50,782 nucleotides of DNA from an uncultured bacterium (GTDB lineage Bacteria; UBP6; UBA1177). Made by a program: the position numbers and the translations under genes. Positions 1 to 50,782 of the stretch are shown here, piece after piece. The notes beneath the pieces are model-generated. The model worked only from the letters and a program-made list of their open reading frames with translations, made no database searches and had not been told where the DNA came from. The stretch covers positions 1-50,782 of the forward strand of contig CAJOMF010000025.1 in assembly GCA_905235605.1 (NCBI GenBank). The letters are read 5' to 3'. Numbering within the stretch: position 1 is the first letter of the stretch; every line of letters starts with the position of its first letter.

Positions 1-99
1 GATTCACAGCCTGACGGCGGCACGGGTGATCCACAGCCTGACGGCGGCACGGGTGATCCACAGCCTGACGGCGACACCGGCGATTCACAGCCTGACGAT
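1..99 (+). repeat. 27-bp coding tandem repeat
   Basis: Units at 1-27, 28-54, 55-81 and a partial at 82-99 each encode D-(S/P)-Q-P-D-G-(G/D)-T-G. The repeat is cut by the window edge, so the copy number is unknown. It forms the linker of the DUF6273 protein and is a likely site of length variation. Confidence 0.9.
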
Positions 100-831
100 G
101 AATATGATCCTGATGCGGTTCCTGTCGAGGGCGAACCCTTTGTTTTCGGAAAATACGAGCAGGACGGCAAAACAGGCAACGGCAGGGAGTATATCAGCTG
201 GAGGGTTCTCGAAGTAACCGGAAACAAGGCTTTGCTGATCAGCGAAAAGGGGTTGGATGTGCGTTCTTATGATGACGAGCAGCAGGAACACTATGTTACG
301 AACTGGGAGAACAGTAAAATCAGGACTTGGCTGAACGAGACCTTCTACGATGCCGCTTTCGGTCCGGCGGAAAAGGCAAAAATCCAGGAAACACCGCTGT
401 CGGATGTCGATACTACCGATAAAATTTTCATCTTAAGTGAATTTGAAGCCAAGGCGTATTTCGATGGATGGTGTGAAAGGATTGCCTATCCGACAGAATT
501 TGCATCGGGAAGCGGAGTTTATGAATGTAAAGATGAGGCGTGCGGCAGCGGGTGTAACGGAGCCAGCTACGGTGCCGCCTCATGGATGCTGCGTGACGAA
601 TACATAAGTTGCATCCGGGTTGTCAACCACCATGGTGACATCATCAACAACGCATACTACTATCTATTCCACATCCGTCCTGTATTGTGGATAAAATTCG
701 CTCCAGACGATGCCGAGGAACCGGATGAAACGCCTGTTGCCGATGAAGATTCAGACGAAATTCCAGGTACTGACGAAGATTCGGACGAAATTCCAGATAC
801 TGATGATGATGCGGATGAAATGTTTGCATGA
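1..831 (+). CDS. DUF6273-type surface protein, 5' end outside window
   Basis: The frame is open from base 1, so the start and any signal peptide lie to the left. The first ~33 residues are a repeated D(S/P)QPDGGTG linker. Residues ~45-235 read as a DUF6273 domain: 'FGKYEQDGKTGNG', 'WRVLEV', 'IRTWLNETFY', 'DKIFILSEFEAKAYF', and a final 'IRPVLWIKF'. The C-terminal ~40 residues are an acidic tail with three 'DEDSDEIP'-like units. In other bacteria such domains sit behind lipoprotein signals and low-complexity linkers, so an envelope location is inferred. The stop codon overlaps the start of the kinase gene (ATGA at 828-831), implying translational coupling. The molecular function of DUF6273 is unknown to me; a SUMF1/lectin-like fold role would be a guess. 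Confidence 0.75.
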   Translation, partial: DSQPDGGTGDPQPDGGTGDPQPDGDTGDSQPDDEYDPDAVPVEGEPFVFGKYEQDGKTGNGREYISWRVLEVTGNKALLISEKGLDVRSYDDEQQEHYVTNWENSKIRTWLNETFYDAAFGPAEKAKIQETPLSDVDTTDKIFILSEFEAKAYFDGWCERIAYPTEFASGSGVYECKDEACGSGCNGASYGAASWMLRDEYISCIRVVNHHGDIINNAYYYLFHIRPVLWIKFAPDDAEEPDETPVADEDSDEIPGTDEDSDEIPDTDDDADEMFA

Positions 832-3800
832 AGCATGTTTCACTGAAAAACGATGTGACGAAAACGGTTTCGCTTGACGCCATGTCGCCTGATTTTATCT
901 ACGATCGTAAAGAAACTGGCGGTTGGAAATACGATCTTAAGGAAGAGATCGGGCGCGGCGGGATCGGCAAGGTCATGGTCGCTTTCGACCGCACGGTAGG
1001 GCGCGAGATCGCTTTGAAGGAACTTATCAGCGGCGCTGGTGACGGCAGGATCCCCTCTCTGGATAAGATGCGTAGCGACGAGGCGCGGTTTTTGAGAGAG
1101 GCCTGCGTGACCGGGCAGCTTGAGCATCCGGGCATTGTTCCGGTATATGAAATCGGGCGGAAACCTGATGAAAACCGCTATTACACGATGCGTCTTGTCC
1201 GCGGCGTGACGCTTTCAAGAGCGATAAAGGATGCCGGAACTCTTGAAAAAAGGCTGAGGCTTCTTCCGCATTTCCGCGACATCTGCAATGCCATAGCATA
1301 TTCGCACAGCCGGGGAGTGATCCACCGCGATATAAAGCCTGAAAACATCATGATCGGGGAGTTCGGTGAAACTGTCGTTCTCGACTGGGGGCTGGCGAAG
1401 GTAAAAGGCGAGGATGATACTGCAGCCGCAGGTGAACTCCGTGAAGAACTGAATCTGCTGAAAGTCGAAAACATCGGGATGACTGTCAGAGGGAAGGCGA
1501 TCGGAACTCCGGCATATATGTCTCCCGAGCAGGCGAGGGGCGACATTTCCGCAATAGACGAACGCAGCGACATATACTCTCTGGGAGCCGTGCTTTATGA
1601 AATCCTGACAGGTGAGCCGCCGTTTAAAGGGAAGGATGTGCAGGAAACTCTGGAAAACGTAAAATCGTCTCTTCCGGTCGAAATCACGGTTTACGAGCCT
1701 GCTTCTCCGCCCGATCTCTGCGCCGTTGTTGAAAAAACGCTGACGAAAGATCCCGCTTCACGATATCAGTCGGCGCTGGAAGTTGCAAAGGAAATCGAAA
1801 ATTTCATGTCGGGCGGCAAAATCGCGGCGTATGAATACAGTTCGTGGGAGATGTTCAAGCGTTTTGTTTCCAAGAACAAGTCGCTTTCTGTGCTTGCAGC
1901 GGTGCTTCTTGCTGTTTTGATTTTTTCATCAGCAGCCGTTTTCATGGCTTACCGCGATTCAGTCGGCAATGAAAAGGCGGCGCATCTGAATCTTTCGCTG
2001 GGGTATCTGGAGTATGCCGAGAAACTTCTGAAAGATGGAAAATATTCTGATTCCGAGATTTTTGCTGCTGCGTCGCTTTACAATTCTCCTTTCAATCCTA
2101 AAAGCCCGTGGAGTTATTCTGATTCGTATCTTGCTGAAAATACTGACGAAAGCCGCGAACACATGCTTGAAATACAGTCTCTGCTCTATCTTTCCAGAGT
2201 TTACGGAAACAACGCTTTCAAGGGCAATTTGTCAGGTGTTGATTTCGATGCACGGAACGTTGCGGTTTCTCCCGGAGCTTCTCTTTTTGCAGTTTCGGGC
2301 AAGAGGAAAGAGGTGAAGGTTTATTCAGCTGACGGAACTGAAAAGTTTACTCTCAGCGGTCACAAGGACGAAGTGAGCGCGGTTGCCTTTTCTTCCGACG
2401 GCAAATTTATCGCAACCGGGAGCAGGGACAACAATCTTATTCTCTGGAACGCTTTGAACGGGGCAAAAATAAAGTCTCTGCCGACTCTGGCAGGAGAGAT
2501 TTATGCTCTTTCGTTTTCACCGGGGAACAAATTCATCGCTTTCGGCGGGACTGAAAAAACGCTCTGGGTCGTAAAAACCGACGATCTCACACTCTCTTCC
2601 GCAGGCAGATTCGAGCTTGAAAACACGATCCGCAGCGTAGACTGGTCTCCTGACGGAAAAAAGATCCTCGTTTCCGACAGTTCGGGCAAAATATATCTCG
2701 TTACCCGGAGCGGCATAGGAAAAGTTTTCGATTTTCACACTGAACCGACGGTCTCAGTCCGTTTCCTGAATGACGGAATTCATTTTGTTTCAGCAAGTTA
2801 TGATAAAAAATTTGCTCTCTGGAGCGTTGTTTTCGACAAGCCGCTCAATGTTTTCGAGCACTGGGACGCCTTTTTTTCACTCGATGTCTCGAATGACGGA
2901 ATGCTTGCTGCGGCTGCTACGCGAGACGGTTCGATAAAGCTGATAAATCTCGTTACAAGGCAGGTCGACGACCTTCGCGACCATGTAGGTTCGGTTTATT
3001 CCGTAGCGTTTCTTCCGATGGGAAATTCACTCGTTTCAGTCGGAGAAGACCGTTTCATAAAGCTGTGGCGCACCGATTTTACAAAGGAAATGCAGCGTCT
3101 GCGCGGACATACGACCTATATCCCGTCGCTTGCGTATTCTCCGGATGACAGACTTCTGGCTTCTTCAAGCTGGGACAATACGATAAAACTGTGGAATATA
3201 GCTACCGAATCCGTAGTTTCTTCTTTCGGCATTGAAGGAACTGTCTCATACAGCCTTGCGTTTTCGCCTGACGGTCAGTTTCTGGCTTCGGGCGATTCCG
3301 ACGGGGTGCTCCGCTTCTGGAATCCTCTTACCGGCAAAATGATCTTTTCCTATCAGCTCCACAGCGATCAGATTTCGGCGGTAAACTTTTTCAACAGGGG
3401 AAAAAGCATGATCTCTGCCGGAAAGGATAAGAAAGTCAAGATATTCGACCTTTCGGAAAGGCGAGTAACCAAGGTTTTTGAGCACGAAAATCCTGTAAAT
3501 ACCGTTGCAGTTTCGGCTGACGGAACGATCGCCGCAAGTGCCGGAAGAAACGGCGAGATAAATTTCCGGAGTCTTCCGGAAGGCAGACTTCTTTTCGGCA
3601 CTAAAGGCGGAAGCGGAAAATCGGTTATTTCGCTCGCGATATCGCCTGATAACAAAACTGCAGTTTCTGCGGACGAAGACGGAGTTATCAGCAAATGGGA
3701 TATGAGATCGAAGAAAATAGTCGAAACTTTCATGGAAAATTCGGGCGCAGTCAACGCGGTAGCATTTTCTGAAGACGGAAAGATGTTCATTTCTGCAGGT

Positions 3801-4043
3801 CGTGAAGTTGTCATCAGAAATACAGCCGATTCGCAGAAGATAATGCAGTTCGACCTGCAATATACAGCTTACAGCGTTGCATTCGAACGCAGCGGTGAAT
3901 ACTTTGTCGTAAGCGACGGCGCTGTCATAAAACGCTATCCGGTCATTTCCGAAATGTGGAAACTCGATCCTGCAAAACTTCTGGAAGAGACGCAGGAAGA
4001 AGCCGGCAAAAAACTCGAAGGTTTCAAACTTATCCCGTTTTAA
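828..4043 (+). CDS. Membrane Ser/Thr protein kinase with WD40 propeller
   Basis: 1,071 residues. A PknB/Hanks-type kinase domain spans ~37-330: glycine loop 'GRGGIGKV' (42-49), ATP-anchoring Lys64 in 'IALKEL', catalytic 'HRDIKPEN' (His166-Arg167-Asp168), 'DWGLAK' (Asp186, replacing DFG as is common in bacterial kinases), and 'GTPAYMSPEQARG' in the activation region. One transmembrane helix lies at ~353-374 ('LSVLAAVLLAVLIFSSAAVF'). From ~465 to the end there are about a dozen WD40 repeats of the form 'GHxDxVxAVAFSxDGxxxATGS', enough for one or two propellers outside the membrane. By family it phosphorylates Ser/Thr of partner proteins, with the propeller as a protein-binding sensor; the partner is unknown. 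It overlaps the DUF6273 gene by four bases, so that protein is the best candidate ligand or substrate. Confidence 0.93.
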   Translation: MKHVSLKNDVTKTVSLDAMSPDFIYDRKETGGWKYDLKEEIGRGGIGKVMVAFDRTVGREIALKELISGAGDGRIPSLDKMRSDEARFLREACVTGQLEHPGIVPVYEIGRKPDENRYYTMRLVRGVTLSRAIKDAGTLEKRLRLLPHFRDICNAIAYSHSRGVIHRDIKPENIMIGEFGETVVLDWGLAKVKGEDDTAAAGELREELNLLKVENIGMTVRGKAIGTPAYMSPEQARGDISAIDERSDIYSLGAVLYEILTGEPPFKGKDVQETLENVKSSLPVEITVYEPASPPDLCAVVEKTLTKDPASRYQSALEVAKEIENFMSGGKIAAYEYSSWEMFKRFVSKNKSLSVLAAVLLAVLIFSSAAVFMAYRDSVGNEKAAHLNLSLGYLEYAEKLLKDGKYSDSEIFAAASLYNSPFNPKSPWSYSDSYLAENTDESREHMLEIQSLLYLSRVYGNNAFKGNLSGVDFDARNVAVSPGASLFAVSGKRKEVKVYSADGTEKFTLSGHKDEVSAVAFSSDGKFIATGSRDNNLILWNALNGAKIKSLPTLAGEIYALSFSPGNKFIAFGGTEKTLWVVKTDDLTLSSAGRFELENTIRSVDWSPDGKKILVSDSSGKIYLVTRSGIGKVFDFHTEPTVSVRFLNDGIHFVSASYDKKFALWSVVFDKPLNVFEHWDAFFSLDVSNDGMLAAAATRDGSIKLINLVTRQVDDLRDHVGSVYSVAFLPMGNSLVSVGEDRFIKLWRTDFTKEMQRLRGHTTYIPSLAYSPDDRLLASSSWDNTIKLWNIATESVVSSFGIEGTVSYSLAFSPDGQFLASGDSDGVLRFWNPLTGKMIFSYQLHSDQISAVNFFNRGKSMISAGKDKKVKIFDLSERRVTKVFEHENPVNTVAVSADGTIAASAGRNGEINFRSLPEGRLLFGTKGGSGKSVISLAISPDNKTAVSADEDGVISKWDMRSKKIVETFMENSGAVNAVAFSEDGKMFISAGREVVIRNTADSQKIMQFDLQYTAYSVAFERSGEYFVVSDGAVIKRYPVISEMWKLDPAKLLEETQEEAGKKLEGFKLIPF

Positions 4044-4052
4044 GGAGGAAAA

Positions 4053-4523
4053 ATGTCGAAAATAAAAACTTTGGGTGAGATCCTCAAACTGAAAAACATA
4101 AAGATAAGCGGAGCGGAATCGTGCACAGGCGGCATGGTCGCGGCTGAAATAACCTCTGTTGACGGCATTTCAGCTGTCTTCAATGAGAGTTTCGTAACTT
4201 ATTCAAACGATGCCAAACACCGCAATTTAGGTGTTTCGCTTGAAATTCTGGAAAAATTCGGAGCGGTCAGCGAGGAGTGCGCCGGAGAGATGGCTCAAGG
4301 TGCCGCGGCAAGAAGCGGAGCCGATATAGCGTTTTCGGTCACCGGAATTGCCGGACCGACCGGAGGAACGAAGGAAAAGCCCGTGGGCACAGTATGCTTC
4401 GGCGTCTTTTTCAAAGGTGTCACCCTTACGAGGACAGCTCATTTCAAAGGCGACCGCGAAAGTGTGAGAAGATCGTCCGTCGATTTCGTGATAGATATGA
4501 TGCTCTCTGCAGTCGGATCGTAA
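4053..4523 (+). CDS. pncC: CinA C-terminal family nicotinamide-nucleotide amidase
   Basis: 156 residues, matching the stand-alone CinA-C (PncC) domain. Family-typical motifs are 'ESCTGGMVAAEIT' near the N-terminus, 'SFVTYSNDAKHRNLGV', 'GAVSEECAGEMAQGAA' and 'SVTGIAGPTGGTKEKPVGTV'. The known reaction is deamidation of nicotinamide mononucleotide to nicotinate mononucleotide in NAD salvage, in the cytoplasm. A strong Shine-Dalgarno (AAGGAGG, overlapping the kinase stop TAA) sets the ATG start. It lies 9 bp after the kinase gene, so it may be co-transcribed, although no functional link is evident. The N-terminal MoCF-like half of full-length CinA is absent, as in E. coli YgaD-type proteins. Confidence 0.9.
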   Translation: MSKIKTLGEILKLKNIKISGAESCTGGMVAAEITSVDGISAVFNESFVTYSNDAKHRNLGVSLEILEKFGAVSEECAGEMAQGAAARSGADIAFSVTGIAGPTGGTKEKPVGTVCFGVFFKGVTLTRTAHFKGDRESVRRSSVDFVIDMMLSAVGS

Positions 4524-4538
4524 ATCGCCTGCCAAATA

Positions 4539-4566
4539 TTGCCAAATCGCTTTTTTCAGGTAGTAT
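4539..4566 (+). promoter_or_regulatory. Putative sigma-70 promoter of the AMMECR1-like lipoprotein gene
   Basis: -35 TTGCCA (4539-4544), 16-bp spacer, -10 TAGTAT (4561-4566). It lies in the 73-bp gap before the ATG at 4597, which has a perfect AAGGAGG. Confidence 0.5.
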
Positions 4567-4596
4567 GAACGGACTTTTTTTAAGGAGGTTTTTTAA

Positions 4597-6732
4597 ATGA
4601 AAAAAAGTGTTCTGTTTTTCGCTGTGATCGTCTTTTTGATGACAGTTGTCTCATGCAGCAAGGCGGCTTCTTCCGCAAGCGAGACGATCTCTCCCGACAC
4701 CAATCTTAAAACCGTTATAGTCGGTATTCCGAACTCCGATTCTTCGGATCTCAAGGAGATAACCGATACTTTTTCGGTCGAAGACGAAAAAGTTGCTCTT
4801 CGTGCATACTGGAATGCGGGAACGAAAGGATATACCGCTGAATATCAGTGGATAAATCCCGAAGGCAAGGTGGCATATTCGAAAGTTATGGAAATGAAAC
4901 CCGAGTGGAAGCGTTCCCTCGTTTACTACAGAGGTCCGAAGCCTATGGCTGCAGGAAACTGGCAGCTCGATGTCAGGGTAAACGGTAAACTTTACGGAAG
5001 AACGGCTTTTTCAGTTGTCAGAGAACGCTCCAAAGTGCCTCTTGTTGCACAGATCGAGGCTTTCAACAGCGAAAAGATAACTCTCGAAGAGGCTCAGCTT
5101 CTGGCTGACAAAATCCGCTGCTTTGCAGATAAAAAATGCTCGTCTGAAGAGGCTGTTTCGGCTGTTCCGGCTGAACTCGGCGGCAAAAAAACGGGCCTTG
5201 CAGTCTCGATTTTCAGGAACGCAACAGTTACAGATATGATAATTTCTTCTTCGGCGACTATTGCCGCTGCCATGAAAGAACTTACCGAAAAGATCAAACC
5301 CGACGATTCGGCTAAAGCTTCGGTCGAACTTTCGGTCCTTCATTCTCAGATGGAACTTAAGAATCCGTCTGAGCACCTTCTCAATGCAAAAAAGAGAGCC
5401 GGAATGGGATTTACCCTTTCAAAAGACGGCAAAAGTGCGGCGATGCTTCCTGTTTATATCGTCAGAAACCAGATCGAAGACGGTGTCGGTGTTGTCAGAC
5501 AGCTTGCCGTTGACGCAGGACTCCAGGAACATGACTGGAAAACCGCGAAAATCTCCGTTTTCATGACACAGAATTTCGTTCTCAGCGAAAAAATGGAAAA
5601 GGCGAAGGAGCAGGCTTTCACGAGAAGCCGCGTCTATGTCGAAAATGTTACGAGACAGGATCTGATCGATGCGGTAAACAATACATGGGGCTGGTATTTG
5701 AGAAACCAGATCACAGAAGGCGAGGAAGCTGGAAGATACATGTATACATTCTTCCCGTCGAAAGATTACGAGCCTGCTGAAGACTGGGGACTCAGAAACC
5801 TGAACGCGATCTTTGTTCTTGCCGAGATAGCGAAAGACCAGAAGGATCCGGTAAAGATCGCAAGCGTCAAAAAGGCTATCGACACTTTTGCGAGATTCAT
5901 AAAGGACGGTCACGGCGGAAAGTGGCTCGACTGGCCTTATCAGCGCAAAGTCCACAGCATCGCAGGAACGGCTTTCCTTATGGCGGCTATGGCCGAACTC
6001 GAAGTTCCTGGTTACGAAGATACGATGAAGAAAATGGTCGACGCTATAATCTCACTGCAGCAGCCCGACGGAAAACTTCTTACCGATTTCAACGGAAAAC
6101 ACAGAGATGTCGACCAGAATTACTATCCGGGCGAAACACTTCTCATGCTCATGCGTTACTACAAAAAAACCGGCTACAAACCGGCACTTGAAGCGGTCGA
6201 AAAGGCTTATCCTTTCTATCAGGCATTCTGGAACAAAAAGGAAAACCAGCAGGGATCCTTCGTTCCGTGGCAGGCTCGTGCTTATCAGGAGGCATACAGC
6301 GCAACTAAAGACAAAAGATACGCTGATTTCGTATTCCAGCTTATGGACTGGATGCTCAAAAAGTATAAGCCGCTCGGCAGCGATGCCGAACCCGGCAGAC
6401 AGGGAGCTCTCAGCACTCAGTTTGCAGGTACCGGCGTATATTCGGAAGGTCTTTCGGCTGCGACCAGACTTGCGCGTGAAGTAGGCGACAAGGCGCGTTA
6501 CGAAAAGTATTCAAAGGCTCTCCGCGGCATGATGGGATACGCTCTCGGACTTCAGTTCAAAGACGAAGACACGTACTGGGTAAAACGTCCCGACAAAGTC
6601 AGAGGCGCTCTCAGCATGAGGCCTGACAACGAAGAGCTCCGCATAGATTCAACTTATCACGCGATCTCAGGTGTTCACTACACTTCAAAACTTTTCACCG
6701 ACGAAGAGTGGAAAGCTATCAAATGGAAATAG
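4597..6732 (+). CDS. Large lipoprotein: Ig-like, AMMECR1-like and alpha/alpha-toroid regions
   Basis: 711 residues. A lipoprotein signal with lipobox VVS-Cys20 predicts membrane anchoring. Residues ~60-145 look like a beta-sandwich ('ALRAYWNAGTKGYTAEYQWI', 'GNWQLDVRVNGKLYG'). Residues ~150-340 resemble an AMMECR1 domain: 'VELSVLHSQMELKNP', 'RAGMGFTLSKDGKSAAMLP' and 'LAVDAGLQEHDWKTAKISVF' match the second half of that fold, but the usual RGCIG motif is not conserved. Residues ~350-710 are helical with repeated aromatic and Gly motifs ('WGWYLRNQITEG', 'EDWGLRNLNAIFVLAEIA', 'ISLQQPDGKLLTDF'), like (alpha/alpha)6 six-hairpin glycosidase or epimerase barrels. A polysaccharide-directed role is inferred only. 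The stop lies 10 bases past the start of the downstream pseudouridine synthase gene, so the two overlap. Confidence 0.75.
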   Translation: MKKSVLFFAVIVFLMTVVSCSKAASSASETISPDTNLKTVIVGIPNSDSSDLKEITDTFSVEDEKVALRAYWNAGTKGYTAEYQWINPEGKVAYSKVMEMKPEWKRSLVYYRGPKPMAAGNWQLDVRVNGKLYGRTAFSVVRERSKVPLVAQIEAFNSEKITLEEAQLLADKIRCFADKKCSSEEAVSAVPAELGGKKTGLAVSIFRNATVTDMIISSSATIAAAMKELTEKIKPDDSAKASVELSVLHSQMELKNPSEHLLNAKKRAGMGFTLSKDGKSAAMLPVYIVRNQIEDGVGVVRQLAVDAGLQEHDWKTAKISVFMTQNFVLSEKMEKAKEQAFTRSRVYVENVTRQDLIDAVNNTWGWYLRNQITEGEEAGRYMYTFFPSKDYEPAEDWGLRNLNAIFVLAEIAKDQKDPVKIASVKKAIDTFARFIKDGHGGKWLDWPYQRKVHSIAGTAFLMAAMAELEVPGYEDTMKKMVDAIISLQQPDGKLLTDFNGKHRDVDQNYYPGETLLMLMRYYKKTGYKPALEAVEKAYPFYQAFWNKKENQQGSFVPWQARAYQEAYSATKDKRYADFVFQLMDWMLKKYKPLGSDAEPGRQGALSTQFAGTGVYSEGLSAATRLAREVGDKARYEKYSKALRGMMGYALGLQFKDEDTYWVKRPDKVRGALSMRPDNEELRIDSTYHAISGVHYTSKLFTDEEWKAIKWK

Positions 6733-7394
6733 CGAAAACTCCCGAAATCATTTACGAAGACAACCATCTTCTCGTTGTCGTCAAACCGCAGGGGATCCCG
6801 GTCCAGAAAGCTGATTCGTCAAATGACGATTTTCAGAGCATTCTCAAAAGTTATCTCAAACGGAAATACGACAAGCCGGGAAACGTTTTTCTCGGGATCG
6901 TCCACAGGCTCGATCAGCCGGTCGGCGGTGTCATGGTATTCGCGAAAACTTCAAAAGCGGCGTCACGTCTGAGTGAAGAGATCCGTCAGAATATCTGGAA
7001 AAAGTGCTATTTGGCAGTCGTAGACGGCATTCCGAAGCAGAAAAGCGGCGTTCTGGAAGATTATCTTGTCAAAAACGAGGCAACGAACGAGGTTTACGTC
7101 TCGAAAAAAGAGAACCCTAAAGCAAAATTCGCCCGTCTTTCCTACGAAACTCTTGAATCAAAAAACGGAAAAAGCCTTCTGAAAATCACCCTTGAAACGG
7201 GAAGGGCACATCAGATCAGAGTCCAGCTTTCATCACGCGGATTACCGATCGTAAACGACCACAAATACAATAAAAACGCGAAACTCGGCTCAAATATCGC
7301 GCTTTGGGCATATTCACTTGAAATAGAACACCCCGTCACGAAGGAAAAACTCGTTTTCATAAAAGAAATGCCGGAAAATATGGGGCTGCGGTAA
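6723..7394 (+). CDS. RluA-family rRNA/tRNA pseudouridine synthase
   Basis: 223 residues from the ATG at 6723; a GTG at 6708 is possible but would deepen the overlap with the upstream gene. Family motifs: 'IYEDNHLLVVVKPQGIPVQ', the catalytic-loop signature 'HRLDQPVGGVMVFAKTSKAA' with the nucleophilic Asp in HRLD, and 'ETGRAHQIRVQLSSRGLPIV'. It converts specific uridines in RNA to pseudouridine in the cytoplasm. There is no N-terminal S4 domain, so it resembles the short RluA/TruC-like group rather than RluD; the target site cannot be told from the sequence. It has no promoter of its own and is probably read through from the lipoprotein gene. Confidence 0.9.
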   Translation: MEIAKTPEIIYEDNHLLVVVKPQGIPVQKADSSNDDFQSILKSYLKRKYDKPGNVFLGIVHRLDQPVGGVMVFAKTSKAASRLSEEIRQNIWKKCYLAVVDGIPKQKSGVLEDYLVKNEATNEVYVSKKENPKAKFARLSYETLESKNGKSLLKITLETGRAHQIRVQLSSRGLPIVNDHKYNKNAKLGSNIALWAYSLEIEHPVTKEKLVFIKEMPENMGLR

Positions 7395-7443
7395 GGGTTT
7401 TGGACTGCACAAAAAAATATTTCAAAATTTTCTCTCAAAATCC

Positions 7444-7471
7444 TTGATTTCTCAAAAAATGTCTCTATAAT
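7444..7471 (+). promoter_or_regulatory. Putative promoter of the type I restriction-modification operon
   Basis: -35 TTGATT (7444-7449), 16-bp spacer, perfect -10 TATAAT (7466-7471), 31 bp before the first ATG of the island. The only gaps longer than 100 bp inside the island are 11,493-11,678 and 17,684-17,786, so this promoter could drive everything to hsdR. Confidence 0.6.
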
Positions 7472-7502
7472 TTAAGCTGTTAAGTTTTTTGAGGACAGAA
7501 AC

Positions 7503-8144
7503 ATGACACAAAAGTCATCCGTTGACAGTTCAGGGCAGGTTAAACTTGGCGATGTCGCTGAAATCAGGACTGGTTTCATGACGACAAGGAACAAAAGCAA
7601 CGGAAAGGACGGTAAAAAATTCAAGTATAGGCTTCTGAATCTGAAGTGTATCGACAATTTCGGTTTCATAAATACTTCCATGGTGGAGGATTTTGAATCG
7701 CACGAAAAATTGAAGAGTGATTTTTTGACAGGTGTCGGGGATATTCTGATCCGCCTAAGCTTCCCTTACACCGTTGTTTTTATTGATAAAAAAGAACGGT
7801 GCGGTTTGCTTGTGCCTTCTCATTTCGCGATTGTCAGGGCTAAAGAGCCGACTTCCGCAAAATATATTTTCTGGGCACTAAGGCGTACTAAAAGCAGAGC
7901 GGCTCTTATGCAGAAAAGTGCTTCGACAGTTGCACTGCCGGTTGTTACCAAGATACAGATCGAAGAAGTTATGATTCCCGGATTTTCTTTGGAAAAGCAG
8001 AAAATTATCGGGAATCTTTTTATTTGCGGGGAAAGGGAATTTGAGCTTTCGATGCGGCTTGCAAATGTAAAAAGGAGTTTTTATTCGGCATTTCTTGAAC
8101 AATTAAACGATAAATTAAACGGAGAGAACGATGGCAACCACTAA
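7503..8144 (+). CDS. Half-length HsdS-like specificity subunit
   Basis: 213 residues, about half of a normal HsdS. It has one target-recognition-like region: 'VKLGDVAEIRTGFMTTRNK', 'TGVGDILIRLSFPYTVVFI', then 'LPVVTKIQIEEVMIPGFSLE' followed by a helical segment ('KQKIIGNLFI...LANVKRSFYSAF'). This is the start and half-site architecture of HsdS. The ATG follows GAGG, and the 3' end overlaps hsdM by 14 bp. Half-S subunits can dimerise to recognise a symmetrical site, or can compete with the full-length S; which applies here is unknown. A second, full HsdS gene lies 2 kb downstream, so the locus could assemble more than one specificity. The last ~13 residues are Asn/Asp-rich ('NDKLNGENDGNH'). 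Confidence 0.7.
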   Translation: MTQKSSVDSSGQVKLGDVAEIRTGFMTTRNKSNGKDGKKFKYRLLNLKCIDNFGFINTSMVEDFESHEKLKSDFLTGVGDILIRLSFPYTVVFIDKKERCGLLVPSHFAIVRAKEPTSAKYIFWALRRTKSRAALMQKSASTVALPVVTKIQIEEVMIPGFSLEKQKIIGNLFICGEREFELSMRLANVKRSFYSAFLEQLNDKLNGENDGNH

Positions 8145-9693
8145 ACAGAACATTGAAAAGGTGCTTTTCAGGGCATGTGACACTTTTCGGGGCAAAATCG
8201 ACAGTTCGCGTTACAAAGACTACATTCTTTCGATGCTTTTTGTGAAATATCTGAGCGATGTCTATTCCGAAACGCGGCAAAATTTCATAAGGCAGTATGA
8301 CGGCGACGAAGAGCGTGTCGCACGTGCAATGAGCAGAAACCGTTTTGTTCTGAATCCTTCATCGACTTTCCAGTATCTCTACGACAACCGCAAGGATCCG
8401 GAGATCGGTCAGAAAATAAACACCGCCCTCATGGATATCGAAAACAGCAACAGCGCGAAACTTCACAATGTTTTCCGTGCGATAGACTTCAATTCCCAGG
8501 TCGATTTGGGCGAACCTAAGGAAAAGAACGCGATTCTCTGCAATCTGCTTGAGGATTTTTCGGAACTTGACCTTAGACCTTCCCAGCTTGATTCGTCCGA
8601 TATAATCGGTGATGCTTACGAGTATATGATTGCCAATTTTGCTTCCGATGCCGGGAAAAAAGGCGGCGAATTCTACACTCCGGGCATGGTTTCCGAACTG
8701 GTTGCGCGCCTTGTCGCACCGAAGGAAAACGACAGAATATATGATGCTACCTGCGGCAGCGGCGGCCTGCTTCTCAAGGCGTTCAGGCAGATTCCTGGCG
8801 GAAAAACGAGAATTTACGGGCAGGAAAAGAACATGCAGACATGGGCTCTGTGCCGCATGAACATGTTTTTGCACAATGTCGATGATGCTGTAATCTGGCA
8901 GGGAGACACGCTTTCAAATCCGGGAAATATAGAAAATGACAAACTTATGAAATTCCAGTGTGTGGTTGCAAATCCGCCGTTTTCACTGGATAAATGGGAC
9001 AGCGGCTTCCTTGTTGACGCGGTTCCTGATGCAAAAGGAAATCAGAAAACAAAAATGTCCTCTGAACTTGATCCTTACCGCCGTTTCGACTGGGGTGTGC
9101 CGCCGGCATCAAAAGGCGATTACGCTTTTGTCATGCACATGCTGCACAGCCTTGACGACAGCACGGGGCGCATGGGAATCATACTTCCGCACGGAGTTTT
9201 GTTCCGCGGTGCAAGCGAAGGAAGGATCCGCCGCACCATGATAGAAAGTTTCAATCTTCTTGATGCGGTCATCGGACTTCCGGCGAACCTGTTCTATGGT
9301 GCGGGAATCCCGGCGGCGATACTTGTTTTCAGAAAAGACCGCGGCGCGAGCAACAAAGTCCTTTTTGTCGATGCAAGCGGCGAAGGTCACTTCGAAAAAG
9401 GGAAAAACCAGAACCGTCTCCGTGAAAGCGATGTGGACAAAATCGTCGAAACCTACCGCAAATACAGGACAGATCCGACATACACCGGCGAAGAAAAGTT
9501 CAGCCATGTTGCAACATTGCAGGAAATCAGTGACAACGACTACAACCTTAACATTCCGCGCTATGTCGATACTTTCGAGGAAGAAGAACTTCTGGACATC
9601 AACGAAATCCAGCAGAATATAGCCACTCTCGAAAACGAACTCGCCGGAGTTCAGGCAAAAATTAAGAAATATATGGATGAATTGGGGCTGTAA
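8131..9693 (+). CDS. hsdM: Type I restriction-modification DNA methyltransferase (M subunit)
   Basis: 520 residues, normal for HsdM. The N-terminal HsdM_N helical region ('VLFRACDTFRGKIDSSRYKD') is followed by the N6-adenine methylase core: S-adenosylmethionine motif I 'YDATCGSGGLLL' (Asp205 onward), catalytic motif IV Asn281-Pro-Pro-Phe284, and 'GIILPHGVLFRGASEGRIR'. The C-terminal ~40 residues form a coiled coil ('NEIQQNIATLENELAGVQAK') that docks on HsdS. With HsdS it methylates adenines at the recognition site and protects self DNA. The start overlaps the half-S gene; the Shine-Dalgarno is GGAGAG. Base composition matches the host-like flanks better than the following 3.4 kb. Confidence 0.96.
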   Translation: MATTKQNIEKVLFRACDTFRGKIDSSRYKDYILSMLFVKYLSDVYSETRQNFIRQYDGDEERVARAMSRNRFVLNPSSTFQYLYDNRKDPEIGQKINTALMDIENSNSAKLHNVFRAIDFNSQVDLGEPKEKNAILCNLLEDFSELDLRPSQLDSSDIIGDAYEYMIANFASDAGKKGGEFYTPGMVSELVARLVAPKENDRIYDATCGSGGLLLKAFRQIPGGKTRIYGQEKNMQTWALCRMNMFLHNVDDAVIWQGDTLSNPGNIENDKLMKFQCVVANPPFSLDKWDSGFLVDAVPDAKGNQKTKMSSELDPYRRFDWGVPPASKGDYAFVMHMLHSLDDSTGRMGIILPHGVLFRGASEGRIRRTMIESFNLLDAVIGLPANLFYGAGIPAAILVFRKDRGASNKVLFVDASGEGHFEKGKNQNRLRESDVDKIVETYRKYRTDPTYTGEEKFSHVATLQEISDNDYNLNIPRYVDTFEEEELLDINEIQQNIATLENELAGVQAKIKKYMDELGL

Positions 9694-9727
9694 AAAGGTC
9701 ACTTCTGGAAAATAATGGAGGTTTAAG

Positions 9728-10279
9728 ATGGAAAGTTCTTTTTTAATTATTGTTTCGGTTGCACTTTCAGGATTATTGGCAACTTTAATTACATTGTGGG
9801 TACAAAGAAAAACAAGGAAATACAATAGTAAATTCAAAATCTTTGAGACACTTATGTCGTATAGATACAATATTGTTGCCGAGGATAATGTTAGGGCGTT
9901 GAATTCTATAGATGTAATTTTTTATAAAAATGAAAAGGTGCGTAAGGCTTTTGAAGATTTCTTAAATGAGGTCTTAAAGAAACCAGATACGAATCCTGAA
10001 TATTTTGATAAGTATCTTAGGTTGTTGGAAGAAATGGCAGTTGTGCTTGACCTTAAGAACATCCGTTGGGATTGTATAAAGCGTATGTATTACCCGATAG
10101 GTTTAAGTGATAAAATAAATGAAGAGAATGAGCTGAGGAAAATGTTGTTGCAAAACGCTACAGAAAACTATCAAAATATGATTGCATATCAAAATAATAG
10201 TGAAAACAAAGTATGTATTGAAAAGTCCGAATATTTGAGGTTTAAAAAGTATGACAACAACAGCGGCTCAAATAATTAA
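9728..10279 (+). CDS. Small membrane-anchored protein between hsdM and hsdS (DUF6680-like)
   Basis: 183 residues. One N-terminal helix ('FLIIVSVALSGLLATLITLW', ~5-24) is followed by basic residues and a soluble helical domain ('KIFETLMSYRYNIVAEDNVRALNSIDVIFYKN'). It resembles small one-TM proteins of the DUF6680 type that I know from type I restriction-modification loci; that match is from memory and needs a profile search. A strong GGAGG precedes the ATG, and the 3' end overlaps hsdS by 29 bp, so it is translated as part of the operon. The gene is much more AT-rich than hsdM, as are the next two genes, suggesting a common separate origin. The function is not known; an accessory role in restriction is inferred from position. 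Confidence 0.65.
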   Translation: MESSFLIIVSVALSGLLATLITLWVQRKTRKYNSKFKIFETLMSYRYNIVAEDNVRALNSIDVIFYKNEKVRKAFEDFLNEVLKKPDTNPEYFDKYLRLLEEMAVVLDLKNIRWDCIKRMYYPIGLSDKINEENELRKMLLQNATENYQNMIAYQNNSENKVCIEKSEYLRFKKYDNNSGSNN

Positions 10280-11492
10280 CCAAATTAAAATAGGTCAAAT
10301 TCCAGACGGCTATAAAAAAACAAAAGCCGGTATCATTCCTGCTGATTGGGAAATTCATCCTTTGTCTCAGCATTTGTCTGAAAGTCGTATTCCTGGAAGC
10401 AATGGTTCTATTGCTAAAAAACTTTCAGTTAAACTTTGGAATAAAGGTGTTTGTGAAAAGCGCGAAGTTCACTCTGGAAGCGAAAGTACAAAATATTATA
10501 AACGAAAAAAAGGGCAGTTTATATATAGCAAACTGGATTTCCTTAATTGTGCTTTTGGTATTATTCCCGAAGAGTTGGATGGTTACGAAAGCACAATAGA
10601 CCTTCCGTGTTTCGATTTGTCTGATGTCAATGATTATTACTTTTTATCCTATATAACTCAGCCTAAATTTTACTCGCATTATGGCATGTTGGCTGACGGT
10701 GGAAGAAAGGCTCGTCGAGTCGATCCGGAAGAAATGCTATCATTTCCATTAATTTTTCCCCCTCTTCCAGAACAGCAGAAAATTGCCAAAATCCTTGCCA
10801 CACAAGACAAGGTTATCGAACTCAAAGAAAAACTGTTGGAGCAAAAGCAAACTCAGAAAAAATGGCTCATGCAGAAGCTGCTTTCAAATGATGGCACAAC
10901 ATTCATGCTTGGTGGCGTGAGGATTGATAAGAGTGGGTGGAAGAATACAAAACTAGGAGACGTGTGCTTTTTTATAAATGGTAGGGCTTATAAACAAGAA
11001 GAATTGTTAAGCGAAGGGAAATACAAAGTTCTTAGAGTAGGAAATTTATTTACAAATGAAAATTGGTACTACTCTGATTTGGAATTATCTGAAAATAAAT
11101 ACATAGATCATGGGGATTTGATCTTTGCATGGTCTACTTCGTTTTGCCCAATCATATGGGGAGGTGAAAAAGTAATATATCATTATCACATTTGGAAATT
11201 AGAAATCACAGGTTCGATAAGACAAGAATATCTTTATTATGTCCTCCTTTTTGATGTCAATCTTCTGACAAATGAAACACAAGGTGGCACTATGATTCAT
11301 ATAACGAAAGAAAATATGGAAAAAAGAGAAATTCTTCTTCCTCCTCTTCCGGAACAACAGGCAATAGCCGAAGTCCTTTCGACCGCAGACAAAGAAATCG
11401 ACTTGCTTAAATCGGATATCGAGCAAGAAAAACAGAAGAAAAAAGCGTTGATGCAACTGTTGTTGACGGGAATAGTGAGGGTAAAGCTGTGA
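10251..11492 (+). CDS. hsdS: Type I restriction-modification specificity subunit, two target-recognition domains
   Basis: 413 residues with the normal HsdS duplicated layout. TRD1 (~30-165) follows 'AGIIPADWEIHPLSQH' and ends in the conserved helix 'LPPLPEQQKIAKILATQDKV' type sequence (here 'FPPLPEQQKIAKILATQDKV'). TRD2 (~220-355) starts 'KNTKLGDVCFFINGRAY' and ends 'LPPLPEQQAIAEVLSTADKE'. A terminal coiled coil follows ('DLLKSDIEQEKQKKKALMQ'). The two LPEQQ repeats are hallmarks of HsdS. It determines the bipartite DNA target and bridges two HsdM subunits. It starts inside the upstream small membrane-protein gene. Low GC and dissimilar TRDs fit recombinational exchange of specificity. Confidence 0.95.
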   Translation: MTTTAAQIINQIKIGQIPDGYKKTKAGIIPADWEIHPLSQHLSESRIPGSNGSIAKKLSVKLWNKGVCEKREVHSGSESTKYYKRKKGQFIYSKLDFLNCAFGIIPEELDGYESTIDLPCFDLSDVNDYYFLSYITQPKFYSHYGMLADGGRKARRVDPEEMLSFPLIFPPLPEQQKIAKILATQDKVIELKEKLLEQKQTQKKWLMQKLLSNDGTTFMLGGVRIDKSGWKNTKLGDVCFFINGRAYKQEELLSEGKYKVLRVGNLFTNENWYYSDLELSENKYIDHGDLIFAWSTSFCPIIWGGEKVIYHYHIWKLEITGSIRQEYLYYVLLFDVNLLTNETQGGTMIHITKENMEKREILLPPLPEQQAIAEVLSTADKEIDLLKSDIEQEKQKKKALMQLLLTGIVRVKL

Positions 11493-11573
11493 GTGAAAAT
11501 TTGTCCCAAACATATTGATGGAACAGCGAAAATGGATAGAATATTAGCATCTCGTCTGCCATGTGTAGAAGGA

Positions 11574-11609
11574 GTCTTCGAAGACGTTTTGTTAAGTCAA
11601 GGCGTCTTC
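11574..11609. other. Palindrome/hairpin in the hsdS-RES gap
   Basis: GTCTTCGAAGAC (11574-11585) is a 12-bp perfect palindrome. Its right half (GAAGACG, 11580-11586) can instead pair with CGTCTTC at 11603-11609. The two alternative pairings sit in the 186-bp gap before the RES-domain gene and could act as an operator, an attenuator or a recombination remnant. No T-run follows, so it is not a typical terminator. Confidence 0.4.
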
Positions 11610-11678
11610 TGCTTTATCTTGTTAATGGCTGAAAATATTGAAAAATTTAAATAAAAATTTTAGCAACGGAGGTCACCC

Positions 11679-13184
11679 ATGTCAGAATTTTGCTCAATAA
11701 TCACTGAAAGATATGGTGAGTTGCATTTCTCCAAAATTACTGGAAATCTTTCGGATATTGTAGAAAAAGCTGATAACGAAAATATCATTCCGATTCTGAT
11801 GAAAGAAAGTTATTCAGAAGAACTTAATACAAACTTCAAAAAGGAAGATATCGATTTCCATTCTTTTTCCGAAGACGAGCAAAGAGATTTTTATGAGAAG
11901 TTTTTGTCTATGCAATCTCAAGATTATAAGAGTCTGTCTGGATGTGAAAGTGTACAGAAAGCTATTGAAAAGGCATCAATTTTTAAAGCTGCTTGCAGCC
12001 CTGCAATAGAGAGTGCAATGAAATCAATGCAAGTTTTTAAAGCTGCTTCTAACCCTATAATCGGGAGTGCGATAAAATCAATGCAAGAGGGCTCAGCTAT
12101 AGCATCGCTCAAATTGACAGGGCCTAAATTCCCAGTTTTTCCTAATTGGGGAATGCAAATGCCAAACATTTTACAAACTACAGGAATTTTTGAAGAGATG
12201 AACAAATTATCATCCGTCTTGGCTACAACGAATTATTTTGTAGAAAATTCTTATTCTTCATTATTTGATGCATTGGAAAGCTTCAAAGAATTCCAAGGTA
12301 ATTATGTAGTAAAAATTGATGAGTCCACAGCCTCTTTGTTTGACCAAGTAAAAGCAATAACAACATCTTTAAAAATACCAAGCGAGACCTTTACTTCGCT
12401 TTCTTATATTCCAAATTATTATTCGGTTTCCAAAATTTCTCGAGATGAGGCAGGGTATATAGATGTCTATATTAAAAATTCGCAGGATGAAAATGAATCA
12501 GAATATCTTTTAAATAACATAAGATATGACTATGGTTTTATGCAGTTTATTAATGATATTCCAGAGGCAGATGTGCTGAGATTTTTAACGCATCTTCAGA
12601 ATTTTCCATATTTGGCATTGCTTGATGAATTAGGGAGAGAGATTTTTGATGCAGTTCAGGCAAAAATAACAGATTGTACGATCACGCTATCAGATCAGAT
12701 TTTTTATAGGGCAAGAGCTAGAAAAAATGGAGATAGAAATTGGACACCCAATGAGATGGGACCAGTTCAGTATGGTGTCCCGATAATGGGACGTTTTAAT
12801 TTTTTGGGCAAACCATATTTTTATGTGGCGACTGACGAGGAAACAGCAAGAAAAGAAGTCGAAAATAATGAATATCCTGCAAGCACAGTTATGAAATTAA
12901 AACAACAAAAAGATATGACTGTTTTTGATATTTCTGCAGAAACTTGTCCGTTGATTACTTATTGTAATGCGGAAAAGGATCCTGGGAATAATTTTACAGC
13001 TTATCTGATTCCCAATTTTATTGCTGATTGTTGTGCATATTTAAACAAAAATAAAAGTCACAGTGTAGATGCAATCAAGTTTAAAAGTAATAAAAACGGA
13101 ATGGGATGTTGTTATGTAATTTTAGATGATGAAGGACGTAGTAGTTTTTTTGATAAAGGGGAAATAATTCTTCCCAATAATTAA
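11679..13184 (+). CDS. RES-domain protein inside the type I restriction island
   Basis: 501 residues. The C-terminal ~170 residues match a RES domain: 'IFYRARARKNGDRNWTP', 'GRFNFLGKPYFYVATDEETA', 'KEVENNEYPAST', then 'MTVFDIS', with the conserved Arg, Tyr and Glu positions that bind NAD in RES toxins. Known RES toxins degrade NAD+. The first ~330 residues are not recognised; they contain an 18-residue tandem repeat ('FKAA(C/S)xPxIxSAxKSMQ') and otherwise helical, AT-rich-coded sequence that may sense a trigger or bind the restriction complex. A GGAGGT ribosome site precedes the ATG. It lies between hsdS and the AlbA-type gene, with no adjacent Xre antitoxin. An abortive-infection effector linked to the restriction system is the leading inference; a passenger gene is the alternative. 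Confidence 0.72.
   Translation: MSEFCSIITERYGELHFSKITGNLSDIVEKADNENIIPILMKESYSEELNTNFKKEDIDFHSFSEDEQRDFYEKFLSMQSQDYKSLSGCESVQKAIEKASIFKAACSPAIESAMKSMQVFKAASNPIIGSAIKSMQEGSAIASLKLTGPKFPVFPNWGMQMPNILQTTGIFEEMNKLSSVLATTNYFVENSYSSLFDALESFKEFQGNYVVKIDESTASLFDQVKAITTSLKIPSETFTSLSYIPNYYSVSKISRDEAGYIDVYIKNSQDENESEYLLNNIRYDYGFMQFINDIPEADVLRFLTHLQNFPYLALLDELGREIFDAVQAKITDCTITLSDQIFYRARARKNGDRNWTPNEMGPVQYGVPIMGRFNFLGKPYFYVATDEETARKEVENNEYPASTVMKLKQQKDMTVFDISAETCPLITYCNAEKDPGNNFTAYLIPNFIADCCAYLNKNKSHSVDAIKFKSNKNGMGCCYVILDDEGRSSFFDKGEIILPNN
11979..12086 (+). repeat. 54-bp tandem duplication in the RES-protein gene
   Basis: Two units, 11979-12032 and 12033-12086, encode 'IFKAACSPAIESAMKSMQ' and 'VFKAASNPIIGSAIKSMQ'. 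The units differ at about a dozen bases, so the duplication is not recent. Confidence 0.85.
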
Positions 13185-13196
13185 CGGAGGTCGCAG

Positions 13197-14561
13197 ATGT
13201 CGGAATCCCAGAATATCGAATACAAAGAGTCGTGGCGCGATGAATACATCAAATGGATCTGCGGTTTCGCAAATGCCCAGGGCGGCACATTGTTCATCGG
13301 CAAGGACGACAACGGCAAAAATGTCGGTGTGGCGAACGCCAAAAAGCTGCTGGAGGATATCCCGAACAAGATACGTGATATTCTCGGAATCGTTCCCGAT
13401 GTAAATCTGCTTCATCAGGACGGTTGCGACATAATCGAAATAACTGTCGAGCCCAGTTCTTTCCCCGTCAGCTACAAAGGGGAATACCATTATCGCTGCG
13501 GTTCCACGAAACAGCAGCTGAAAGGCAACGCCCTCACACAGTTTCTTTTCAAAAAGACAGGTCTTTCCTGGGATGCCTCCGAAGTAAACAATGTCGAACT
13601 ATCGGCTTTATCGGAAGTTGCGTTCCAGATTTTCAGGGACAAAGCAATACAGTCGAAGCGGATGAACCCGGAAGATGTCAATATTCCGAATAAAGAGCTT
13701 CTTGAAAAGCTGAACCTTTTCACCGATAGCGGCAAATTGACCAAAGCCGGATACCTGCTTTTTGCAAAAGACACGGAAAAAAGAGTAATCGGCTCATATA
13801 TCAAGATCGGATTCTTTGAAGGAGCCGAAATTTTATATCAGGATGAAGTGAAAGGGCCTCTTCTGGAACAGGCGCAAAAGACAGTCGATATCATTTTCAC
13901 CAAGTATTTGAAGGCGGCAATCAGCTATCAGGGCGTGACCCGTGTTGAAACTTTCCCATTTGCTTACGCCGCGATCCGCGAAGCCGTCTACAATGCGATA
14001 GTTCACAGAGCATATAACTGCATGAATCCGACACAAATCCGTGTTTATGCTGACAAAATCGTCATATCTAACGATGCTGCTTTGAGTGCAGACTGGACCG
14101 CTGAAAAGTTTATGAGCAAACATAAATCGGTTAGATATAATCCGCTTATTGCAAATACTTTTTTCTTCGCCGGATTCATTGAATCGTGGGGACGCGGCAT
14201 CGAAAGAATGTGCGACGCATGCAGAGAAAACGGCAATCCGCTGCCGGAATTTGATATTTCAGCGGACGATGTAACGATTGTTTTTCCGGCTAATAATGTA
14301 GCGGTTGAGCAGAATGACCCTGTAAATGACCTTGTAAATGACCCTGTAAATGACCTTGTAAACGATGTCTTTAAAATATTGTTAGAACATCCAGATTATT
14401 CATATAGTCAGATTGCATCTTCTATTCAAAAATCTGAAGCAACGGTTAAACGCGCAATATCTAAATTGAAAAAGGAAGACAGAATCCGACGTGTCGGCAG
14501 TGATAAAACAGGTCACTGGGTTGTAATATCTGATAAAACCAACGGAGGCAAAAACAAATGA
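13197..14561 (+). CDS. AlbA/Schlafen-type ATP-binding regulator with C-terminal winged helix
   Basis: 454 residues. The N-terminal AlbA_2 (Schlafen AlbA) domain shows 'QNIEYKESWRDEYIKWICGF', 'ANAQGGTLFIGKDDNGKNVG' and 'EYHYRCGSTKQQL'. The middle resembles the RecG-like ATP-binding C-terminal domain of this family ('AIREAVYNAIVHRAY', 'FVESWGRGIERM'-like: 'FIESWGRGIERM'). A short NDPVNDLV repeat linker leads to a winged helix ('YSQIASSIQKSEATVKRAIS'). Such proteins are frequent in type I restriction loci, where their exact role is unsettled; regulation or nucleic-acid sensing is inferred. The Shine-Dalgarno is ACGGAGGT, nearly the same leader as the RES gene (ACGGAGGTCxCxxATGTC). The TGA overlaps the hsdR ATG, so the two are coupled. 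Confidence 0.85.
   Translation: MSESQNIEYKESWRDEYIKWICGFANAQGGTLFIGKDDNGKNVGVANAKKLLEDIPNKIRDILGIVPDVNLLHQDGCDIIEITVEPSSFPVSYKGEYHYRCGSTKQQLKGNALTQFLFKKTGLSWDASEVNNVELSALSEVAFQIFRDKAIQSKRMNPEDVNIPNKELLEKLNLFTDSGKLTKAGYLLFAKDTEKRVIGSYIKIGFFEGAEILYQDEVKGPLLEQAQKTVDIIFTKYLKAAISYQGVTRVETFPFAYAAIREAVYNAIVHRAYNCMNPTQIRVYADKIVISNDAALSADWTAEKFMSKHKSVRYNPLIANTFFFAGFIESWGRGIERMCDACRENGNPLPEFDISADDVTIVFPANNVAVEQNDPVNDLVNDPVNDLVNDVFKILLEHPDYSYSQIASSIQKSEATVKRAISKLKKEDRIRRVGSDKTGHWVVISDKTNGGKNK
14313..14366 (+). repeat. 12/24-bp coding repeat (NDPV/NDLV linker)
   Basis: Four 12-bp units alternate AATGACCCTGTA and AATGACCTTGTA, followed by a partial unit. They encode NDPV-NDLV-NDPV-NDLV-ND between the ATP-binding region and the winged helix. 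Repeats of period four residues at this position are a known habit of AlbA/Fic-type proteins. Confidence 0.9.
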
Positions 14562-17500
14562 GCTATCTGAATCAGTCTGATCTCTATCTTGAAGACAACA
14601 TCAGCAAATATCCTGCGATAGAACTGCTGTGCAAAATGGGATATAAATATATTTCGCCTGTTGAGTGCATGACTCAGCGCGGAACATCCTACAATGTTCT
14701 CTTAAAAGATATTCTTCGTAGAAAACTCAATGAAATCAATCAGTTCAAATTCGGAGAAGCTATCTATAAATTCTCGTCAGACAACGTGGAAAAGGCAATT
14801 TCAGACCTTGATGAGCCCGATCCTTTGACAGAAGGACTTATCCGCACAAGCGAGAAAATATATGATTCGCTGATGCTCGGCAAAAGCTACCTTGAAAAAG
14901 TCGCAGACGGAACATCGAAAAGTTTCAACCTGAAATACATAGACTGGGAAAAACCGGAAAATAATGTTTTCCATGTGACCGAGGAATTTTCTTGCGACAG
15001 CTGGGACAGACAGCATAACGCGCGTCCCGACATTGTCCTCTTCGTAAACGGAATCCCTTTTGCCGTTATCGAGTGCAAAGCTCCCGTCATAAGCGAAGAT
15101 CAGGCAGTAGAGCAGACGATAAGAAATCAGGGAAAGGATTATATTCCGCAGCTTTTCAAATATGCCCAGATTGTTGCTGCAACAAACAAAAACAGTGTTA
15201 AATATGCGACAGCCGGGACTGGCAAAAAATTCTGGAGCGTCTGGAAAGAGCAGGAAACGGAGTGGCAGGAAAGACTTGTTGACCAGTTGGTGGCCGGACG
15301 CAAAATAACAGAGCAGGACAAAAACATCGTTTCTCTTTTCGAGCCGGAAAGAGTTATGAAACTCGTGAAATATTTCGTGGTTTATGACGCCAATGTGAAG
15401 AAAATAGCCAGATACCAGCAGTTTTTCGCCGTTGAAGAAATAATGAAGACAATAAAAACAGACAATAAAAGCGGAAACAGACAGGGCGGCGTAATCTGGC
15501 ACACTCAGGGCTCAGGCAAATCACTGACAATGGTGATGGTTTCGAAATATATCCTTGAAACAATGCGTTCCTGCAATCCGCGTGTTATTGTCGTGACAGA
15601 CAGAAAGGAGCTCGACAGACAGATTGCAAAAACCTTCTCCCACACTCGTTTGTCTCCTGCGAGGGCAACGAGCGGAAGCAACCTTTTTGACTTGATTAAA
15701 GAGGGAAAGACCGACATCATTACAACCGTAATCAACAAGTTCAGTGCCGTTGAAAACAGACGCCTGAAAGAGTATTCGCGCGATATTTTCGTCCTTGTCG
15801 ATGAAAGCCACCGCACGCAGTACGGCGAATTGCAGACCAAAATGAGAACCGTTTTTCCAAATGCCTGCTACATCGGATTTACCGGAACACCGCTGATGAA
15901 AAAGGAGAGAAACACCTTAGCCCGTTTCGACGACAAGATGATCCACAGCTATACGATAAGAGACGGAGAGGCCGACAAGACAATAGTTCCGCTTATTTAT
16001 GAAGGCAAATTCGTCGAACAGAATGTGGATGAGAAAAACATAGACCTCTGGTTCGACAAGATAACCAAACGCCTCAACGATGCCCAGAGGACAGAACTCA
16101 AAAACAAGTGGAGCAGACTTAAACACCTTCATTCGGCTGATGCGAGAATCTCAAGGATAGCCCTTGACATAAACGAAGATTTCCGTATCGGATACAAAGA
16201 TACAGGTTTCAAGGCGATGCTTGCATGTAACTTCAAGCGTGATGCCGTGCGTTATCACAATGTTTTCGAGGAACTGGGCGATCTGACGACCGCTGTCGTC
16301 ATTTCTTCGCCCGATATGCGTGAAGGTGCTGAAGAGGTCGATGATGAAAGCAAAAACGAACTTGTTGTAAAGTTCTGGAATAAGATGATGGCGCAGTACG
16401 GTGATGCCGATTCTTATGAAGAAACTCTTAAAAACAAGTTCATAGACGGAGATATCGATATCCTCATAGTTTGCAGCAAACTGCTGACAGGATTCGATGC
16501 GCCGCTTACCCAGGTAATTTATATCGACAAAGAACTGAAGGAACACGGACTTCTGCAGGCAATAGCCAGAGCAAACAGAATCTGCGACGGGAAAGATTAC
16601 GGACTCATCGTTGATTACAGAGGCTTGCTTGAAAAGCTGGACGAAGCCATGGAACTTTACAGCGGCGGCGGTTTGGACGGCTTCAATCCTGAGGATATCC
16701 AGGGCGTAGTCATCGATGTTATGAAGTGCGTCGGAAAGCTGAGGGAATCTTATTCGCAGCTTGTTGAATTGTTTGAACCGGTGCAGAACAAAGCCGATAC
16801 CGAGGAAACAGAGCTGTTTCTTGCGGATGAGAAAAAACGTGCCGGTTTTTATGACCGCCTGTGCTGCTTCGGAAGAGATCTTGCGACAGTTCTGAACTCA
16901 GAGCGGGCATACAGTGCTTTCGAAAACGACAAGGCTGAGATTGCGAAATATAAATCAGCTTTTGTCTTTTATTCCAAAGTGAGAAGAAGCGTTAAAATCC
17001 GCTATGCCGATTCGATCGACAACCGCGAATACGAGGCGCAGATGCAGAATCTGCTTGATAAATACATGTCAGTCGAAGGAATCCGGAATATAACCAATCC
17101 TGTTGATATTCTTGACCGTGAAGGAATGGCCAGAGAATTGCAGGAACTTGGCAGTGAGCGGTCAAAAGCCGATGCAATAGCGGCGCATCTGACAAAAAGC
17201 ATCAAAGAAAAACACGATGAAAACCCCGCTTATTACGAAAGTTTTTCAAAACGCATCAAAGACGCGCTCGAAGCATATAAAAACCGCGTAATCACGGAGA
17301 CTGAATACCTCGACAGAATGAAAGCGATAATGAAAGATTACCGTGAAGGGAACAGCAATATCTCTTATCCGGAAAAGATAAAGAATGACATCCACGCACA
17401 GGCTTTTTACGGCGTGATTGCGGCTGTTCTCGATGATGTCGTGGATATTTCCGCAAATATTGATGTTATTTCAGACTTGTCGCTTGAAATCACGAAAATA

Positions 17501-17683
17501 ATCCGGAAGCACGACACAGTTGACTGGCAGACAAACACGGACATTCACAACAAAATCGCCCAGGATATAGATGATCTTTTCTACAAGTTCGAAAAAGAGA
17601 ATGGTTTTAAAGTTGGTTTTGACGTTATTGATAAAATTATTGAAAATATTGTAATCGTTGCTTTGAAAAGATTTGGTAGATAA
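14558..17683 (+). CDS. hsdR: Type I restriction enzyme, endonuclease/translocase subunit
   Basis: 1,041 residues. The N-terminal HSDR_N nuclease has the PD-(D/E)xK residues Asp158 ('RPDIVLF') and Glu172-Cys-Lys174 ('VIECKAP'). The SF2 motor follows: Walker A 'HTQGSGKSLTM' at ~315, motif II Asp415-Glu-Ser-His418 ('VDESHRTQYG'), motif III 'FTGTPLM', and 'QAIARANRICDGK' for motif VI. The C-terminal ~350 residues are helical and would bind the methylase core. The enzyme translocates DNA with ATP and cuts unmodified foreign DNA at a distance. All catalytic motifs look intact, so the system is probably active provided hsdM and hsdS are expressed. The ATG overlaps the AlbA-type stop by four bases. 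Confidence 0.96.
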   Translation: MSYLNQSDLYLEDNISKYPAIELLCKMGYKYISPVECMTQRGTSYNVLLKDILRRKLNEINQFKFGEAIYKFSSDNVEKAISDLDEPDPLTEGLIRTSEKIYDSLMLGKSYLEKVADGTSKSFNLKYIDWEKPENNVFHVTEEFSCDSWDRQHNARPDIVLFVNGIPFAVIECKAPVISEDQAVEQTIRNQGKDYIPQLFKYAQIVAATNKNSVKYATAGTGKKFWSVWKEQETEWQERLVDQLVAGRKITEQDKNIVSLFEPERVMKLVKYFVVYDANVKKIARYQQFFAVEEIMKTIKTDNKSGNRQGGVIWHTQGSGKSLTMVMVSKYILETMRSCNPRVIVVTDRKELDRQIAKTFSHTRLSPARATSGSNLFDLIKEGKTDIITTVINKFSAVENRRLKEYSRDIFVLVDESHRTQYGELQTKMRTVFPNACYIGFTGTPLMKKERNTLARFDDKMIHSYTIRDGEADKTIVPLIYEGKFVEQNVDEKNIDLWFDKITKRLNDAQRTELKNKWSRLKHLHSADARISRIALDINEDFRIGYKDTGFKAMLACNFKRDAVRYHNVFEELGDLTTAVVISSPDMREGAEEVDDESKNELVVKFWNKMMAQYGDADSYEETLKNKFIDGDIDILIVCSKLLTGFDAPLTQVIYIDKELKEHGLLQAIARANRICDGKDYGLIVDYRGLLEKLDEAMELYSGGGLDGFNPEDIQGVVIDVMKCVGKLRESYSQLVELFEPVQNKADTEETELFLADEKKRAGFYDRLCCFGRDLATVLNSERAYSAFENDKAEIAKYKSAFVFYSKVRRSVKIRYADSIDNREYEAQMQNLLDKYMSVEGIRNITNPVDILDREGMARELQELGSERSKADAIAAHLTKSIKEKHDENPAYYESFSKRIKDALEAYKNRVITETEYLDRMKAIMKDYREGNSNISYPEKIKNDIHAQAFYGVIAAVLDDVVDISANIDVISDLSLEITKIIRKHDTVDWQTNTDIHNKIAQDIDDLFYKFEKENGFKVGFDVIDKIIENIVIVALKRFGR

Positions 17684-17786
17684 TTTTATATATTGCAAAA
17701 ATAATTTTAAGAATTTTTCTAAATATTTGTAAAATTAAAATTTGTGAATAAAATGTGTGGCGGTTTTTGTTTAAGGTAAGAAATAA

Positions 17787-18494
17787 ATGCAGCACCAGCT
17801 TGAAATAAACGGCAGGATCCTGGAATACACTCTTGAGAGGAAGAAGGTGAAAAACCTGAATCTGAGGATAAGGCGGGACGGAAGCGTCTATGTTTCGGCA
17901 GACAAGTCTGTTCCGCTGGATTACATCGAGAATTTTTTGAGGTCGAAATCGGACTTTATTTCCAAGGCGGTCGAGCATTATTCCGAAATTGTGTCACGGA
18001 AAGAATCGCCGAAAAAATATGTGGACGGGGAATCGTTCCGTGTTCTCGGGCATGATCTGAGGCTGAAGGTGCTGCGCGGGGCAAAAAACGAAGTGAAAAG
18101 TGACGGCGTTTTCATAACTTTGAGGGTAAAAGATCCTTTTGATACGGATATGAAAGAGCGCGTTTTCCGCAAGTGGTTCAGGGATCTATGCCGTGAGACT
18201 GTGACTGAACTCTGCAAAGCGGCGTATCCGAAATTCAGCAAGTACGGTGTCGCCTTTCCGGAAATAAAATTCAGGAACATGGTCTCGCGCTGGGGAAGCT
18301 GCATGCCGCGTGGAAAAAGCGTGACCTTCAACTACGCACTCGCAACGGTCCCGGTCTCATGCATCGAATATGTCGTCATGCACGAATTCACCCATTTTCT
18401 GCATCTTAACCATTCGCCTGATTTTTACCGTCAGCTTGCGGTTTTCATGCCTGACTGGAGTGAGAGAAAAAAACTTCTTGAAAAAAGTGTGTGA
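17787..18494 (+). CDS. YgjP/SprT-like zinc metallopeptidase (DUF45)
   Basis: 235 residues. DUF45/YgjP-type features: N-terminal 'NLRIRRDGSVYVSADKSVP', the conserved 'RWGSCMPRGKSVTFNYALA' and the zinc site 'HEFTHFLHLNHSPDFY', giving His199-Glu200-x-x-His203 and His209. The fold is a minigluzincin peptidase and the physiological substrate is unknown. In many bacteria the gene directly follows or sits inside type I restriction operons, as here, 103 bp after hsdR, so I treat it as the last gene of the island. The preceding gap is very AT-rich and may carry a promoter, but I see no convincing boxes. Confidence 0.9.
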   Translation: MQHQLEINGRILEYTLERKKVKNLNLRIRRDGSVYVSADKSVPLDYIENFLRSKSDFISKAVEHYSEIVSRKESPKKYVDGESFRVLGHDLRLKVLRGAKNEVKSDGVFITLRVKDPFDTDMKERVFRKWFRDLCRETVTELCKAAYPKFSKYGVAFPEIKFRNMVSRWGSCMPRGKSVTFNYALATVPVSCIEYVVMHEFTHFLHLNHSPDFYRQLAVFMPDWSERKKLLEKSV

Positions 18495-18530
18495 AAATCA
18501 CTTGATTTTTTGGAAAAATACAGCATGCTG

Positions 18531-18572
18531 TTTTCGATGAAAAAGGGAGCGCATTCCTGTTTTCATCGAAAA
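18531..18572. other. 13-bp inverted repeat (hairpin) before the DUF4143 ATPase gene
   Basis: TTTTCGATGAAAA (18531-18543) and TTTTCATCGAAAA (18560-18572) are exact reverse complements with a 16-base loop. It lies after the metallopeptidase stop and 20 bp before the ATPase ATG. It could end the restriction transcript, since the right arm ends in A's and starts with T's on both strands, or control the ATPase. Confidence 0.6.
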
Positions 18573-18592
18573 TTCATGCAGTGGAGGTGTTT

Positions 18593-19849
18593 ATGTATAA
18601 AAAGCGCACTATTGAGCAAACGATTTTGGAAATGGGCGAATCTTTTCCGTGCATTGTTGTTTACGGTCCGCGACAAGTAGGAAAATCTACGACTCTTGAT
18701 TATATTTTCCCCGAGAGCATGAACAGAGTTACTCTTGACGATCTTGCCGACCGGAATCTTGCACGTGAAAATCCTAAACTTTTTTTAGAAATGAATCCGT
18801 GGCCTGTAATTATAGATGAAATTCAAAAAGTTCCGGAACTTCTTGATGAGATAAAAATCAAAATTGACGATCAGCGGAGGATCTGGCTCCAAAACGGTGA
18901 AGAACGGCAGCTGATGTATATTCTCACCGGATCAAACCGCTTTGAACTGCAGGAAGGTATTTCAGAATCTTTGGCAGGTCGATGCGGAATTATAGAGATG
19001 TTGTCGTTTTCACAAATGGAAAAATTTGGAATTCCCTCTGAACCTTTTACTCCTAAAATTGAAGAACTTATTTACCGCGCTCAAAAAACAACGGTTCGGT
19101 ATCGGACAAGAAGTCAGATTTTTGAAGATATTTTTAACGGCGGAATGCCGGATATTTGCACCGGGGTTTCAAAAAGAGAGGCGTATTTCAAATCCTACGT
19201 TAACACTTATATCGAAAAAGATGTGCGTAAACTCATTTCCGCTTCAAACGAAACTCAGTTCAGAAATTTTATTTCCATTGTGGCTCTGCGCACGGCACAG
19301 GAAGTGCATTATGACGAGATTGCCTGTGCTGTCGGAATTGATGTCAAAACATGCAAACGATGGCTTTCGATCCTTGAAACTTCCGGAATAATTTATTTTC
19401 TGCAGCCGTATATGGCAAAAGTTTCAAACCGGATCATAAAAGCTCCCAAGCTTTATTTTACCGATACCGGATTATGCGCTTTCCTTTGCAAATGGCCGGA
19501 TGCAAAAATGCTTGAAAATTGTGCTATGAGCGGGGCGTTTTTTGAAACCTTCGTTGTAAGTGAAATATTAAAGAATTTCTTTGCATTCAATAAAAATCCG
19601 CGGGACTATCTTTATTACTACCGCGATATCGACCAGAAAGAAATCGATCTGCTCTATGTGGATGAAACAGGAATTTATCCGATTGAAATAAAAAAAGGAG
19701 TCTCTCCGAAAAATCCCGACAAAAATTTCAAAGTCCTGCAAAAGTACAAAAAAGAAGTAAATCGTGGGCTTGTGATTGACTGCTGTGACAAAATAAGGGC
19801 TTTGAATGAAAATTCATTCTGTTTCCCGGCTTATTTACTTGGAATATAA
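18593..19849 (+). CDS. AAA ATPase with C-terminal DUF4143
   Basis: 418 residues from the ATG at 18593 (GGAGG 6 bases upstream); an upstream GTG at 18581 would include the ribosome site and is less likely. Walker A is 'GPRQVGKST' (25-33), Walker B 'PVIIDEIQKVPELL', sensor 'ILTGSNRF', then 'LAGRCGIIEMLSFSQ'. The DUF4143 part (~200-360) carries 'YVNTYIEKDVRKL', 'YFTDTGLCAFL' and a PD-(D/E)xK-like 'EIDLLYVDETGIYPIEIKK' that may be a nuclease-fold remnant. These ATPases are very common and mobile in gut bacteria and archaea; their function is unclear. Its 3' end overlaps the convergent phosphatase gene by 19 bp. Confidence 0.88.
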   Translation: MYKKRTIEQTILEMGESFPCIVVYGPRQVGKSTTLDYIFPESMNRVTLDDLADRNLARENPKLFLEMNPWPVIIDEIQKVPELLDEIKIKIDDQRRIWLQNGEERQLMYILTGSNRFELQEGISESLAGRCGIIEMLSFSQMEKFGIPSEPFTPKIEELIYRAQKTTVRYRTRSQIFEDIFNGGMPDICTGVSKREAYFKSYVNTYIEKDVRKLISASNETQFRNFISIVALRTAQEVHYDEIACAVGIDVKTCKRWLSILETSGIIYFLQPYMAKVSNRIIKAPKLYFTDTGLCAFLCKWPDAKMLENCAMSGAFFETFVVSEILKNFFAFNKNPRDYLYYYRDIDQKEIDLLYVDETGIYPIEIKKGVSPKNPDKNFKVLQKYKKEVNRGLVIDCCDKIRALNENSFCFPAYLLGI

Positions 19850-20295
19850 TTCAGGCTTTTGAGCAGTGCGTTGCACCCTTTTGTGACATCGTTCCATGTT
19901 GCGTCGAAATCGCCTGTATACCATGGATCGGCGACGTCACGGTTCAATCCGGCATAGTTGAGAAGAAGTTTTATCTTGTTTTCAGGGTCACCGCCGCAGA
20001 TGCGTGTCATGTTGCTGATATTCGCGCTGTCCATGCCGATGAGAAGATCGAATTTCGCGTAATCGCCTTTATTCATCTGTCTTGCAGTTTTTCCGGCGCA
20101 ACCGATCCCGTGTTCTGCGAGTTTCCTTTTTGCGGGAGGATAGACGGGATTTCCGATCTCTTCGGTGCTTGTCGCGGCAGATTCTATCTCGAATTTATCG
20201 GACAATCCGGCATCTTCGACGAGTTTTTTCACCACAAATTCAGCCATGGGACTGCGGCAGATGTTGCCGTGACAGACAAAAAGTATTTTTATCAT
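19831..20295 (-). CDS. Low-molecular-weight protein tyrosine phosphatase
   Basis: 154 residues, normal for the family. The P-loop C-x5-R is at Cys8-Arg14 ('FVCHGNICRSPMAEFV'), and the general-acid Asp is in 'VADPWYTGDFDATW'. It hydrolyses phosphotyrosine or small phosphoesters in the cytoplasm; in other bacteria it often controls exopolysaccharide export or acts in arsenate reduction. It follows the ketosynthase without a gap: the ketosynthase 3' end carries the GAGGAG ribosome site, then TAA directly followed by ATG. The two are therefore one operon. Whether the enzyme has a role in the polyene pathway is not shown. Confidence 0.93.
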   Translation of the reverse strand: MIKILFVCHGNICRSPMAEFVVKKLVEDAGLSDKFEIESAATSTEEIGNPVYPPAKRKLAEHGIGCAGKTARQMNKGDYAKFDLLIGMDSANISNMTRICGGDPENKIKLLLNYAGLNRDVADPWYTGDFDATWNDVTKGCNALLKSLNYIPSK

Positions 20296-21474
20296 TTACT
20301 CCTCTTTTTTTATGACAAGGCACGCATTCGCGCCGCCGAAAGCGAACGAGTTCGAAAGACAAATTTTTGTTTGATATAAGTTATCGTTTTTATTAACGAA
20401 ATTGAGTTTTGGCATTTCGTCGTCGAAAACTCCGTCCCAGATCTGCGGCGGCAGTACATTGTTTGTGACCGCAGCAAAGCAGATCGCGAGCTCAAGCGCG
20501 CCGGCGGCTCCCAAAGTGTGGCCGGTAATCGGTTTTGTGGTGGAGCAGTGGACTTTGTAAGCTCCGAAAACGGCGTCAACTGCCTTTGCTTCCATCGAAT
20601 CGTTGAACTTTGTCCCGGTTCCGTGGAGATTGATGTAATCAACTTCTTCCGGCTTTATCTTCGCGTTTGAAAGTGCTTTCTCTATCGCTTTTTTTGCTCC
20701 AATTCCGCTCGGATCGGGGGAAGTCATGTGGTGTGCATCGCAGGATTCGCCGTAACCGAGAAGGCATATTTTGGGCATTGATTCGTCAAGCGGTTCTTTC
20801 GAAAGGACGAAAAACGCCGCGCCGTCACCCAAAGTTATGCCGGATCTATTTTTGCTGAAAGGGTTGGTGATCTTTTCAGATATTGCTTCCAAAGAGGCGA
20901 AACCGTCTAAAGTCGTGTCGGATGCGATGTCGATCCCGCCGGCAACAGCCGCGTCGCACGATCCCGATCTTATGAGTTCAGCAGCTTTTATTATCGCTCC
21001 TGCACTTGAAGAGCACGCCGTCGAAAAGGTGCATGCAGGGCCTTTGGGAGAGTATTTTTCGGCGATGAAAGTCGAAACATAGTCCGCGCCCTGCATTTCG
21101 ATCGAATAATCTTCAGGAAATGTGCCGTTTTCAAAGTATTTCCTGTGTCCCGCAAGGGAAAACTCTGTGCCGTTGTCGCACGATCCGACGCAGACCGCGA
21201 TCCTTTTTTCTCCGTATTTTGACTTTGCTTTTTCGATAATGCTGCCGATCTGGTCAAGTGCTGCCTCTTCGATCCTGATTATTTTCATATCGAATCTGCC
21301 GGATGAGGGGTTCAGCTTCGATTCATCGATTCTGGCTGCGAAAAATGTGCTTCCGGAGAATGTTTCATAGCGTTTTATTCCGCTCTGATCACCCGAAACA
21401 ATTGAAGTGTAAAGTTCTTCCAGATTTGATCCGGCAGATGACATTATTCCGGGTTTTGACAAGTATATTTTCAT
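20296..21474 (-). CDS. 3-oxoacyl-ACP synthase, ApeO-type ketosynthase
   Basis: 392 residues, FabB/FabF-type condensing enzyme. The catalytic triad is complete: Cys154 ('FSTACSSSAGA'), His284 ('NLHGTGTKFND') and His319 ('PITGHTLGAAGA'). The C-terminus has the family 'SNSFAFGGANACLV'. It condenses an acyl starter with malonyl-ACP. The N-terminus lacks the usual 'RVVVTG' opening and begins 'MKIYLSKPGIMSSAG', as in ketosynthases of aryl-polyene clusters (ApeO/COG0304 branch); the subfamily call is inference supported by the ACP, LolA and MMPL genes upstream on the same strand. A GGAGG lies 10 bases before the ATG and a promoter-like sequence at 21510-21537 drives it. Confidence 0.88.
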   Translation of the reverse strand: MKIYLSKPGIMSSAGSNLEELYTSIVSGDQSGIKRYETFSGSTFFAARIDESKLNPSSGRFDMKIIRIEEAALDQIGSIIEKAKSKYGEKRIAVCVGSCDNGTEFSLAGHRKYFENGTFPEDYSIEMQGADYVSTFIAEKYSPKGPACTFSTACSSSAGAIIKAAELIRSGSCDAAVAGGIDIASDTTLDGFASLEAISEKITNPFSKNRSGITLGDGAAFFVLSKEPLDESMPKICLLGYGESCDAHHMTSPDPSGIGAKKAIEKALSNAKIKPEEVDYINLHGTGTKFNDSMEAKAVDAVFGAYKVHCSTTKPITGHTLGAAGALELAICFAAVTNNVLPPQIWDGVFDDEMPKLNFVNKNDNLYQTKICLSNSFAFGGANACLVIKKEE

Positions 21475-21505
21475 ATAATCAAGACCTCCATCAAAAAGTC
21501 ACTTT

Positions 21506-21538
21506 GCGGACTATAGTGAAAAACGGACTAAAAACAAG
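21506..21538. repeat. Promoter-bearing 33-bp repeat, copy A
   Basis: Matches 22541-22573 at 25 of 33 positions in the same orientation, including the 13-base identical core TATAGTGAAAAAC. Together the copies flank the toxin-antitoxin pair. Confidence 0.7.
21510..21537 (-). promoter_or_regulatory. Putative promoter of the ketosynthase-phosphatase operon
   Basis: On the minus strand: -35 TTGTTT (21532-21537), 16-bp spacer, -10 TATAGT (21510-21515). It is embedded in repeat copy A. A start of transcription near 21503 would give a leader of about 30 bases. Confidence 0.5.
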
Positions 21539-21609
21539 TGGTTAGAACCCGCTTTTAGAATAGTTTTCTATGAAAAACAACTGCTTTACTTAAATATTCT
21601 AAAAGAAAT

Positions 21610-21637
21610 TTGAAAAATTTATATTCTTGCCTATAAT
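21610..21637 (+). promoter_or_regulatory. Putative promoter of the Panacea toxin-antitoxin operon
   Basis: -35 TTGAAA (21610-21615), 16-bp spacer, perfect -10 TATAAT (21632-21637). The ATG at 21667 has CAGGAGGTG 4 bases upstream. Confidence 0.65.
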
Positions 21638-21666
21638 ATTCGGGATGTTTATTGCAGGAGGTGAAA

Positions 21667-22146
21667 ATGACACGCATAATCGATGTCGCCGCTTACATAA
21701 TCAGGCAGTATAATGCCGTAACAGGCGAGATTCTTGATGAAATGAAGCTGCATAAACTGCTATATTTCACGCAGCGTGAAACCATTGCGGCTACGGGAGA
21801 ACCTGCATTTAATGAAGTTTTTGAAGGTTGGAAATATGGTCCTGTCAGCAGGGCTGTCCGCGATGTCTGTTTCGAAGGAAAAATTACTGTTCCGACAAAA
21901 GAAATTCCAGAAGAACTTAAATATATCGTCAATAATGTCGTTTTTGAATACGGTCTACTTGATTCGTGGAAACTCAGCGAACTTTCCCACAAAGATTCTT
22001 CATGGCAGAACGCAAGAAAAGGGCTCAATCCGGATGAAAACGGCGAAGTGCCTTTAAGTCTCTATGATATAAGAGCGGATGCGGCAAAGATCCGACCTTA
22101 CGATCATGTCTGGGATATGTATTACGGCGAATTCGACGAGGCTTGA
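21667..22146 (+). CDS. Panacea-domain (SocA/DUF4065) antitoxin
   Basis: 159 residues from the ATG at 21667; the AGGAGGTG upstream rules out the TTG at 21652. Family motifs: 'MKLHKLLYFTQRETIAATGE', 'FEGWKYGPVSRAV', and C-terminal 'LSHKDSSWQNARKG', all standard for Panacea/SocA (also annotated GepA). Proteins of this domain neutralise many unrelated toxins by direct binding. The TGA overlaps the TTG start of the next gene, so the two are coupled. The pair sits alone between two minus-strand operons. Confidence 0.88.
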   Translation: MTRIIDVAAYIIRQYNAVTGEILDEMKLHKLLYFTQRETIAATGEPAFNEVFEGWKYGPVSRAVRDVCFEGKITVPTKEIPEELKYIVNNVVFEYGLLDSWKLSELSHKDSSWQNARKGLNPDENGEVPLSLYDIRADAAKIRPYDHVWDMYYGEFDEA

Positions 22147-22535
22147 GTCAGTTGGTTTCAACAGGCAGAATATATAAAGCCATCGTTCAGTATTTTGACA
22201 GGATCGGAAACAAAATGGCTTTTAAGGCCAGACCTGTTTTGATTCTGGCTCATGCAGATGAGTTCGATTTCGTTGTTCTTCCGGTCTCGACGATTTCAAG
22301 AAAGGAAAATCTCAATAAATATTATGATGTTATGATTGATCCTGAGAAGTATCCGCTCTCAAATCTGATTAAAATTTCCTATGTCAGGACGCATAAGCAG
22401 ATCATTGTTCATGCTGCGGAAATTACTGATGAAATCTGTGATTTAAGGAAAAATTGTCTGCAGCTGTATTCGGAAATTCTTTTAAAAAGGGAAGAGTTCA
22501 GCCGCGAGATCACAAGACAGGCGGCTTTGGAATAA
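22143..22535 (+). CDS. PemK/MazF-like toxin
   Basis: 130 residues if translation begins at TTG 22143, which overlaps the antitoxin TGA; TTG 22152 is also possible, and the next ATG (22215) would remove the first strand. It reads like the MazF/PemK SH3-like fold: 'GRIYKAIVQYFD' at the start, 'KARPVLILAHADEFDFVVLPVSTI' (written here as two parts of the core: RPVLIL and VVLPVSTI), and 'LIKISYVRTHKQIIVH' where MazF has its S-x-v-r-T strand. A role as an mRNA interferase is inferred from fold and from its Panacea partner. The match is weak enough that another small-barrel toxin is possible. Confidence 0.68.
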   Translation: MSQLVSTGRIYKAIVQYFDRIGNKMAFKARPVLILAHADEFDFVVLPVSTISRKENLNKYYDVMIDPEKYPLSNLIKISYVRTHKQIIVHAAEITDEICDLRKNCLQLYSEILLKREEFSREITRQAALE

Positions 22536-22540
22536 TACTC

Positions 22541-22573
22541 GCGAGTTATAGTGAAAAACAACTTGAAAACAAG
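22541..22573 (-). promoter_or_regulatory. Promoter-like repeat, copy B
   Basis: Minus strand: -35 TTGTTT (22567-22572), 16-bp spacer, -10 TATAAC (22545-22550), aligned base for base with the ketosynthase promoter copy A. It follows the end of the large papain-like gene and points through the toxin-antitoxin genes (antisense) towards the ketosynthase. Confidence 0.4.
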
Positions 22574-22611
22574 AGAATGGAGTTTGAAATTAAGAATTTT
22601 ACCTGCTTGTT

Positions 22612-25600
22612 TCAGCTTTTACCACCCGTCATCGGAGCAATTATTCGTATTGTAACCGTCACATGTCGAATTGCAGGTCGCGGTTCCGCTGACAAACCCT
22701 GAATTTGTAGAGACGCAACGTCTAATTCCGTACAATCAATCTGACCTCCATCGCAGACTTCATCACCTTCGACTATGCCGTTTCCGCAAATTGCGGGAAC
22801 ATCGCTGCTCGTTGAGATCCAGATAGTGTTTTCGCCATAAAGATAGGTATATCCGTCGAAAGTATAGACATCCTGAAGCTCTCTGATATCACCCGAAAGC
22901 TCGGTGAAAGAGATGCCTCCGTCTCCGTCGTCTTCAAAGCGGTAGGTTTCGTCATCGCATGAAAGATAAAATCTGCCGTCAGAGCTTCCGACTTCTATCT
23001 CGAAGCATCCGAATAACTCGTTTGCTTTCAAAGTCAGATTTTCTGCATCACGGATCTCTACCGGAGAGAACAAAGCATCTTTGTAAAGTCCGATTTCGCC
23101 GTTTTCTATTGCAAAATCAAGCACTGAGCCGTTGTTTACCGAGGTAAGAACTGAAAGTGTTTCAAGGTCTCTGATTTTTATGCCGTTGTCTTCACCGACA
23201 TAAAGTTTGCCGTTGTAAACTTCTACTTTGTACTGAGAATTGAGAAATGTCGAAACGAACAAAGTTTGTGTAAGCGTGTCGTTTGAAGCGTCGAGTTTGT
23301 AAAGTCCGCTGTTTGTCGCTGCAAAAAGAGTATCGCCGTAAACTTCAAGATCGTTGACTCTGCTGTTTGTAGAGAAGGATGAAACAAGCTCAGGAGAGAT
23401 CGGATCGGAAATGTCGTAAATTTTTATCGCATTATTTGTTCCGACATAAAGCCTGTTGCCTTTTCCGTCCAGGCTGTAAACCGTTGCTCCGGCAGAGAAA
23501 GAGTTGTACCACTGGTGAGCGAACGGAACACATTCGCCGCTTGTTCCGATGCCGCCTTGAAGTGCGGTTCCAGTCTCTTTCAGGCAGTAATCACCGTATA
23601 ACGGATACTCATAATTCGAATTCGGTGTAGTCGAATAAGTAATCTCAATATTTTCAACAAGTTCTGTATTCTGGAACTCAAAAACAGGAAAGAACGGAGT
23701 TTCTTCGATCACTGGATTGAATGCGACCATTTTTCCGTCAACTTCCTGCATTATCACTTTGCGGAAATCGCCCTGCAGCGCATTCGTGACAAGTTGCCAT
23801 GTGTCTGTTTCGGAATCGAAACGCCACATATCTGTCAGAGCTGTATTGTTGAAGTCTGTTCCTCCTGCAAGGAACATATATTTTCCTGTTGTCGCAACAT
23901 TCAGGATATTTCTCTGCGGCGGCATTGTGCCTTGGATTTCCACAAAACTTGTACCATTGAAAGAATACATCTTGAAGTTAGTCGAACTCTGCTCGAGAAG
24001 ATAAAGTTTGCCGTTCAGATAAACGAGTTTTATCAGATCTCCGCTCACTGAAACTGCTCCCAAATCGGTCAGTGTGTAGGTAAGTTCCGGCAGTTCGTTC
24101 AAATTGTTGAGGACTTGCGGAACTTCGCCAACTGATTCGATTGCATAAAGGTGTTTTGTCTGGTCTCTTCTTTCAGCAATGAAAAAATTTGCGGCTACGG
24201 TTTTGACTAAACTCATTGAAACGATATTGTCATCCCAGTTTTCGATTCCTCCGAGTCTGTTCCAGTCTGCACCGCTTCTTGCTGTGTTCAGAACAAGGAA
24301 ATATTCATTCCCGTCTTTTACGACACCCAACATTTCAGCGGGTGTTGCTTCGCTGAATAAAACAAGATTTCCTAAAATTCGGAGTCTCTGGCTTTTAAGC
24401 ATGACATTGTCTCCAAAATCCTTACTGATTTCATATCTCGAAACATAATCATCGGGATAAATATCGTTCATTCCGATGAATTGGATCGGAATATCATAGT
24501 AGCACGATGCACAAAGCTCTACATTCGGCAACTCAACCGGCTCAGAAACCGGAGGAGTAATCATTTTTGTATGATAGTTTAGTTCCATCGGCTCGATGTT
24601 GTATCTTGCCGCACGGGCAAATTTGTTGGTGTTCGTCGGCGGGAAGTAAGCATCGTTGATGACAATATTGTTATCATTGTCATCATCGTTCGTTTCCAAG
24701 TTGTCAGAATCATCCATTTCCAATGCATCGGAATCTTCGGTTTCAGTGATTATGTATGATGGAATATCCTCCAGCTCAGTATTATCGTCTACTGGCAGAA
24801 TACTTGTCGAAAGTGCGTAATACATAGTATTTTCCACATCATAAGCCCCGCCGTTGATAAGGCTTCTACAAAGAGAAGTGTCTGGTATTTCCAAACATTT
24901 GCTTGATTCATACCAGTCTTTTCGCCAGTTCCATTTTGCTTGTACATTAGATGTATTTTTGACCTTGACTGGTTTTCTTGCCGCGTCATTGTTTGGATCA
25001 CCTTCACTGCTTCCGGTATTTCTCAGAAGCCAAGGATCGGGTTCTGGAACCAAGGAAGAAAGATTTAAATCACTCGAGGTTTCAACAATTGAGATTCTTT
25101 TTTGCCAGCTTCTTATTGATTCTTGGCCGAAATCATCGCTTCCATGACTATAACCGAAATTTTTATTTGATATAAAAGAGCCTCCTTCTTTTTCCGAAGT
25201 TGAGCAATATCCTTGCGTCCCCCAATTGTTACGTTCCATATCTATGTGATCTATTGCACAATAATGCACAGCAGCATTGCACTCGCTTCCACGATAAACC
25301 GCATCGTTTGAATTACCTGTATCAGTAATCATTATATCATCTGTGCAATATGCCAATTTTCTGCCGCTCATTACAGGCATCGTTAATTCGACTGTTGCAT
25401 ATTTGTTAAATTCTCTTCTTAAAGGTGTCGTAGGAGAAATGGACATTTGCCAGTCATCGCCTTTGGTGTTTGTGATTTTACTGTTTGCAAAACCTTGATG
25501 CCACAATGATAACGGAAAATAATCGCACATATCACCTCTTCCGTCCAAGTCGCTGTCTGGCTGCATTCTATAAACATATTTCATCGGAATTATTATCGGA

Positions 25601-27879
25601 TTCGGTTGAATAATATTGTTTCTGTTTATATTTACAGAAATAGGCAATATGTTGAAAATCGGAACCCTGAAAAGATTTCCCATATTTTTTGCTATAGCAC
25701 CTTTGTGGTTCGGATCGTTTGAAGTAGCAAGTATAAATTCACTGTCCAATTTATAATCCACATAAGGATTGTAATAATTCAGGCAATTGTCGCAAAGATT
25801 ACCGACTCCGTCTTCGTCATCGTCTTTCTGATCAGAATTTGCGATATTCGGGCAGTTATCGTATTCGTTCCTGACTCCGTCACAGTCTATATCAATCCCT
25901 GTTCCCTGCGAACACTGATAAGCATTTTCACATGCAGTTTTACAGTCCTGCAAGTCAACTACATTATTGATATTATTGTTGTTGTTCAATTCTTCCGTAT
26001 ACAGTTCAGACAGTTTTTTACAATGAAGCATACAGTTATAAAAACTCTCAGGATAATTTTCACCATAATTACTATTGATATATTGTTGAGGGTCAACATC
26101 AGACATCTCAAACAAACCGGGAACATTCCACCTCAGACCATATAAAGTTCCCCATTCACCGTTACTTTTGTAACTGAATTTACGTATGTAAGTTTCGGTT
26201 TCTTTTTGGGGCAAATACCAGTCATGATAATAAACTTTATTGTTAATAAATTGAAATTTCGGTGGATTTTCCTCAATGTTATTAAACGGCAATAAGTAGA
26301 AATCGATACTCGAAATGTAGTTTTTACCCAATTTAATAATGTTTCTGTTTGCAAAATTCTCTGACACGAAATATTTGTTGACAACTTTTCCTGTAGAACC
26401 GTCTAAAAACGGATTCAATGCCGCATATTCATCAACGGTTAAACTAGTCAACTGGTAGAGATATTCTTGGCTTAATCCTTCCGCAATATTGCTTATTCCA
26501 TCGCCATCAATGTCTTCATCACAATAATCTCCGATACCATCCATATCCATATCTGCTTTCGGGATATCTAAAATATAAGGACAAAAATCTTTTTCCATGG
26601 AAACATTGTCATTATCTGCTTCATTCTGAGTCGGATTGTAAGAGACATTTGAGGAATTATATATTCCAGAATAGACATTGTTGTCGAAAATATCAGGAAT
26701 ATTGTCATTATCGATATCTCTATTAGCAACAGAGTCTGATGATAAAATATTTTCGCCAAGATAAACCTTAATATCTCCAAAAGTGTTATATGTAAGAGGG
26801 TTACAGTAAGTTTCGAAATCACTGTCTATCGGAAACAGTTCAAGAATATTCTCGTCATCATAGCTGTTTTTGATTATAAAATAATCTGGGCTATCTGTAT
26901 GAGATTCAATATAACCCACAATGATAACAGCATGCCCTGTATGTTTCATGCCGGTATTGTTACGGTTCTGCAGAAAAACAAGTTTTTTAAATTTTCCCAT
27001 ATTTATATCAACATAAGGTGTCGTTCTTATGGAACACGAGGATCTGTAAGACATTATGACCGGGTCTCCGCTTCTAATATATTCTTTCACCTTTTCGATT
27101 TTGCTTTCATGAGTTCCAGATATGGTATCCATATTTTCTGGGGAAAATAAAAGAAATGAATTGGAAATTCTTTTGTTCCACAAATTTATATTGTAATAGA
27201 TTTCATTTTTGTCTTCACATTCTCTATATTGGAAATTTCCATAGCGTTGGATATCCCTATTTGAATAATGCTCCACGTCTCCAAAATGCACTTGATTATA
27301 TGGATAATGTTCTTCCTGAATAACGCCTCGGTCAACAAGTCTTTCTGCAACAATAACAGTATCGTTCCAACAACCGGCTATTTCTCTGGCATAGGCCTCC
27401 GACAGATTGGCTTCTACAGTTTCAGGATCTCCGCCACTGCTAATTACATTCTCTTTAGCTGTTTGAAAAACATTGACATACTGCTTCGCAAGTTTGATTT
27501 CCATGGCACCAGTTGTTGCGAATCTTGTACATTCCCCCAAAGAGCCTTGATTTTTTATACTTGAGACCAAATCATGTATTCTTCCGTTATCATCTCTATA
27601 ATGAGTCAGGGAATAAACCGTAAAAGGTATCGGATTCGTCGGTTGAATAATTGCCTGAAACGGAACAACCTTAAGCTCAGAGAAATTGATATTAGCTACA
27701 CTTCCTTGAAGAGTATCTAAAATTTCATTTCTTGCCTGCATTTCAGCCATTATTTCCGCCGAGATACAACCAGATTCTTTTTCCTCATTATTACAGGAAG
27801 AACTGCCTGCCAAGCAGATCTCGGCATAAGTAACAGAAAAAAAGCAAATTAAAACAATTAAAATCATAATTTTTTTCAT
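22612..27879 (-). CDS. Giant secreted papain-like protease with thrombospondin-3, propeller and Myxococcus cysteine repeats
   Basis: 1,755 residues from the ATG at 27879 (GGAGG 5 bases upstream; ATGs at 27882 and 27891 overlap the ribosome site). A signal peptide ('MKKIMILIVLICFFSVTYA') is followed by a C1A cysteine-protease domain: Gln111-x5-Cys117 ('KNQGSLGECTRFATTGAMEI'), His316 ('HTGHAVIIVGY') and Asn338 ('FIIKNSYDD'), with correct papain spacing although GSCW is GECT. Then come Ca2+-binding thrombospondin type 3 repeats ('DMDMDGIGDYCDEDIDGDG', 'DCDGVRNEYDNCPN', 'DDDEDGVGNLCDNC'), a Kelch/LVIVD-like propeller from ~1,250 ('AIKIYDISDPISPELVSSF'), and a final 'CGNGIVEGDEVCDGG' repeat. The end is frameshifted (see finding). 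It is the last gene of the lipoprotein operon, 16 bp after the 519-residue lipoprotein. An extracellular or surface protease or adhesin is inferred. Confidence 0.85.
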   Translation of the reverse strand: MKKIMILIVLICFFSVTYAEICLAGSSSCNNEEKESGCISAEIMAEMQARNEILDTLQGSVANINFSELKVVPFQAIIQPTNPIPFTVYSLTHYRDDNGRIHDLVSSIKNQGSLGECTRFATTGAMEIKLAKQYVNVFQTAKENVISSGGDPETVEANLSEAYAREIAGCWNDTVIVAERLVDRGVIQEEHYPYNQVHFGDVEHYSNRDIQRYGNFQYRECEDKNEIYYNINLWNKRISNSFLLFSPENMDTISGTHESKIEKVKEYIRSGDPVIMSYRSSCSIRTTPYVDINMGKFKKLVFLQNRNNTGMKHTGHAVIIVGYIESHTDSPDYFIIKNSYDDENILELFPIDSDFETYCNPLTYNTFGDIKVYLGENILSSDSVANRDIDNDNIPDIFDNNVYSGIYNSSNVSYNPTQNEADNDNVSMEKDFCPYILDIPKADMDMDGIGDYCDEDIDGDGISNIAEGLSQEYLYQLTSLTVDEYAALNPFLDGSTGKVVNKYFVSENFANRNIIKLGKNYISSIDFYLLPFNNIEENPPKFQFINNKVYYHDWYLPQKETETYIRKFSYKSNGEWGTLYGLRWNVPGLFEMSDVDPQQYINSNYGENYPESFYNCMLHCKKLSELYTEELNNNNNINNVVDLQDCKTACENAYQCSQGTGIDIDCDGVRNEYDNCPNIANSDQKDDDEDGVGNLCDNCLNYYNPYVDYKLDSEFILATSNDPNHKGAIAKNMGNLFRVPIFNILPISVNINRNNIIQPNPIIIPMKYVYRMQPDSDLDGRGDMCDYFPLSLWHQGFANSKITNTKGDDWQMSISPTTPLRREFNKYATVELTMPVMSGRKLAYCTDDIMITDTGNSNDAVYRGSECNAAVHYCAIDHIDMERNNWGTQGYCSTSEKEGGSFISNKNFGYSHGSDDFGQESIRSWQKRISIVETSSDLNLSSLVPEPDPWLLRNTGSSEGDPNNDAARKPVKVKNTSNVQAKWNWRKDWYESSKCLEIPDTSLCRSLINGGAYDVENTMYYALSTSILPVDDNTELEDIPSYIITETEDSDALEMDDSDNLETNDDDNDNNIVINDAYFPPTNTNKFARAARYNIEPMELNYHTKMITPPVSEPVELPNVELCASCYYDIPIQFIGMNDIYPDDYVSRYEISKDFGDNVMLKSQRLRILGNLVLFSEATPAEMLGVVKDGNEYFLVLNTARSGADWNRLGGIENWDDNIVSMSLVKTVAANFFIAERRDQTKHLYAIESVGEVPQVLNNLNELPELTYTLTDLGAVSVSGDLIKLVYLNGKLYLLEQSSTNFKMYSFNGTSFVEIQGTMPPQRNILNVATTGKYMFLAGGTDFNNTALTDMWRFDSETDTWQLVTNALQGDFRKVIMQEVDGKMVAFNPVIEETPFFPVFEFQNTELVENIEITYSTTPNSNYEYPLYGDYCLKETGTALQGGIGTSGECVPFAHQWYNSFSAGATVYSLDGKGNRLYVGTNNAIKIYDISDPISPELVSSFSTNSRVNDLEVYGDTLFAATNSGLYKLDASNDTLTQTLFVSTFLNSQYKVEVYNGKLYVGEDNGIKIRDLETLSVLTSVNNGSVLDFAIENGEIGLYKDALFSPVEIRDAENLTLKANELFGCFEIEVGSSDGRFYLSCDDETYRFEDDGDGGISFTELSGDIRELQDVYTFDGYTYLYGENTIWISTSSDVPAICGNGIVEGDEVCDGGQIDCTELDVASLQIQGLSAEPRPAIRHVTVTIRIIAPMTGGKS

Positions 27880-27895
27880 CATAGCCTCCATAAAA

Positions 27896-29455
27896 TTATT
27901 GTTCTAACGGGCAAATGCCTTCTTCTTTGCAGTAACATTCCCAGTCACGCATTATTGCATGAATACTTGTTGTTATTTTCCACAAATGCCATTTTCCCCA
28001 AAAAACATTGAATCCCATTAAATCTGAACTATGGGTGACGAATGTTGAATCAGCAGGACAGTATGTTTTCTGTTTGTCAAAACGGTAGAAACAGCCTACG
28101 TCATCATTGGAATCAGATTCAATATAAACCGTCTTATTTCCAATCAGCATACTTGGGCCAAACCATGCGGCTTTTGGTCTGCTTTTTTCTACTTTGTATT
28201 CTGTGTATTTAGGATTGTTCAAATCTTTTAAATCAACTTCGACAAATGTCGGTGTTTCATAGACATTATAAACAATGCGGTATTCGTTTTCCAAGTCGAT
28301 TCTCGGGCTGTGTCCAAGTTCTTCATTCCCTGATTCATCTTTGCGGTTAAGTTTGAAACACTCGTCAATGTGTTTAGGATATTTACGCAAATCACAGTAG
28401 TAAAGTTCACGGTTATTTGTGATAAAAGTCAGATGGTCTCCGACAATGTTGCCTTCTCCTGCATAGTTGTTGATCCCGGCGAGTTCATGCCATTCCCAGT
28501 CTTTGGATGAGGCATAGACTGTTTTTTTGCCTGTCAGGCGCAATAGAACCCAATTCTTTCCTGCAAAGGGAGGGCTATAAAATTCATCTTTTTCTCCATG
28601 ATTGTCTCGGATAAACTCATAAAAATAGCCGTTTTCTGTCCGCAATATCGAAACAGTGAAAGTTTTATATGTGTTTATATTATCACCAGGAACCCGGTCA
28701 TAAATTTCAGCAACATACCTTCCTTCATTGAAAGCTAACTTGCGATCCTGTCCCAAAGTCATGTATTCGTCTTTTTCAGGGTCATATTCTACAATTCGTC
28801 CGCTGTGCATAAAATCTATTCCGGCAACTCCGTCGGACATTCCATGTGACCAGACCGTTCCTGATGTTACTTTAAAATTGTTCACAGTCAGTAATCTGTC
28901 ACAGCTGCTGATAAAAGTGTTCAAAGTTTCTTTTGTTTTTGCGTGCATGTCAGGCAACTTGCATGGCCACGGGTAGCACTCACGTTCTTTCTGCTGATTC
29001 GGATCTTCTTTTTGCGCTTTGAGATAGACTTGATACTCGTCCCAGTTGTCCCATTCCCAAATGTTGCGGACACACTGAGGATCGTTTTCAGTCGGAGTGT
29101 CGCAGCCGGGACGGCAGAAAGTCGGCTTGCCGTTTGCATCTTTGAAGGGAAACGGTGTTTTGATCGTGTTTTCGTTGTAACGCAGATCAAGACACTCAAC
29201 AGTTTCAGGCGTGTCGGAATCAGCATCAGCATCCGGCTTCGCATCCGAATCATCAACAAGATCAGCATCTTTGTCTGCGTCTTCATCAACTGTTTCAGAA
29301 TCCTGCGTGTCTGCATCGTCGTCTTGAGTCTCAATTTCGTCTGAATCAAGATCTGCATCCGGCAGAATATCGGAATCATTCTGAGATTTTGACGAAGAGC
29401 AGGAAAAAACCAGAAAAACTAATAAAACAACCAATAAATTCAAAACTTTTTTCAT
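27896..29455 (-). CDS. Asp-rich lipoprotein with conserved cysteine domain, copy 2
   Basis: 519 residues. Lipobox 'FLVFSC' gives lipid-modified Cys19. An acidic linker of Asp/Ser/Glu repeats (~25-85) leads into a Cys- and Trp-rich domain of unknown function: 'FCRPGCDTPTENDPQCVRNI', 'ECYPWPCKLPDMHAKTK', 'KDWEWHELAGINNYAGEGN', 'FWGKWHLWK' and 'RDWECYCKEEGICPLEQ', where it ends. The middle repeats of aromatic-rich strands suggest a beta-propeller. It is clearly homologous, at high DNA identity over long stretches, to the broken gene upstream, so the pair arose by tandem duplication. It lacks the extra ~185-residue C-terminal domain of that copy. I do not recognise the family; the surface location is safe, the function unknown. 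Confidence 0.85.
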   Translation of the reverse strand: MKKVLNLLVVLLVFLVFSCSSSKSQNDSDILPDADLDSDEIETQDDDADTQDSETVDEDADKDADLVDDSDAKPDADADSDTPETVECLDLRYNENTIKTPFPFKDANGKPTFCRPGCDTPTENDPQCVRNIWEWDNWDEYQVYLKAQKEDPNQQKERECYPWPCKLPDMHAKTKETLNTFISSCDRLLTVNNFKVTSGTVWSHGMSDGVAGIDFMHSGRIVEYDPEKDEYMTLGQDRKLAFNEGRYVAEIYDRVPGDNINTYKTFTVSILRTENGYFYEFIRDNHGEKDEFYSPPFAGKNWVLLRLTGKKTVYASSKDWEWHELAGINNYAGEGNIVGDHLTFITNNRELYYCDLRKYPKHIDECFKLNRKDESGNEELGHSPRIDLENEYRIVYNVYETPTFVEVDLKDLNNPKYTEYKVEKSRPKAAWFGPSMLIGNKTVYIESDSNDDVGCFYRFDKQKTYCPADSTFVTHSSDLMGFNVFWGKWHLWKITTSIHAIMRDWECYCKEEGICPLEQ

Positions 29456-29465
29456 TCGTGTCTCC

Positions 29466-31613
29466 TTATTTATTTTCCTTAACTTCTATCCTCGGTCGCC
29501 CTCTCAGGCTCGATCCGAATTTTTCGCGCAACTCTCTGATAACTTTGGCAAAGTTGCCGTTCGCTTCGTAGAATCTGTCTCTGAAAAATATGCCGTCACG
29601 CGCTCTGCCGTGGTCGATCACCGTCGCAAACATCACGCTGTCGCTGTCAAATGTCGAAGTTTCTTCATCGTATTCGCAGACAAAACTTTCGTGGATGTCG
29701 CAAGCGTGGAATTTGTTCCATATCTTTTCATGGTTTGCTACCAAATTGGCAAAGCTTTTTTCGGTTTTCCACTGTCTTTTGGATGAAAGAATCAAATCTT
29801 TAAGCTGTGTTTCGCTTTTATCCAACGATTTTAAATAGTTATTGACTTGTGCAGCTGTCGGGCAGTAGCCGTGATTTCCGAATTGTCCGAGTTCCCTCTC
29901 CGTGATGGTACAGAAATAAACTCCGTTTCCGTCAAATTTAGGCAGAACTTTTTCCTCTTCGATTTTTGCCAGAATTTCGGCAGTTGTTTTTGATGCCTGA
30001 GGTGCAAGCGGTAGTTTGCGGTTAAGTTCCTCTTCTGTCGCAGGTTCTAACGGACAAACATTGTTTTCCTTGCAGTAACATTCCCAGTCACGCATTATAG
30101 CATCTGTGGCTGCCGTTTCTTTCCACAAGTGCCATTTTCCCCAAAAAACATTGTAACCCATTATGCTATCAGGTAGTGTTGAAGTTGTTCTCTCTACAGG
30201 GCAGTATGTTTTTTTCTTGTCAAAACGATAAAAACAGCCGTTCTCATCTATCGCGCCATTTGATAATATGAAAAAATCACTATACGAAATGCGATTTCCC
30301 TTCAGCATGTCTATTTCCTAATCCCAACTATTTTCAGATTTCTTTTCTATAATGTATTCGGTATATTTCGGACTTTCCAAGTCTTTCAAGTTGACTTCAA
30401 CAAATGTCGGTTTTCCATAAACATTGTAAACTACATGGAATTCGTTTTCCAAATCAATCCTCGGACTGTGACCAAGTTCTTCATTGCCTGTTTCATCCTT
30501 GCGGTTCAATTTGAAACATTCGTCAATGTGTTTCGGATAACTGCGCAAATCACAATAATAAAGTTCACGGTTATTTGTGATAAAAGTCATATGATCGCCG
30601 ACGATATTGCCTTCTCCGGCGTAGTTGTTGATTCCGGCGAGTTCATGCCATTCCCAGTCTTTTGAGGATGCGTATTTTATAACTGTTTCCGAACTTTGTT
30701 TGCCTTCTCTGACATGAATCAAAACCCAGTTTCTGCCGGCAAGTGCCGGTCTTGACAAAAAGGAGTTGTGATTTTTATTATCATAAATCAATTCATAATA
30801 ATATTCCCCATTTTTACGCAAAACAGAAATTAGAAATGATTTGAAATTTGCATTATTAGGCGGATCTGAATCATGAATTAATGTAACATAGCGGTTTTCG
30901 TTAAATGCCAAACTGGTTTTGTTGTGACCTACCGTGGTGTATTCATCTTTTTCAGGATCATACTCAACGATTCTTCCTGTGTGAGAGAAATCCATTCCGG
31001 CAACTCCGTCGGACATGCCATGAGTCCATACTGTCCCCATACTTGCCGTAAATCCGTTAACTGTCAGCAATCGGTCGCAACTGCTAACAAAAGTATTGAG
31101 TTCCGCTTTTGTTTTTGCATGCATATCCGGCAATTTACACGGCCACGGATAGCATTCACGCTCTTTTGTCTGATTCGGGTCTTTTTTCTGCGCTTCCAAA
31201 TAGACTTGATACTCTTCCCAGTTGTCCCATTCCCAGATATTGCGGACACACTGCGGGTCGTTTTCAGTCGGTGTGTCACAACCCGGGCGGCAGAAAGTCG
31301 GTTTGCCGTTCGCATCTTTGAACGGGAAAGGAGTTTTGATAGTGTTTTCATTGTAGCGAAGATCGAGGCATTCAACATCTTCGTCTGAATCGGCATCAGG
31401 AACAGTATCCGCATCCTGATCAGGTTTTTCATCAGAATCATCAACGATTTCACCGTCTTGAGCGTCTGAATCATCGTCAACGGTTTCAGAATCCTGCGTG
31501 TCTGCGTCGGCATCAGGAATCATGTCGGAATCGTTGGAAGAATTGGAGGAGGAGCAGGAAACCAAGAAAAGCAACCCTAAAATAACTAAAAATGGTTTTA
31601 AATGGAGCGGCAT
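29466..31613 (-). pseudogene. Asp-rich lipoprotein, copy 1, interrupted by an in-frame TAG
   Basis: Start at 31613 (AGGAGG 5 bases upstream), lipobox LVS-Cys20, acidic linker, then the same domain as copy 2. After 431 codons the frame meets TAG at 30320-30318 following 'KKSENSW-D'. The same frame continues without shift and soon rejoins copy 2 homology ('GCFYRFDKKKTYCPVE', 'FWGKWHLWKE', 'RDWECYCKENNVCPLEP'). It then adds a C-terminal domain absent from copy 2 ('FDGNGVYFCTITERELGQFG', 'HACDIHESFVCEYDEETSTF'), ending at 29466. An internal ATG at 30308 could restart translation. TAG ends other genes here (6732, 42128, 44066), so recoding is unlikely and a nonsense mutation is preferred. Full length would be 716 codons including the TAG. 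Confidence 0.8.
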
Positions 31614-31652
31614 TCGAACCTCCTGAGAATGATTATGTAAAAACAACGAAGA

Positions 31653-31680
31653 ATTATATTTTTTGTTGAAAAACTGTCAA
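31653..31680 (-). promoter_or_regulatory. Near-consensus sigma-70 promoter of the lipoprotein-protease operon
   Basis: Minus strand: perfect -35 TTGACA (31675-31680), 16-bp spacer, perfect -10 TATAAT (31653-31658). It is the strongest promoter seen in the window and lies between the MMPL gene stop and the lipoprotein start. Confidence 0.75.
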
Positions 31681-31702
31681 GAAATAGTCTTGGAAGTTAT
31701 CT

Positions 31703-34066
31703 TTATTTTTTATCTCCCGAAGTGTAGAAAAGTGCGGCTAAGTATGCGGCGCAAAGCCCTGTAAATATTGAGAAACCTATTAAATGAACGGGCTGAAAGG
31801 AACTGAGTGCGAGCGCGCCGAATGATACGATCGTTGTAAAAAATGAGAGGAAGATAGCGAAAGGTTCGAGCCTTTTTTCAACAGGGTCTTTGGTTTTTTC
31901 GTTTTCCTGTGTGTAAATTATGTAGTCGAGACCGAGCCCGAAAACCAGAATTATGCCGGTGACCGAGAAAAATTCGGGTCTGGTATTCGTCGCGGCAAAA
32001 ACAGCCGATGTCGCAAGAATGACGATGAAGGGGATCGAGATTATTTTGAGCGACTGCCGCGTGTTGTAGAAGAATCTGAGGACGATGAACATGAGTATAT
32101 ATGCGGCTAAGAAGAATTCGAGGACGATAGTCGTCACTTTGTCGAGGTCTGAATTTATGTCTTCGACTTTGTGGACGAAATAGACACCTTCGTTTCCTTC
32201 GACGATACTTCTGAAAACTTTTGTTTCAGCCATAAAGTTCGGGATAACTATTGAATAATATTTGTCTTTAACTTTGCCTAACCAGTAAGAGGAGAGAGCT
32301 TCTTTTATTGAGGAAGGGAAGTCGTCTGAGGTGACTGAAAGCATTGTTTTTTCAGCTTCTCTGAAGGTGTTTTTGAAGTTTTCGGCTTCGTTTCCGTCAA
32401 ATTCCAGTGTTTCGAACTGCTTTTCGGTAAAAGGAAGGAGCTTTTCGACTGCCGAGCGCGATTTTTTCTGCTTTTCGACTGACGGGATGAATACGGATGT
32501 TGACATTACGCCGTCGCCGTTTTTATCAATGGTTTTAAGCCTTTCGCGCAATTCTTCTTCTTTTTTGAGGACCTCGTTCTCGTCGCGGCCGCTCACTATG
32601 AACCAGTTTACCGGAGCGTAGGAGATGACGGAGTAAGCCTCTTTTTCGTTTTCAAGAAGCTCGCCCTCTTCTTTGTAGAGTTTTTTGATGTCGTTCTCTA
32701 TCCCGAAATTCTCTTTGAAAGCGAAAAGCAGGATGAGGGAAAGTGCAACCATTGCGCATATTGCCGCTTTTCCGTTGATTTTTTTTGCAAAGGCAAACCC
32801 TTTTTCAAAAAGTCCGACTCCTCTGACGACTCTGTTTTTGGGAAGCGGAACATACGGAAATATTGCGGTCGTCGTGAGAAATGAGCTTACGAGCCCTGTG
32901 ACTGAAAAGAGCGACATCTGCTTGAGAAGATTGAACGGCGCGAAAATGAGGGCTAAAAAGCAGACTGATGATGAGATTATCGCCATTGTGAGCCCTGGAA
33001 GGAGCTTCGATCTGATCTCTCCGCCCGATTTCAGATTGGTGTTTCCCGAGGCGTGGACGAAGTAGTGAAGGCTGTAGTCGATGGAGGAGCCTATGAGCGA
33101 AGTCCCGAAAACAAGCGTCACAAGATGAACTTTCCCGAAGACTGCGAAAGTAAGTGCCGCAGCTGAGAAAAGCGAAAAGAATATAGAGAGGAGAGAAAGT
33201 ATTATCGGGGTTGCCGAGCGGAAGACGAAGAGGAGCATCAAAATGACGATAGTTATTGAAATTATTGATATTATTTTGATTTCTTCCGATGCTGAATTCG
33301 AGCTTTTGTGGCTGTGGAAAGTGCCGCCCGAAACGACGCAGCGCGTCCCCGTTTCAGCCTTTATTTTTCCGCATATATCGTAAATTTCGGTTATTCCGTT
33401 GTCTTTTGAGGCGAGTGCCGCGCCTTCAGGCGAAAGTTCCGTTTTTATCATGACATACCAGAGACCGTTTTTTTCTGCCGCGAGAACGCCGTCCTTCGGC
33501 CTTAAAGCGGTACCGGAATGTTCCAAAACTTCCAGATATTTCTGGAGGTTATGCTCGGCAAGCATAAAAGGGTCGCTTCCTATGTTGTCGAGCGGAAGCA
33601 TCGTGAAGGGGCTGTATATTCTGGAGACCGCTTCCTGCGCAAAGTCTTCGGCTCCGCCGTTTTCAATCGCTTTTATAGTCTCGTCGTCAAGCAGATCAAA
33701 GCGGTATTTGTGGAAGAAACCGGCTATTTCTCTGATATCGACAGTGTCGGTATTCAGTAGGACCGAAACGAAGTAGGGGCTTTTGGAGAGTTTTTCATAT
33801 ATCCTTTCGGCTCCGGCCTTCGCCTTTTCGAAATCTTTGTCTGCGCTGAGGACGATCGCCGCTTTGCTCAGTTTTTTCATCAGTGTTTCATTCGCTTTTT
33901 TCAGCGATTCCTCTTCGAAAGGCTTCGGCATCATATTCAAAAGGTCTGAATCCAATGAAAATTTTTCACTTCCGTAATTATAGGAGATCACTAAAAAAAC
34001 GGCGGCTCCGATGTGAAAAATGAGCCAGAAAAGAAGGAAAGCGCGGTTAGTCTTTTTTGAATTCAT
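31703..34066 (-). CDS. MMPL/RND-family exporter, ApeM-type
   Basis: 787 residues with the two-fold RND layout: one N-terminal TM helix ('FLLFWLIFHIGAAVFLVISY'), a periplasmic loop, five to six TM helices (~265-420, with 'FGTSLIGSSIDYSLHYFVHA' holding the conserved G-x-x-x-D-Y motif), another helix at ~440, a second loop, and a final TM group (~660-785, with 'VFGLGLDYIIYTQEN', again G-x-x-x-D-Y). This is the proton-driven hydrophobe-exporter architecture. Together with the overlapping LolA-like gene (20 bp) it matches the ApeL-ApeM pair, proposed to move aryl-polyene lipid towards the outer membrane. The Shine-Dalgarno AGGAG lies within lolA. Confidence 0.9.
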   Translation of the reverse strand: MNSKKTNRAFLLFWLIFHIGAAVFLVISYNYGSEKFSLDSDLLNMMPKPFEEESLKKANETLMKKLSKAAIVLSADKDFEKAKAGAERIYEKLSKSPYFVSVLLNTDTVDIREIAGFFHKYRFDLLDDETIKAIENGGAEDFAQEAVSRIYSPFTMLPLDNIGSDPFMLAEHNLQKYLEVLEHSGTALRPKDGVLAAEKNGLWYVMIKTELSPEGAALASKDNGITEIYDICGKIKAETGTRCVVSGGTFHSHKSSNSASEEIKIISIISITIVILMLLFVFRSATPIILSLLSIFFSLFSAAALTFAVFGKVHLVTLVFGTSLIGSSIDYSLHYFVHASGNTNLKSGGEIRSKLLPGLTMAIISSSVCFLALIFAPFNLLKQMSLFSVTGLVSSFLTTTAIFPYVPLPKNRVVRGVGLFEKGFAFAKKINGKAAICAMVALSLILLFAFKENFGIENDIKKLYKEEGELLENEKEAYSVISYAPVNWFIVSGRDENEVLKKEEELRERLKTIDKNGDGVMSTSVFIPSVEKQKKSRSAVEKLLPFTEKQFETLEFDGNEAENFKNTFREAEKTMLSVTSDDFPSSIKEALSSYWLGKVKDKYYSIVIPNFMAETKVFRSIVEGNEGVYFVHKVEDINSDLDKVTTIVLEFFLAAYILMFIVLRFFYNTRQSLKIISIPFIVILATSAVFAATNTRPEFFSVTGIILVFGLGLDYIIYTQENEKTKDPVEKRLEPFAIFLSFFTTIVSFGALALSSFQPVHLIGFSIFTGLCAAYLAALFYTSGDKK

Positions 34067-34682
34067 CCAACTCCTCTTGCGTAAGTTTTTCAGGGTGTTT
34101 CTGGTGCTCGAAAATGTAGCTCAAACTGCCTCCGTCGGCAAAGTATATCTCGGCCATGAAGATCGAAACCGAGCCTTTGACGAAAGTTCCTTTAAGGTTC
34201 ATCGAACTGATCGCGTAAGAGATGGTCTTGTCTTTCGGGACGAGGAGAGCTTCCCATTTTTCAGCACTTGTCGCTTTGAAATTGACCTTGAAATTCTTGT
34301 TTATTTCTGCTGAGTTACCTGCGAAAAGAGATGAAACGATATCGTTGACTTTAAGAAAAGTGTCGCTGTTGAGCATGCTTTTCACCGTCTTTTTTCCCTT
34401 CGCATCAGTCGAGATCATGTAGGCATCGATTATCGCCACTTTCGAAGGAACCGGCTTCAGCGTTTTCCAGACGACACCGTCTCTCGTGAGGATGAAAGTT
34501 CCCGAAGATCTCAGGCTTTTTTTGAGTGCGCTCGTCTTTATCTGGGTGAATTCACCCGTCGTATTCTTGTATGCGGCAAGATGCTTGCAGATCGTCTCGA
34601 ATGTGAGCTCTTCAGCCGGAAAAAGAGGAATAATTGCGAAAAGAGCAGCCAAAAAAACCAGTATTTTTGAAAATTTTTTCAT
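34047..34682 (-). CDS. LolA-like periplasmic carrier, ApeL-type
   Basis: 211 residues. A cleavable signal peptide ('KILVFLAALFAIIPLFPAEE') precedes a LolA-fold domain: 'GEFTQIKTSALKKSLRSSGT', 'VVWKTLKPVPSKVAIID' and C-terminal 'SSMNLKGTFVKGSVSIF'. LolA proteins carry lipoprotein acyl chains across the periplasm; the polyene-cluster versions are thought to carry the polyene lipid. Its coupling to the MMPL gene supports that reading over the housekeeping LolA. It ends in a charged 'LTQEELDEFKKD' tail. A promoter-like sequence lies ~65 bp upstream. Confidence 0.88.
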   Translation of the reverse strand: MKKFSKILVFLAALFAIIPLFPAEELTFETICKHLAAYKNTTGEFTQIKTSALKKSLRSSGTFILTRDGVVWKTLKPVPSKVAIIDAYMISTDAKGKKTVKSMLNSDTFLKVNDIVSSLFAGNSAEINKNFKVNFKATSAEKWEALLVPKDKTISYAISSMNLKGTFVKGSVSIFMAEIYFADGGSLSYIFEHQKHPEKLTQEELDEFKKD

Positions 34683-34746
34683 GTTGACCTCTGTAATTTA
34701 TCCGTTTTCAACGATTCAGGACGTCATTTCCCGAAAAAAACGTCGG

Positions 34747-34774
34747 AATATATAAAACCGCGCGTATTTTGCAA
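34747..34774 (-). promoter_or_regulatory. Putative promoter of the lolA-MMPL operon
   Basis: Minus strand: -35 TTGCAA (34769-34774), 16-bp spacer, -10 TATATT (34747-34752). The -35 is identical to the one before the ACP operon at 49275-49280. Confidence 0.5.
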
Positions 34775-34840
34775 AATTTCCTGTGATCACGGAATTGGTA
34801 AAACGTTTTTTTGAGACATCATAACAACTCGGCATATTCA

Positions 34841-34960
34841 CTTCCCAACTTACTTCCCAACTTACTTCCCAACTCGTGGGTGACACCGTGGGGGACATCG
34901 TGAGGGACATCGTGAGGGACATCGTGAGGGACATCGTGAGGGACATCGTGAGGGACATCA
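34841..34960. repeat. Two adjacent 12-bp minisatellites
   Basis: 34841-34874 holds 2.8 units of CTTCCCAACTTA. 34882-34960 holds six units of GACATCGTGAGG (the first two variant) plus a partial. Read on the plus strand in one frame they give (T)SQL-TSQL-TSQL-VGDT-VGD-IVRD-IVRD repeats, open from just after a TAA at ~34831 to a stop before the IS. That pattern resembles the period-four tails of AlbA/Fic-type proteins, so this may be the tail of a lost gene. Confidence 0.85.
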
Positions 34961-34975
34961 ATCAATTTGTAGTGA

Positions 34976-35037
34976 TCATTTCTCCTCTTCCGGCTTGTAT
35001 TCCGGCGTCGGTTCGGCGACCATCTGTGTCGATGTAG
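34976..35037 (-). other. Possible C-terminal coding scrap next to the IS
   Basis: On the minus strand, 20 codons ending in TGA (34976-34978) read 'STQMVAEPTPEYKPEEEK', which looks like a charged protein tail. It runs into the IS110 end, so a gene may have been cut here. It is too short to identify. Confidence 0.2.
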
Positions 35038-36210
35038 TCAACTATAGTTAAAAGAAAAAGTCTTTTTATTTTTCAGCATCGAAAAGACACACCTTAAAAA
35101 CTTATTGAAAACAGCAATTACGGCCTTTTTCCCATTCATGTTCTCTCGTATTTTTTTGTCGTAATATTCCTTAAAAACCTTGTTCATACTGATTAAATGT
35201 AGTGCTGTCAGGAAACCGATCCTACGCACTGATGAGTTGCCTCTTTTGGAGATTCTTTTCTGAACCAGGGAGTTGCCGGACTGGCTTATTCCCGGATCAG
35301 TTCCGGCATAAGCGGTCAGTTGTTTCACTGTTTCAAAGCGGTTGATGTCGCCTATTTCCGCGATGAACTGTGCGGCAGTAAGTTTGCCGATTCCGGGAAT
35401 ACTTGTAAGAATTTCAAAGTCCTCGTGTGAATAAACGCTGACGGCTTCAATGAGTTCCTTGTCACACTTCTTAAGTTCGTCGGTAAGGAAGTTGAGCTCC
35501 CTGATTATATGTAGAACCGTTTTCTCAAGCATGGGCTTGCAAACACCGACGGATTTTGCCGCAAGTGCCTTGATTTGTTCGGCATTCAGTTTTGGATTCC
35601 GTCCTTTTGTTTTTGAATTAAGGACTTTTTCGATCTTTTTAAGACTTGCCTTGCGTATTGCTTCGGCAGAGGGGAACTCTTCAAGCAAAGTAATCATTGA
35701 AACGGTAAAAATATCGTGTTCTTTTACCAGTTCAGGGAATGTTGTTGTCACCAGCTGTTTCAGTCTGATTTTGGCGGCAACACTCTTCTTGGAAATGCTT
35801 TCCCTGAGTCGTGCGATTTCTCTCAGACCGTTACTGTCCGAAGCTGATACAGGGCGAAGTCCGGCGTAATTTTTCCCTAGAAAAACAGATATTATTCTGG
35901 CATCTATCGTATCGGTTTTGGTGTTCCTGAGCGAGCATGACCGGGCAAAATTCTTGACCAGAAACGGAGTGATCAGATAAGTCGGAATATCTCTAGCCAA
36001 AAGAGCAAAAAGCAGCGGCTGATGGTATGTCGCAGTGGATTCAAGACCAACGGAGGCATTTTCAAACCTGCTGATAACATTAAAGAAATTCTTGAAACCT
36101 TCGTGATTCATGCCACACGAGCCTTTTTCCAAAGTTTTCTCTCTTAAATCTGTGACATTGAACGAAAAGGAATCCTTCGAGACATCGACACCGACAAAAT
36201 GTTCAAACAT
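35038..36210 (-). CDS. IS110-family DEDD transposase/recombinase
   Basis: 390 residues from the ATG at 36210 (GAGGT upstream; the ATG at 36225 has no ribosome site). The N-terminal DEDD RuvC-like domain starts 'MFEHFVGVDVSKDSFSF' with Asp at 'VDVSKD', then 'VGLESTATYHQPLLFALL' and 'NTKTDTIDARIISVFL' for the other acidic residues. The C-terminal transposase_20 domain has 'LTSIPGIGKLTAAQFIAEIG', 'YAGTDPGISQSGNS' and 'RISKRGNSSVRRIGF' with the catalytic Ser. Both halves appear intact, so the element may be active. Bridge-RNA-guided recombination is established for IS110 members. Confidence 0.95.
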   Translation of the reverse strand: MFEHFVGVDVSKDSFSFNVTDLREKTLEKGSCGMNHEGFKNFFNVISRFENASVGLESTATYHQPLLFALLARDIPTYLITPFLVKNFARSCSLRNTKTDTIDARIISVFLGKNYAGLRPVSASDSNGLREIARLRESISKKSVAAKIRLKQLVTTTFPELVKEHDIFTVSMITLLEEFPSAEAIRKASLKKIEKVLNSKTKGRNPKLNAEQIKALAAKSVGVCKPMLEKTVLHIIRELNFLTDELKKCDKELIEAVSVYSHEDFEILTSIPGIGKLTAAQFIAEIGDINRFETVKQLTAYAGTDPGISQSGNSLVQKRISKRGNSSVRRIGFLTALHLISMNKVFKEYYDKKIRENMNGKKAVIAVFNKFLRCVFSMLKNKKTFSFNYS

Positions 36211-36225
36211 TTCTTTACCTCGCAA

Positions 36226-36440
36226 GACAAAGTACTAAAATAAACCCGCTTCGAGACAGACATGTCTCCCGTCCCAATCTCCATAATCACAGGAGTTTAG
36301 CTCAATCAACTAATTGGGGCTCAGGAGACAGAGAGCAGACTACGCGAGAGGTTCAAAGACCTGGAGACGCCAAGGCTCTTCTGTCCCGGAGCATTTCTTG
36401 TGAAAATTAACAAGGAACTTCTTGCAAACAAAGAAATATT
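36226..36440 (-). ncRNA. Candidate bridge RNA region of the IS110 element
   Basis: Non-coding leader upstream of the transposase, where IS110-group elements encode the bridge RNA. It contains a GAGACA-GACA-TGTCTC stem-loop at 36253-36268 and several further GAGAC(A/G) repeats. The target and donor loops were not identified; the call rests mainly on position. Confidence 0.3.
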
Positions 36441-36458
36441 ACTCATTTATCGGTAGGA

Positions 36459-36481
36459 GAGACGTCATAGCATGGCGTCTC
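36459..36481. other. 23-nt hairpin at the outer side of the IS leader
   Basis: GAGACG-T-CAT / ATG-G-CGTCTC with loop AGC. Pairing is complete on the plus strand with one U-G pair. It may mark the IS end or belong to its RNA. Confidence 0.5.
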
Positions 36482-36569
36482 AATGTTGTTGTGTCTCAGA
36501 TTCTCTGTGACCTCCCGCATCGTTTCTTCAATGAGTGCCGCTTTCAACTGGACCTCTCAGCTTTCAGCA

Positions 36570-36590
36570 GCTCCCCTACGGCAGGGGAGC
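36570..36590. other. Strong hairpin downstream of the DUF2075 gene
   Basis: GCTCCCCT (36570-36577), loop ACGGC, AGGGGAGC (36583-36590). It lies 70 bp after the minus-strand DUF2075 stop. No T-run follows on either strand, so rho-independent termination is doubtful. The rest of 36226-36661 holds only short open frames. Confidence 0.55.
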
Positions 36591-36653
36591 CAAGATAAGG
36601 TATGATTTCCAAGCCCAGATCACGATCACGTTCCAGCCGGCTTCCCGCAGAAT
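36576..36653 (-). pseudogene. Vsr-like C-terminal remnant
   Basis: A minus-strand frame reads 'NHRILREAGWNVIVIWAWKS' before a TAG at 36578-36576. The 'LREAGWxVxVIW' block is the C-terminal signature of very-short-patch-repair (Vsr) and DUF559-type endonucleases. No upstream part is present; the DUF2075 gene end overlaps where it would be. It may be a scrap left by gene turnover. Confidence 0.3.
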
Positions 36654-36661
36654 GCGGTGAT

Positions 36662-38719
36662 TTAGTCCATTTCTTTAAATCCGATTGATTTCAAATACTT
36701 GTAGGTGTTATCATAAAATTCAGGCAATCGAGTTTGATCTTTTGAATTTCCTTCAGGAACACAGATAATCATTCCTTGTCTTGCACGAGTCAGCAAAACA
36801 CGATATGCGTTCAGTTGGTATGCTTTGCGTTCTTCTTTGTTGATGCGGTTCCATTTGTTGCCGCCATTAAACTCGTAATATTCCCAAGAATTTTTGCCTC
36901 GCCGCAAGTCTCCATCCCAAACCAAGCATGTCCAATCTAATTCAAGGCCTTGGATATCAAATTCACTGGCGGCATCTTCCAAAAACAACGAAGAACGAAC
37001 ATCATTGATATCATCCAAAAACCAATGAACGGTGTCGGGTTTACAGCGTACATCAATTGCCAAAGGTTTTAAACGATAAGCTTTTGAGGAAACAACCATG
37101 CCATATCGTTCGTTTCCACGAGCTTTTTGGCGTAGCCATTCTTTGGCTGTTTCGATATTTCTTGTGAGAGCAATTGGATAGCGATCTTCGATGGAAGCAT
37201 AGATTTCGCGGGCTTTATCAATGTCTCCATCTAACAGATAATGGACTAAATTTGATAAATTTTCAGCGCGAAAACTCCGCATAGATACAGCAAGATGTAG
37301 ATCATCCGAATAAATAACATGAGGATTATTTTGTAATAAATCTTCAACCTTACCTTCAGCGTATTCGCGAGCTGTGAGTTGGCTTGAAATATAAATCTGC
37401 CAATCAGGGAAAGTTTCATTGAGAGCTCGAATCCATTCGCCGATGCCAGCCTCTCCGGTATTGATTTCCTGACCGCCACCCACAAGACAAACTATTACAG
37501 CCCAATCTTTGCGTTGATCGAGTGACCAAATAAGAAATTCTCCCTCTGACATGGGAAAATTTGCAAAACCTTTCTTCCTGTTAAGCCATGATGCGATATG
37601 TTCTTTGTCCCAAGAGCGCTGCGCTTCATCAAAGATGGTAATATTTTCTACTTCTCCATAACCGGCTGCTTTGTCTTTCAATTCCTTTGTCGGATCTATT
37701 TCCAGTTTGCCATCAACTAATTTAACTTTGTTAAGCATATTGTCGCGGTAACGATGTATAATTTGGATAAAACGCTTAACTTCACTTTCCGCGATTTTCT
37801 TAGTTATTTTGTTTCCACGTGCTTTTTCCTGTTCTTGTTTATCTCGGGTTAGAGCCTCTGTAAGAACGGCGACTAACGGACCGTTGCCAGAGAGATAAAC
37901 AGCTAAATCTTCATTAGATTCTTGTTGTACTGCAACATTAAGACCAACTAATGTCTTTCCTGCTCCAGGAACACCTGTAACAAAGCAGATGCTTTTGCCA
38001 CCTCTCGCTTTTGTTTCGCGTATTACTTGCTGCACATAGCGCGTTGTGCGTTCAAGTTGTTCTCCTTCGGCTTCATGGCGAGTAATATCTTCCACACTGT
38101 GATTCAAATAAAGCGATCTTGCTGCTTCAATAATGGTTGGAGTCGGCGCATAACGGCTGCGAGCCCAATCTTCTAAAGCGATGCTGTACGTTTCATGCTC
38201 GGTTTCATCAGATAAAACTAAGCTTATTACCTCTTGGAGATGTGTCGCATTTGTTAAGAGTGGCTCGTAAATGCCGTCGTTATAATGTGAAAGTCTATAT
38301 TTAGTTGAGTGTTCTGTCGCTTCAGTTGCAACTAATACAGGAACTATCAAGCGATCGATGCTGCCTTGATGAAAGTTTTTCAAATCGAGAGCATAATCCA
38401 AAACTTGATCTACGTCAGTATGCAAAAAATCTGTTTTACCAACCTTAAATTCGATAACAAAGATTCTTTCTTGCAACAAAACGACAACATCTATTCTTTT
38501 GCCAAGTCGTGGAATCGAATATTCAAAAAGAATTTCCGCATTTTCTTGTTCCCACGGAGTTAGAACTCGTTTCATAATTTCAATTTCTTCATACCATGCA
38601 AATTTTTGAGTGGCCATGGTATCCATTTCGTCAGCAAGCGACATTTGACCAAAAATAGTGTCAACTGAAGAATTGAAAAAATCTGATAGTGATGATTTGT
38701 AAAAATAACGGTTAATCAT
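36662..38719 (-). CDS. DUF2075 helicase-like ATPase with N-terminal PD-(D/E)xK nuclease
   Basis: 685 residues from the ATG at 38719 (GAGGA 9 bases upstream); an ATG at 38758 is less likely. The N-terminal nuclease-like part has Asp77 ('RIDVVVLLQ') and Glu90-Phe-Lys92 ('IFVIEFKVG'). The DUF2075/Schlafen-3 motor follows: Walker A 'TGVPGAGKTLVGLNV' (~250), Walker B 'ITIFDEAQRSWD', and C-terminal 'NAYRVLLTRARQGMIICVPE', the motif VI equivalent. Proteins of this design are widespread in defence islands, and a role in attacking foreign nucleic acid is inferred. It is in the block that separates the ApeK- and ApeL-type genes, beside the IS and the YhcG-type nuclease. It lacks a clear promoter; the upstream 200 bp carry a dispersed repeat. 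Confidence 0.88.
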   Translation of the reverse strand: MINRYFYKSSLSDFFNSSVDTIFGQMSLADEMDTMATQKFAWYEEIEIMKRVLTPWEQENAEILFEYSIPRLGKRIDVVVLLQERIFVIEFKVGKTDFLHTDVDQVLDYALDLKNFHQGSIDRLIVPVLVATEATEHSTKYRLSHYNDGIYEPLLTNATHLQEVISLVLSDETEHETYSIALEDWARSRYAPTPTIIEAARSLYLNHSVEDITRHEAEGEQLERTTRYVQQVIRETKARGGKSICFVTGVPGAGKTLVGLNVAVQQESNEDLAVYLSGNGPLVAVLTEALTRDKQEQEKARGNKITKKIAESEVKRFIQIIHRYRDNMLNKVKLVDGKLEIDPTKELKDKAAGYGEVENITIFDEAQRSWDKEHIASWLNRKKGFANFPMSEGEFLIWSLDQRKDWAVIVCLVGGGQEINTGEAGIGEWIRALNETFPDWQIYISSQLTAREYAEGKVEDLLQNNPHVIYSDDLHLAVSMRSFRAENLSNLVHYLLDGDIDKAREIYASIEDRYPIALTRNIETAKEWLRQKARGNERYGMVVSSKAYRLKPLAIDVRCKPDTVHWFLDDINDVRSSLFLEDAASEFDIQGLELDWTCLVWDGDLRRGKNSWEYYEFNGGNKWNRINKEERKAYQLNAYRVLLTRARQGMIICVPEGNSKDQTRLPEFYDNTYKYLKSIGFKEMD

Positions 38720-38793
38720 TGTGATAATCCTCAAAAAAACGCGAAAAGGTATTTGCAATTTGCAAAAAATGCAAATTAGTCGGCTTTTCCCTA

Positions 38794-38847
38794 ACTATGT
38801 TCCAAAACGGAACGAACTGAAGAAGCGCTTTTGTGCGGGGCGGGGAA
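38794..38847. repeat. Dispersed intergenic repeat, copy 1
   Basis: 54 bp starting ACTATGTTCCAAAACGGAAC, with the small stem GTTCC-AAAAC-GGAAC, then a GC-rich end. It is followed at 38853-38872 by CTTCGACAGGCTCAGCAACC. Nearly identical to 39289-39341 and related to 40737-40799. Confidence 0.85.
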
Positions 38848-38883
38848 GTGTTGCTTCGACAGGCTCAGCAACCGTTGTCTTAT

Positions 38884-38980
38884 CTATTTTCCTTGATACT
38901 CGTTCCAGATTTCTTCAGCCAGATATTTATCGCTGCGGCAATGAAGATCGGCGACACCTTCTTCAATAAGGTTCGCAGTT
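38884..38980 (-). pseudogene. Short coding remnant beside the DUF3791 gene
   Basis: The minus-strand frame ending in TAG at 38886-38884 reads 'FETANLIEEGVADLHCRSDK' and 'YLAEEIWNEYQGK', which looks like a real protein end, but has no start codon and is in a different frame from the neighbouring DUF3791 gene. It may be the tail of a partner gene whose front was deleted. Confidence 0.3.
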
Positions 38981-39193
38981 TCAAAGCACTCCTTTTTCTT
39001 TCATGTAGTCGGTCAGATCTTCCATCAGATAGCGAGAACTGAATGTGTGAAGGACATCATAAGATGGAACGATGTAATCATATAATATTCCTGAATTTTT
39101 TAGCTTCACATAGACGTCATGCTGTGAAAGATTCAGTATTGCTGAAAGTTTAACGATGCAGTAAGTAACGAATTCCAGTGTTTTTTTATCCAT
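38981..39193 (-). CDS. DUF3791 small protein
   Basis: 70 residues. It resembles DUF3791: 'FVTYCIVKLSAILNLSQHDV', 'LYDYIVPSYDVLHTFSSRYL' and 'EDLTDYMKEKGVL'. DUF3791 genes usually stand next to a DUF3990 (ADP-ribosyltransferase-like) gene as a suspected toxin-antitoxin unit. No DUF3990 gene is present here, only a short remnant downstream, so this could be an orphan antitoxin. GGAG lies 7 bases before the ATG. Confidence 0.7.
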   Translation of the reverse strand: MDKKTLEFVTYCIVKLSAILNLSQHDVYVKLKNSGILYDYIVPSYDVLHTFSSRYLMEDLTDYMKEKGVL

Positions 39194-39288
39194 AATACAA
39201 CTCCAAAAAACGCAAAATTTTATTTATAACTGCTGAAAAATCAACAAATTTTAGGCTTTTGATTGGTGACACAAGACATTCTTCCTTC

Positions 39289-39341
39289 ACTATGTTCCAA
39301 AACGGAACGAACTGAAGATCGCTTTTGTGCGGGGCGGGGAA
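39289..39341. repeat. Dispersed intergenic repeat, copy 2
   Basis: Identical to copy 1 except for GATCGC in place of GAAGCGC. It lacks the CTTCGACAGGCTCAG extension. Confidence 0.85.
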
Positions 39342-39344
39342 CTA

Positions 39345-39423
39345 TCGCAAAATTTGCGACAGTTGGCTGAGTTGTCCGATTTTTACGGACAACTGAAGAA
39401 TGAACTGTACGATTTTTCGTACA
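39345..39423. other. Three consecutive hairpins
   Basis: TCGCAAA-A-TTTGCGA (39345-39359); GTTGTCCG-ATTTTTA-CGGACAAC (39371-39393); TGTACG-ATTTTT-CGTACA (39406-39423). All stems are perfect, and the last two have nearly the same T-rich loop. They lie upstream of the YhcG-type gene promoter. Confidence 0.7.
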
Positions 39424-39472
39424 CTTAAGTATGCAATTATAAAAAATCGAATTAGTCTTTACAATATTTTTC

Positions 39473-39500
39473 TTTGATGTCTGGAATTTTTTGCTATAAT
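39473..39500 (+). promoter_or_regulatory. Putative promoter of the YhcG-type gene
   Basis: -35 TTTGAT (39473-39478), 16-bp spacer, perfect -10 TATAAT (39495-39500), 52 bp before the ATG at 39552. Confidence 0.5.
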
Positions 39501-39551
39501 ATTTTAGTTTTCGTTGTTTTGTAATAGAAAACGATTTTTTGTGAGGGAAAA

Positions 39552-40693
39552 ATGAGCAAAACAATAACCATTTTGGATAAGGAATATAAAAACTGGATAA
39601 AGGAACTTTCTTCACGCTACCGAAAAAGTCAGATCAAAGCGGCGTAAAGGTAAATGATGAAATGCTCCGATTTTATTACAGCTTGGGGAAAGACATTGTG
39701 ACCAAGAAAGCGGAAAGTAAATGGGGAAGTGGTTTTATGAAAAATTTGAGCATGGATTTAAAGACTCAAAACCCTGATGCCACCTGCTTTTCTCAGACCA
39801 ATCTTCTGTATATGAAAAATTTTTATCTGCTTTATCAGTCGTATTTGGAAATTACTCCCCAAGTTGAGGAGCAATTAGGGAATAAGGCAATTACTCCACA
39901 AGTTGTGGAGCAATTAGATAATTTGAAATTTACTCAACAAGTTGTGGAGCGAATAGCAGGTGATATTTTCTCTGTTCCATGGGGGCATCATAGATTTTTG
40001 ATTGACAAATTTCAAAATCAACCAAAGAAAGCACTCTTTTTCGTTCACCAGACAATATTAAACGGCTGGAGCCGCGACACGATGCTCAATTTTATCGGAA
40101 CAGACCTTTATGAGCGTCAAGGAAAGGCTTTAACGAACTTCAAGGAAACTCTTCCTGAAGAAACAAGTGAGTTGGCTCAGGAGCTTACCAAAGATCCATA
40201 TAATTTTGCCTTTACCGAGATTACGACAAAACATAACGAACGAAAATTAAAGGATGCGCTGCTCGACAATATAACGCAGTTTCTGCTTGAACTCGGAACA
40301 GGTTTTGCCTATGTCGGCAAAGAATACCGTTTGCAGATAGGAGAAAAAGAAAAATTCATAGATCTGTTATTCTACAATCTTAATTTGTCCTGTTATGTGG
40401 TGGTTGAAGTAAAAATCGGTGAGTTCGATTTTACTGATGTGGGACAGCTTGGCGGTTATGTGGTTTCCTGCAATCATATTCTGCGAAAAGAAGGGCGCGA
40501 CAATCCCACAATCGGGCTTTTAGTCTGCAAACAGAAGGACAATCTGGTAGCACAATATTCCCTTGAGTCAAGCAGCCAGCCTTTAGGTATATCCGAATTT
40601 GAACTTGCCAAAATCTATCCGGGAAAAGTTGAAGGCACTATACCGACAATTGAAGAGATCGAACACGGATTGACAGATAAGCAGATTGTATAA
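39552..40693 (+). pseudogene. YhcG-type PD-(D/E)xK nuclease (DUF1016), frameshifted near the start
   Basis: The reading frame from ATG 39552 gives 31 residues ('YKNWIKELSSRYRKSQIKAA') and stops at TAA 39645-39647. The downstream frame picks up directly ('VKVNDEMLRFYYSLGKDIV') from 39644 and runs to 40693. One missing G after GCGGCG restores the join exactly, so this is a single-base deletion. The rest is complete: DUF1016 N-terminal helices, three ~14-residue repeats (I/F)T(P/Q)QV(V/E)E(Q/R)(L/I), and the nuclease core 'KFIDLLFYNLNLSCYVVVEV' followed by Lys (D...E-x-K). YhcG-like proteins act in DNA recombination or defence. An internal start at 39662 could give a 343-residue protein lacking the first helix. 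A sequencing error cannot be excluded. Confidence 0.85.
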
Positions 40694-40736
40694 TGTGGTC
40701 TTATTTTTTTATATGTCTCGAACTGGCTTCCCGCAG

Positions 40737-40799
40737 TATCTTCCAAAACGGAACGAAGTGAAGAAGCGCTTTTGTGCGGTTCGACAGGCTCAGTAACCA
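40737..40799. repeat. Dispersed intergenic repeat, copy 3 (divergent)
   Basis: Shares TTCCAAAACGGAACGAA, AAGAAGCGCTTTTGTGCGG and TTCGACAGGCTCAG with copy 1, but lacks the ~17-bp GC-rich insert between the last two. Preceded by GGCTTCCCGCAG, which also occurs at ~36639-36650. Confidence 0.8.
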
Positions 40800-40868
40800 G
40801 ACGATTTGCGGGCGAGCCGCCCGCGCTCCGGCAAATATCCAAATAAATCGGTATCCGAAATCAAAAAC

Positions 40869-40896
40869 TTGAATTATGATAAAATAGTGATAAAGT
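40869..40896 (+). promoter_or_regulatory. Putative promoter of the Phd antitoxin gene
   Basis: -35 TTGAAT (40869-40874), 16-bp spacer, -10 TAAAGT (40891-40896). Confidence 0.4.
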
Positions 40897-40928
40897 AATG
40901 ATAATTTTTTGCTTTTTAGGAGGAAATT

Positions 40929-41189
40929 ATGCAAATTCGCCCGGTTTCAGATCTACGCAACAAATTCTCTGACATAGAGAGTTTGGTTTTTTCAAGGAAA
41001 GAGCCGGTTTTTCTGACAAAAAACGGTTACGGTTCTATGGTGGTGATGAGTCTCGACATGTACGAAAGCCTTACCGAAAATATTGAGGCAAAACTTGACG
41101 CCGCGGATATTCAGGCAGAAGAGACTCCAGAACGCCTCTCCCACGATGAAGTTTTTAGTGCTGTCCGAGCACGTATCAGGGCAAAATAA
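40929..41189 (+). CDS. Phd/YefM-family antitoxin
   Basis: 86 residues. The N-terminal Phd/YefM DNA-binding fold is clear: 'IRPVSDLRNKFSDIESLVF', 'EPVFLTKNGYGSMVVMSLDM'. The C-terminal half is the acidic, probably disordered toxin-binding tail. AGGAGG precedes the ATG. The TAA overlaps the ATG of a nine-codon toxin remnant, so the toxin has been lost and the antitoxin is an orphan. Confidence 0.9.
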   Translation: MQIRPVSDLRNKFSDIESLVFSRKEPVFLTKNGYGSMVVMSLDMYESLTENIEAKLDAADIQAEETPERLSHDEVFSAVRARIRAK

Positions 41190-41242
41190 TGAGCTATAAG
41201 TTACGTTATCTTCATTGAAGAATTCTTTATTCCGGACGTAAC
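41189..41242 (+). pseudogene. Truncated RelE-type toxin start and inverted repeat
   Basis: ATG at 41189, overlapping the antitoxin stop, opens 'MSYKLRYLH' and then stops at TGA 41216-41218. RelE/ParE toxins commonly start 'MxYKVRYxP', so this is probably the toxin's first strand. An inverted repeat GTTACGT (41200-41206) / ACGTAAC (41236-41242) enclosing CTTC-ATT-GAAG spans the break and may have promoted a deletion. Confidence 0.5.
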
Positions 41243-41275
41243 GAGAAAAGACTTCTGTAAAAACAGAATAATGTT

Positions 41276-41470
41276 CTAAAACTCTTCCAGCGCCTTCTTT
41301 TCCTTTTCTTCGACTGTTTTGACTGCGTCGTTGAGTTTCTTTTCTGCTTCATCTTTCATTTCTATCATTTTCTGAGCTTCGGTGGCGGGTGTCGGCGGCT
41401 GCTTTCCGCATGAGGAGAGAAGAAGCGAGAACAAAAGAGCGAAAACCGCGGCAAGTGATGATCTTTTCAT
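41276..41470 (-). CDS. Small lipoprotein with charged helix
   Basis: 64 residues. Lipobox LSS-Cys21 follows a hydrophobic signal ('LAAVFALLFSLLLSS'). The mature part is a Pro/Thr linker and a strongly charged helix ('AQKMIEMKDEAEKKLNDAVK'). This resembles small Lpp-like or entericidin-like envelope lipoproteins, though I recognise no specific family. AAGGAG precedes the ATG. Confidence 0.75.
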   Translation of the reverse strand: MKRSSLAAVFALLFSLLLSSCGKQPPTPATEAQKMIEMKDEAEKKLNDAVKTVEEKEKKALEEF

Positions 41471-41582
41471 TTTTTACTCCTTTAAAGATGAACTTAAAAT
41501 CGGAAAAATATAGTCGGGAGGCGCTTTTTTGCAACATTTGCCTTTTGCCGGAAACAGGTGTAAAGAGCCTGCGGAGGTGCTA

Positions 41583-42128
41583 ATGGAACTTGTTGAAGTT
41601 AAAAATACGAAGTTTGAGTGGTCGCGCCTTGAACGGCTTTACACAGAGGCTTTTCCAAAAGAGGAGAGGTTTCCGTTTTCGCTTCTGAAAAAGCGTGCGG
41701 CTGCCGGAAGAGCTGATTTCTGGAATCTTGTCGAAAACGGCGAGTGGGTCGGAATGGCCTATCTTGTGCGGAGAAGGGATCTTGTCTACCTTTTTTATTT
41801 TGCAGTCGATTCAGAAAAACGCGGGAAAGGATACGGAACGAATGCAATAAAGGCGATGCTGGAACATTATCGCGGAAACAGGTTCTTTCTTGCCCTTGAA
41901 GACTGGTGCGAGGAGTGCAGAAATCCGGAAGAGCGCATCAAAAGGCACAATTTCTACCTTGGATGCGGGTTAAGCGATATCCCATACAAACTCTGGGAGC
42001 TGTCGATGAAATACCGTCTGATGGGTGTCGGCGGCAAAGTCGAACCCGTTGAATACAAAACGATGATGGGCAGCTACTTCGGCTGGTTCTGGAAACACTT
42101 CATCAGAAGCTGCATCGTGAAAGAATAG
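41583..42128 (+). CDS. GNAT-family N-acetyltransferase
   Basis: 181 residues from the ATG at 41583 (GGAGG upstream). The GNAT fold is shown by 'YLFYFAVDSEKRGKGYGTNA', where RGKGYG is the acetyl-CoA pyrophosphate-binding loop, preceded by strand 'GMAYLVRR' and followed by 'FFLALEDWCEECRNPEER' and 'RHNFYLGCGL'. The substrate is unknown. It stands alone, divergent from the small lipoprotein gene, with ~110 bp between them. Confidence 0.85.
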   Translation: MELVEVKNTKFEWSRLERLYTEAFPKEERFPFSLLKKRAAAGRADFWNLVENGEWVGMAYLVRRRDLVYLFYFAVDSEKRGKGYGTNAIKAMLEHYRGNRFFLALEDWCEECRNPEERIKRHNFYLGCGLSDIPYKLWELSMKYRLMGVGGKVEPVEYKTMMGSYFGWFWKHFIRSCIVKE

Positions 42129-42437
42129 ATTTTCAGTCAGGACACTTCCTGGCAAAAATTCATCTCTCTTCTTGACTTTGATTTTTTTGCTATTAAAAAA
42201 TCCGCTGTCTTTAGTTCCTGATAATTGATGCATGGAGATTTTACCGGTTCTGTCGCGGGGCAGATACCTCATTGGCAAATACATCACGGTGTGTGGTGGA
42301 TCGGTAAACAAGCCGGGGTTTTGATTGGGCGTTTCGGCTTGAGGGGCTTTTGCAGATCGTCAAAGACTCTTTTTCCCGCACGAAATTATCAAAAAGTTTT
42401 TTATTAACGTTTTATCGCACTGAATGCGGGGGTCAAA
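42129..42437. other. 309-bp gap with no clear gene
   Basis: Open frames exist on both strands. The minus-strand frame contains 'LPRDRTGKIS', which resembles motif A10 of AMP-forming ligases, but the context does not support a real ligase end. A TTGACT at 42172-42177 has no well-spaced -10. I see no terminator. Confidence 0.5.
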
Positions 42438-44066
42438 ATGGATTGTTTTCCAAAATTTCGTGAAATCAGAAAAAGGATCTTAACAGTTTTTCTTTCAACA
42501 TTTAAGGAAGATGAGAAGGTAATAAGAAGATTTTTCAATAAAATCTTAAAAAATGTGCCGCAGCTCTACGGTTTTGCAGAAATGTGGCTGAATTCTCCAA
42601 AAAGGTCAACTGAATTTTGTGAAGTCTTTGAAGCTGACGAAATCAGCAGGATCTGCATCGATCTCCTGAACGATACCGCTTTTTTGAAATCTGCTTTGGA
42701 TGAAGGTGTGCTCAAGCCGGGAAGTTATTTTGAAGTGCTTGAAAAACTTTCCAAAACAGGCTTCAGCTGTCTTAGGAGCGATGTCAGGAAAGAGATCGCC
42801 GGGATCCTTTTTTCAAACGAAAAATTGAGAAACTATCTCGAATATGGCGACTGTTACGGCAGAGATCAGGAACTGGAGGGAAAGTTCCTTTCGCTGATAA
42901 GGTCGCTCGATCCTGAATATGACTTGACGGATATCCTCAGGTGCATTGCGGCAAAGATGATAAGAGAGACTGAGATGGAAGACGAGAAGGATCTTTTCGA
43001 GATCACAAGCCGTCAGTCTGCCTGGAATTTTATAAGCAGATATGAGGAGTATCTGTTTTCAGACTGTGCAGGGAATGAAGAAAAATTAAATGAAAAAATC
43101 TATGATATAATGTCGTTTTTCCAAAGGAACTTCTTCCGTGAAAAAGTGCAGGGTAACGAGTGCTTTAAAAAACTACCGGAATTTTTTCAGAAGATCATCA
43201 GGTATGAACACGGTGCGCTTTTTTCCGAACCCGGAATCGATGTGAAGGAAAGGGTAGAGGATCTGAAGAAGGATATTGACCTCTTTTTGTCTGATCTCAA
43301 TAAAATCGCCAAAAACGGAGGAAAACCCTCAGATTACTATGCAGGAAAACCTTTTTGGCCGCAGAGCCGGATCTCAGACCCGAAATCATATCTTGTGACA
43401 CTTGCCTTTCGTGATTCGATCTTGATTCTGAAACATTATTACGGATGCTGGAAAGCGTTGAAACCGATGCTCACCATTTTCCGAAGTCTTAAAGAACAGG
43501 CTTATTATATGGGGTTGCAGCGTCAGGATGCCCATCTGTTCTCATGGTCTTTCGTGCCGGGGAGTATAACTCAGCTTCTTGGTTCCATGGAGGAGACCGA
43601 AACTGAAAAAGTGTGCGCGGAGTGGTTCGAATATCTCGGAAAACAGCTGCGTTCGGCTGATGATTTCGAGGTAAAAAAACGCACTGAAAATCCTGAGATA
43701 GTTCTGGAAAAGTTCAAAAACGGCTACGACATAAGAGTGATCGAGCCGCATCCTGTCTGGCGTGAAGCCTACTGCGAAGCGGCAGGCGACCTGCGGGTAA
43801 ACTTGGGCTTTGACAAATGCAGGATATTCAAACATCTGCAAAAAAACGATATTGATGAGAATGTCAGAAAGGCGGCCGGAAAAACTCTCGAGCGTGTAGA
43901 GAAGATCAGGGAAAAGTTTGATTCCGGTTCGAGAAAAAGGGCCCTTCTAAACGCATGGTGGTGGTACAGAGTCGCGCATCTGAAAAGTTTCGGCATCGAT
44001 TTCGACTGGAATGCGGCGCAGGACCGCAAGAGGAAGGAAGTCACCTTCTACTATCCCGGGATTTAG
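42438..44066 (+). CDS. Hypothetical helical protein
   Basis: 542 residues, no recognised family. The sequence is soluble, mainly helical and rich in Lys, Glu and aromatic residues, with no signal peptide or membrane helix. Notable segments are 'KNGGKPSDYYAGKPFWPQSR' and 'YYGCWKALKPMLTIFRSLKE' in the middle, and a C-terminal 'LNAWWWYRVAHLKSFGIDFD'. The start follows GGGGGTCAAA. It is convergent with the thioesterase gene with a 16-bp gap. Codon use looks like the surrounding chromosomal genes. It could be an effector or a phage-derived gene; I cannot tell. Confidence 0.6.
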   Translation: MDCFPKFREIRKRILTVFLSTFKEDEKVIRRFFNKILKNVPQLYGFAEMWLNSPKRSTEFCEVFEADEISRICIDLLNDTAFLKSALDEGVLKPGSYFEVLEKLSKTGFSCLRSDVRKEIAGILFSNEKLRNYLEYGDCYGRDQELEGKFLSLIRSLDPEYDLTDILRCIAAKMIRETEMEDEKDLFEITSRQSAWNFISRYEEYLFSDCAGNEEKLNEKIYDIMSFFQRNFFREKVQGNECFKKLPEFFQKIIRYEHGALFSEPGIDVKERVEDLKKDIDLFLSDLNKIAKNGGKPSDYYAGKPFWPQSRISDPKSYLVTLAFRDSILILKHYYGCWKALKPMLTIFRSLKEQAYYMGLQRQDAHLFSWSFVPGSITQLLGSMEETETEKVCAEWFEYLGKQLRSADDFEVKKRTENPEIVLEKFKNGYDIRVIEPHPVWREAYCEAAGDLRVNLGFDKCRIFKHLQKNDIDENVRKAAGKTLERVEKIREKFDSGSRKRALLNAWWWYRVAHLKSFGIDFDWNAAQDRKRKEVTFYYPGI

Positions 44067-44082
44067 GTTACTGATGATATGC

Positions 44083-44517
44083 TTATTTCGCAGACTGCAG
44101 TCCTGCGATCGCTTTAACTCTCTTCACAAAGACTTCTGGGCACGAGAATTCTGCTTCCATTTTTTTGATGTTGAAAGCCATCTGGGTGCTTTCGGCTTTT
44201 GTGGTCAACTCTCCTTTTTCATTGAAGATCTCGTATTTTATTTTGATCATGTTCTCGTATTCGATAAGATGTGAGACTATTCTGGCGTGTTCTCCGAAAG
44301 TGAGCGGTTTTATGTATCTCACTTTGATGCCGGTGACAGGAAAGGCGTAACCGCTTTTCACCATTTCGGTATAGTTGTAGCCGATCTTGTCAAGCAGGGC
44401 GCAGCGGCCGATCTCCATATATTTCACGTAGTTGCCGTGCCAGACGACGTTCATCGGGTCGAGGTCGAAAAAGGCGACCTGGAACTCAGCCGTTTCGGAG
44501 CAGTAGACGCTATCCAT
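44083..44517 (-). CDS. Hotdog thioesterase, ApeK-type
   Basis: 144 residues from the ATG at 44517 (GGAGGAG upstream, inside the acyltransferase end; an upstream ATG at 44550 is unlikely). YbgC/4-hydroxybenzoyl-CoA thioesterase-like: 'VAFFDLDPMNVVWHGNYVKY' with the catalytic Asp and the H-G-N-Y helix start, and 'RYIKPLTFGEHARIVSHLIE'. It would release or edit acyl-thioesters. It overlaps the acyltransferase by 8 bp and is the last gene of this piece of the polyene cluster. Confidence 0.9.
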   Translation of the reverse strand: MDSVYCSETAEFQVAFFDLDPMNVVWHGNYVKYMEIGRCALLDKIGYNYTEMVKSGYAFPVTGIKVRYIKPLTFGEHARIVSHLIEYENMIKIKYEIFNEKGELTTKAESTQMAFNIKKMEAEFSCPEVFVKRVKAIAGLQSAK

Positions 44518-45490
44518 TGTTCTCCTCCTTTTCTGTCTGCCAGAAATCAAAGAAATTATACCACTGGTTTGGATATTTTATGCAGTATTTTTCAAGGGTT
44601 GCAACGTATTCGCCGCAGAGCTCGGGGATTTTCGCGCGGGCTTCTCTGCCGGTGCAGCTGCTGAGATCTGTCTTCGACTTTTCGACGAAAATGTTGTTTT
44701 TCGGGAATATCGCGGCGCTTTTCGTGCGCAGACCGAAAACGAAGTATACTGGAGCTTTGAGCAGAGTCGCGATGAGGAAGACACCGTAGGGGAATTCCGC
44801 CTCTCTGCCGAGAAATCCGTGCTTTATCGTGTGCTTTCCGCCGTGAGCCGAAGTCCTGTCGCCCGTTATTACGACAAGTCCGCCGTTTTCGACTTCGTTC
44901 TGCAGCGCGAATATCGTCTCCGGACCTATCGAATCGGGGTCGATGACATTCGTAACGACTTCGGGGTTTATCTCTTTCAAAGTGTTGTTGAACTGACTTG
45001 TCACCTTCATCGACATGATCGTGGTGACGCTTATTTTTTTTGAAACTCCCGTCTCGCAGAAACTTGAAAGGCTGCGCATGAGCTCGATGTTTCCGAGGTG
45101 CGAGCCTATGAGGAACGCCCCTCTGCCGCTTTCGAGCCGTGAGATGAGCTCCTGCAGGTCATCGTCATGCCTTATCAGGTTTTCATATTTTATTTTTCCG
45201 AGCCACCCCTCCATTTTTTCAACTACCGAAAGGGCGAATGAGAGTATCGTGAGGTATGCGTTCAGTCGCTTGGGAGCTGCGTTATCCGTAAATTTTTGCA
45301 TCTGTTTCTGAAAATCTAAAACGTGTTTGCGAGCACTTTTTGCTCCCAGAAAAAAGAAAAAACTTACCGGAAAAACGATGAGGTGAACTAAAAACGCGGG
45401 GAGAAATTTTATCAGAAGAAGCGTGAATTTGAGCGGCCTGTTCGTTTTCACAACTTCCTGACTATTGCTCCAGTGCCCGTTCCCGCTCAT
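44510..45490 (-). CDS. Lipid A-type (LpxL/HtrB-like) acyltransferase
   Basis: 326 residues. One N-terminal membrane helix (~22-50, 'FLPAFLVHLIVFPVSFFFFL') is followed by the LPLAT/LABLAT acyltransferase fold with the catalytic H-x4-E in 'FLIGSHLGNIELMRSL', and 'VVITGDRTSAHGGK' and 'PVYFVFGLRTK' for the substrate-binding blocks. In aryl-polyene clusters an enzyme of this type, often fused or adjacent to the glycosyltransferase, attaches the acyl chain to the lipid anchor at the inner membrane. It is coupled by four bases to the glycosyltransferase. Confidence 0.9.
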   Translation of the reverse strand: MSGNGHWSNSQEVVKTNRPLKFTLLLIKFLPAFLVHLIVFPVSFFFFLGAKSARKHVLDFQKQMQKFTDNAAPKRLNAYLTILSFALSVVEKMEGWLGKIKYENLIRHDDDLQELISRLESGRGAFLIGSHLGNIELMRSLSSFCETGVSKKISVTTIMSMKVTSQFNNTLKEINPEVVTNVIDPDSIGPETIFALQNEVENGGLVVITGDRTSAHGGKHTIKHGFLGREAEFPYGVFLIATLLKAPVYFVFGLRTKSAAIFPKNNIFVEKSKTDLSSCTGREARAKIPELCGEYVATLEKYCIKYPNQWYNFFDFWQTEKEENNG

Positions 45491-46236
45491 TTTTTTCTCG
45501 TTAGTGAATGGTAGATGATGAGAGGCAGACGCGGGATCATTCCGAGGTAAAGCCGCGTGTAAGTCTCTGAAATCCCTGCGTTATCCCGGAACATGCGGAA
45601 GTTTGATACTCCGTCTTTGGGGTATGATATCTTTACCGGTTCCGAGATTATAGGCACGTTCGCCCAGAAAAGGCGCACTAAAATTTCAATGTCGAAACCC
45701 ATCCTTTTGTTGATGTAAAATGTCCTCTGAAGGATTTTCACCACTTTTTCTACCGGATAGATGCGGAATCCCACCATCGCGTCTTTTATCGTTTTTGAGA
45801 GCGTCACGATGTGGATCCACATATTGGCGAATTCCCTCCCTTTTACGCGGCTCTGCGGCGCGTTCTTATCGTATTCGGGGCATCCGCAGATGACTGAATC
45901 AGGATATTCCTTCGAAAGTTCGAGGAAGCGCGGGATCTTCGATGTATCGTGCTGGCCGTCAGAATCAAGCTGGAAAACGTGCGAGAGCCCCATTTCGGCA
46001 GCTTTCAGCACTCCAGATGATACCGCAGCTCCCTTGCCGCCGTTTTTTTCACGTTCGACCAGAACGCAGTTTCTGCCGTTTTCGACCGCTTTTTTTATAA
46101 GTTCCTTATTTTCTTCATCATTTCCGTCATCGACTGCGATTATCGGAAAGTCGTATCTTTCAAGTTCCTTTATCACGTCGGCAAGAGCTGCACCGTGCCG
46201 GTAGACCGGAATGACAAAGCCGAATTTCTGTTCCAT
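45487..46236 (-). CDS. Family 2 glycosyltransferase, ApeJ-type
   Basis: 249 residues, GT-A fold: 'FGFVIPVYRHGAALADVIKE', nucleotide-binding 'IIAVDDGNDEENKELI' and the metal-binding DxD in 'VFQLDSDGQHD'. 'EKNGGKGAAVSSGVLKAAE' is as in dolichol-phosphate-mannose synthase-like enzymes. It ends in 'LYLGMIPRLPLIIYHSL', probably membrane-associating. It would transfer a sugar onto the lipid anchor or polyene. It overlaps the dehydratase by one base (TAATG). Confidence 0.92.
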   Translation of the reverse strand: MEQKFGFVIPVYRHGAALADVIKELERYDFPIIAVDDGNDEENKELIKKAVENGRNCVLVEREKNGGKGAAVSSGVLKAAEMGLSHVFQLDSDGQHDTSKIPRFLELSKEYPDSVICGCPEYDKNAPQSRVKGREFANMWIHIVTLSKTIKDAMVGFRIYPVEKVVKILQRTFYINKRMGFDIEILVRLFWANVPIISEPVKISYPKDGVSNFRMFRDNAGISETYTRLYLGMIPRLPLIIYHSLTRKK

Positions 46237-46604
46237 TATGCCTCTGCAACTTCAAAAGTGCCTGTAGAATAGACCATTTTCTGCAGCGTAAAGTCTGAAA
46301 TAGTGTAGGTAAGTGCTGGTTTTGCGCTGTTGTATCTCATCTCTAAAAGCGCCTCGGTGCCGGGAAGGATCGGCGAAGAGAATTTTATCCGCCTGATGTT
46401 CGGGACAAAGCGCCTCGTGCCGAAGTATATCCCTGCAAGCCTTGTCACGATCTCGAACTGTGCTACTGCCGGAAGAAGTTTGAACTGCGGGAAGTGCCCG
46501 TCGAAGAAATCTGATTCTTCCGTTATATTGAGTTTTAAGATAACATGCTGATCTTCTTTAAGAATTTCCTGCTCAACAACTATGCCGTGAAGATTTTTTT
46601 CCAT
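46236..46604 (-). CDS. Hotdog 3-hydroxyacyl-ACP dehydratase, ApeI-type
   Basis: 122 residues, FabZ/FabA-like hotdog. The signature 'FFDGHFPQFKLLPAVAQFEI' contains the catalytic His (GHFP) and Glu (QFE) at FabZ spacing, although the usual P-x-x-P-G is altered. 'IRRIKFSSPILPGTEALLEM' matches the rest of the fold. It dehydrates 3-hydroxyacyl-ACP to the trans-2-enoyl form during polyene building. TAATG overlaps on both sides show tight coupling. Confidence 0.88.
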   Translation of the reverse strand: MEKNLHGIVVEQEILKEDQHVILKLNITEESDFFDGHFPQFKLLPAVAQFEIVTRLAGIYFGTRRFVPNIRRIKFSSPILPGTEALLEMRYNSAKPALTYTISDFTLQKMVYSTGTFEVAEA

Positions 46605-48598
46605 TATTTCACCTCAAACAGAGCTGCGATCTCTTCTTTGTGCTTTTTCCCCTGAATGTCAGTCGGAAGTTTCTCCGGAAAACGCCATTTTTTGGGGATC
46701 ACCGTGTTCTCGAAGTAATGCATCAGAAAATCGTGGAAATATCTGTTGAGAACTAGTTTTTCCTTACCGGCAAACTGCTCTTTCCCTTTCTGGTTCAGCA
46801 CAAGAGCCGCAGCGAGATACTGCCTGATGTCGTTTGAAAGGGCGATAACTTTGACGTCTTCGACAAGTCCGCTTTCCAGAAGCCTGTTTTCGACTTCGGT
46901 AAGAGAAATGCGCTTTTCCTCGATCTTCACGATCGAATCGCTGCGCCCTTTGAGCAGGAATTTTCCGTTTTCAAGCATTTCTGCCATGTCAGCAGTCGCA
47001 AAACCGGCGGGATCTTTGATGTAGGGTGAGATTATGCGCAGGCAGCCGTCATCCCCGAGCCAGATCTTCGCATTGTCGAAAGGAGTCCAGGTAAGCCCGT
47101 CTTTATCCTGCATTCTGTAAGCGATGCCGGAAGTTTCTGTGCTTCCGTAGACTTCAAGCGGGTATATCCCGAAAACTTCGTTAGTTTTGACTGCAAGTTC
47201 GGGGCTCACAGCGCCGCCGCTCGTGAAAATCCAAGGATCGCGCATGTCGAGTTTTTCAACTATCTCGACTGTCCGCTTTAAAAACGCAGGAGTTGCCACG
47301 ATCAGATATTTTTCGTCAGTAAGTTCTTCAAATTCTTCAGGAAATTCTATTCTTTTGCGCCTGAACGGAGTCCCTGTCGCAAACGGGAGCGAGAAGCCGA
47401 AAAGGAATCCGAAAATGTGATGCTGGCTCACGGTTGAAACGAACTTCCTTGCCTGGATCTTGTCGAGCCACTTCGAGATTATGAAAGCGTTGTCCTCTTC
47501 AAATTCCTTCATTCTCTGCGGAACCGATTTCGGTTTTCCGGTAGAACCCGATGTGAAAAGGAAAATCCGCGTTGTTTCGCCGTTGATCTCTGGTGTCGTA
47601 TCAATTTCGTCTGCTGTGGGATCAGCCGATTTTTCAATTATTTCAGGGATATTTAGTGAATTTACGACTTCGGCATCGGTAAGAAGCTCCATTCCTGGGA
47701 GAAGCGCTTCCGAAAGGAATTTTTCGGAAATGTTCTGGGTCAGATGGACTGCTTTTCTGCACTGGAGAAGGGCAGTGAATGTGACTCCGAAATACCAGAA
47801 ATCGGCGCAGTGGAGAATGTATGAATCTGTGTCGCGGCTCTCTAAGAATTTTCTCATTTTTGCCGTATCACGCAAAAAATCGTCCCACGTTTTGAAAACG
47901 CCGTCCGACCATTTCCCGTCGTAGCAGACGACCGCCTCTTTCGCTCTGGAAGAGGCTTTGAATTTTGTTAATGGAAAAACTTTCACCATTTTTTTATCCA
48001 CGAATTTTCTAACTATAAATTCGGCAGCGAACAAAATGCCCATAAGGATATACGATATTCCGCCGTTGTAAAGCGACCAGACTTTGTCGGCGTTTTCAGG
48101 TGTGATCCCGAAGATTTTATCTGCAAAAACGGTAAGTGCGGCTATAGATCCGTTTAAAATAAAGAATATACACCAGACAACAGTCACTTTTCTGCAGTAA
48201 TTCTCGACCTTTTTTTCGTGAAAAGAACCTTTTATCGATCTGTCGGCAAGGGTCGCGAAACGAAAGATTATATTCGGTTGATAAAACAGCGTGCTTCCGA
48301 AAAATATCAATAAACTCAAATTGATAGCCGGAGAATAGAGTTTGAGGAAAATTGTCCGGTTCGTGAAAAAGCAGAGGAGACCCGCCGCAAGAAAGAGGAT
48401 GGAAGTAGCGAGAGGTTTCCAGTCTAAATTTTTTTCCCCTTTTTTGGCAGAAAAGCTCAGAAAAAGTGCAGCGGCAAGGGCGATAACGCAGAGAGAAAGG
48501 ACTTTTACAGGAAGTTTCAGCATGACGAGCATGATGAAAACGATGACAGGGTATAAAATCAAGACGATATTCAGAAATATTTTGAGAGCTTTTTTCAT
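46604..48598 (-). CDS. ApeG-ApeH fusion: six-TM domain joined to an AMP-forming acyl ligase
   Basis: 664 residues from the ATG at 48598; an earlier ATG at 48700 would overlap the ACP gene deeply, but the ribosome site at 48598 is poor. Residues 1 to ~200 hold six membrane helices and end with 'VTVVWCIFFILNGSIAA' and 'WSLYNGGISYILMGILFAAE', motifs of the COG4648 (ApeG) membrane protein. Residues ~215-664 are an ANL-family adenylating enzyme: P-loop 'FLFTSGSTGKPKSVPQ', A5 'EVYGSTETSGIAYR', and A8 'GRSDSIVKIEEKRISLTEVE'. The C-terminal A10 Lys is near 'LPTDIQGKKHKEE'. It should activate a carboxylic acid starter and load it on an ACP, here tethered to the inner membrane. In known clusters G and H are separate genes. 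Confidence 0.9.
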   Translation of the reverse strand: MKKALKIFLNIVLILYPVIVFIMLVMLKLPVKVLSLCVIALAAALFLSFSAKKGEKNLDWKPLATSILFLAAGLLCFFTNRTIFLKLYSPAINLSLLIFFGSTLFYQPNIIFRFATLADRSIKGSFHEKKVENYCRKVTVVWCIFFILNGSIAALTVFADKIFGITPENADKVWSLYNGGISYILMGILFAAEFIVRKFVDKKMVKVFPLTKFKASSRAKEAVVCYDGKWSDGVFKTWDDFLRDTAKMRKFLESRDTDSYILHCADFWYFGVTFTALLQCRKAVHLTQNISEKFLSEALLPGMELLTDAEVVNSLNIPEIIEKSADPTADEIDTTPEINGETTRIFLFTSGSTGKPKSVPQRMKEFEEDNAFIISKWLDKIQARKFVSTVSQHHIFGFLFGFSLPFATGTPFRRKRIEFPEEFEELTDEKYLIVATPAFLKRTVEIVEKLDMRDPWIFTSGGAVSPELAVKTNEVFGIYPLEVYGSTETSGIAYRMQDKDGLTWTPFDNAKIWLGDDGCLRIISPYIKDPAGFATADMAEMLENGKFLLKGRSDSIVKIEEKRISLTEVENRLLESGLVEDVKVIALSNDIRQYLAAALVLNQKGKEQFAGKEKLVLNRYFHDFLMHYFENTVIPKKWRFPEKLPTDIQGKKHKEEIAALFEVK

Positions 48599-48608
48599 AA
48601 AGGTGAGT

Positions 48609-48917
48609 TTAGTTTTCCGCCTTGTCGGAAGGATCCTTTGTTTCGGGAGCTGCAGTCTGAACTGCGTCCGAAAGGTAGGGAGCAAGTGCTTCGACGACAT
48701 CTCTTACGGTGCGGACAGTACGCAGGATCGAAGGATCGATGTTGCCTTTGCCGGCCGGAATGTACTCTTTCATCTTGACGAAAAGGTCGATCGCATCAAT
48801 CGAATCGAGGTTGAGATCTTCTCTCAAAAGCGCATCCATCGTGACGGTATCTTCTTCGAGTTCGAATTCGGAAACTAAGATTTTTTTAAGTTCTTTGAAG
48901 ATTTCTTCCTGTATCAT
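48609..48917 (-). CDS. Acyl carrier protein 2
   Basis: 102 residues from the ATG at 48917 (AAGGAG upstream, lying in the end of ACP 1). The 4'-phosphopantetheine attachment Ser is in 'LREDLNLDSIDAIDLFVKM'. A C-terminal Ala/Pro/Asp extension ('DAVQTAAPETKDPSDKAEN') makes it longer than standard ACPs. It would carry the growing polyene. Confidence 0.92.
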   Translation of the reverse strand: MIQEEIFKELKKILVSEFELEEDTVTMDALLREDLNLDSIDAIDLFVKMKEYIPAGKGNIDPSILRTVRTVRDVVEALAPYLSDAVQTAAPETKDPSDKAEN

Positions 48918-48921
48918 GTTT

Positions 48922-49194
48922 CTACTCCTTTGTCTGGTTTTCCTTTGATGCTGCAATGTATTCGGCAAGTGCGTTTACTGACGCGAAATGTTTACGGTTT
49001 TCCGAATTTTCCGATGAAAATTTGATTCCGAATTTCCTTTTGAGCGCGACTCCGAGTTCGAGCGCGTCGATCGAATCGAGACCTAGCCCTTCACCGAAAA
49101 GAGGCTCTGAATCAACAATGTCTTCCGGTTTGACGTCTTCAAGTTCCAATGACGAAATAATCACTTTTTTTATCTCATTTTTAAGCTCTTCCAT
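48922..49194 (-). CDS. Acyl carrier protein 1
   Basis: 90 residues. The phosphopantetheine Ser is in 'EGLGLDSIDALELGVALKR'. Two adjacent, non-identical ACPs at the start of the operon match ApeE/ApeF. GAGGGA precedes the ATG. The TAG stop lies 5 bp before the next ATG. Confidence 0.92.
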   Translation of the reverse strand: MEELKNEIKKVIISSLELEDVKPEDIVDSEPLFGEGLGLDSIDALELGVALKRKFGIKFSSENSENRKHFASVNALAEYIAASKENQTKE

Positions 49195-49252
49195 AAATCC
49201 CTCACTGTTTTTAAAACAACCACACGGAATAATCCGCTAGAAAAAGCGGGTT

Positions 49253-49280
49253 ATGTTAAGGAAAAAAGGCATTTTTGCAA
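49253..49280 (-). promoter_or_regulatory. Putative promoter of the ACP-to-thioesterase operon
   Basis: Minus strand: -35 TTGCAA (49275-49280), 16-bp spacer, -10 TAACAT (49253-49258). A weak CCGCT-TTTTCT-AGCGG stem (~49233-49248) follows and might attenuate transcription. Confidence 0.4.
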
Positions 49281-49282
49281 AT

Positions 49283-50187
49283 TTATTTCTGTTTTTTTTC
49301 TTCTTTTTCGCGGTTTCTGTATTCGATGACTTTCTGACCGACGAAATCCATGAGTTCCTTTACGCCGTTTCTCGTGATCCCGCTGATCTCGAAATAGGGT
49401 TTTCCCTTGGCGAATTCACGCAGTTCGTCTCTCTGTTTTTCCTCTTCTTCGCCATAAGAGTCTGTTTTGTTGAGGACGATTATCTGCTCTCTTTTTGCAA
49501 GTTCGGGGTCGAAAAGTTCAAGCTCCCGGTTTATTGTTTTTATGTCGTCGACCGGCGATTTGCGCACCGGATTTATTTCGACGAGATGGATTAGAAAGCG
49601 CGATCTTTCGACATGGCGGAGAAATCTGTGACCGAGCCCTGCTCCTTCGTGCGCTCCTTCGATAAGTCCGGGAATATCGGCAACGACAAACGGGATGAAG
49701 TCCTTTCCTTCGACCATGCCGAGGTTCGGAACGAGAGTAGTGAAGGGGTATTCGGCGATTTTTGGTCTTGCGTTGCTGATAACGCTGATGAGTGTCGATT
49801 TTCCGACTGACGGAAAGCCGATTATTCCTACATCCGCCATGAGTTTGAGTTCGAGGCGCACTTTTTTCCGCTCGCCGGGAAGACCTTCCTGTGCGTAGTG
49901 CGGCGCTTTGTTGACGCTCGTTTTGAATTTCGCGTTTCCTCGGCCGCCGATCCCGCCGTGCGCGACGACGACTTTCTGCCTGTGCTTTGTGATGTCGGCA
50001 ATAAGTTCCGATGTTTCGTGGTCGAAAACGAAAGTCCCGAGCGGGATCTTCACGGTCAGGCTTTCTCCGCCGCGGCCATACATGTTGGAACCCATTCCTT
50101 TCTGGCCGTTTTCGGCTTTGAGTGTGCGCTGGTAACGGATGTCGTAAAGTGTGATGACGTTTTCATCGCCTTCAAATATGACGGCGA
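49283..50187 (-). CDS. obgE: Obg-family GTPase, N-terminus missing at the join
   Basis: From 'VIFEGDENVITLYDIRYQRT' on the protein is a normal Obg: the end of the glycine-rich Obg fold ('YGRGGESLTVKIPLGTFVF', 'HGGIGGRGNAKFKTS'), then the GTPase domain with G1 'GFPSVGKS', G3 'DIPGLIEG' and G4 'NKTD', and no C-terminal OCT domain. The first ~45-50 residues, which should hold 'GDGGNG...GGPDGGDGG', are missing and replaced by an unrelated Phe/Asn-rich read-in from AT-rich DNA. Obg is essential for ribosome assembly and stringent signalling, so the native gene must be complete; the truncation supports an artificial junction near 50,185. Confidence 0.9.
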
Positions 50188-50188
50188 A

Positions 50189-50782
50189 GTTGATATTGCA
50201 AAACCAATTCCAGGAACTAATGAAATGCAGTGTTATGACAAAAAATCTCGCGGAATTGTAAAAAAAGTTGTAAAATTTGATAAAAAAATTCATAAATATA
50301 CTTATTTTTTAAATGGAAGTAGAACTTTATTAATTAAAGATAAATTATATATATTAGGAGGAGTTGATAAAGAAAATCAAGTTACAAAAGCAGCATATGT
50401 ATATTTAATAAGAACAAATGAATTATTAACAATGCCTGATATGCTTAAACCTCATGCATATCATGCTGTTGATTTTTTAGATTATTATAAATCAATAGTT
50501 GTTGTAGGTGGAGAAAATATTAGCTCATGTGAATTATTCGATATGAATATAGGAGAATGGAGAGAATTACCAGAAATGAAAATTCCTAGGGCACATTGCG
50601 GAATTTATTTAGATAAAATGAATCATGCAATATATTCATTTTTTGGAATTATTGGAAATATTACAAATAAAAATAATTATACAGATGTTTTAGAATGTTT
50701 AGAATTAAGAAAAATGGCTTTAGGATGGTATAAAATAGATTATAATAATAAGGCTGAAATGAACTTTAAAAGTGGAATTAAC
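50189..50782 (+). CDS. Kelch-repeat protein fragment of eukaryotic type
   Basis: 198 codons without a stop, running off the window end, with no defined start. Kelch features: 'LYILGGVDKENQ', 'SIVVVGGENISSCELFDMN', 'GEWRELPEMKIPRAHCGIYL' (two blades with the GG doublet and spaced Tyr/Trp), then 'NNYTDVLECLELRKMALGWY'. Codon use is extreme (TTA for Leu, AGA for Arg, AAT, ATA, GAA), unlike the rest of the window. The style fits AT-rich protists or anaerobic fungi with BTB-Kelch families. There is no start codon or ribosome site near the join, so it is a fragment of a longer gene. Confidence 0.75.

What the first reader, a model, noticed from the sequence alone, without database searches (positions are those of the whole stretch)
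27896..31613. Tandem lipoprotein duplication with one copy split by an in-frame TAG
Copy 1 is interrupted after 431 codons by TAG at 30318-30320, but homology to copy 2 resumes in the same frame, and copy 1 alone retains a ~185-residue C-terminal domain. The pattern suggests a recent nonsense mutation, a restart at 30308 giving two polypeptides, or (less likely) readthrough.
Basis: seen in the sequence. Interest (0 to 1): 0.5.

Follow-up and report, generated by a model that had tools for sequence, protein, structure and literature searches.

The report
Broken copy of shuffled lipoprotein gene
One of several related surface-lipoprotein genes in an uncultured gut bacterium carries a single stop codon that very probably just inactivates it, but the gene family it belongs to is unusual because its members appear to have swapped segments with one another.

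Summary
Copy 1 (29466-31613, minus strand) carries one in-frame TAG at 30318-30320, after 431 codons, and homology to copy 2 resumes in the same frame. It is best explained as a single-base nonsense change: the closest relative found has TGG there, as do 15 of 46 other rows, and none has a stop. The frame after it is otherwise intact and looks constrained (dN/dS 0.13 and 0.19 against the closest rows). The genome has release factors 1 and 2, no PylS above cut-off, and no CUA-anticodon tRNA among 37 found. A restart at 30308 is possible but its product would lack a signal peptide. Copy 1 is most likely a recent pseudogene, or an assembly or strain variant.

'Tandem duplication' is misleading. 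The genome, of a UBP6-type lineage, holds at least nine close copies, and copy 1 is much closer to a gene in another species than to copy 2. Members are mosaics: a recombination test is strongly positive, and one locus shared by two genomes shows a replaced 3' part. The ~10.2 kb block holding both copies lies between two genes that abut in 11 of 12 relatives. The stop codon is ordinary; the mosaic family is moderately interesting.

The parts
29466..31613 (-). Copy 1: long-form lipoprotein gene (715 codons with one in-frame stop), probably a pseudogene
30318..30320 (-). In-frame TAG (codon 432). Aligned codon is TGG in the closest relative found, L071, and in 15 of 46 other rows; CAG in 2; a stop in none
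29466..30308 (-). Possible restart product (280 aa, ATG 30308 = codon 436; AGGA 7 nt upstream; no signal peptide seen)
29469..30035 (-). Extra C-terminal domain of the long form (189 aa); 6 of 31 genomes, one genus; no confident fold (pLDDT 43 for 29469-30068)
31653..31680 (-). Sigma-70-like promoter pattern TTGACA-N16-TATAAT upstream of copy 1; the same string stands before relative L075
27896..29455 (-). Copy 2: short-form lipoprotein (519 aa), uninterrupted; signal peptide with lipobox-like SCSSS, acidic linker, predicted beta-propeller-like domain
22612..27891 (-). Large protein with papain-like C1 peptidase, TSP3 and Kelch hits, 4 bases after copy 2; a homologue directly follows the lipoprotein in three other distinct loci (L005; L026=L075; L029=L073)
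21475..31702 (.). About 10.2 kb block between KAS and MMPL genes; the two genes abut in 11 of 12 relatives that have the MMPL orthologue, and the twelfth has another lipoprotein after MMPL
31703..34066 (-). MMPL-family protein, on the upstream side of the block
20296..21474 (-). Beta-ketoacyl synthase (KAS), on the downstream side of the block
21652..22535 (+). SocA/Panacea antitoxin-like gene plus a PemK-like gene (the latter below Pfam's cut-off), inside the block

Best explanation
Copy 1 is a long-form member of a multi-copy family of predicted beta-propeller-like lipoproteins in a UBP6-type, probably ruminant-gut bacterium. A single-base change, most simply TGG to TAG, recently stopped it at codon 432. 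The expected product is a fragment with the signal peptide but without the last strands of the propeller and without the C-terminal domain, so it is most likely non-functional. Copy 2 is a separate, uninterrupted family member, not a recent duplicate of copy 1. Shown here: the stop, the codon in relatives, the otherwise open and constrained downstream frame, the mosaic pattern of the family, and the block between the MMPL and KAS genes. Inferred: loss of function, recency, and homologous recombination as the shuffling mechanism.
For: Aligned codon TGG in 15 of 46 other rows including the closest relative found (L071), CAG in 2, a stop in none. Copy 1 is 91.6% identical to L071 before and 94.5% after the stop. 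dN/dS after the stop: 0.13 against L071 (91 codons) and 0.19 against L069 over the last 192 codons; four pairs of uninterrupted long forms give 0.10-0.19 over that last region. Five relatives have the long form in one open frame of 711-728 aa. RF1 and RF2 present. PylS hit 22.6 bits against a cut-off of 178. No CUA anticodon among 37 tRNAs. 4 of the 34 other window ORFs listed end in TAG. Other copies carry unrelated lesions: C24, C87, C9 in this genome, L074 (G014:C12) and L096 (G010:C74) in relatives.
Against: No reads could be examined, so mutation, strain variant and consensus error cannot be told apart. The TAG also forms part of an AGGA 7 nt before ATG 30308, so the 3' part could be translated. 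No Ser or Ile tRNA was found, so the tRNA list is incomplete. The position varies in the wider family, so the ancestral codon rests mainly on the nearest relatives. dN/dS for copy 1 after the stop ranges from 0.07 to 0.33 over all pairs that gave an estimate, dS is often near saturation, and recombination blurs it.
Confidence: 0.77

Rival explanations
1. The TAG is a consensus error or a strain variant of a draft (probably metagenome-assembled) genome, and the gene is intact in most cells.
For: 136-contig draft. Several contigs end inside members of this family, and three contig pairs share exact 99-nt stretches reaching a contig end (C86/C87, C24/C64, C46/C54), so assembly is hard here. The TAG is the only interruption in 715 codons and the downstream frame looks constrained.
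Against: Longest exact match of copies 1 and 2 is 31 nt, and no other sampled copy shares more than 50 nt exactly with window 22001-32000, so a chimera at the TAG is unlikely. Single-base consensus errors are uncommon (general knowledge).
Confidence: 0.14
2. Termination-reinitiation makes two working polypeptides from copy 1.
For: AGGA 7 nt upstream of ATG 30308; stop 9 nt before that ATG.
Against: The second product lacks a signal peptide although the family has many invariant cysteines. The split falls inside the predicted propeller. None of 46 other rows has a stop at this column.
Confidence: 0.05
3. The TAG is read through (pyrrolysine, suppressor tRNA or leaky termination).
For: The frame stays open and looks constrained after the TAG.
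Against: RF1 present, no PylS above cut-off, no CUA anticodon among 37 tRNAs, 4 of 34 other window ORFs end in TAG, no stop at this column in 46 other rows. Leaky termination was not tested.
Confidence: 0.02
4. Copy 1 is dead as a gene but serves as a donor of variable segments for other copies by gene conversion, as silent copies do in known antigenic-variation systems. This adds to the best explanation rather than excluding it.
For: Members are mosaics of recurring segment types between conserved blocks. Five further copies with different lesions were seen.
Against: Many copies have an own start codon and an open frame, so there is no sign of one expression site with silent cassettes. No segment of copy 1 was seen donated within this genome.
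Confidence: 0.15

Closest known systems
Ordinary bacterial pseudogenes by nonsense mutation
   Same: One stop in an otherwise intact frame; relatives' codon one base away; downstream constraint still visible.
   Different: The gene is one of at least nine close copies in a recombining family, so loss of one copy may be cheap (inference).
Segmental gene-conversion families such as vlsE of Borrelia and msp2 of Anaplasma (passages of the review PMC4534519 seen)
   Same: Conserved blocks alternate with variable blocks; segment types recur in different combinations; some copies are broken.
   Different: No single expression site seen; many copies have their own start and open frame; like segments are found in different species and the signal-peptide module also precedes LRR proteins; no link to host immunity is known.
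Beta-propeller proteins such as BamB and WD40 domains (Foldseek)
   Same: Predicted propeller-like fold; BamB is also a lipoprotein (recalled).
   Different: Identity 6-14% in the 50 rows listed, TM-score by query length 0.17-0.42, and no Pfam family for copy 2.

Membership tests
Recoded or read-through TAG genes | Suppressor tRNA or PylS in the genome | tested here: not met
   PylS 22.6 bits, cut-off 178; no CUA anticodon among 37 tRNAs, but no Ser or Ile tRNA found, so the list is incomplete
Recoded or read-through TAG genes | Stop conserved at the position in relatives | tested here: not met
   0 of 46 other rows have a stop at the column
Pseudogene by nonsense mutation | Orthologues or paralogues with a sense codon at the position | tested here: met
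   long form in one open frame in five relatives
Pseudogene by nonsense mutation | No functional product | not testable with these tools
   needs proteomics or genetics
Gene-conversion variation system (vlsE or msp2 type) | Mosaic copies with exchanged segments | tested here: met
   Home-made PHI-type test, 19 sequences, 639 sites, z -26.2/-26.7/-19.9, 0 of 1000 permutations each; locus pair L065/L072 with different 3' part
Gene-conversion variation system (vlsE or msp2 type) | One expression site plus silent promoterless cassettes | tested here: inconclusive
   Speaks against: promoter-like pattern upstream of 7 of 17 starts examined, SD-like motif before most (starts were chosen by best SD), full open frames in many loci. 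No expression data
Bacterial lipoprotein | Signal peptide followed by a lipobox cysteine | tested here: met
   Judged by eye from the translations; no predictor was run
Beta-propeller | Ring of four-stranded blades | tested here: inconclusive
   AlphaFold model of copy 2, mean pLDDT 82.4, mostly strands; Foldseek top rows include BamB, WD40 and a 7-bladed propeller-like protein; blades were not counted

The most novel reading that the evidence does not exclude
UBP6-type gut bacteria carry a dispersed, mobile repertoire of surface lipoproteins in which promoter, signal peptide with linker, propeller segments and tail are modules traded by recombination within and between species, even between propeller and LRR proteins; broken copies such as copy 1 are kept as donors of variable segments.
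Probability: 0.2. Interest if true: 0.65.

Novelty: new member of a known kind. Interest (0 to 1): 0.3.

Why it matters
The stop codon itself matters little. The family could matter: extensive segment shuffling of surface lipoproteins is best known from pathogens under immune pressure (recalled; review passages). Here it appears in uncultured gut bacteria, where phage, competitors or substrates might be the driver. It also warns that such families break draft assemblies and should be checked with long reads.

Tried and rejected
Readthrough by pyrrolysine or a suppressor tRNA was tested and not supported. A compensating frameshift near the TAG was rejected: the same frame continues on both sides and L071 aligns without gaps there (the row is L027). 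L072 first looked like a copy interrupted by an insertion; it proved to be an LRR lipoprotein gene beside an uninterrupted propeller gene and is not counted as broken. The tail domain gave no usable fold (pLDDT 43), only sub-cut-off Pfam hits (DUF6241 and a Plavaka model) and two weak uncharacterised PHROG hits. NCBIfam gave nothing above cut-off. None of the proteins of the 10.2 kb block gave a transposase or recombinase hit above cut-off, and a scan of 21300-31900 for repeats of 18 nt or more showed no inverted repeats at its two ends; shorter ones were not sought.

Literature: searches for UBP6 with rumen (8 papers), UBP6 with lipoprotein (16 papers, 10 listed, those listed about ubiquitin proteases) and 'candidate phylum UBP6' (1 paper) show nothing on this family in their listings, which is all I saw of them. 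A search on gene conversion and antigenic variation led to one review, of which I saw 12 passages (PMC4534519).

Rows left out: four partial copies from the PHI-type test; L074 from the tail alignment; G005 and G010 from the MMPL-KAS count because they lack the MMPL orthologue. L119 (G012) was not among the 11 junctions printed; it was examined.

Full report
What is there. The window is contig C25 of a 2.67 Mb, 136-contig draft genome. Family loci in named records come largely from ruminant-gut assemblies, some labelled UBP6 and others from sediment or digester-type samples by their titles. Contig lengths tie three UBP6-labelled records (UBA1196, UBA1209, UBA1177) to genomes of the window's own genus. 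That the window itself is from a ruminant gut is inference. Copy 1 starts at ATG 31613 behind an AGGAGG and runs 431 codons to a TAG at 30318-30320; the same frame goes on to a TAA at 29466-29468. Copy 2 (27896-29455) is uninterrupted, and a large protein with a C1-peptidase hit starts 4 bases after it.

The stop codon. At the aligned column 15 of 46 other rows have TGG, 2 have CAG, the rest have various sense codons and none has a stop. The closest relative found, L071, has TGG and is 91.6% identical before and 94.5% identical after the stop. The simplest reading is one TGG-to-TAG change. After the stop dN/dS is 0.13 against L071 (91 codons) and, over the last 192 codons, 0.19 against L069; four pairs of uninterrupted long forms give 0.10, 0.12, 0.11 and 0.19 over that last region. 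Over all pairs with an estimate, copy 1 gives 0.07-0.33 after the stop. These are simple Nei-Gojobori values with dS often near saturation and with recombination in the family, so they are rough. They suggest that the frame was under constraint until recently.

Recoding is not supported. Two release-factor genes are present; the domain fragments given to NCBIfam score best as RF1 and RF2, under the cut-offs for the full length. PylS gives 22.6 bits against a cut-off of 178; 13 of 14 control genomes also ring, one of them over the cut-off. ARAGORN on loci covering all 37 tRNA matches shows no CUA anticodon, but no Ser or Ile tRNA either, so the set is incomplete. Of the 34 other ORFs listed, four end in TAG; not all of these are certain genes.

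Restart. ATG 30308 is codon 436; it lies 9 nt after the stop with AGGA 7 nt upstream, so reinitiation is possible. The product would have no signal peptide. The stop column corresponds to residue 432 of copy 2, where the model still has seven strands from residue 431 on. Neither fragment would hold the whole predicted domain.

The family. Copy 2 finds 30 matches in the genome; at least nine different close copies can be told apart (C25 twice, C86, C73, C24, C64, C9, C46, C54), several cut by contig ends. Of 31 genomes searched, own included, 25 have matches. The tail is found in 6 of 31, all one genus. In this genome C24, C9 and the tail fragment C87 carry frameshifts; in relatives L074 (G014:C12) has two TAA codons and L096 (G010:C74) a frameshift. 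So broken copies recur, with unrelated lesions; many other copies are uninterrupted. Three contig pairs share exact 99-nt stretches: the end of C86 and the start of C87, the end of C64 and an inner stretch of C24, and the ends of C46 and C54. This points to repeats that broke the assembly.

Mosaic structure. In 19 aligned members, blocks with mean pairwise identity 0.85-0.97 (columns 99-138 and 339-418) alternate with blocks at 0.49-0.66 (columns 259-338 and 439-478). Segment types recur in different combinations. A home-made PHI-type test on 639 sites gave z of -26.2, -26.7 and -19.9 for three window sizes, with 0 of 1000 permutations reaching the observed value in each. L065 and L072 share three flanking genes at 87-90% protein identity. 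Their lipoprotein genes are 93-100% identical in all eleven 60-nt windows of columns 99-318, mixed (77-92%) over 319-418, and 65-73% over 419-538; there L065 instead matches L069, from another genome, at 87-100%. C86 and C73 of this genome are 88-98% identical over columns 419-518 but 58-65% over 199-338.

Not a simple tandem duplication. Copy 1's first 90 nt match L075 at 77/90 and the lipoprotein behind MMPL in G012 at 74/90, but copy 2 at only 54/87; copy 2's first 90 nt match an LRR lipoprotein of its own genome (L015) at 72/90. LRR domains were confirmed for L015, L020 and L072; the G012 protein is cut by its contig end and is called LRR-like by its likeness to L020. Copy 1's promoter-like string is identical to that before L075, and the end of copy 2 also matches L075 best (92%).

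The site. Twelve relatives of the genus have the MMPL orthologue. In 11 the KAS start abuts the MMPL end. In the twelfth, G012, the sequence after MMPL holds the LRR-like lipoprotein. In this window about 10.2 kb lie between them: both lipoproteins, the peptidase-like gene and an antitoxin/toxin-like pair. Whether the block came in here or was lost elsewhere is not settled. Among 63 family loci compared, many with short flanks, only 14 pairs share a flanking gene at the threshold used, so most copies seem to sit at different places.

Function. No Pfam family was found for copy 2, and at E 0.01 only 1 of 37 aligned members hits any. The model is mostly strands (mean pLDDT 82.4), and top Foldseek rows include BamB, WD40 domains and a 7-bladed propeller-like protein, at low TM-scores. 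I infer an exported lipoprotein that displays a propeller. A C1-peptidase-like homologue directly follows the lipoprotein in three other distinct loci. What it binds is unknown.

Verdict. The TAG is an ordinary inactivating change in one member of a redundant family, or an assembly or strain variant. The family's modular shuffling is the part worth following.

Noticed in passing
window 21475-31702: About 10.2 kb between MMPL and KAS genes that abut in 11 of 12 relatives; the twelfth (G012, L119) has an LRR-like lipoprotein after MMPL.
   Followed up: partly
window 21512-21538 and 22547-22573: 27-nt direct repeats (81%) flank a SocA/Panacea-like plus PemK-like gene pair.
   Followed up: no
L065 and L072: Same genomic locus in two genomes by shared flanking genes, but the 3' part of the lipoprotein gene is of a different segment type.
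   Followed up: partly
L015, L020, L072, L119: Leucine-rich-repeat lipoproteins share the type of signal peptide and acidic linker of the propeller lipoproteins.
   Followed up: partly
window 8131-17683: Type I restriction-modification genes (M, S and R subunit hits) with neighbouring ORFs.
   Followed up: no
window 35038-40693: IS110-type transposase, Schlafen-group-3-type helicase and YhcG-type nuclease genes close together.
   Followed up: no
G000 contigs C86/C87, C24/C64, C46/C54: Exact 99-nt shared stretches reaching contig ends inside family members, pointing to repeat-broken assembly.
   Followed up: partly
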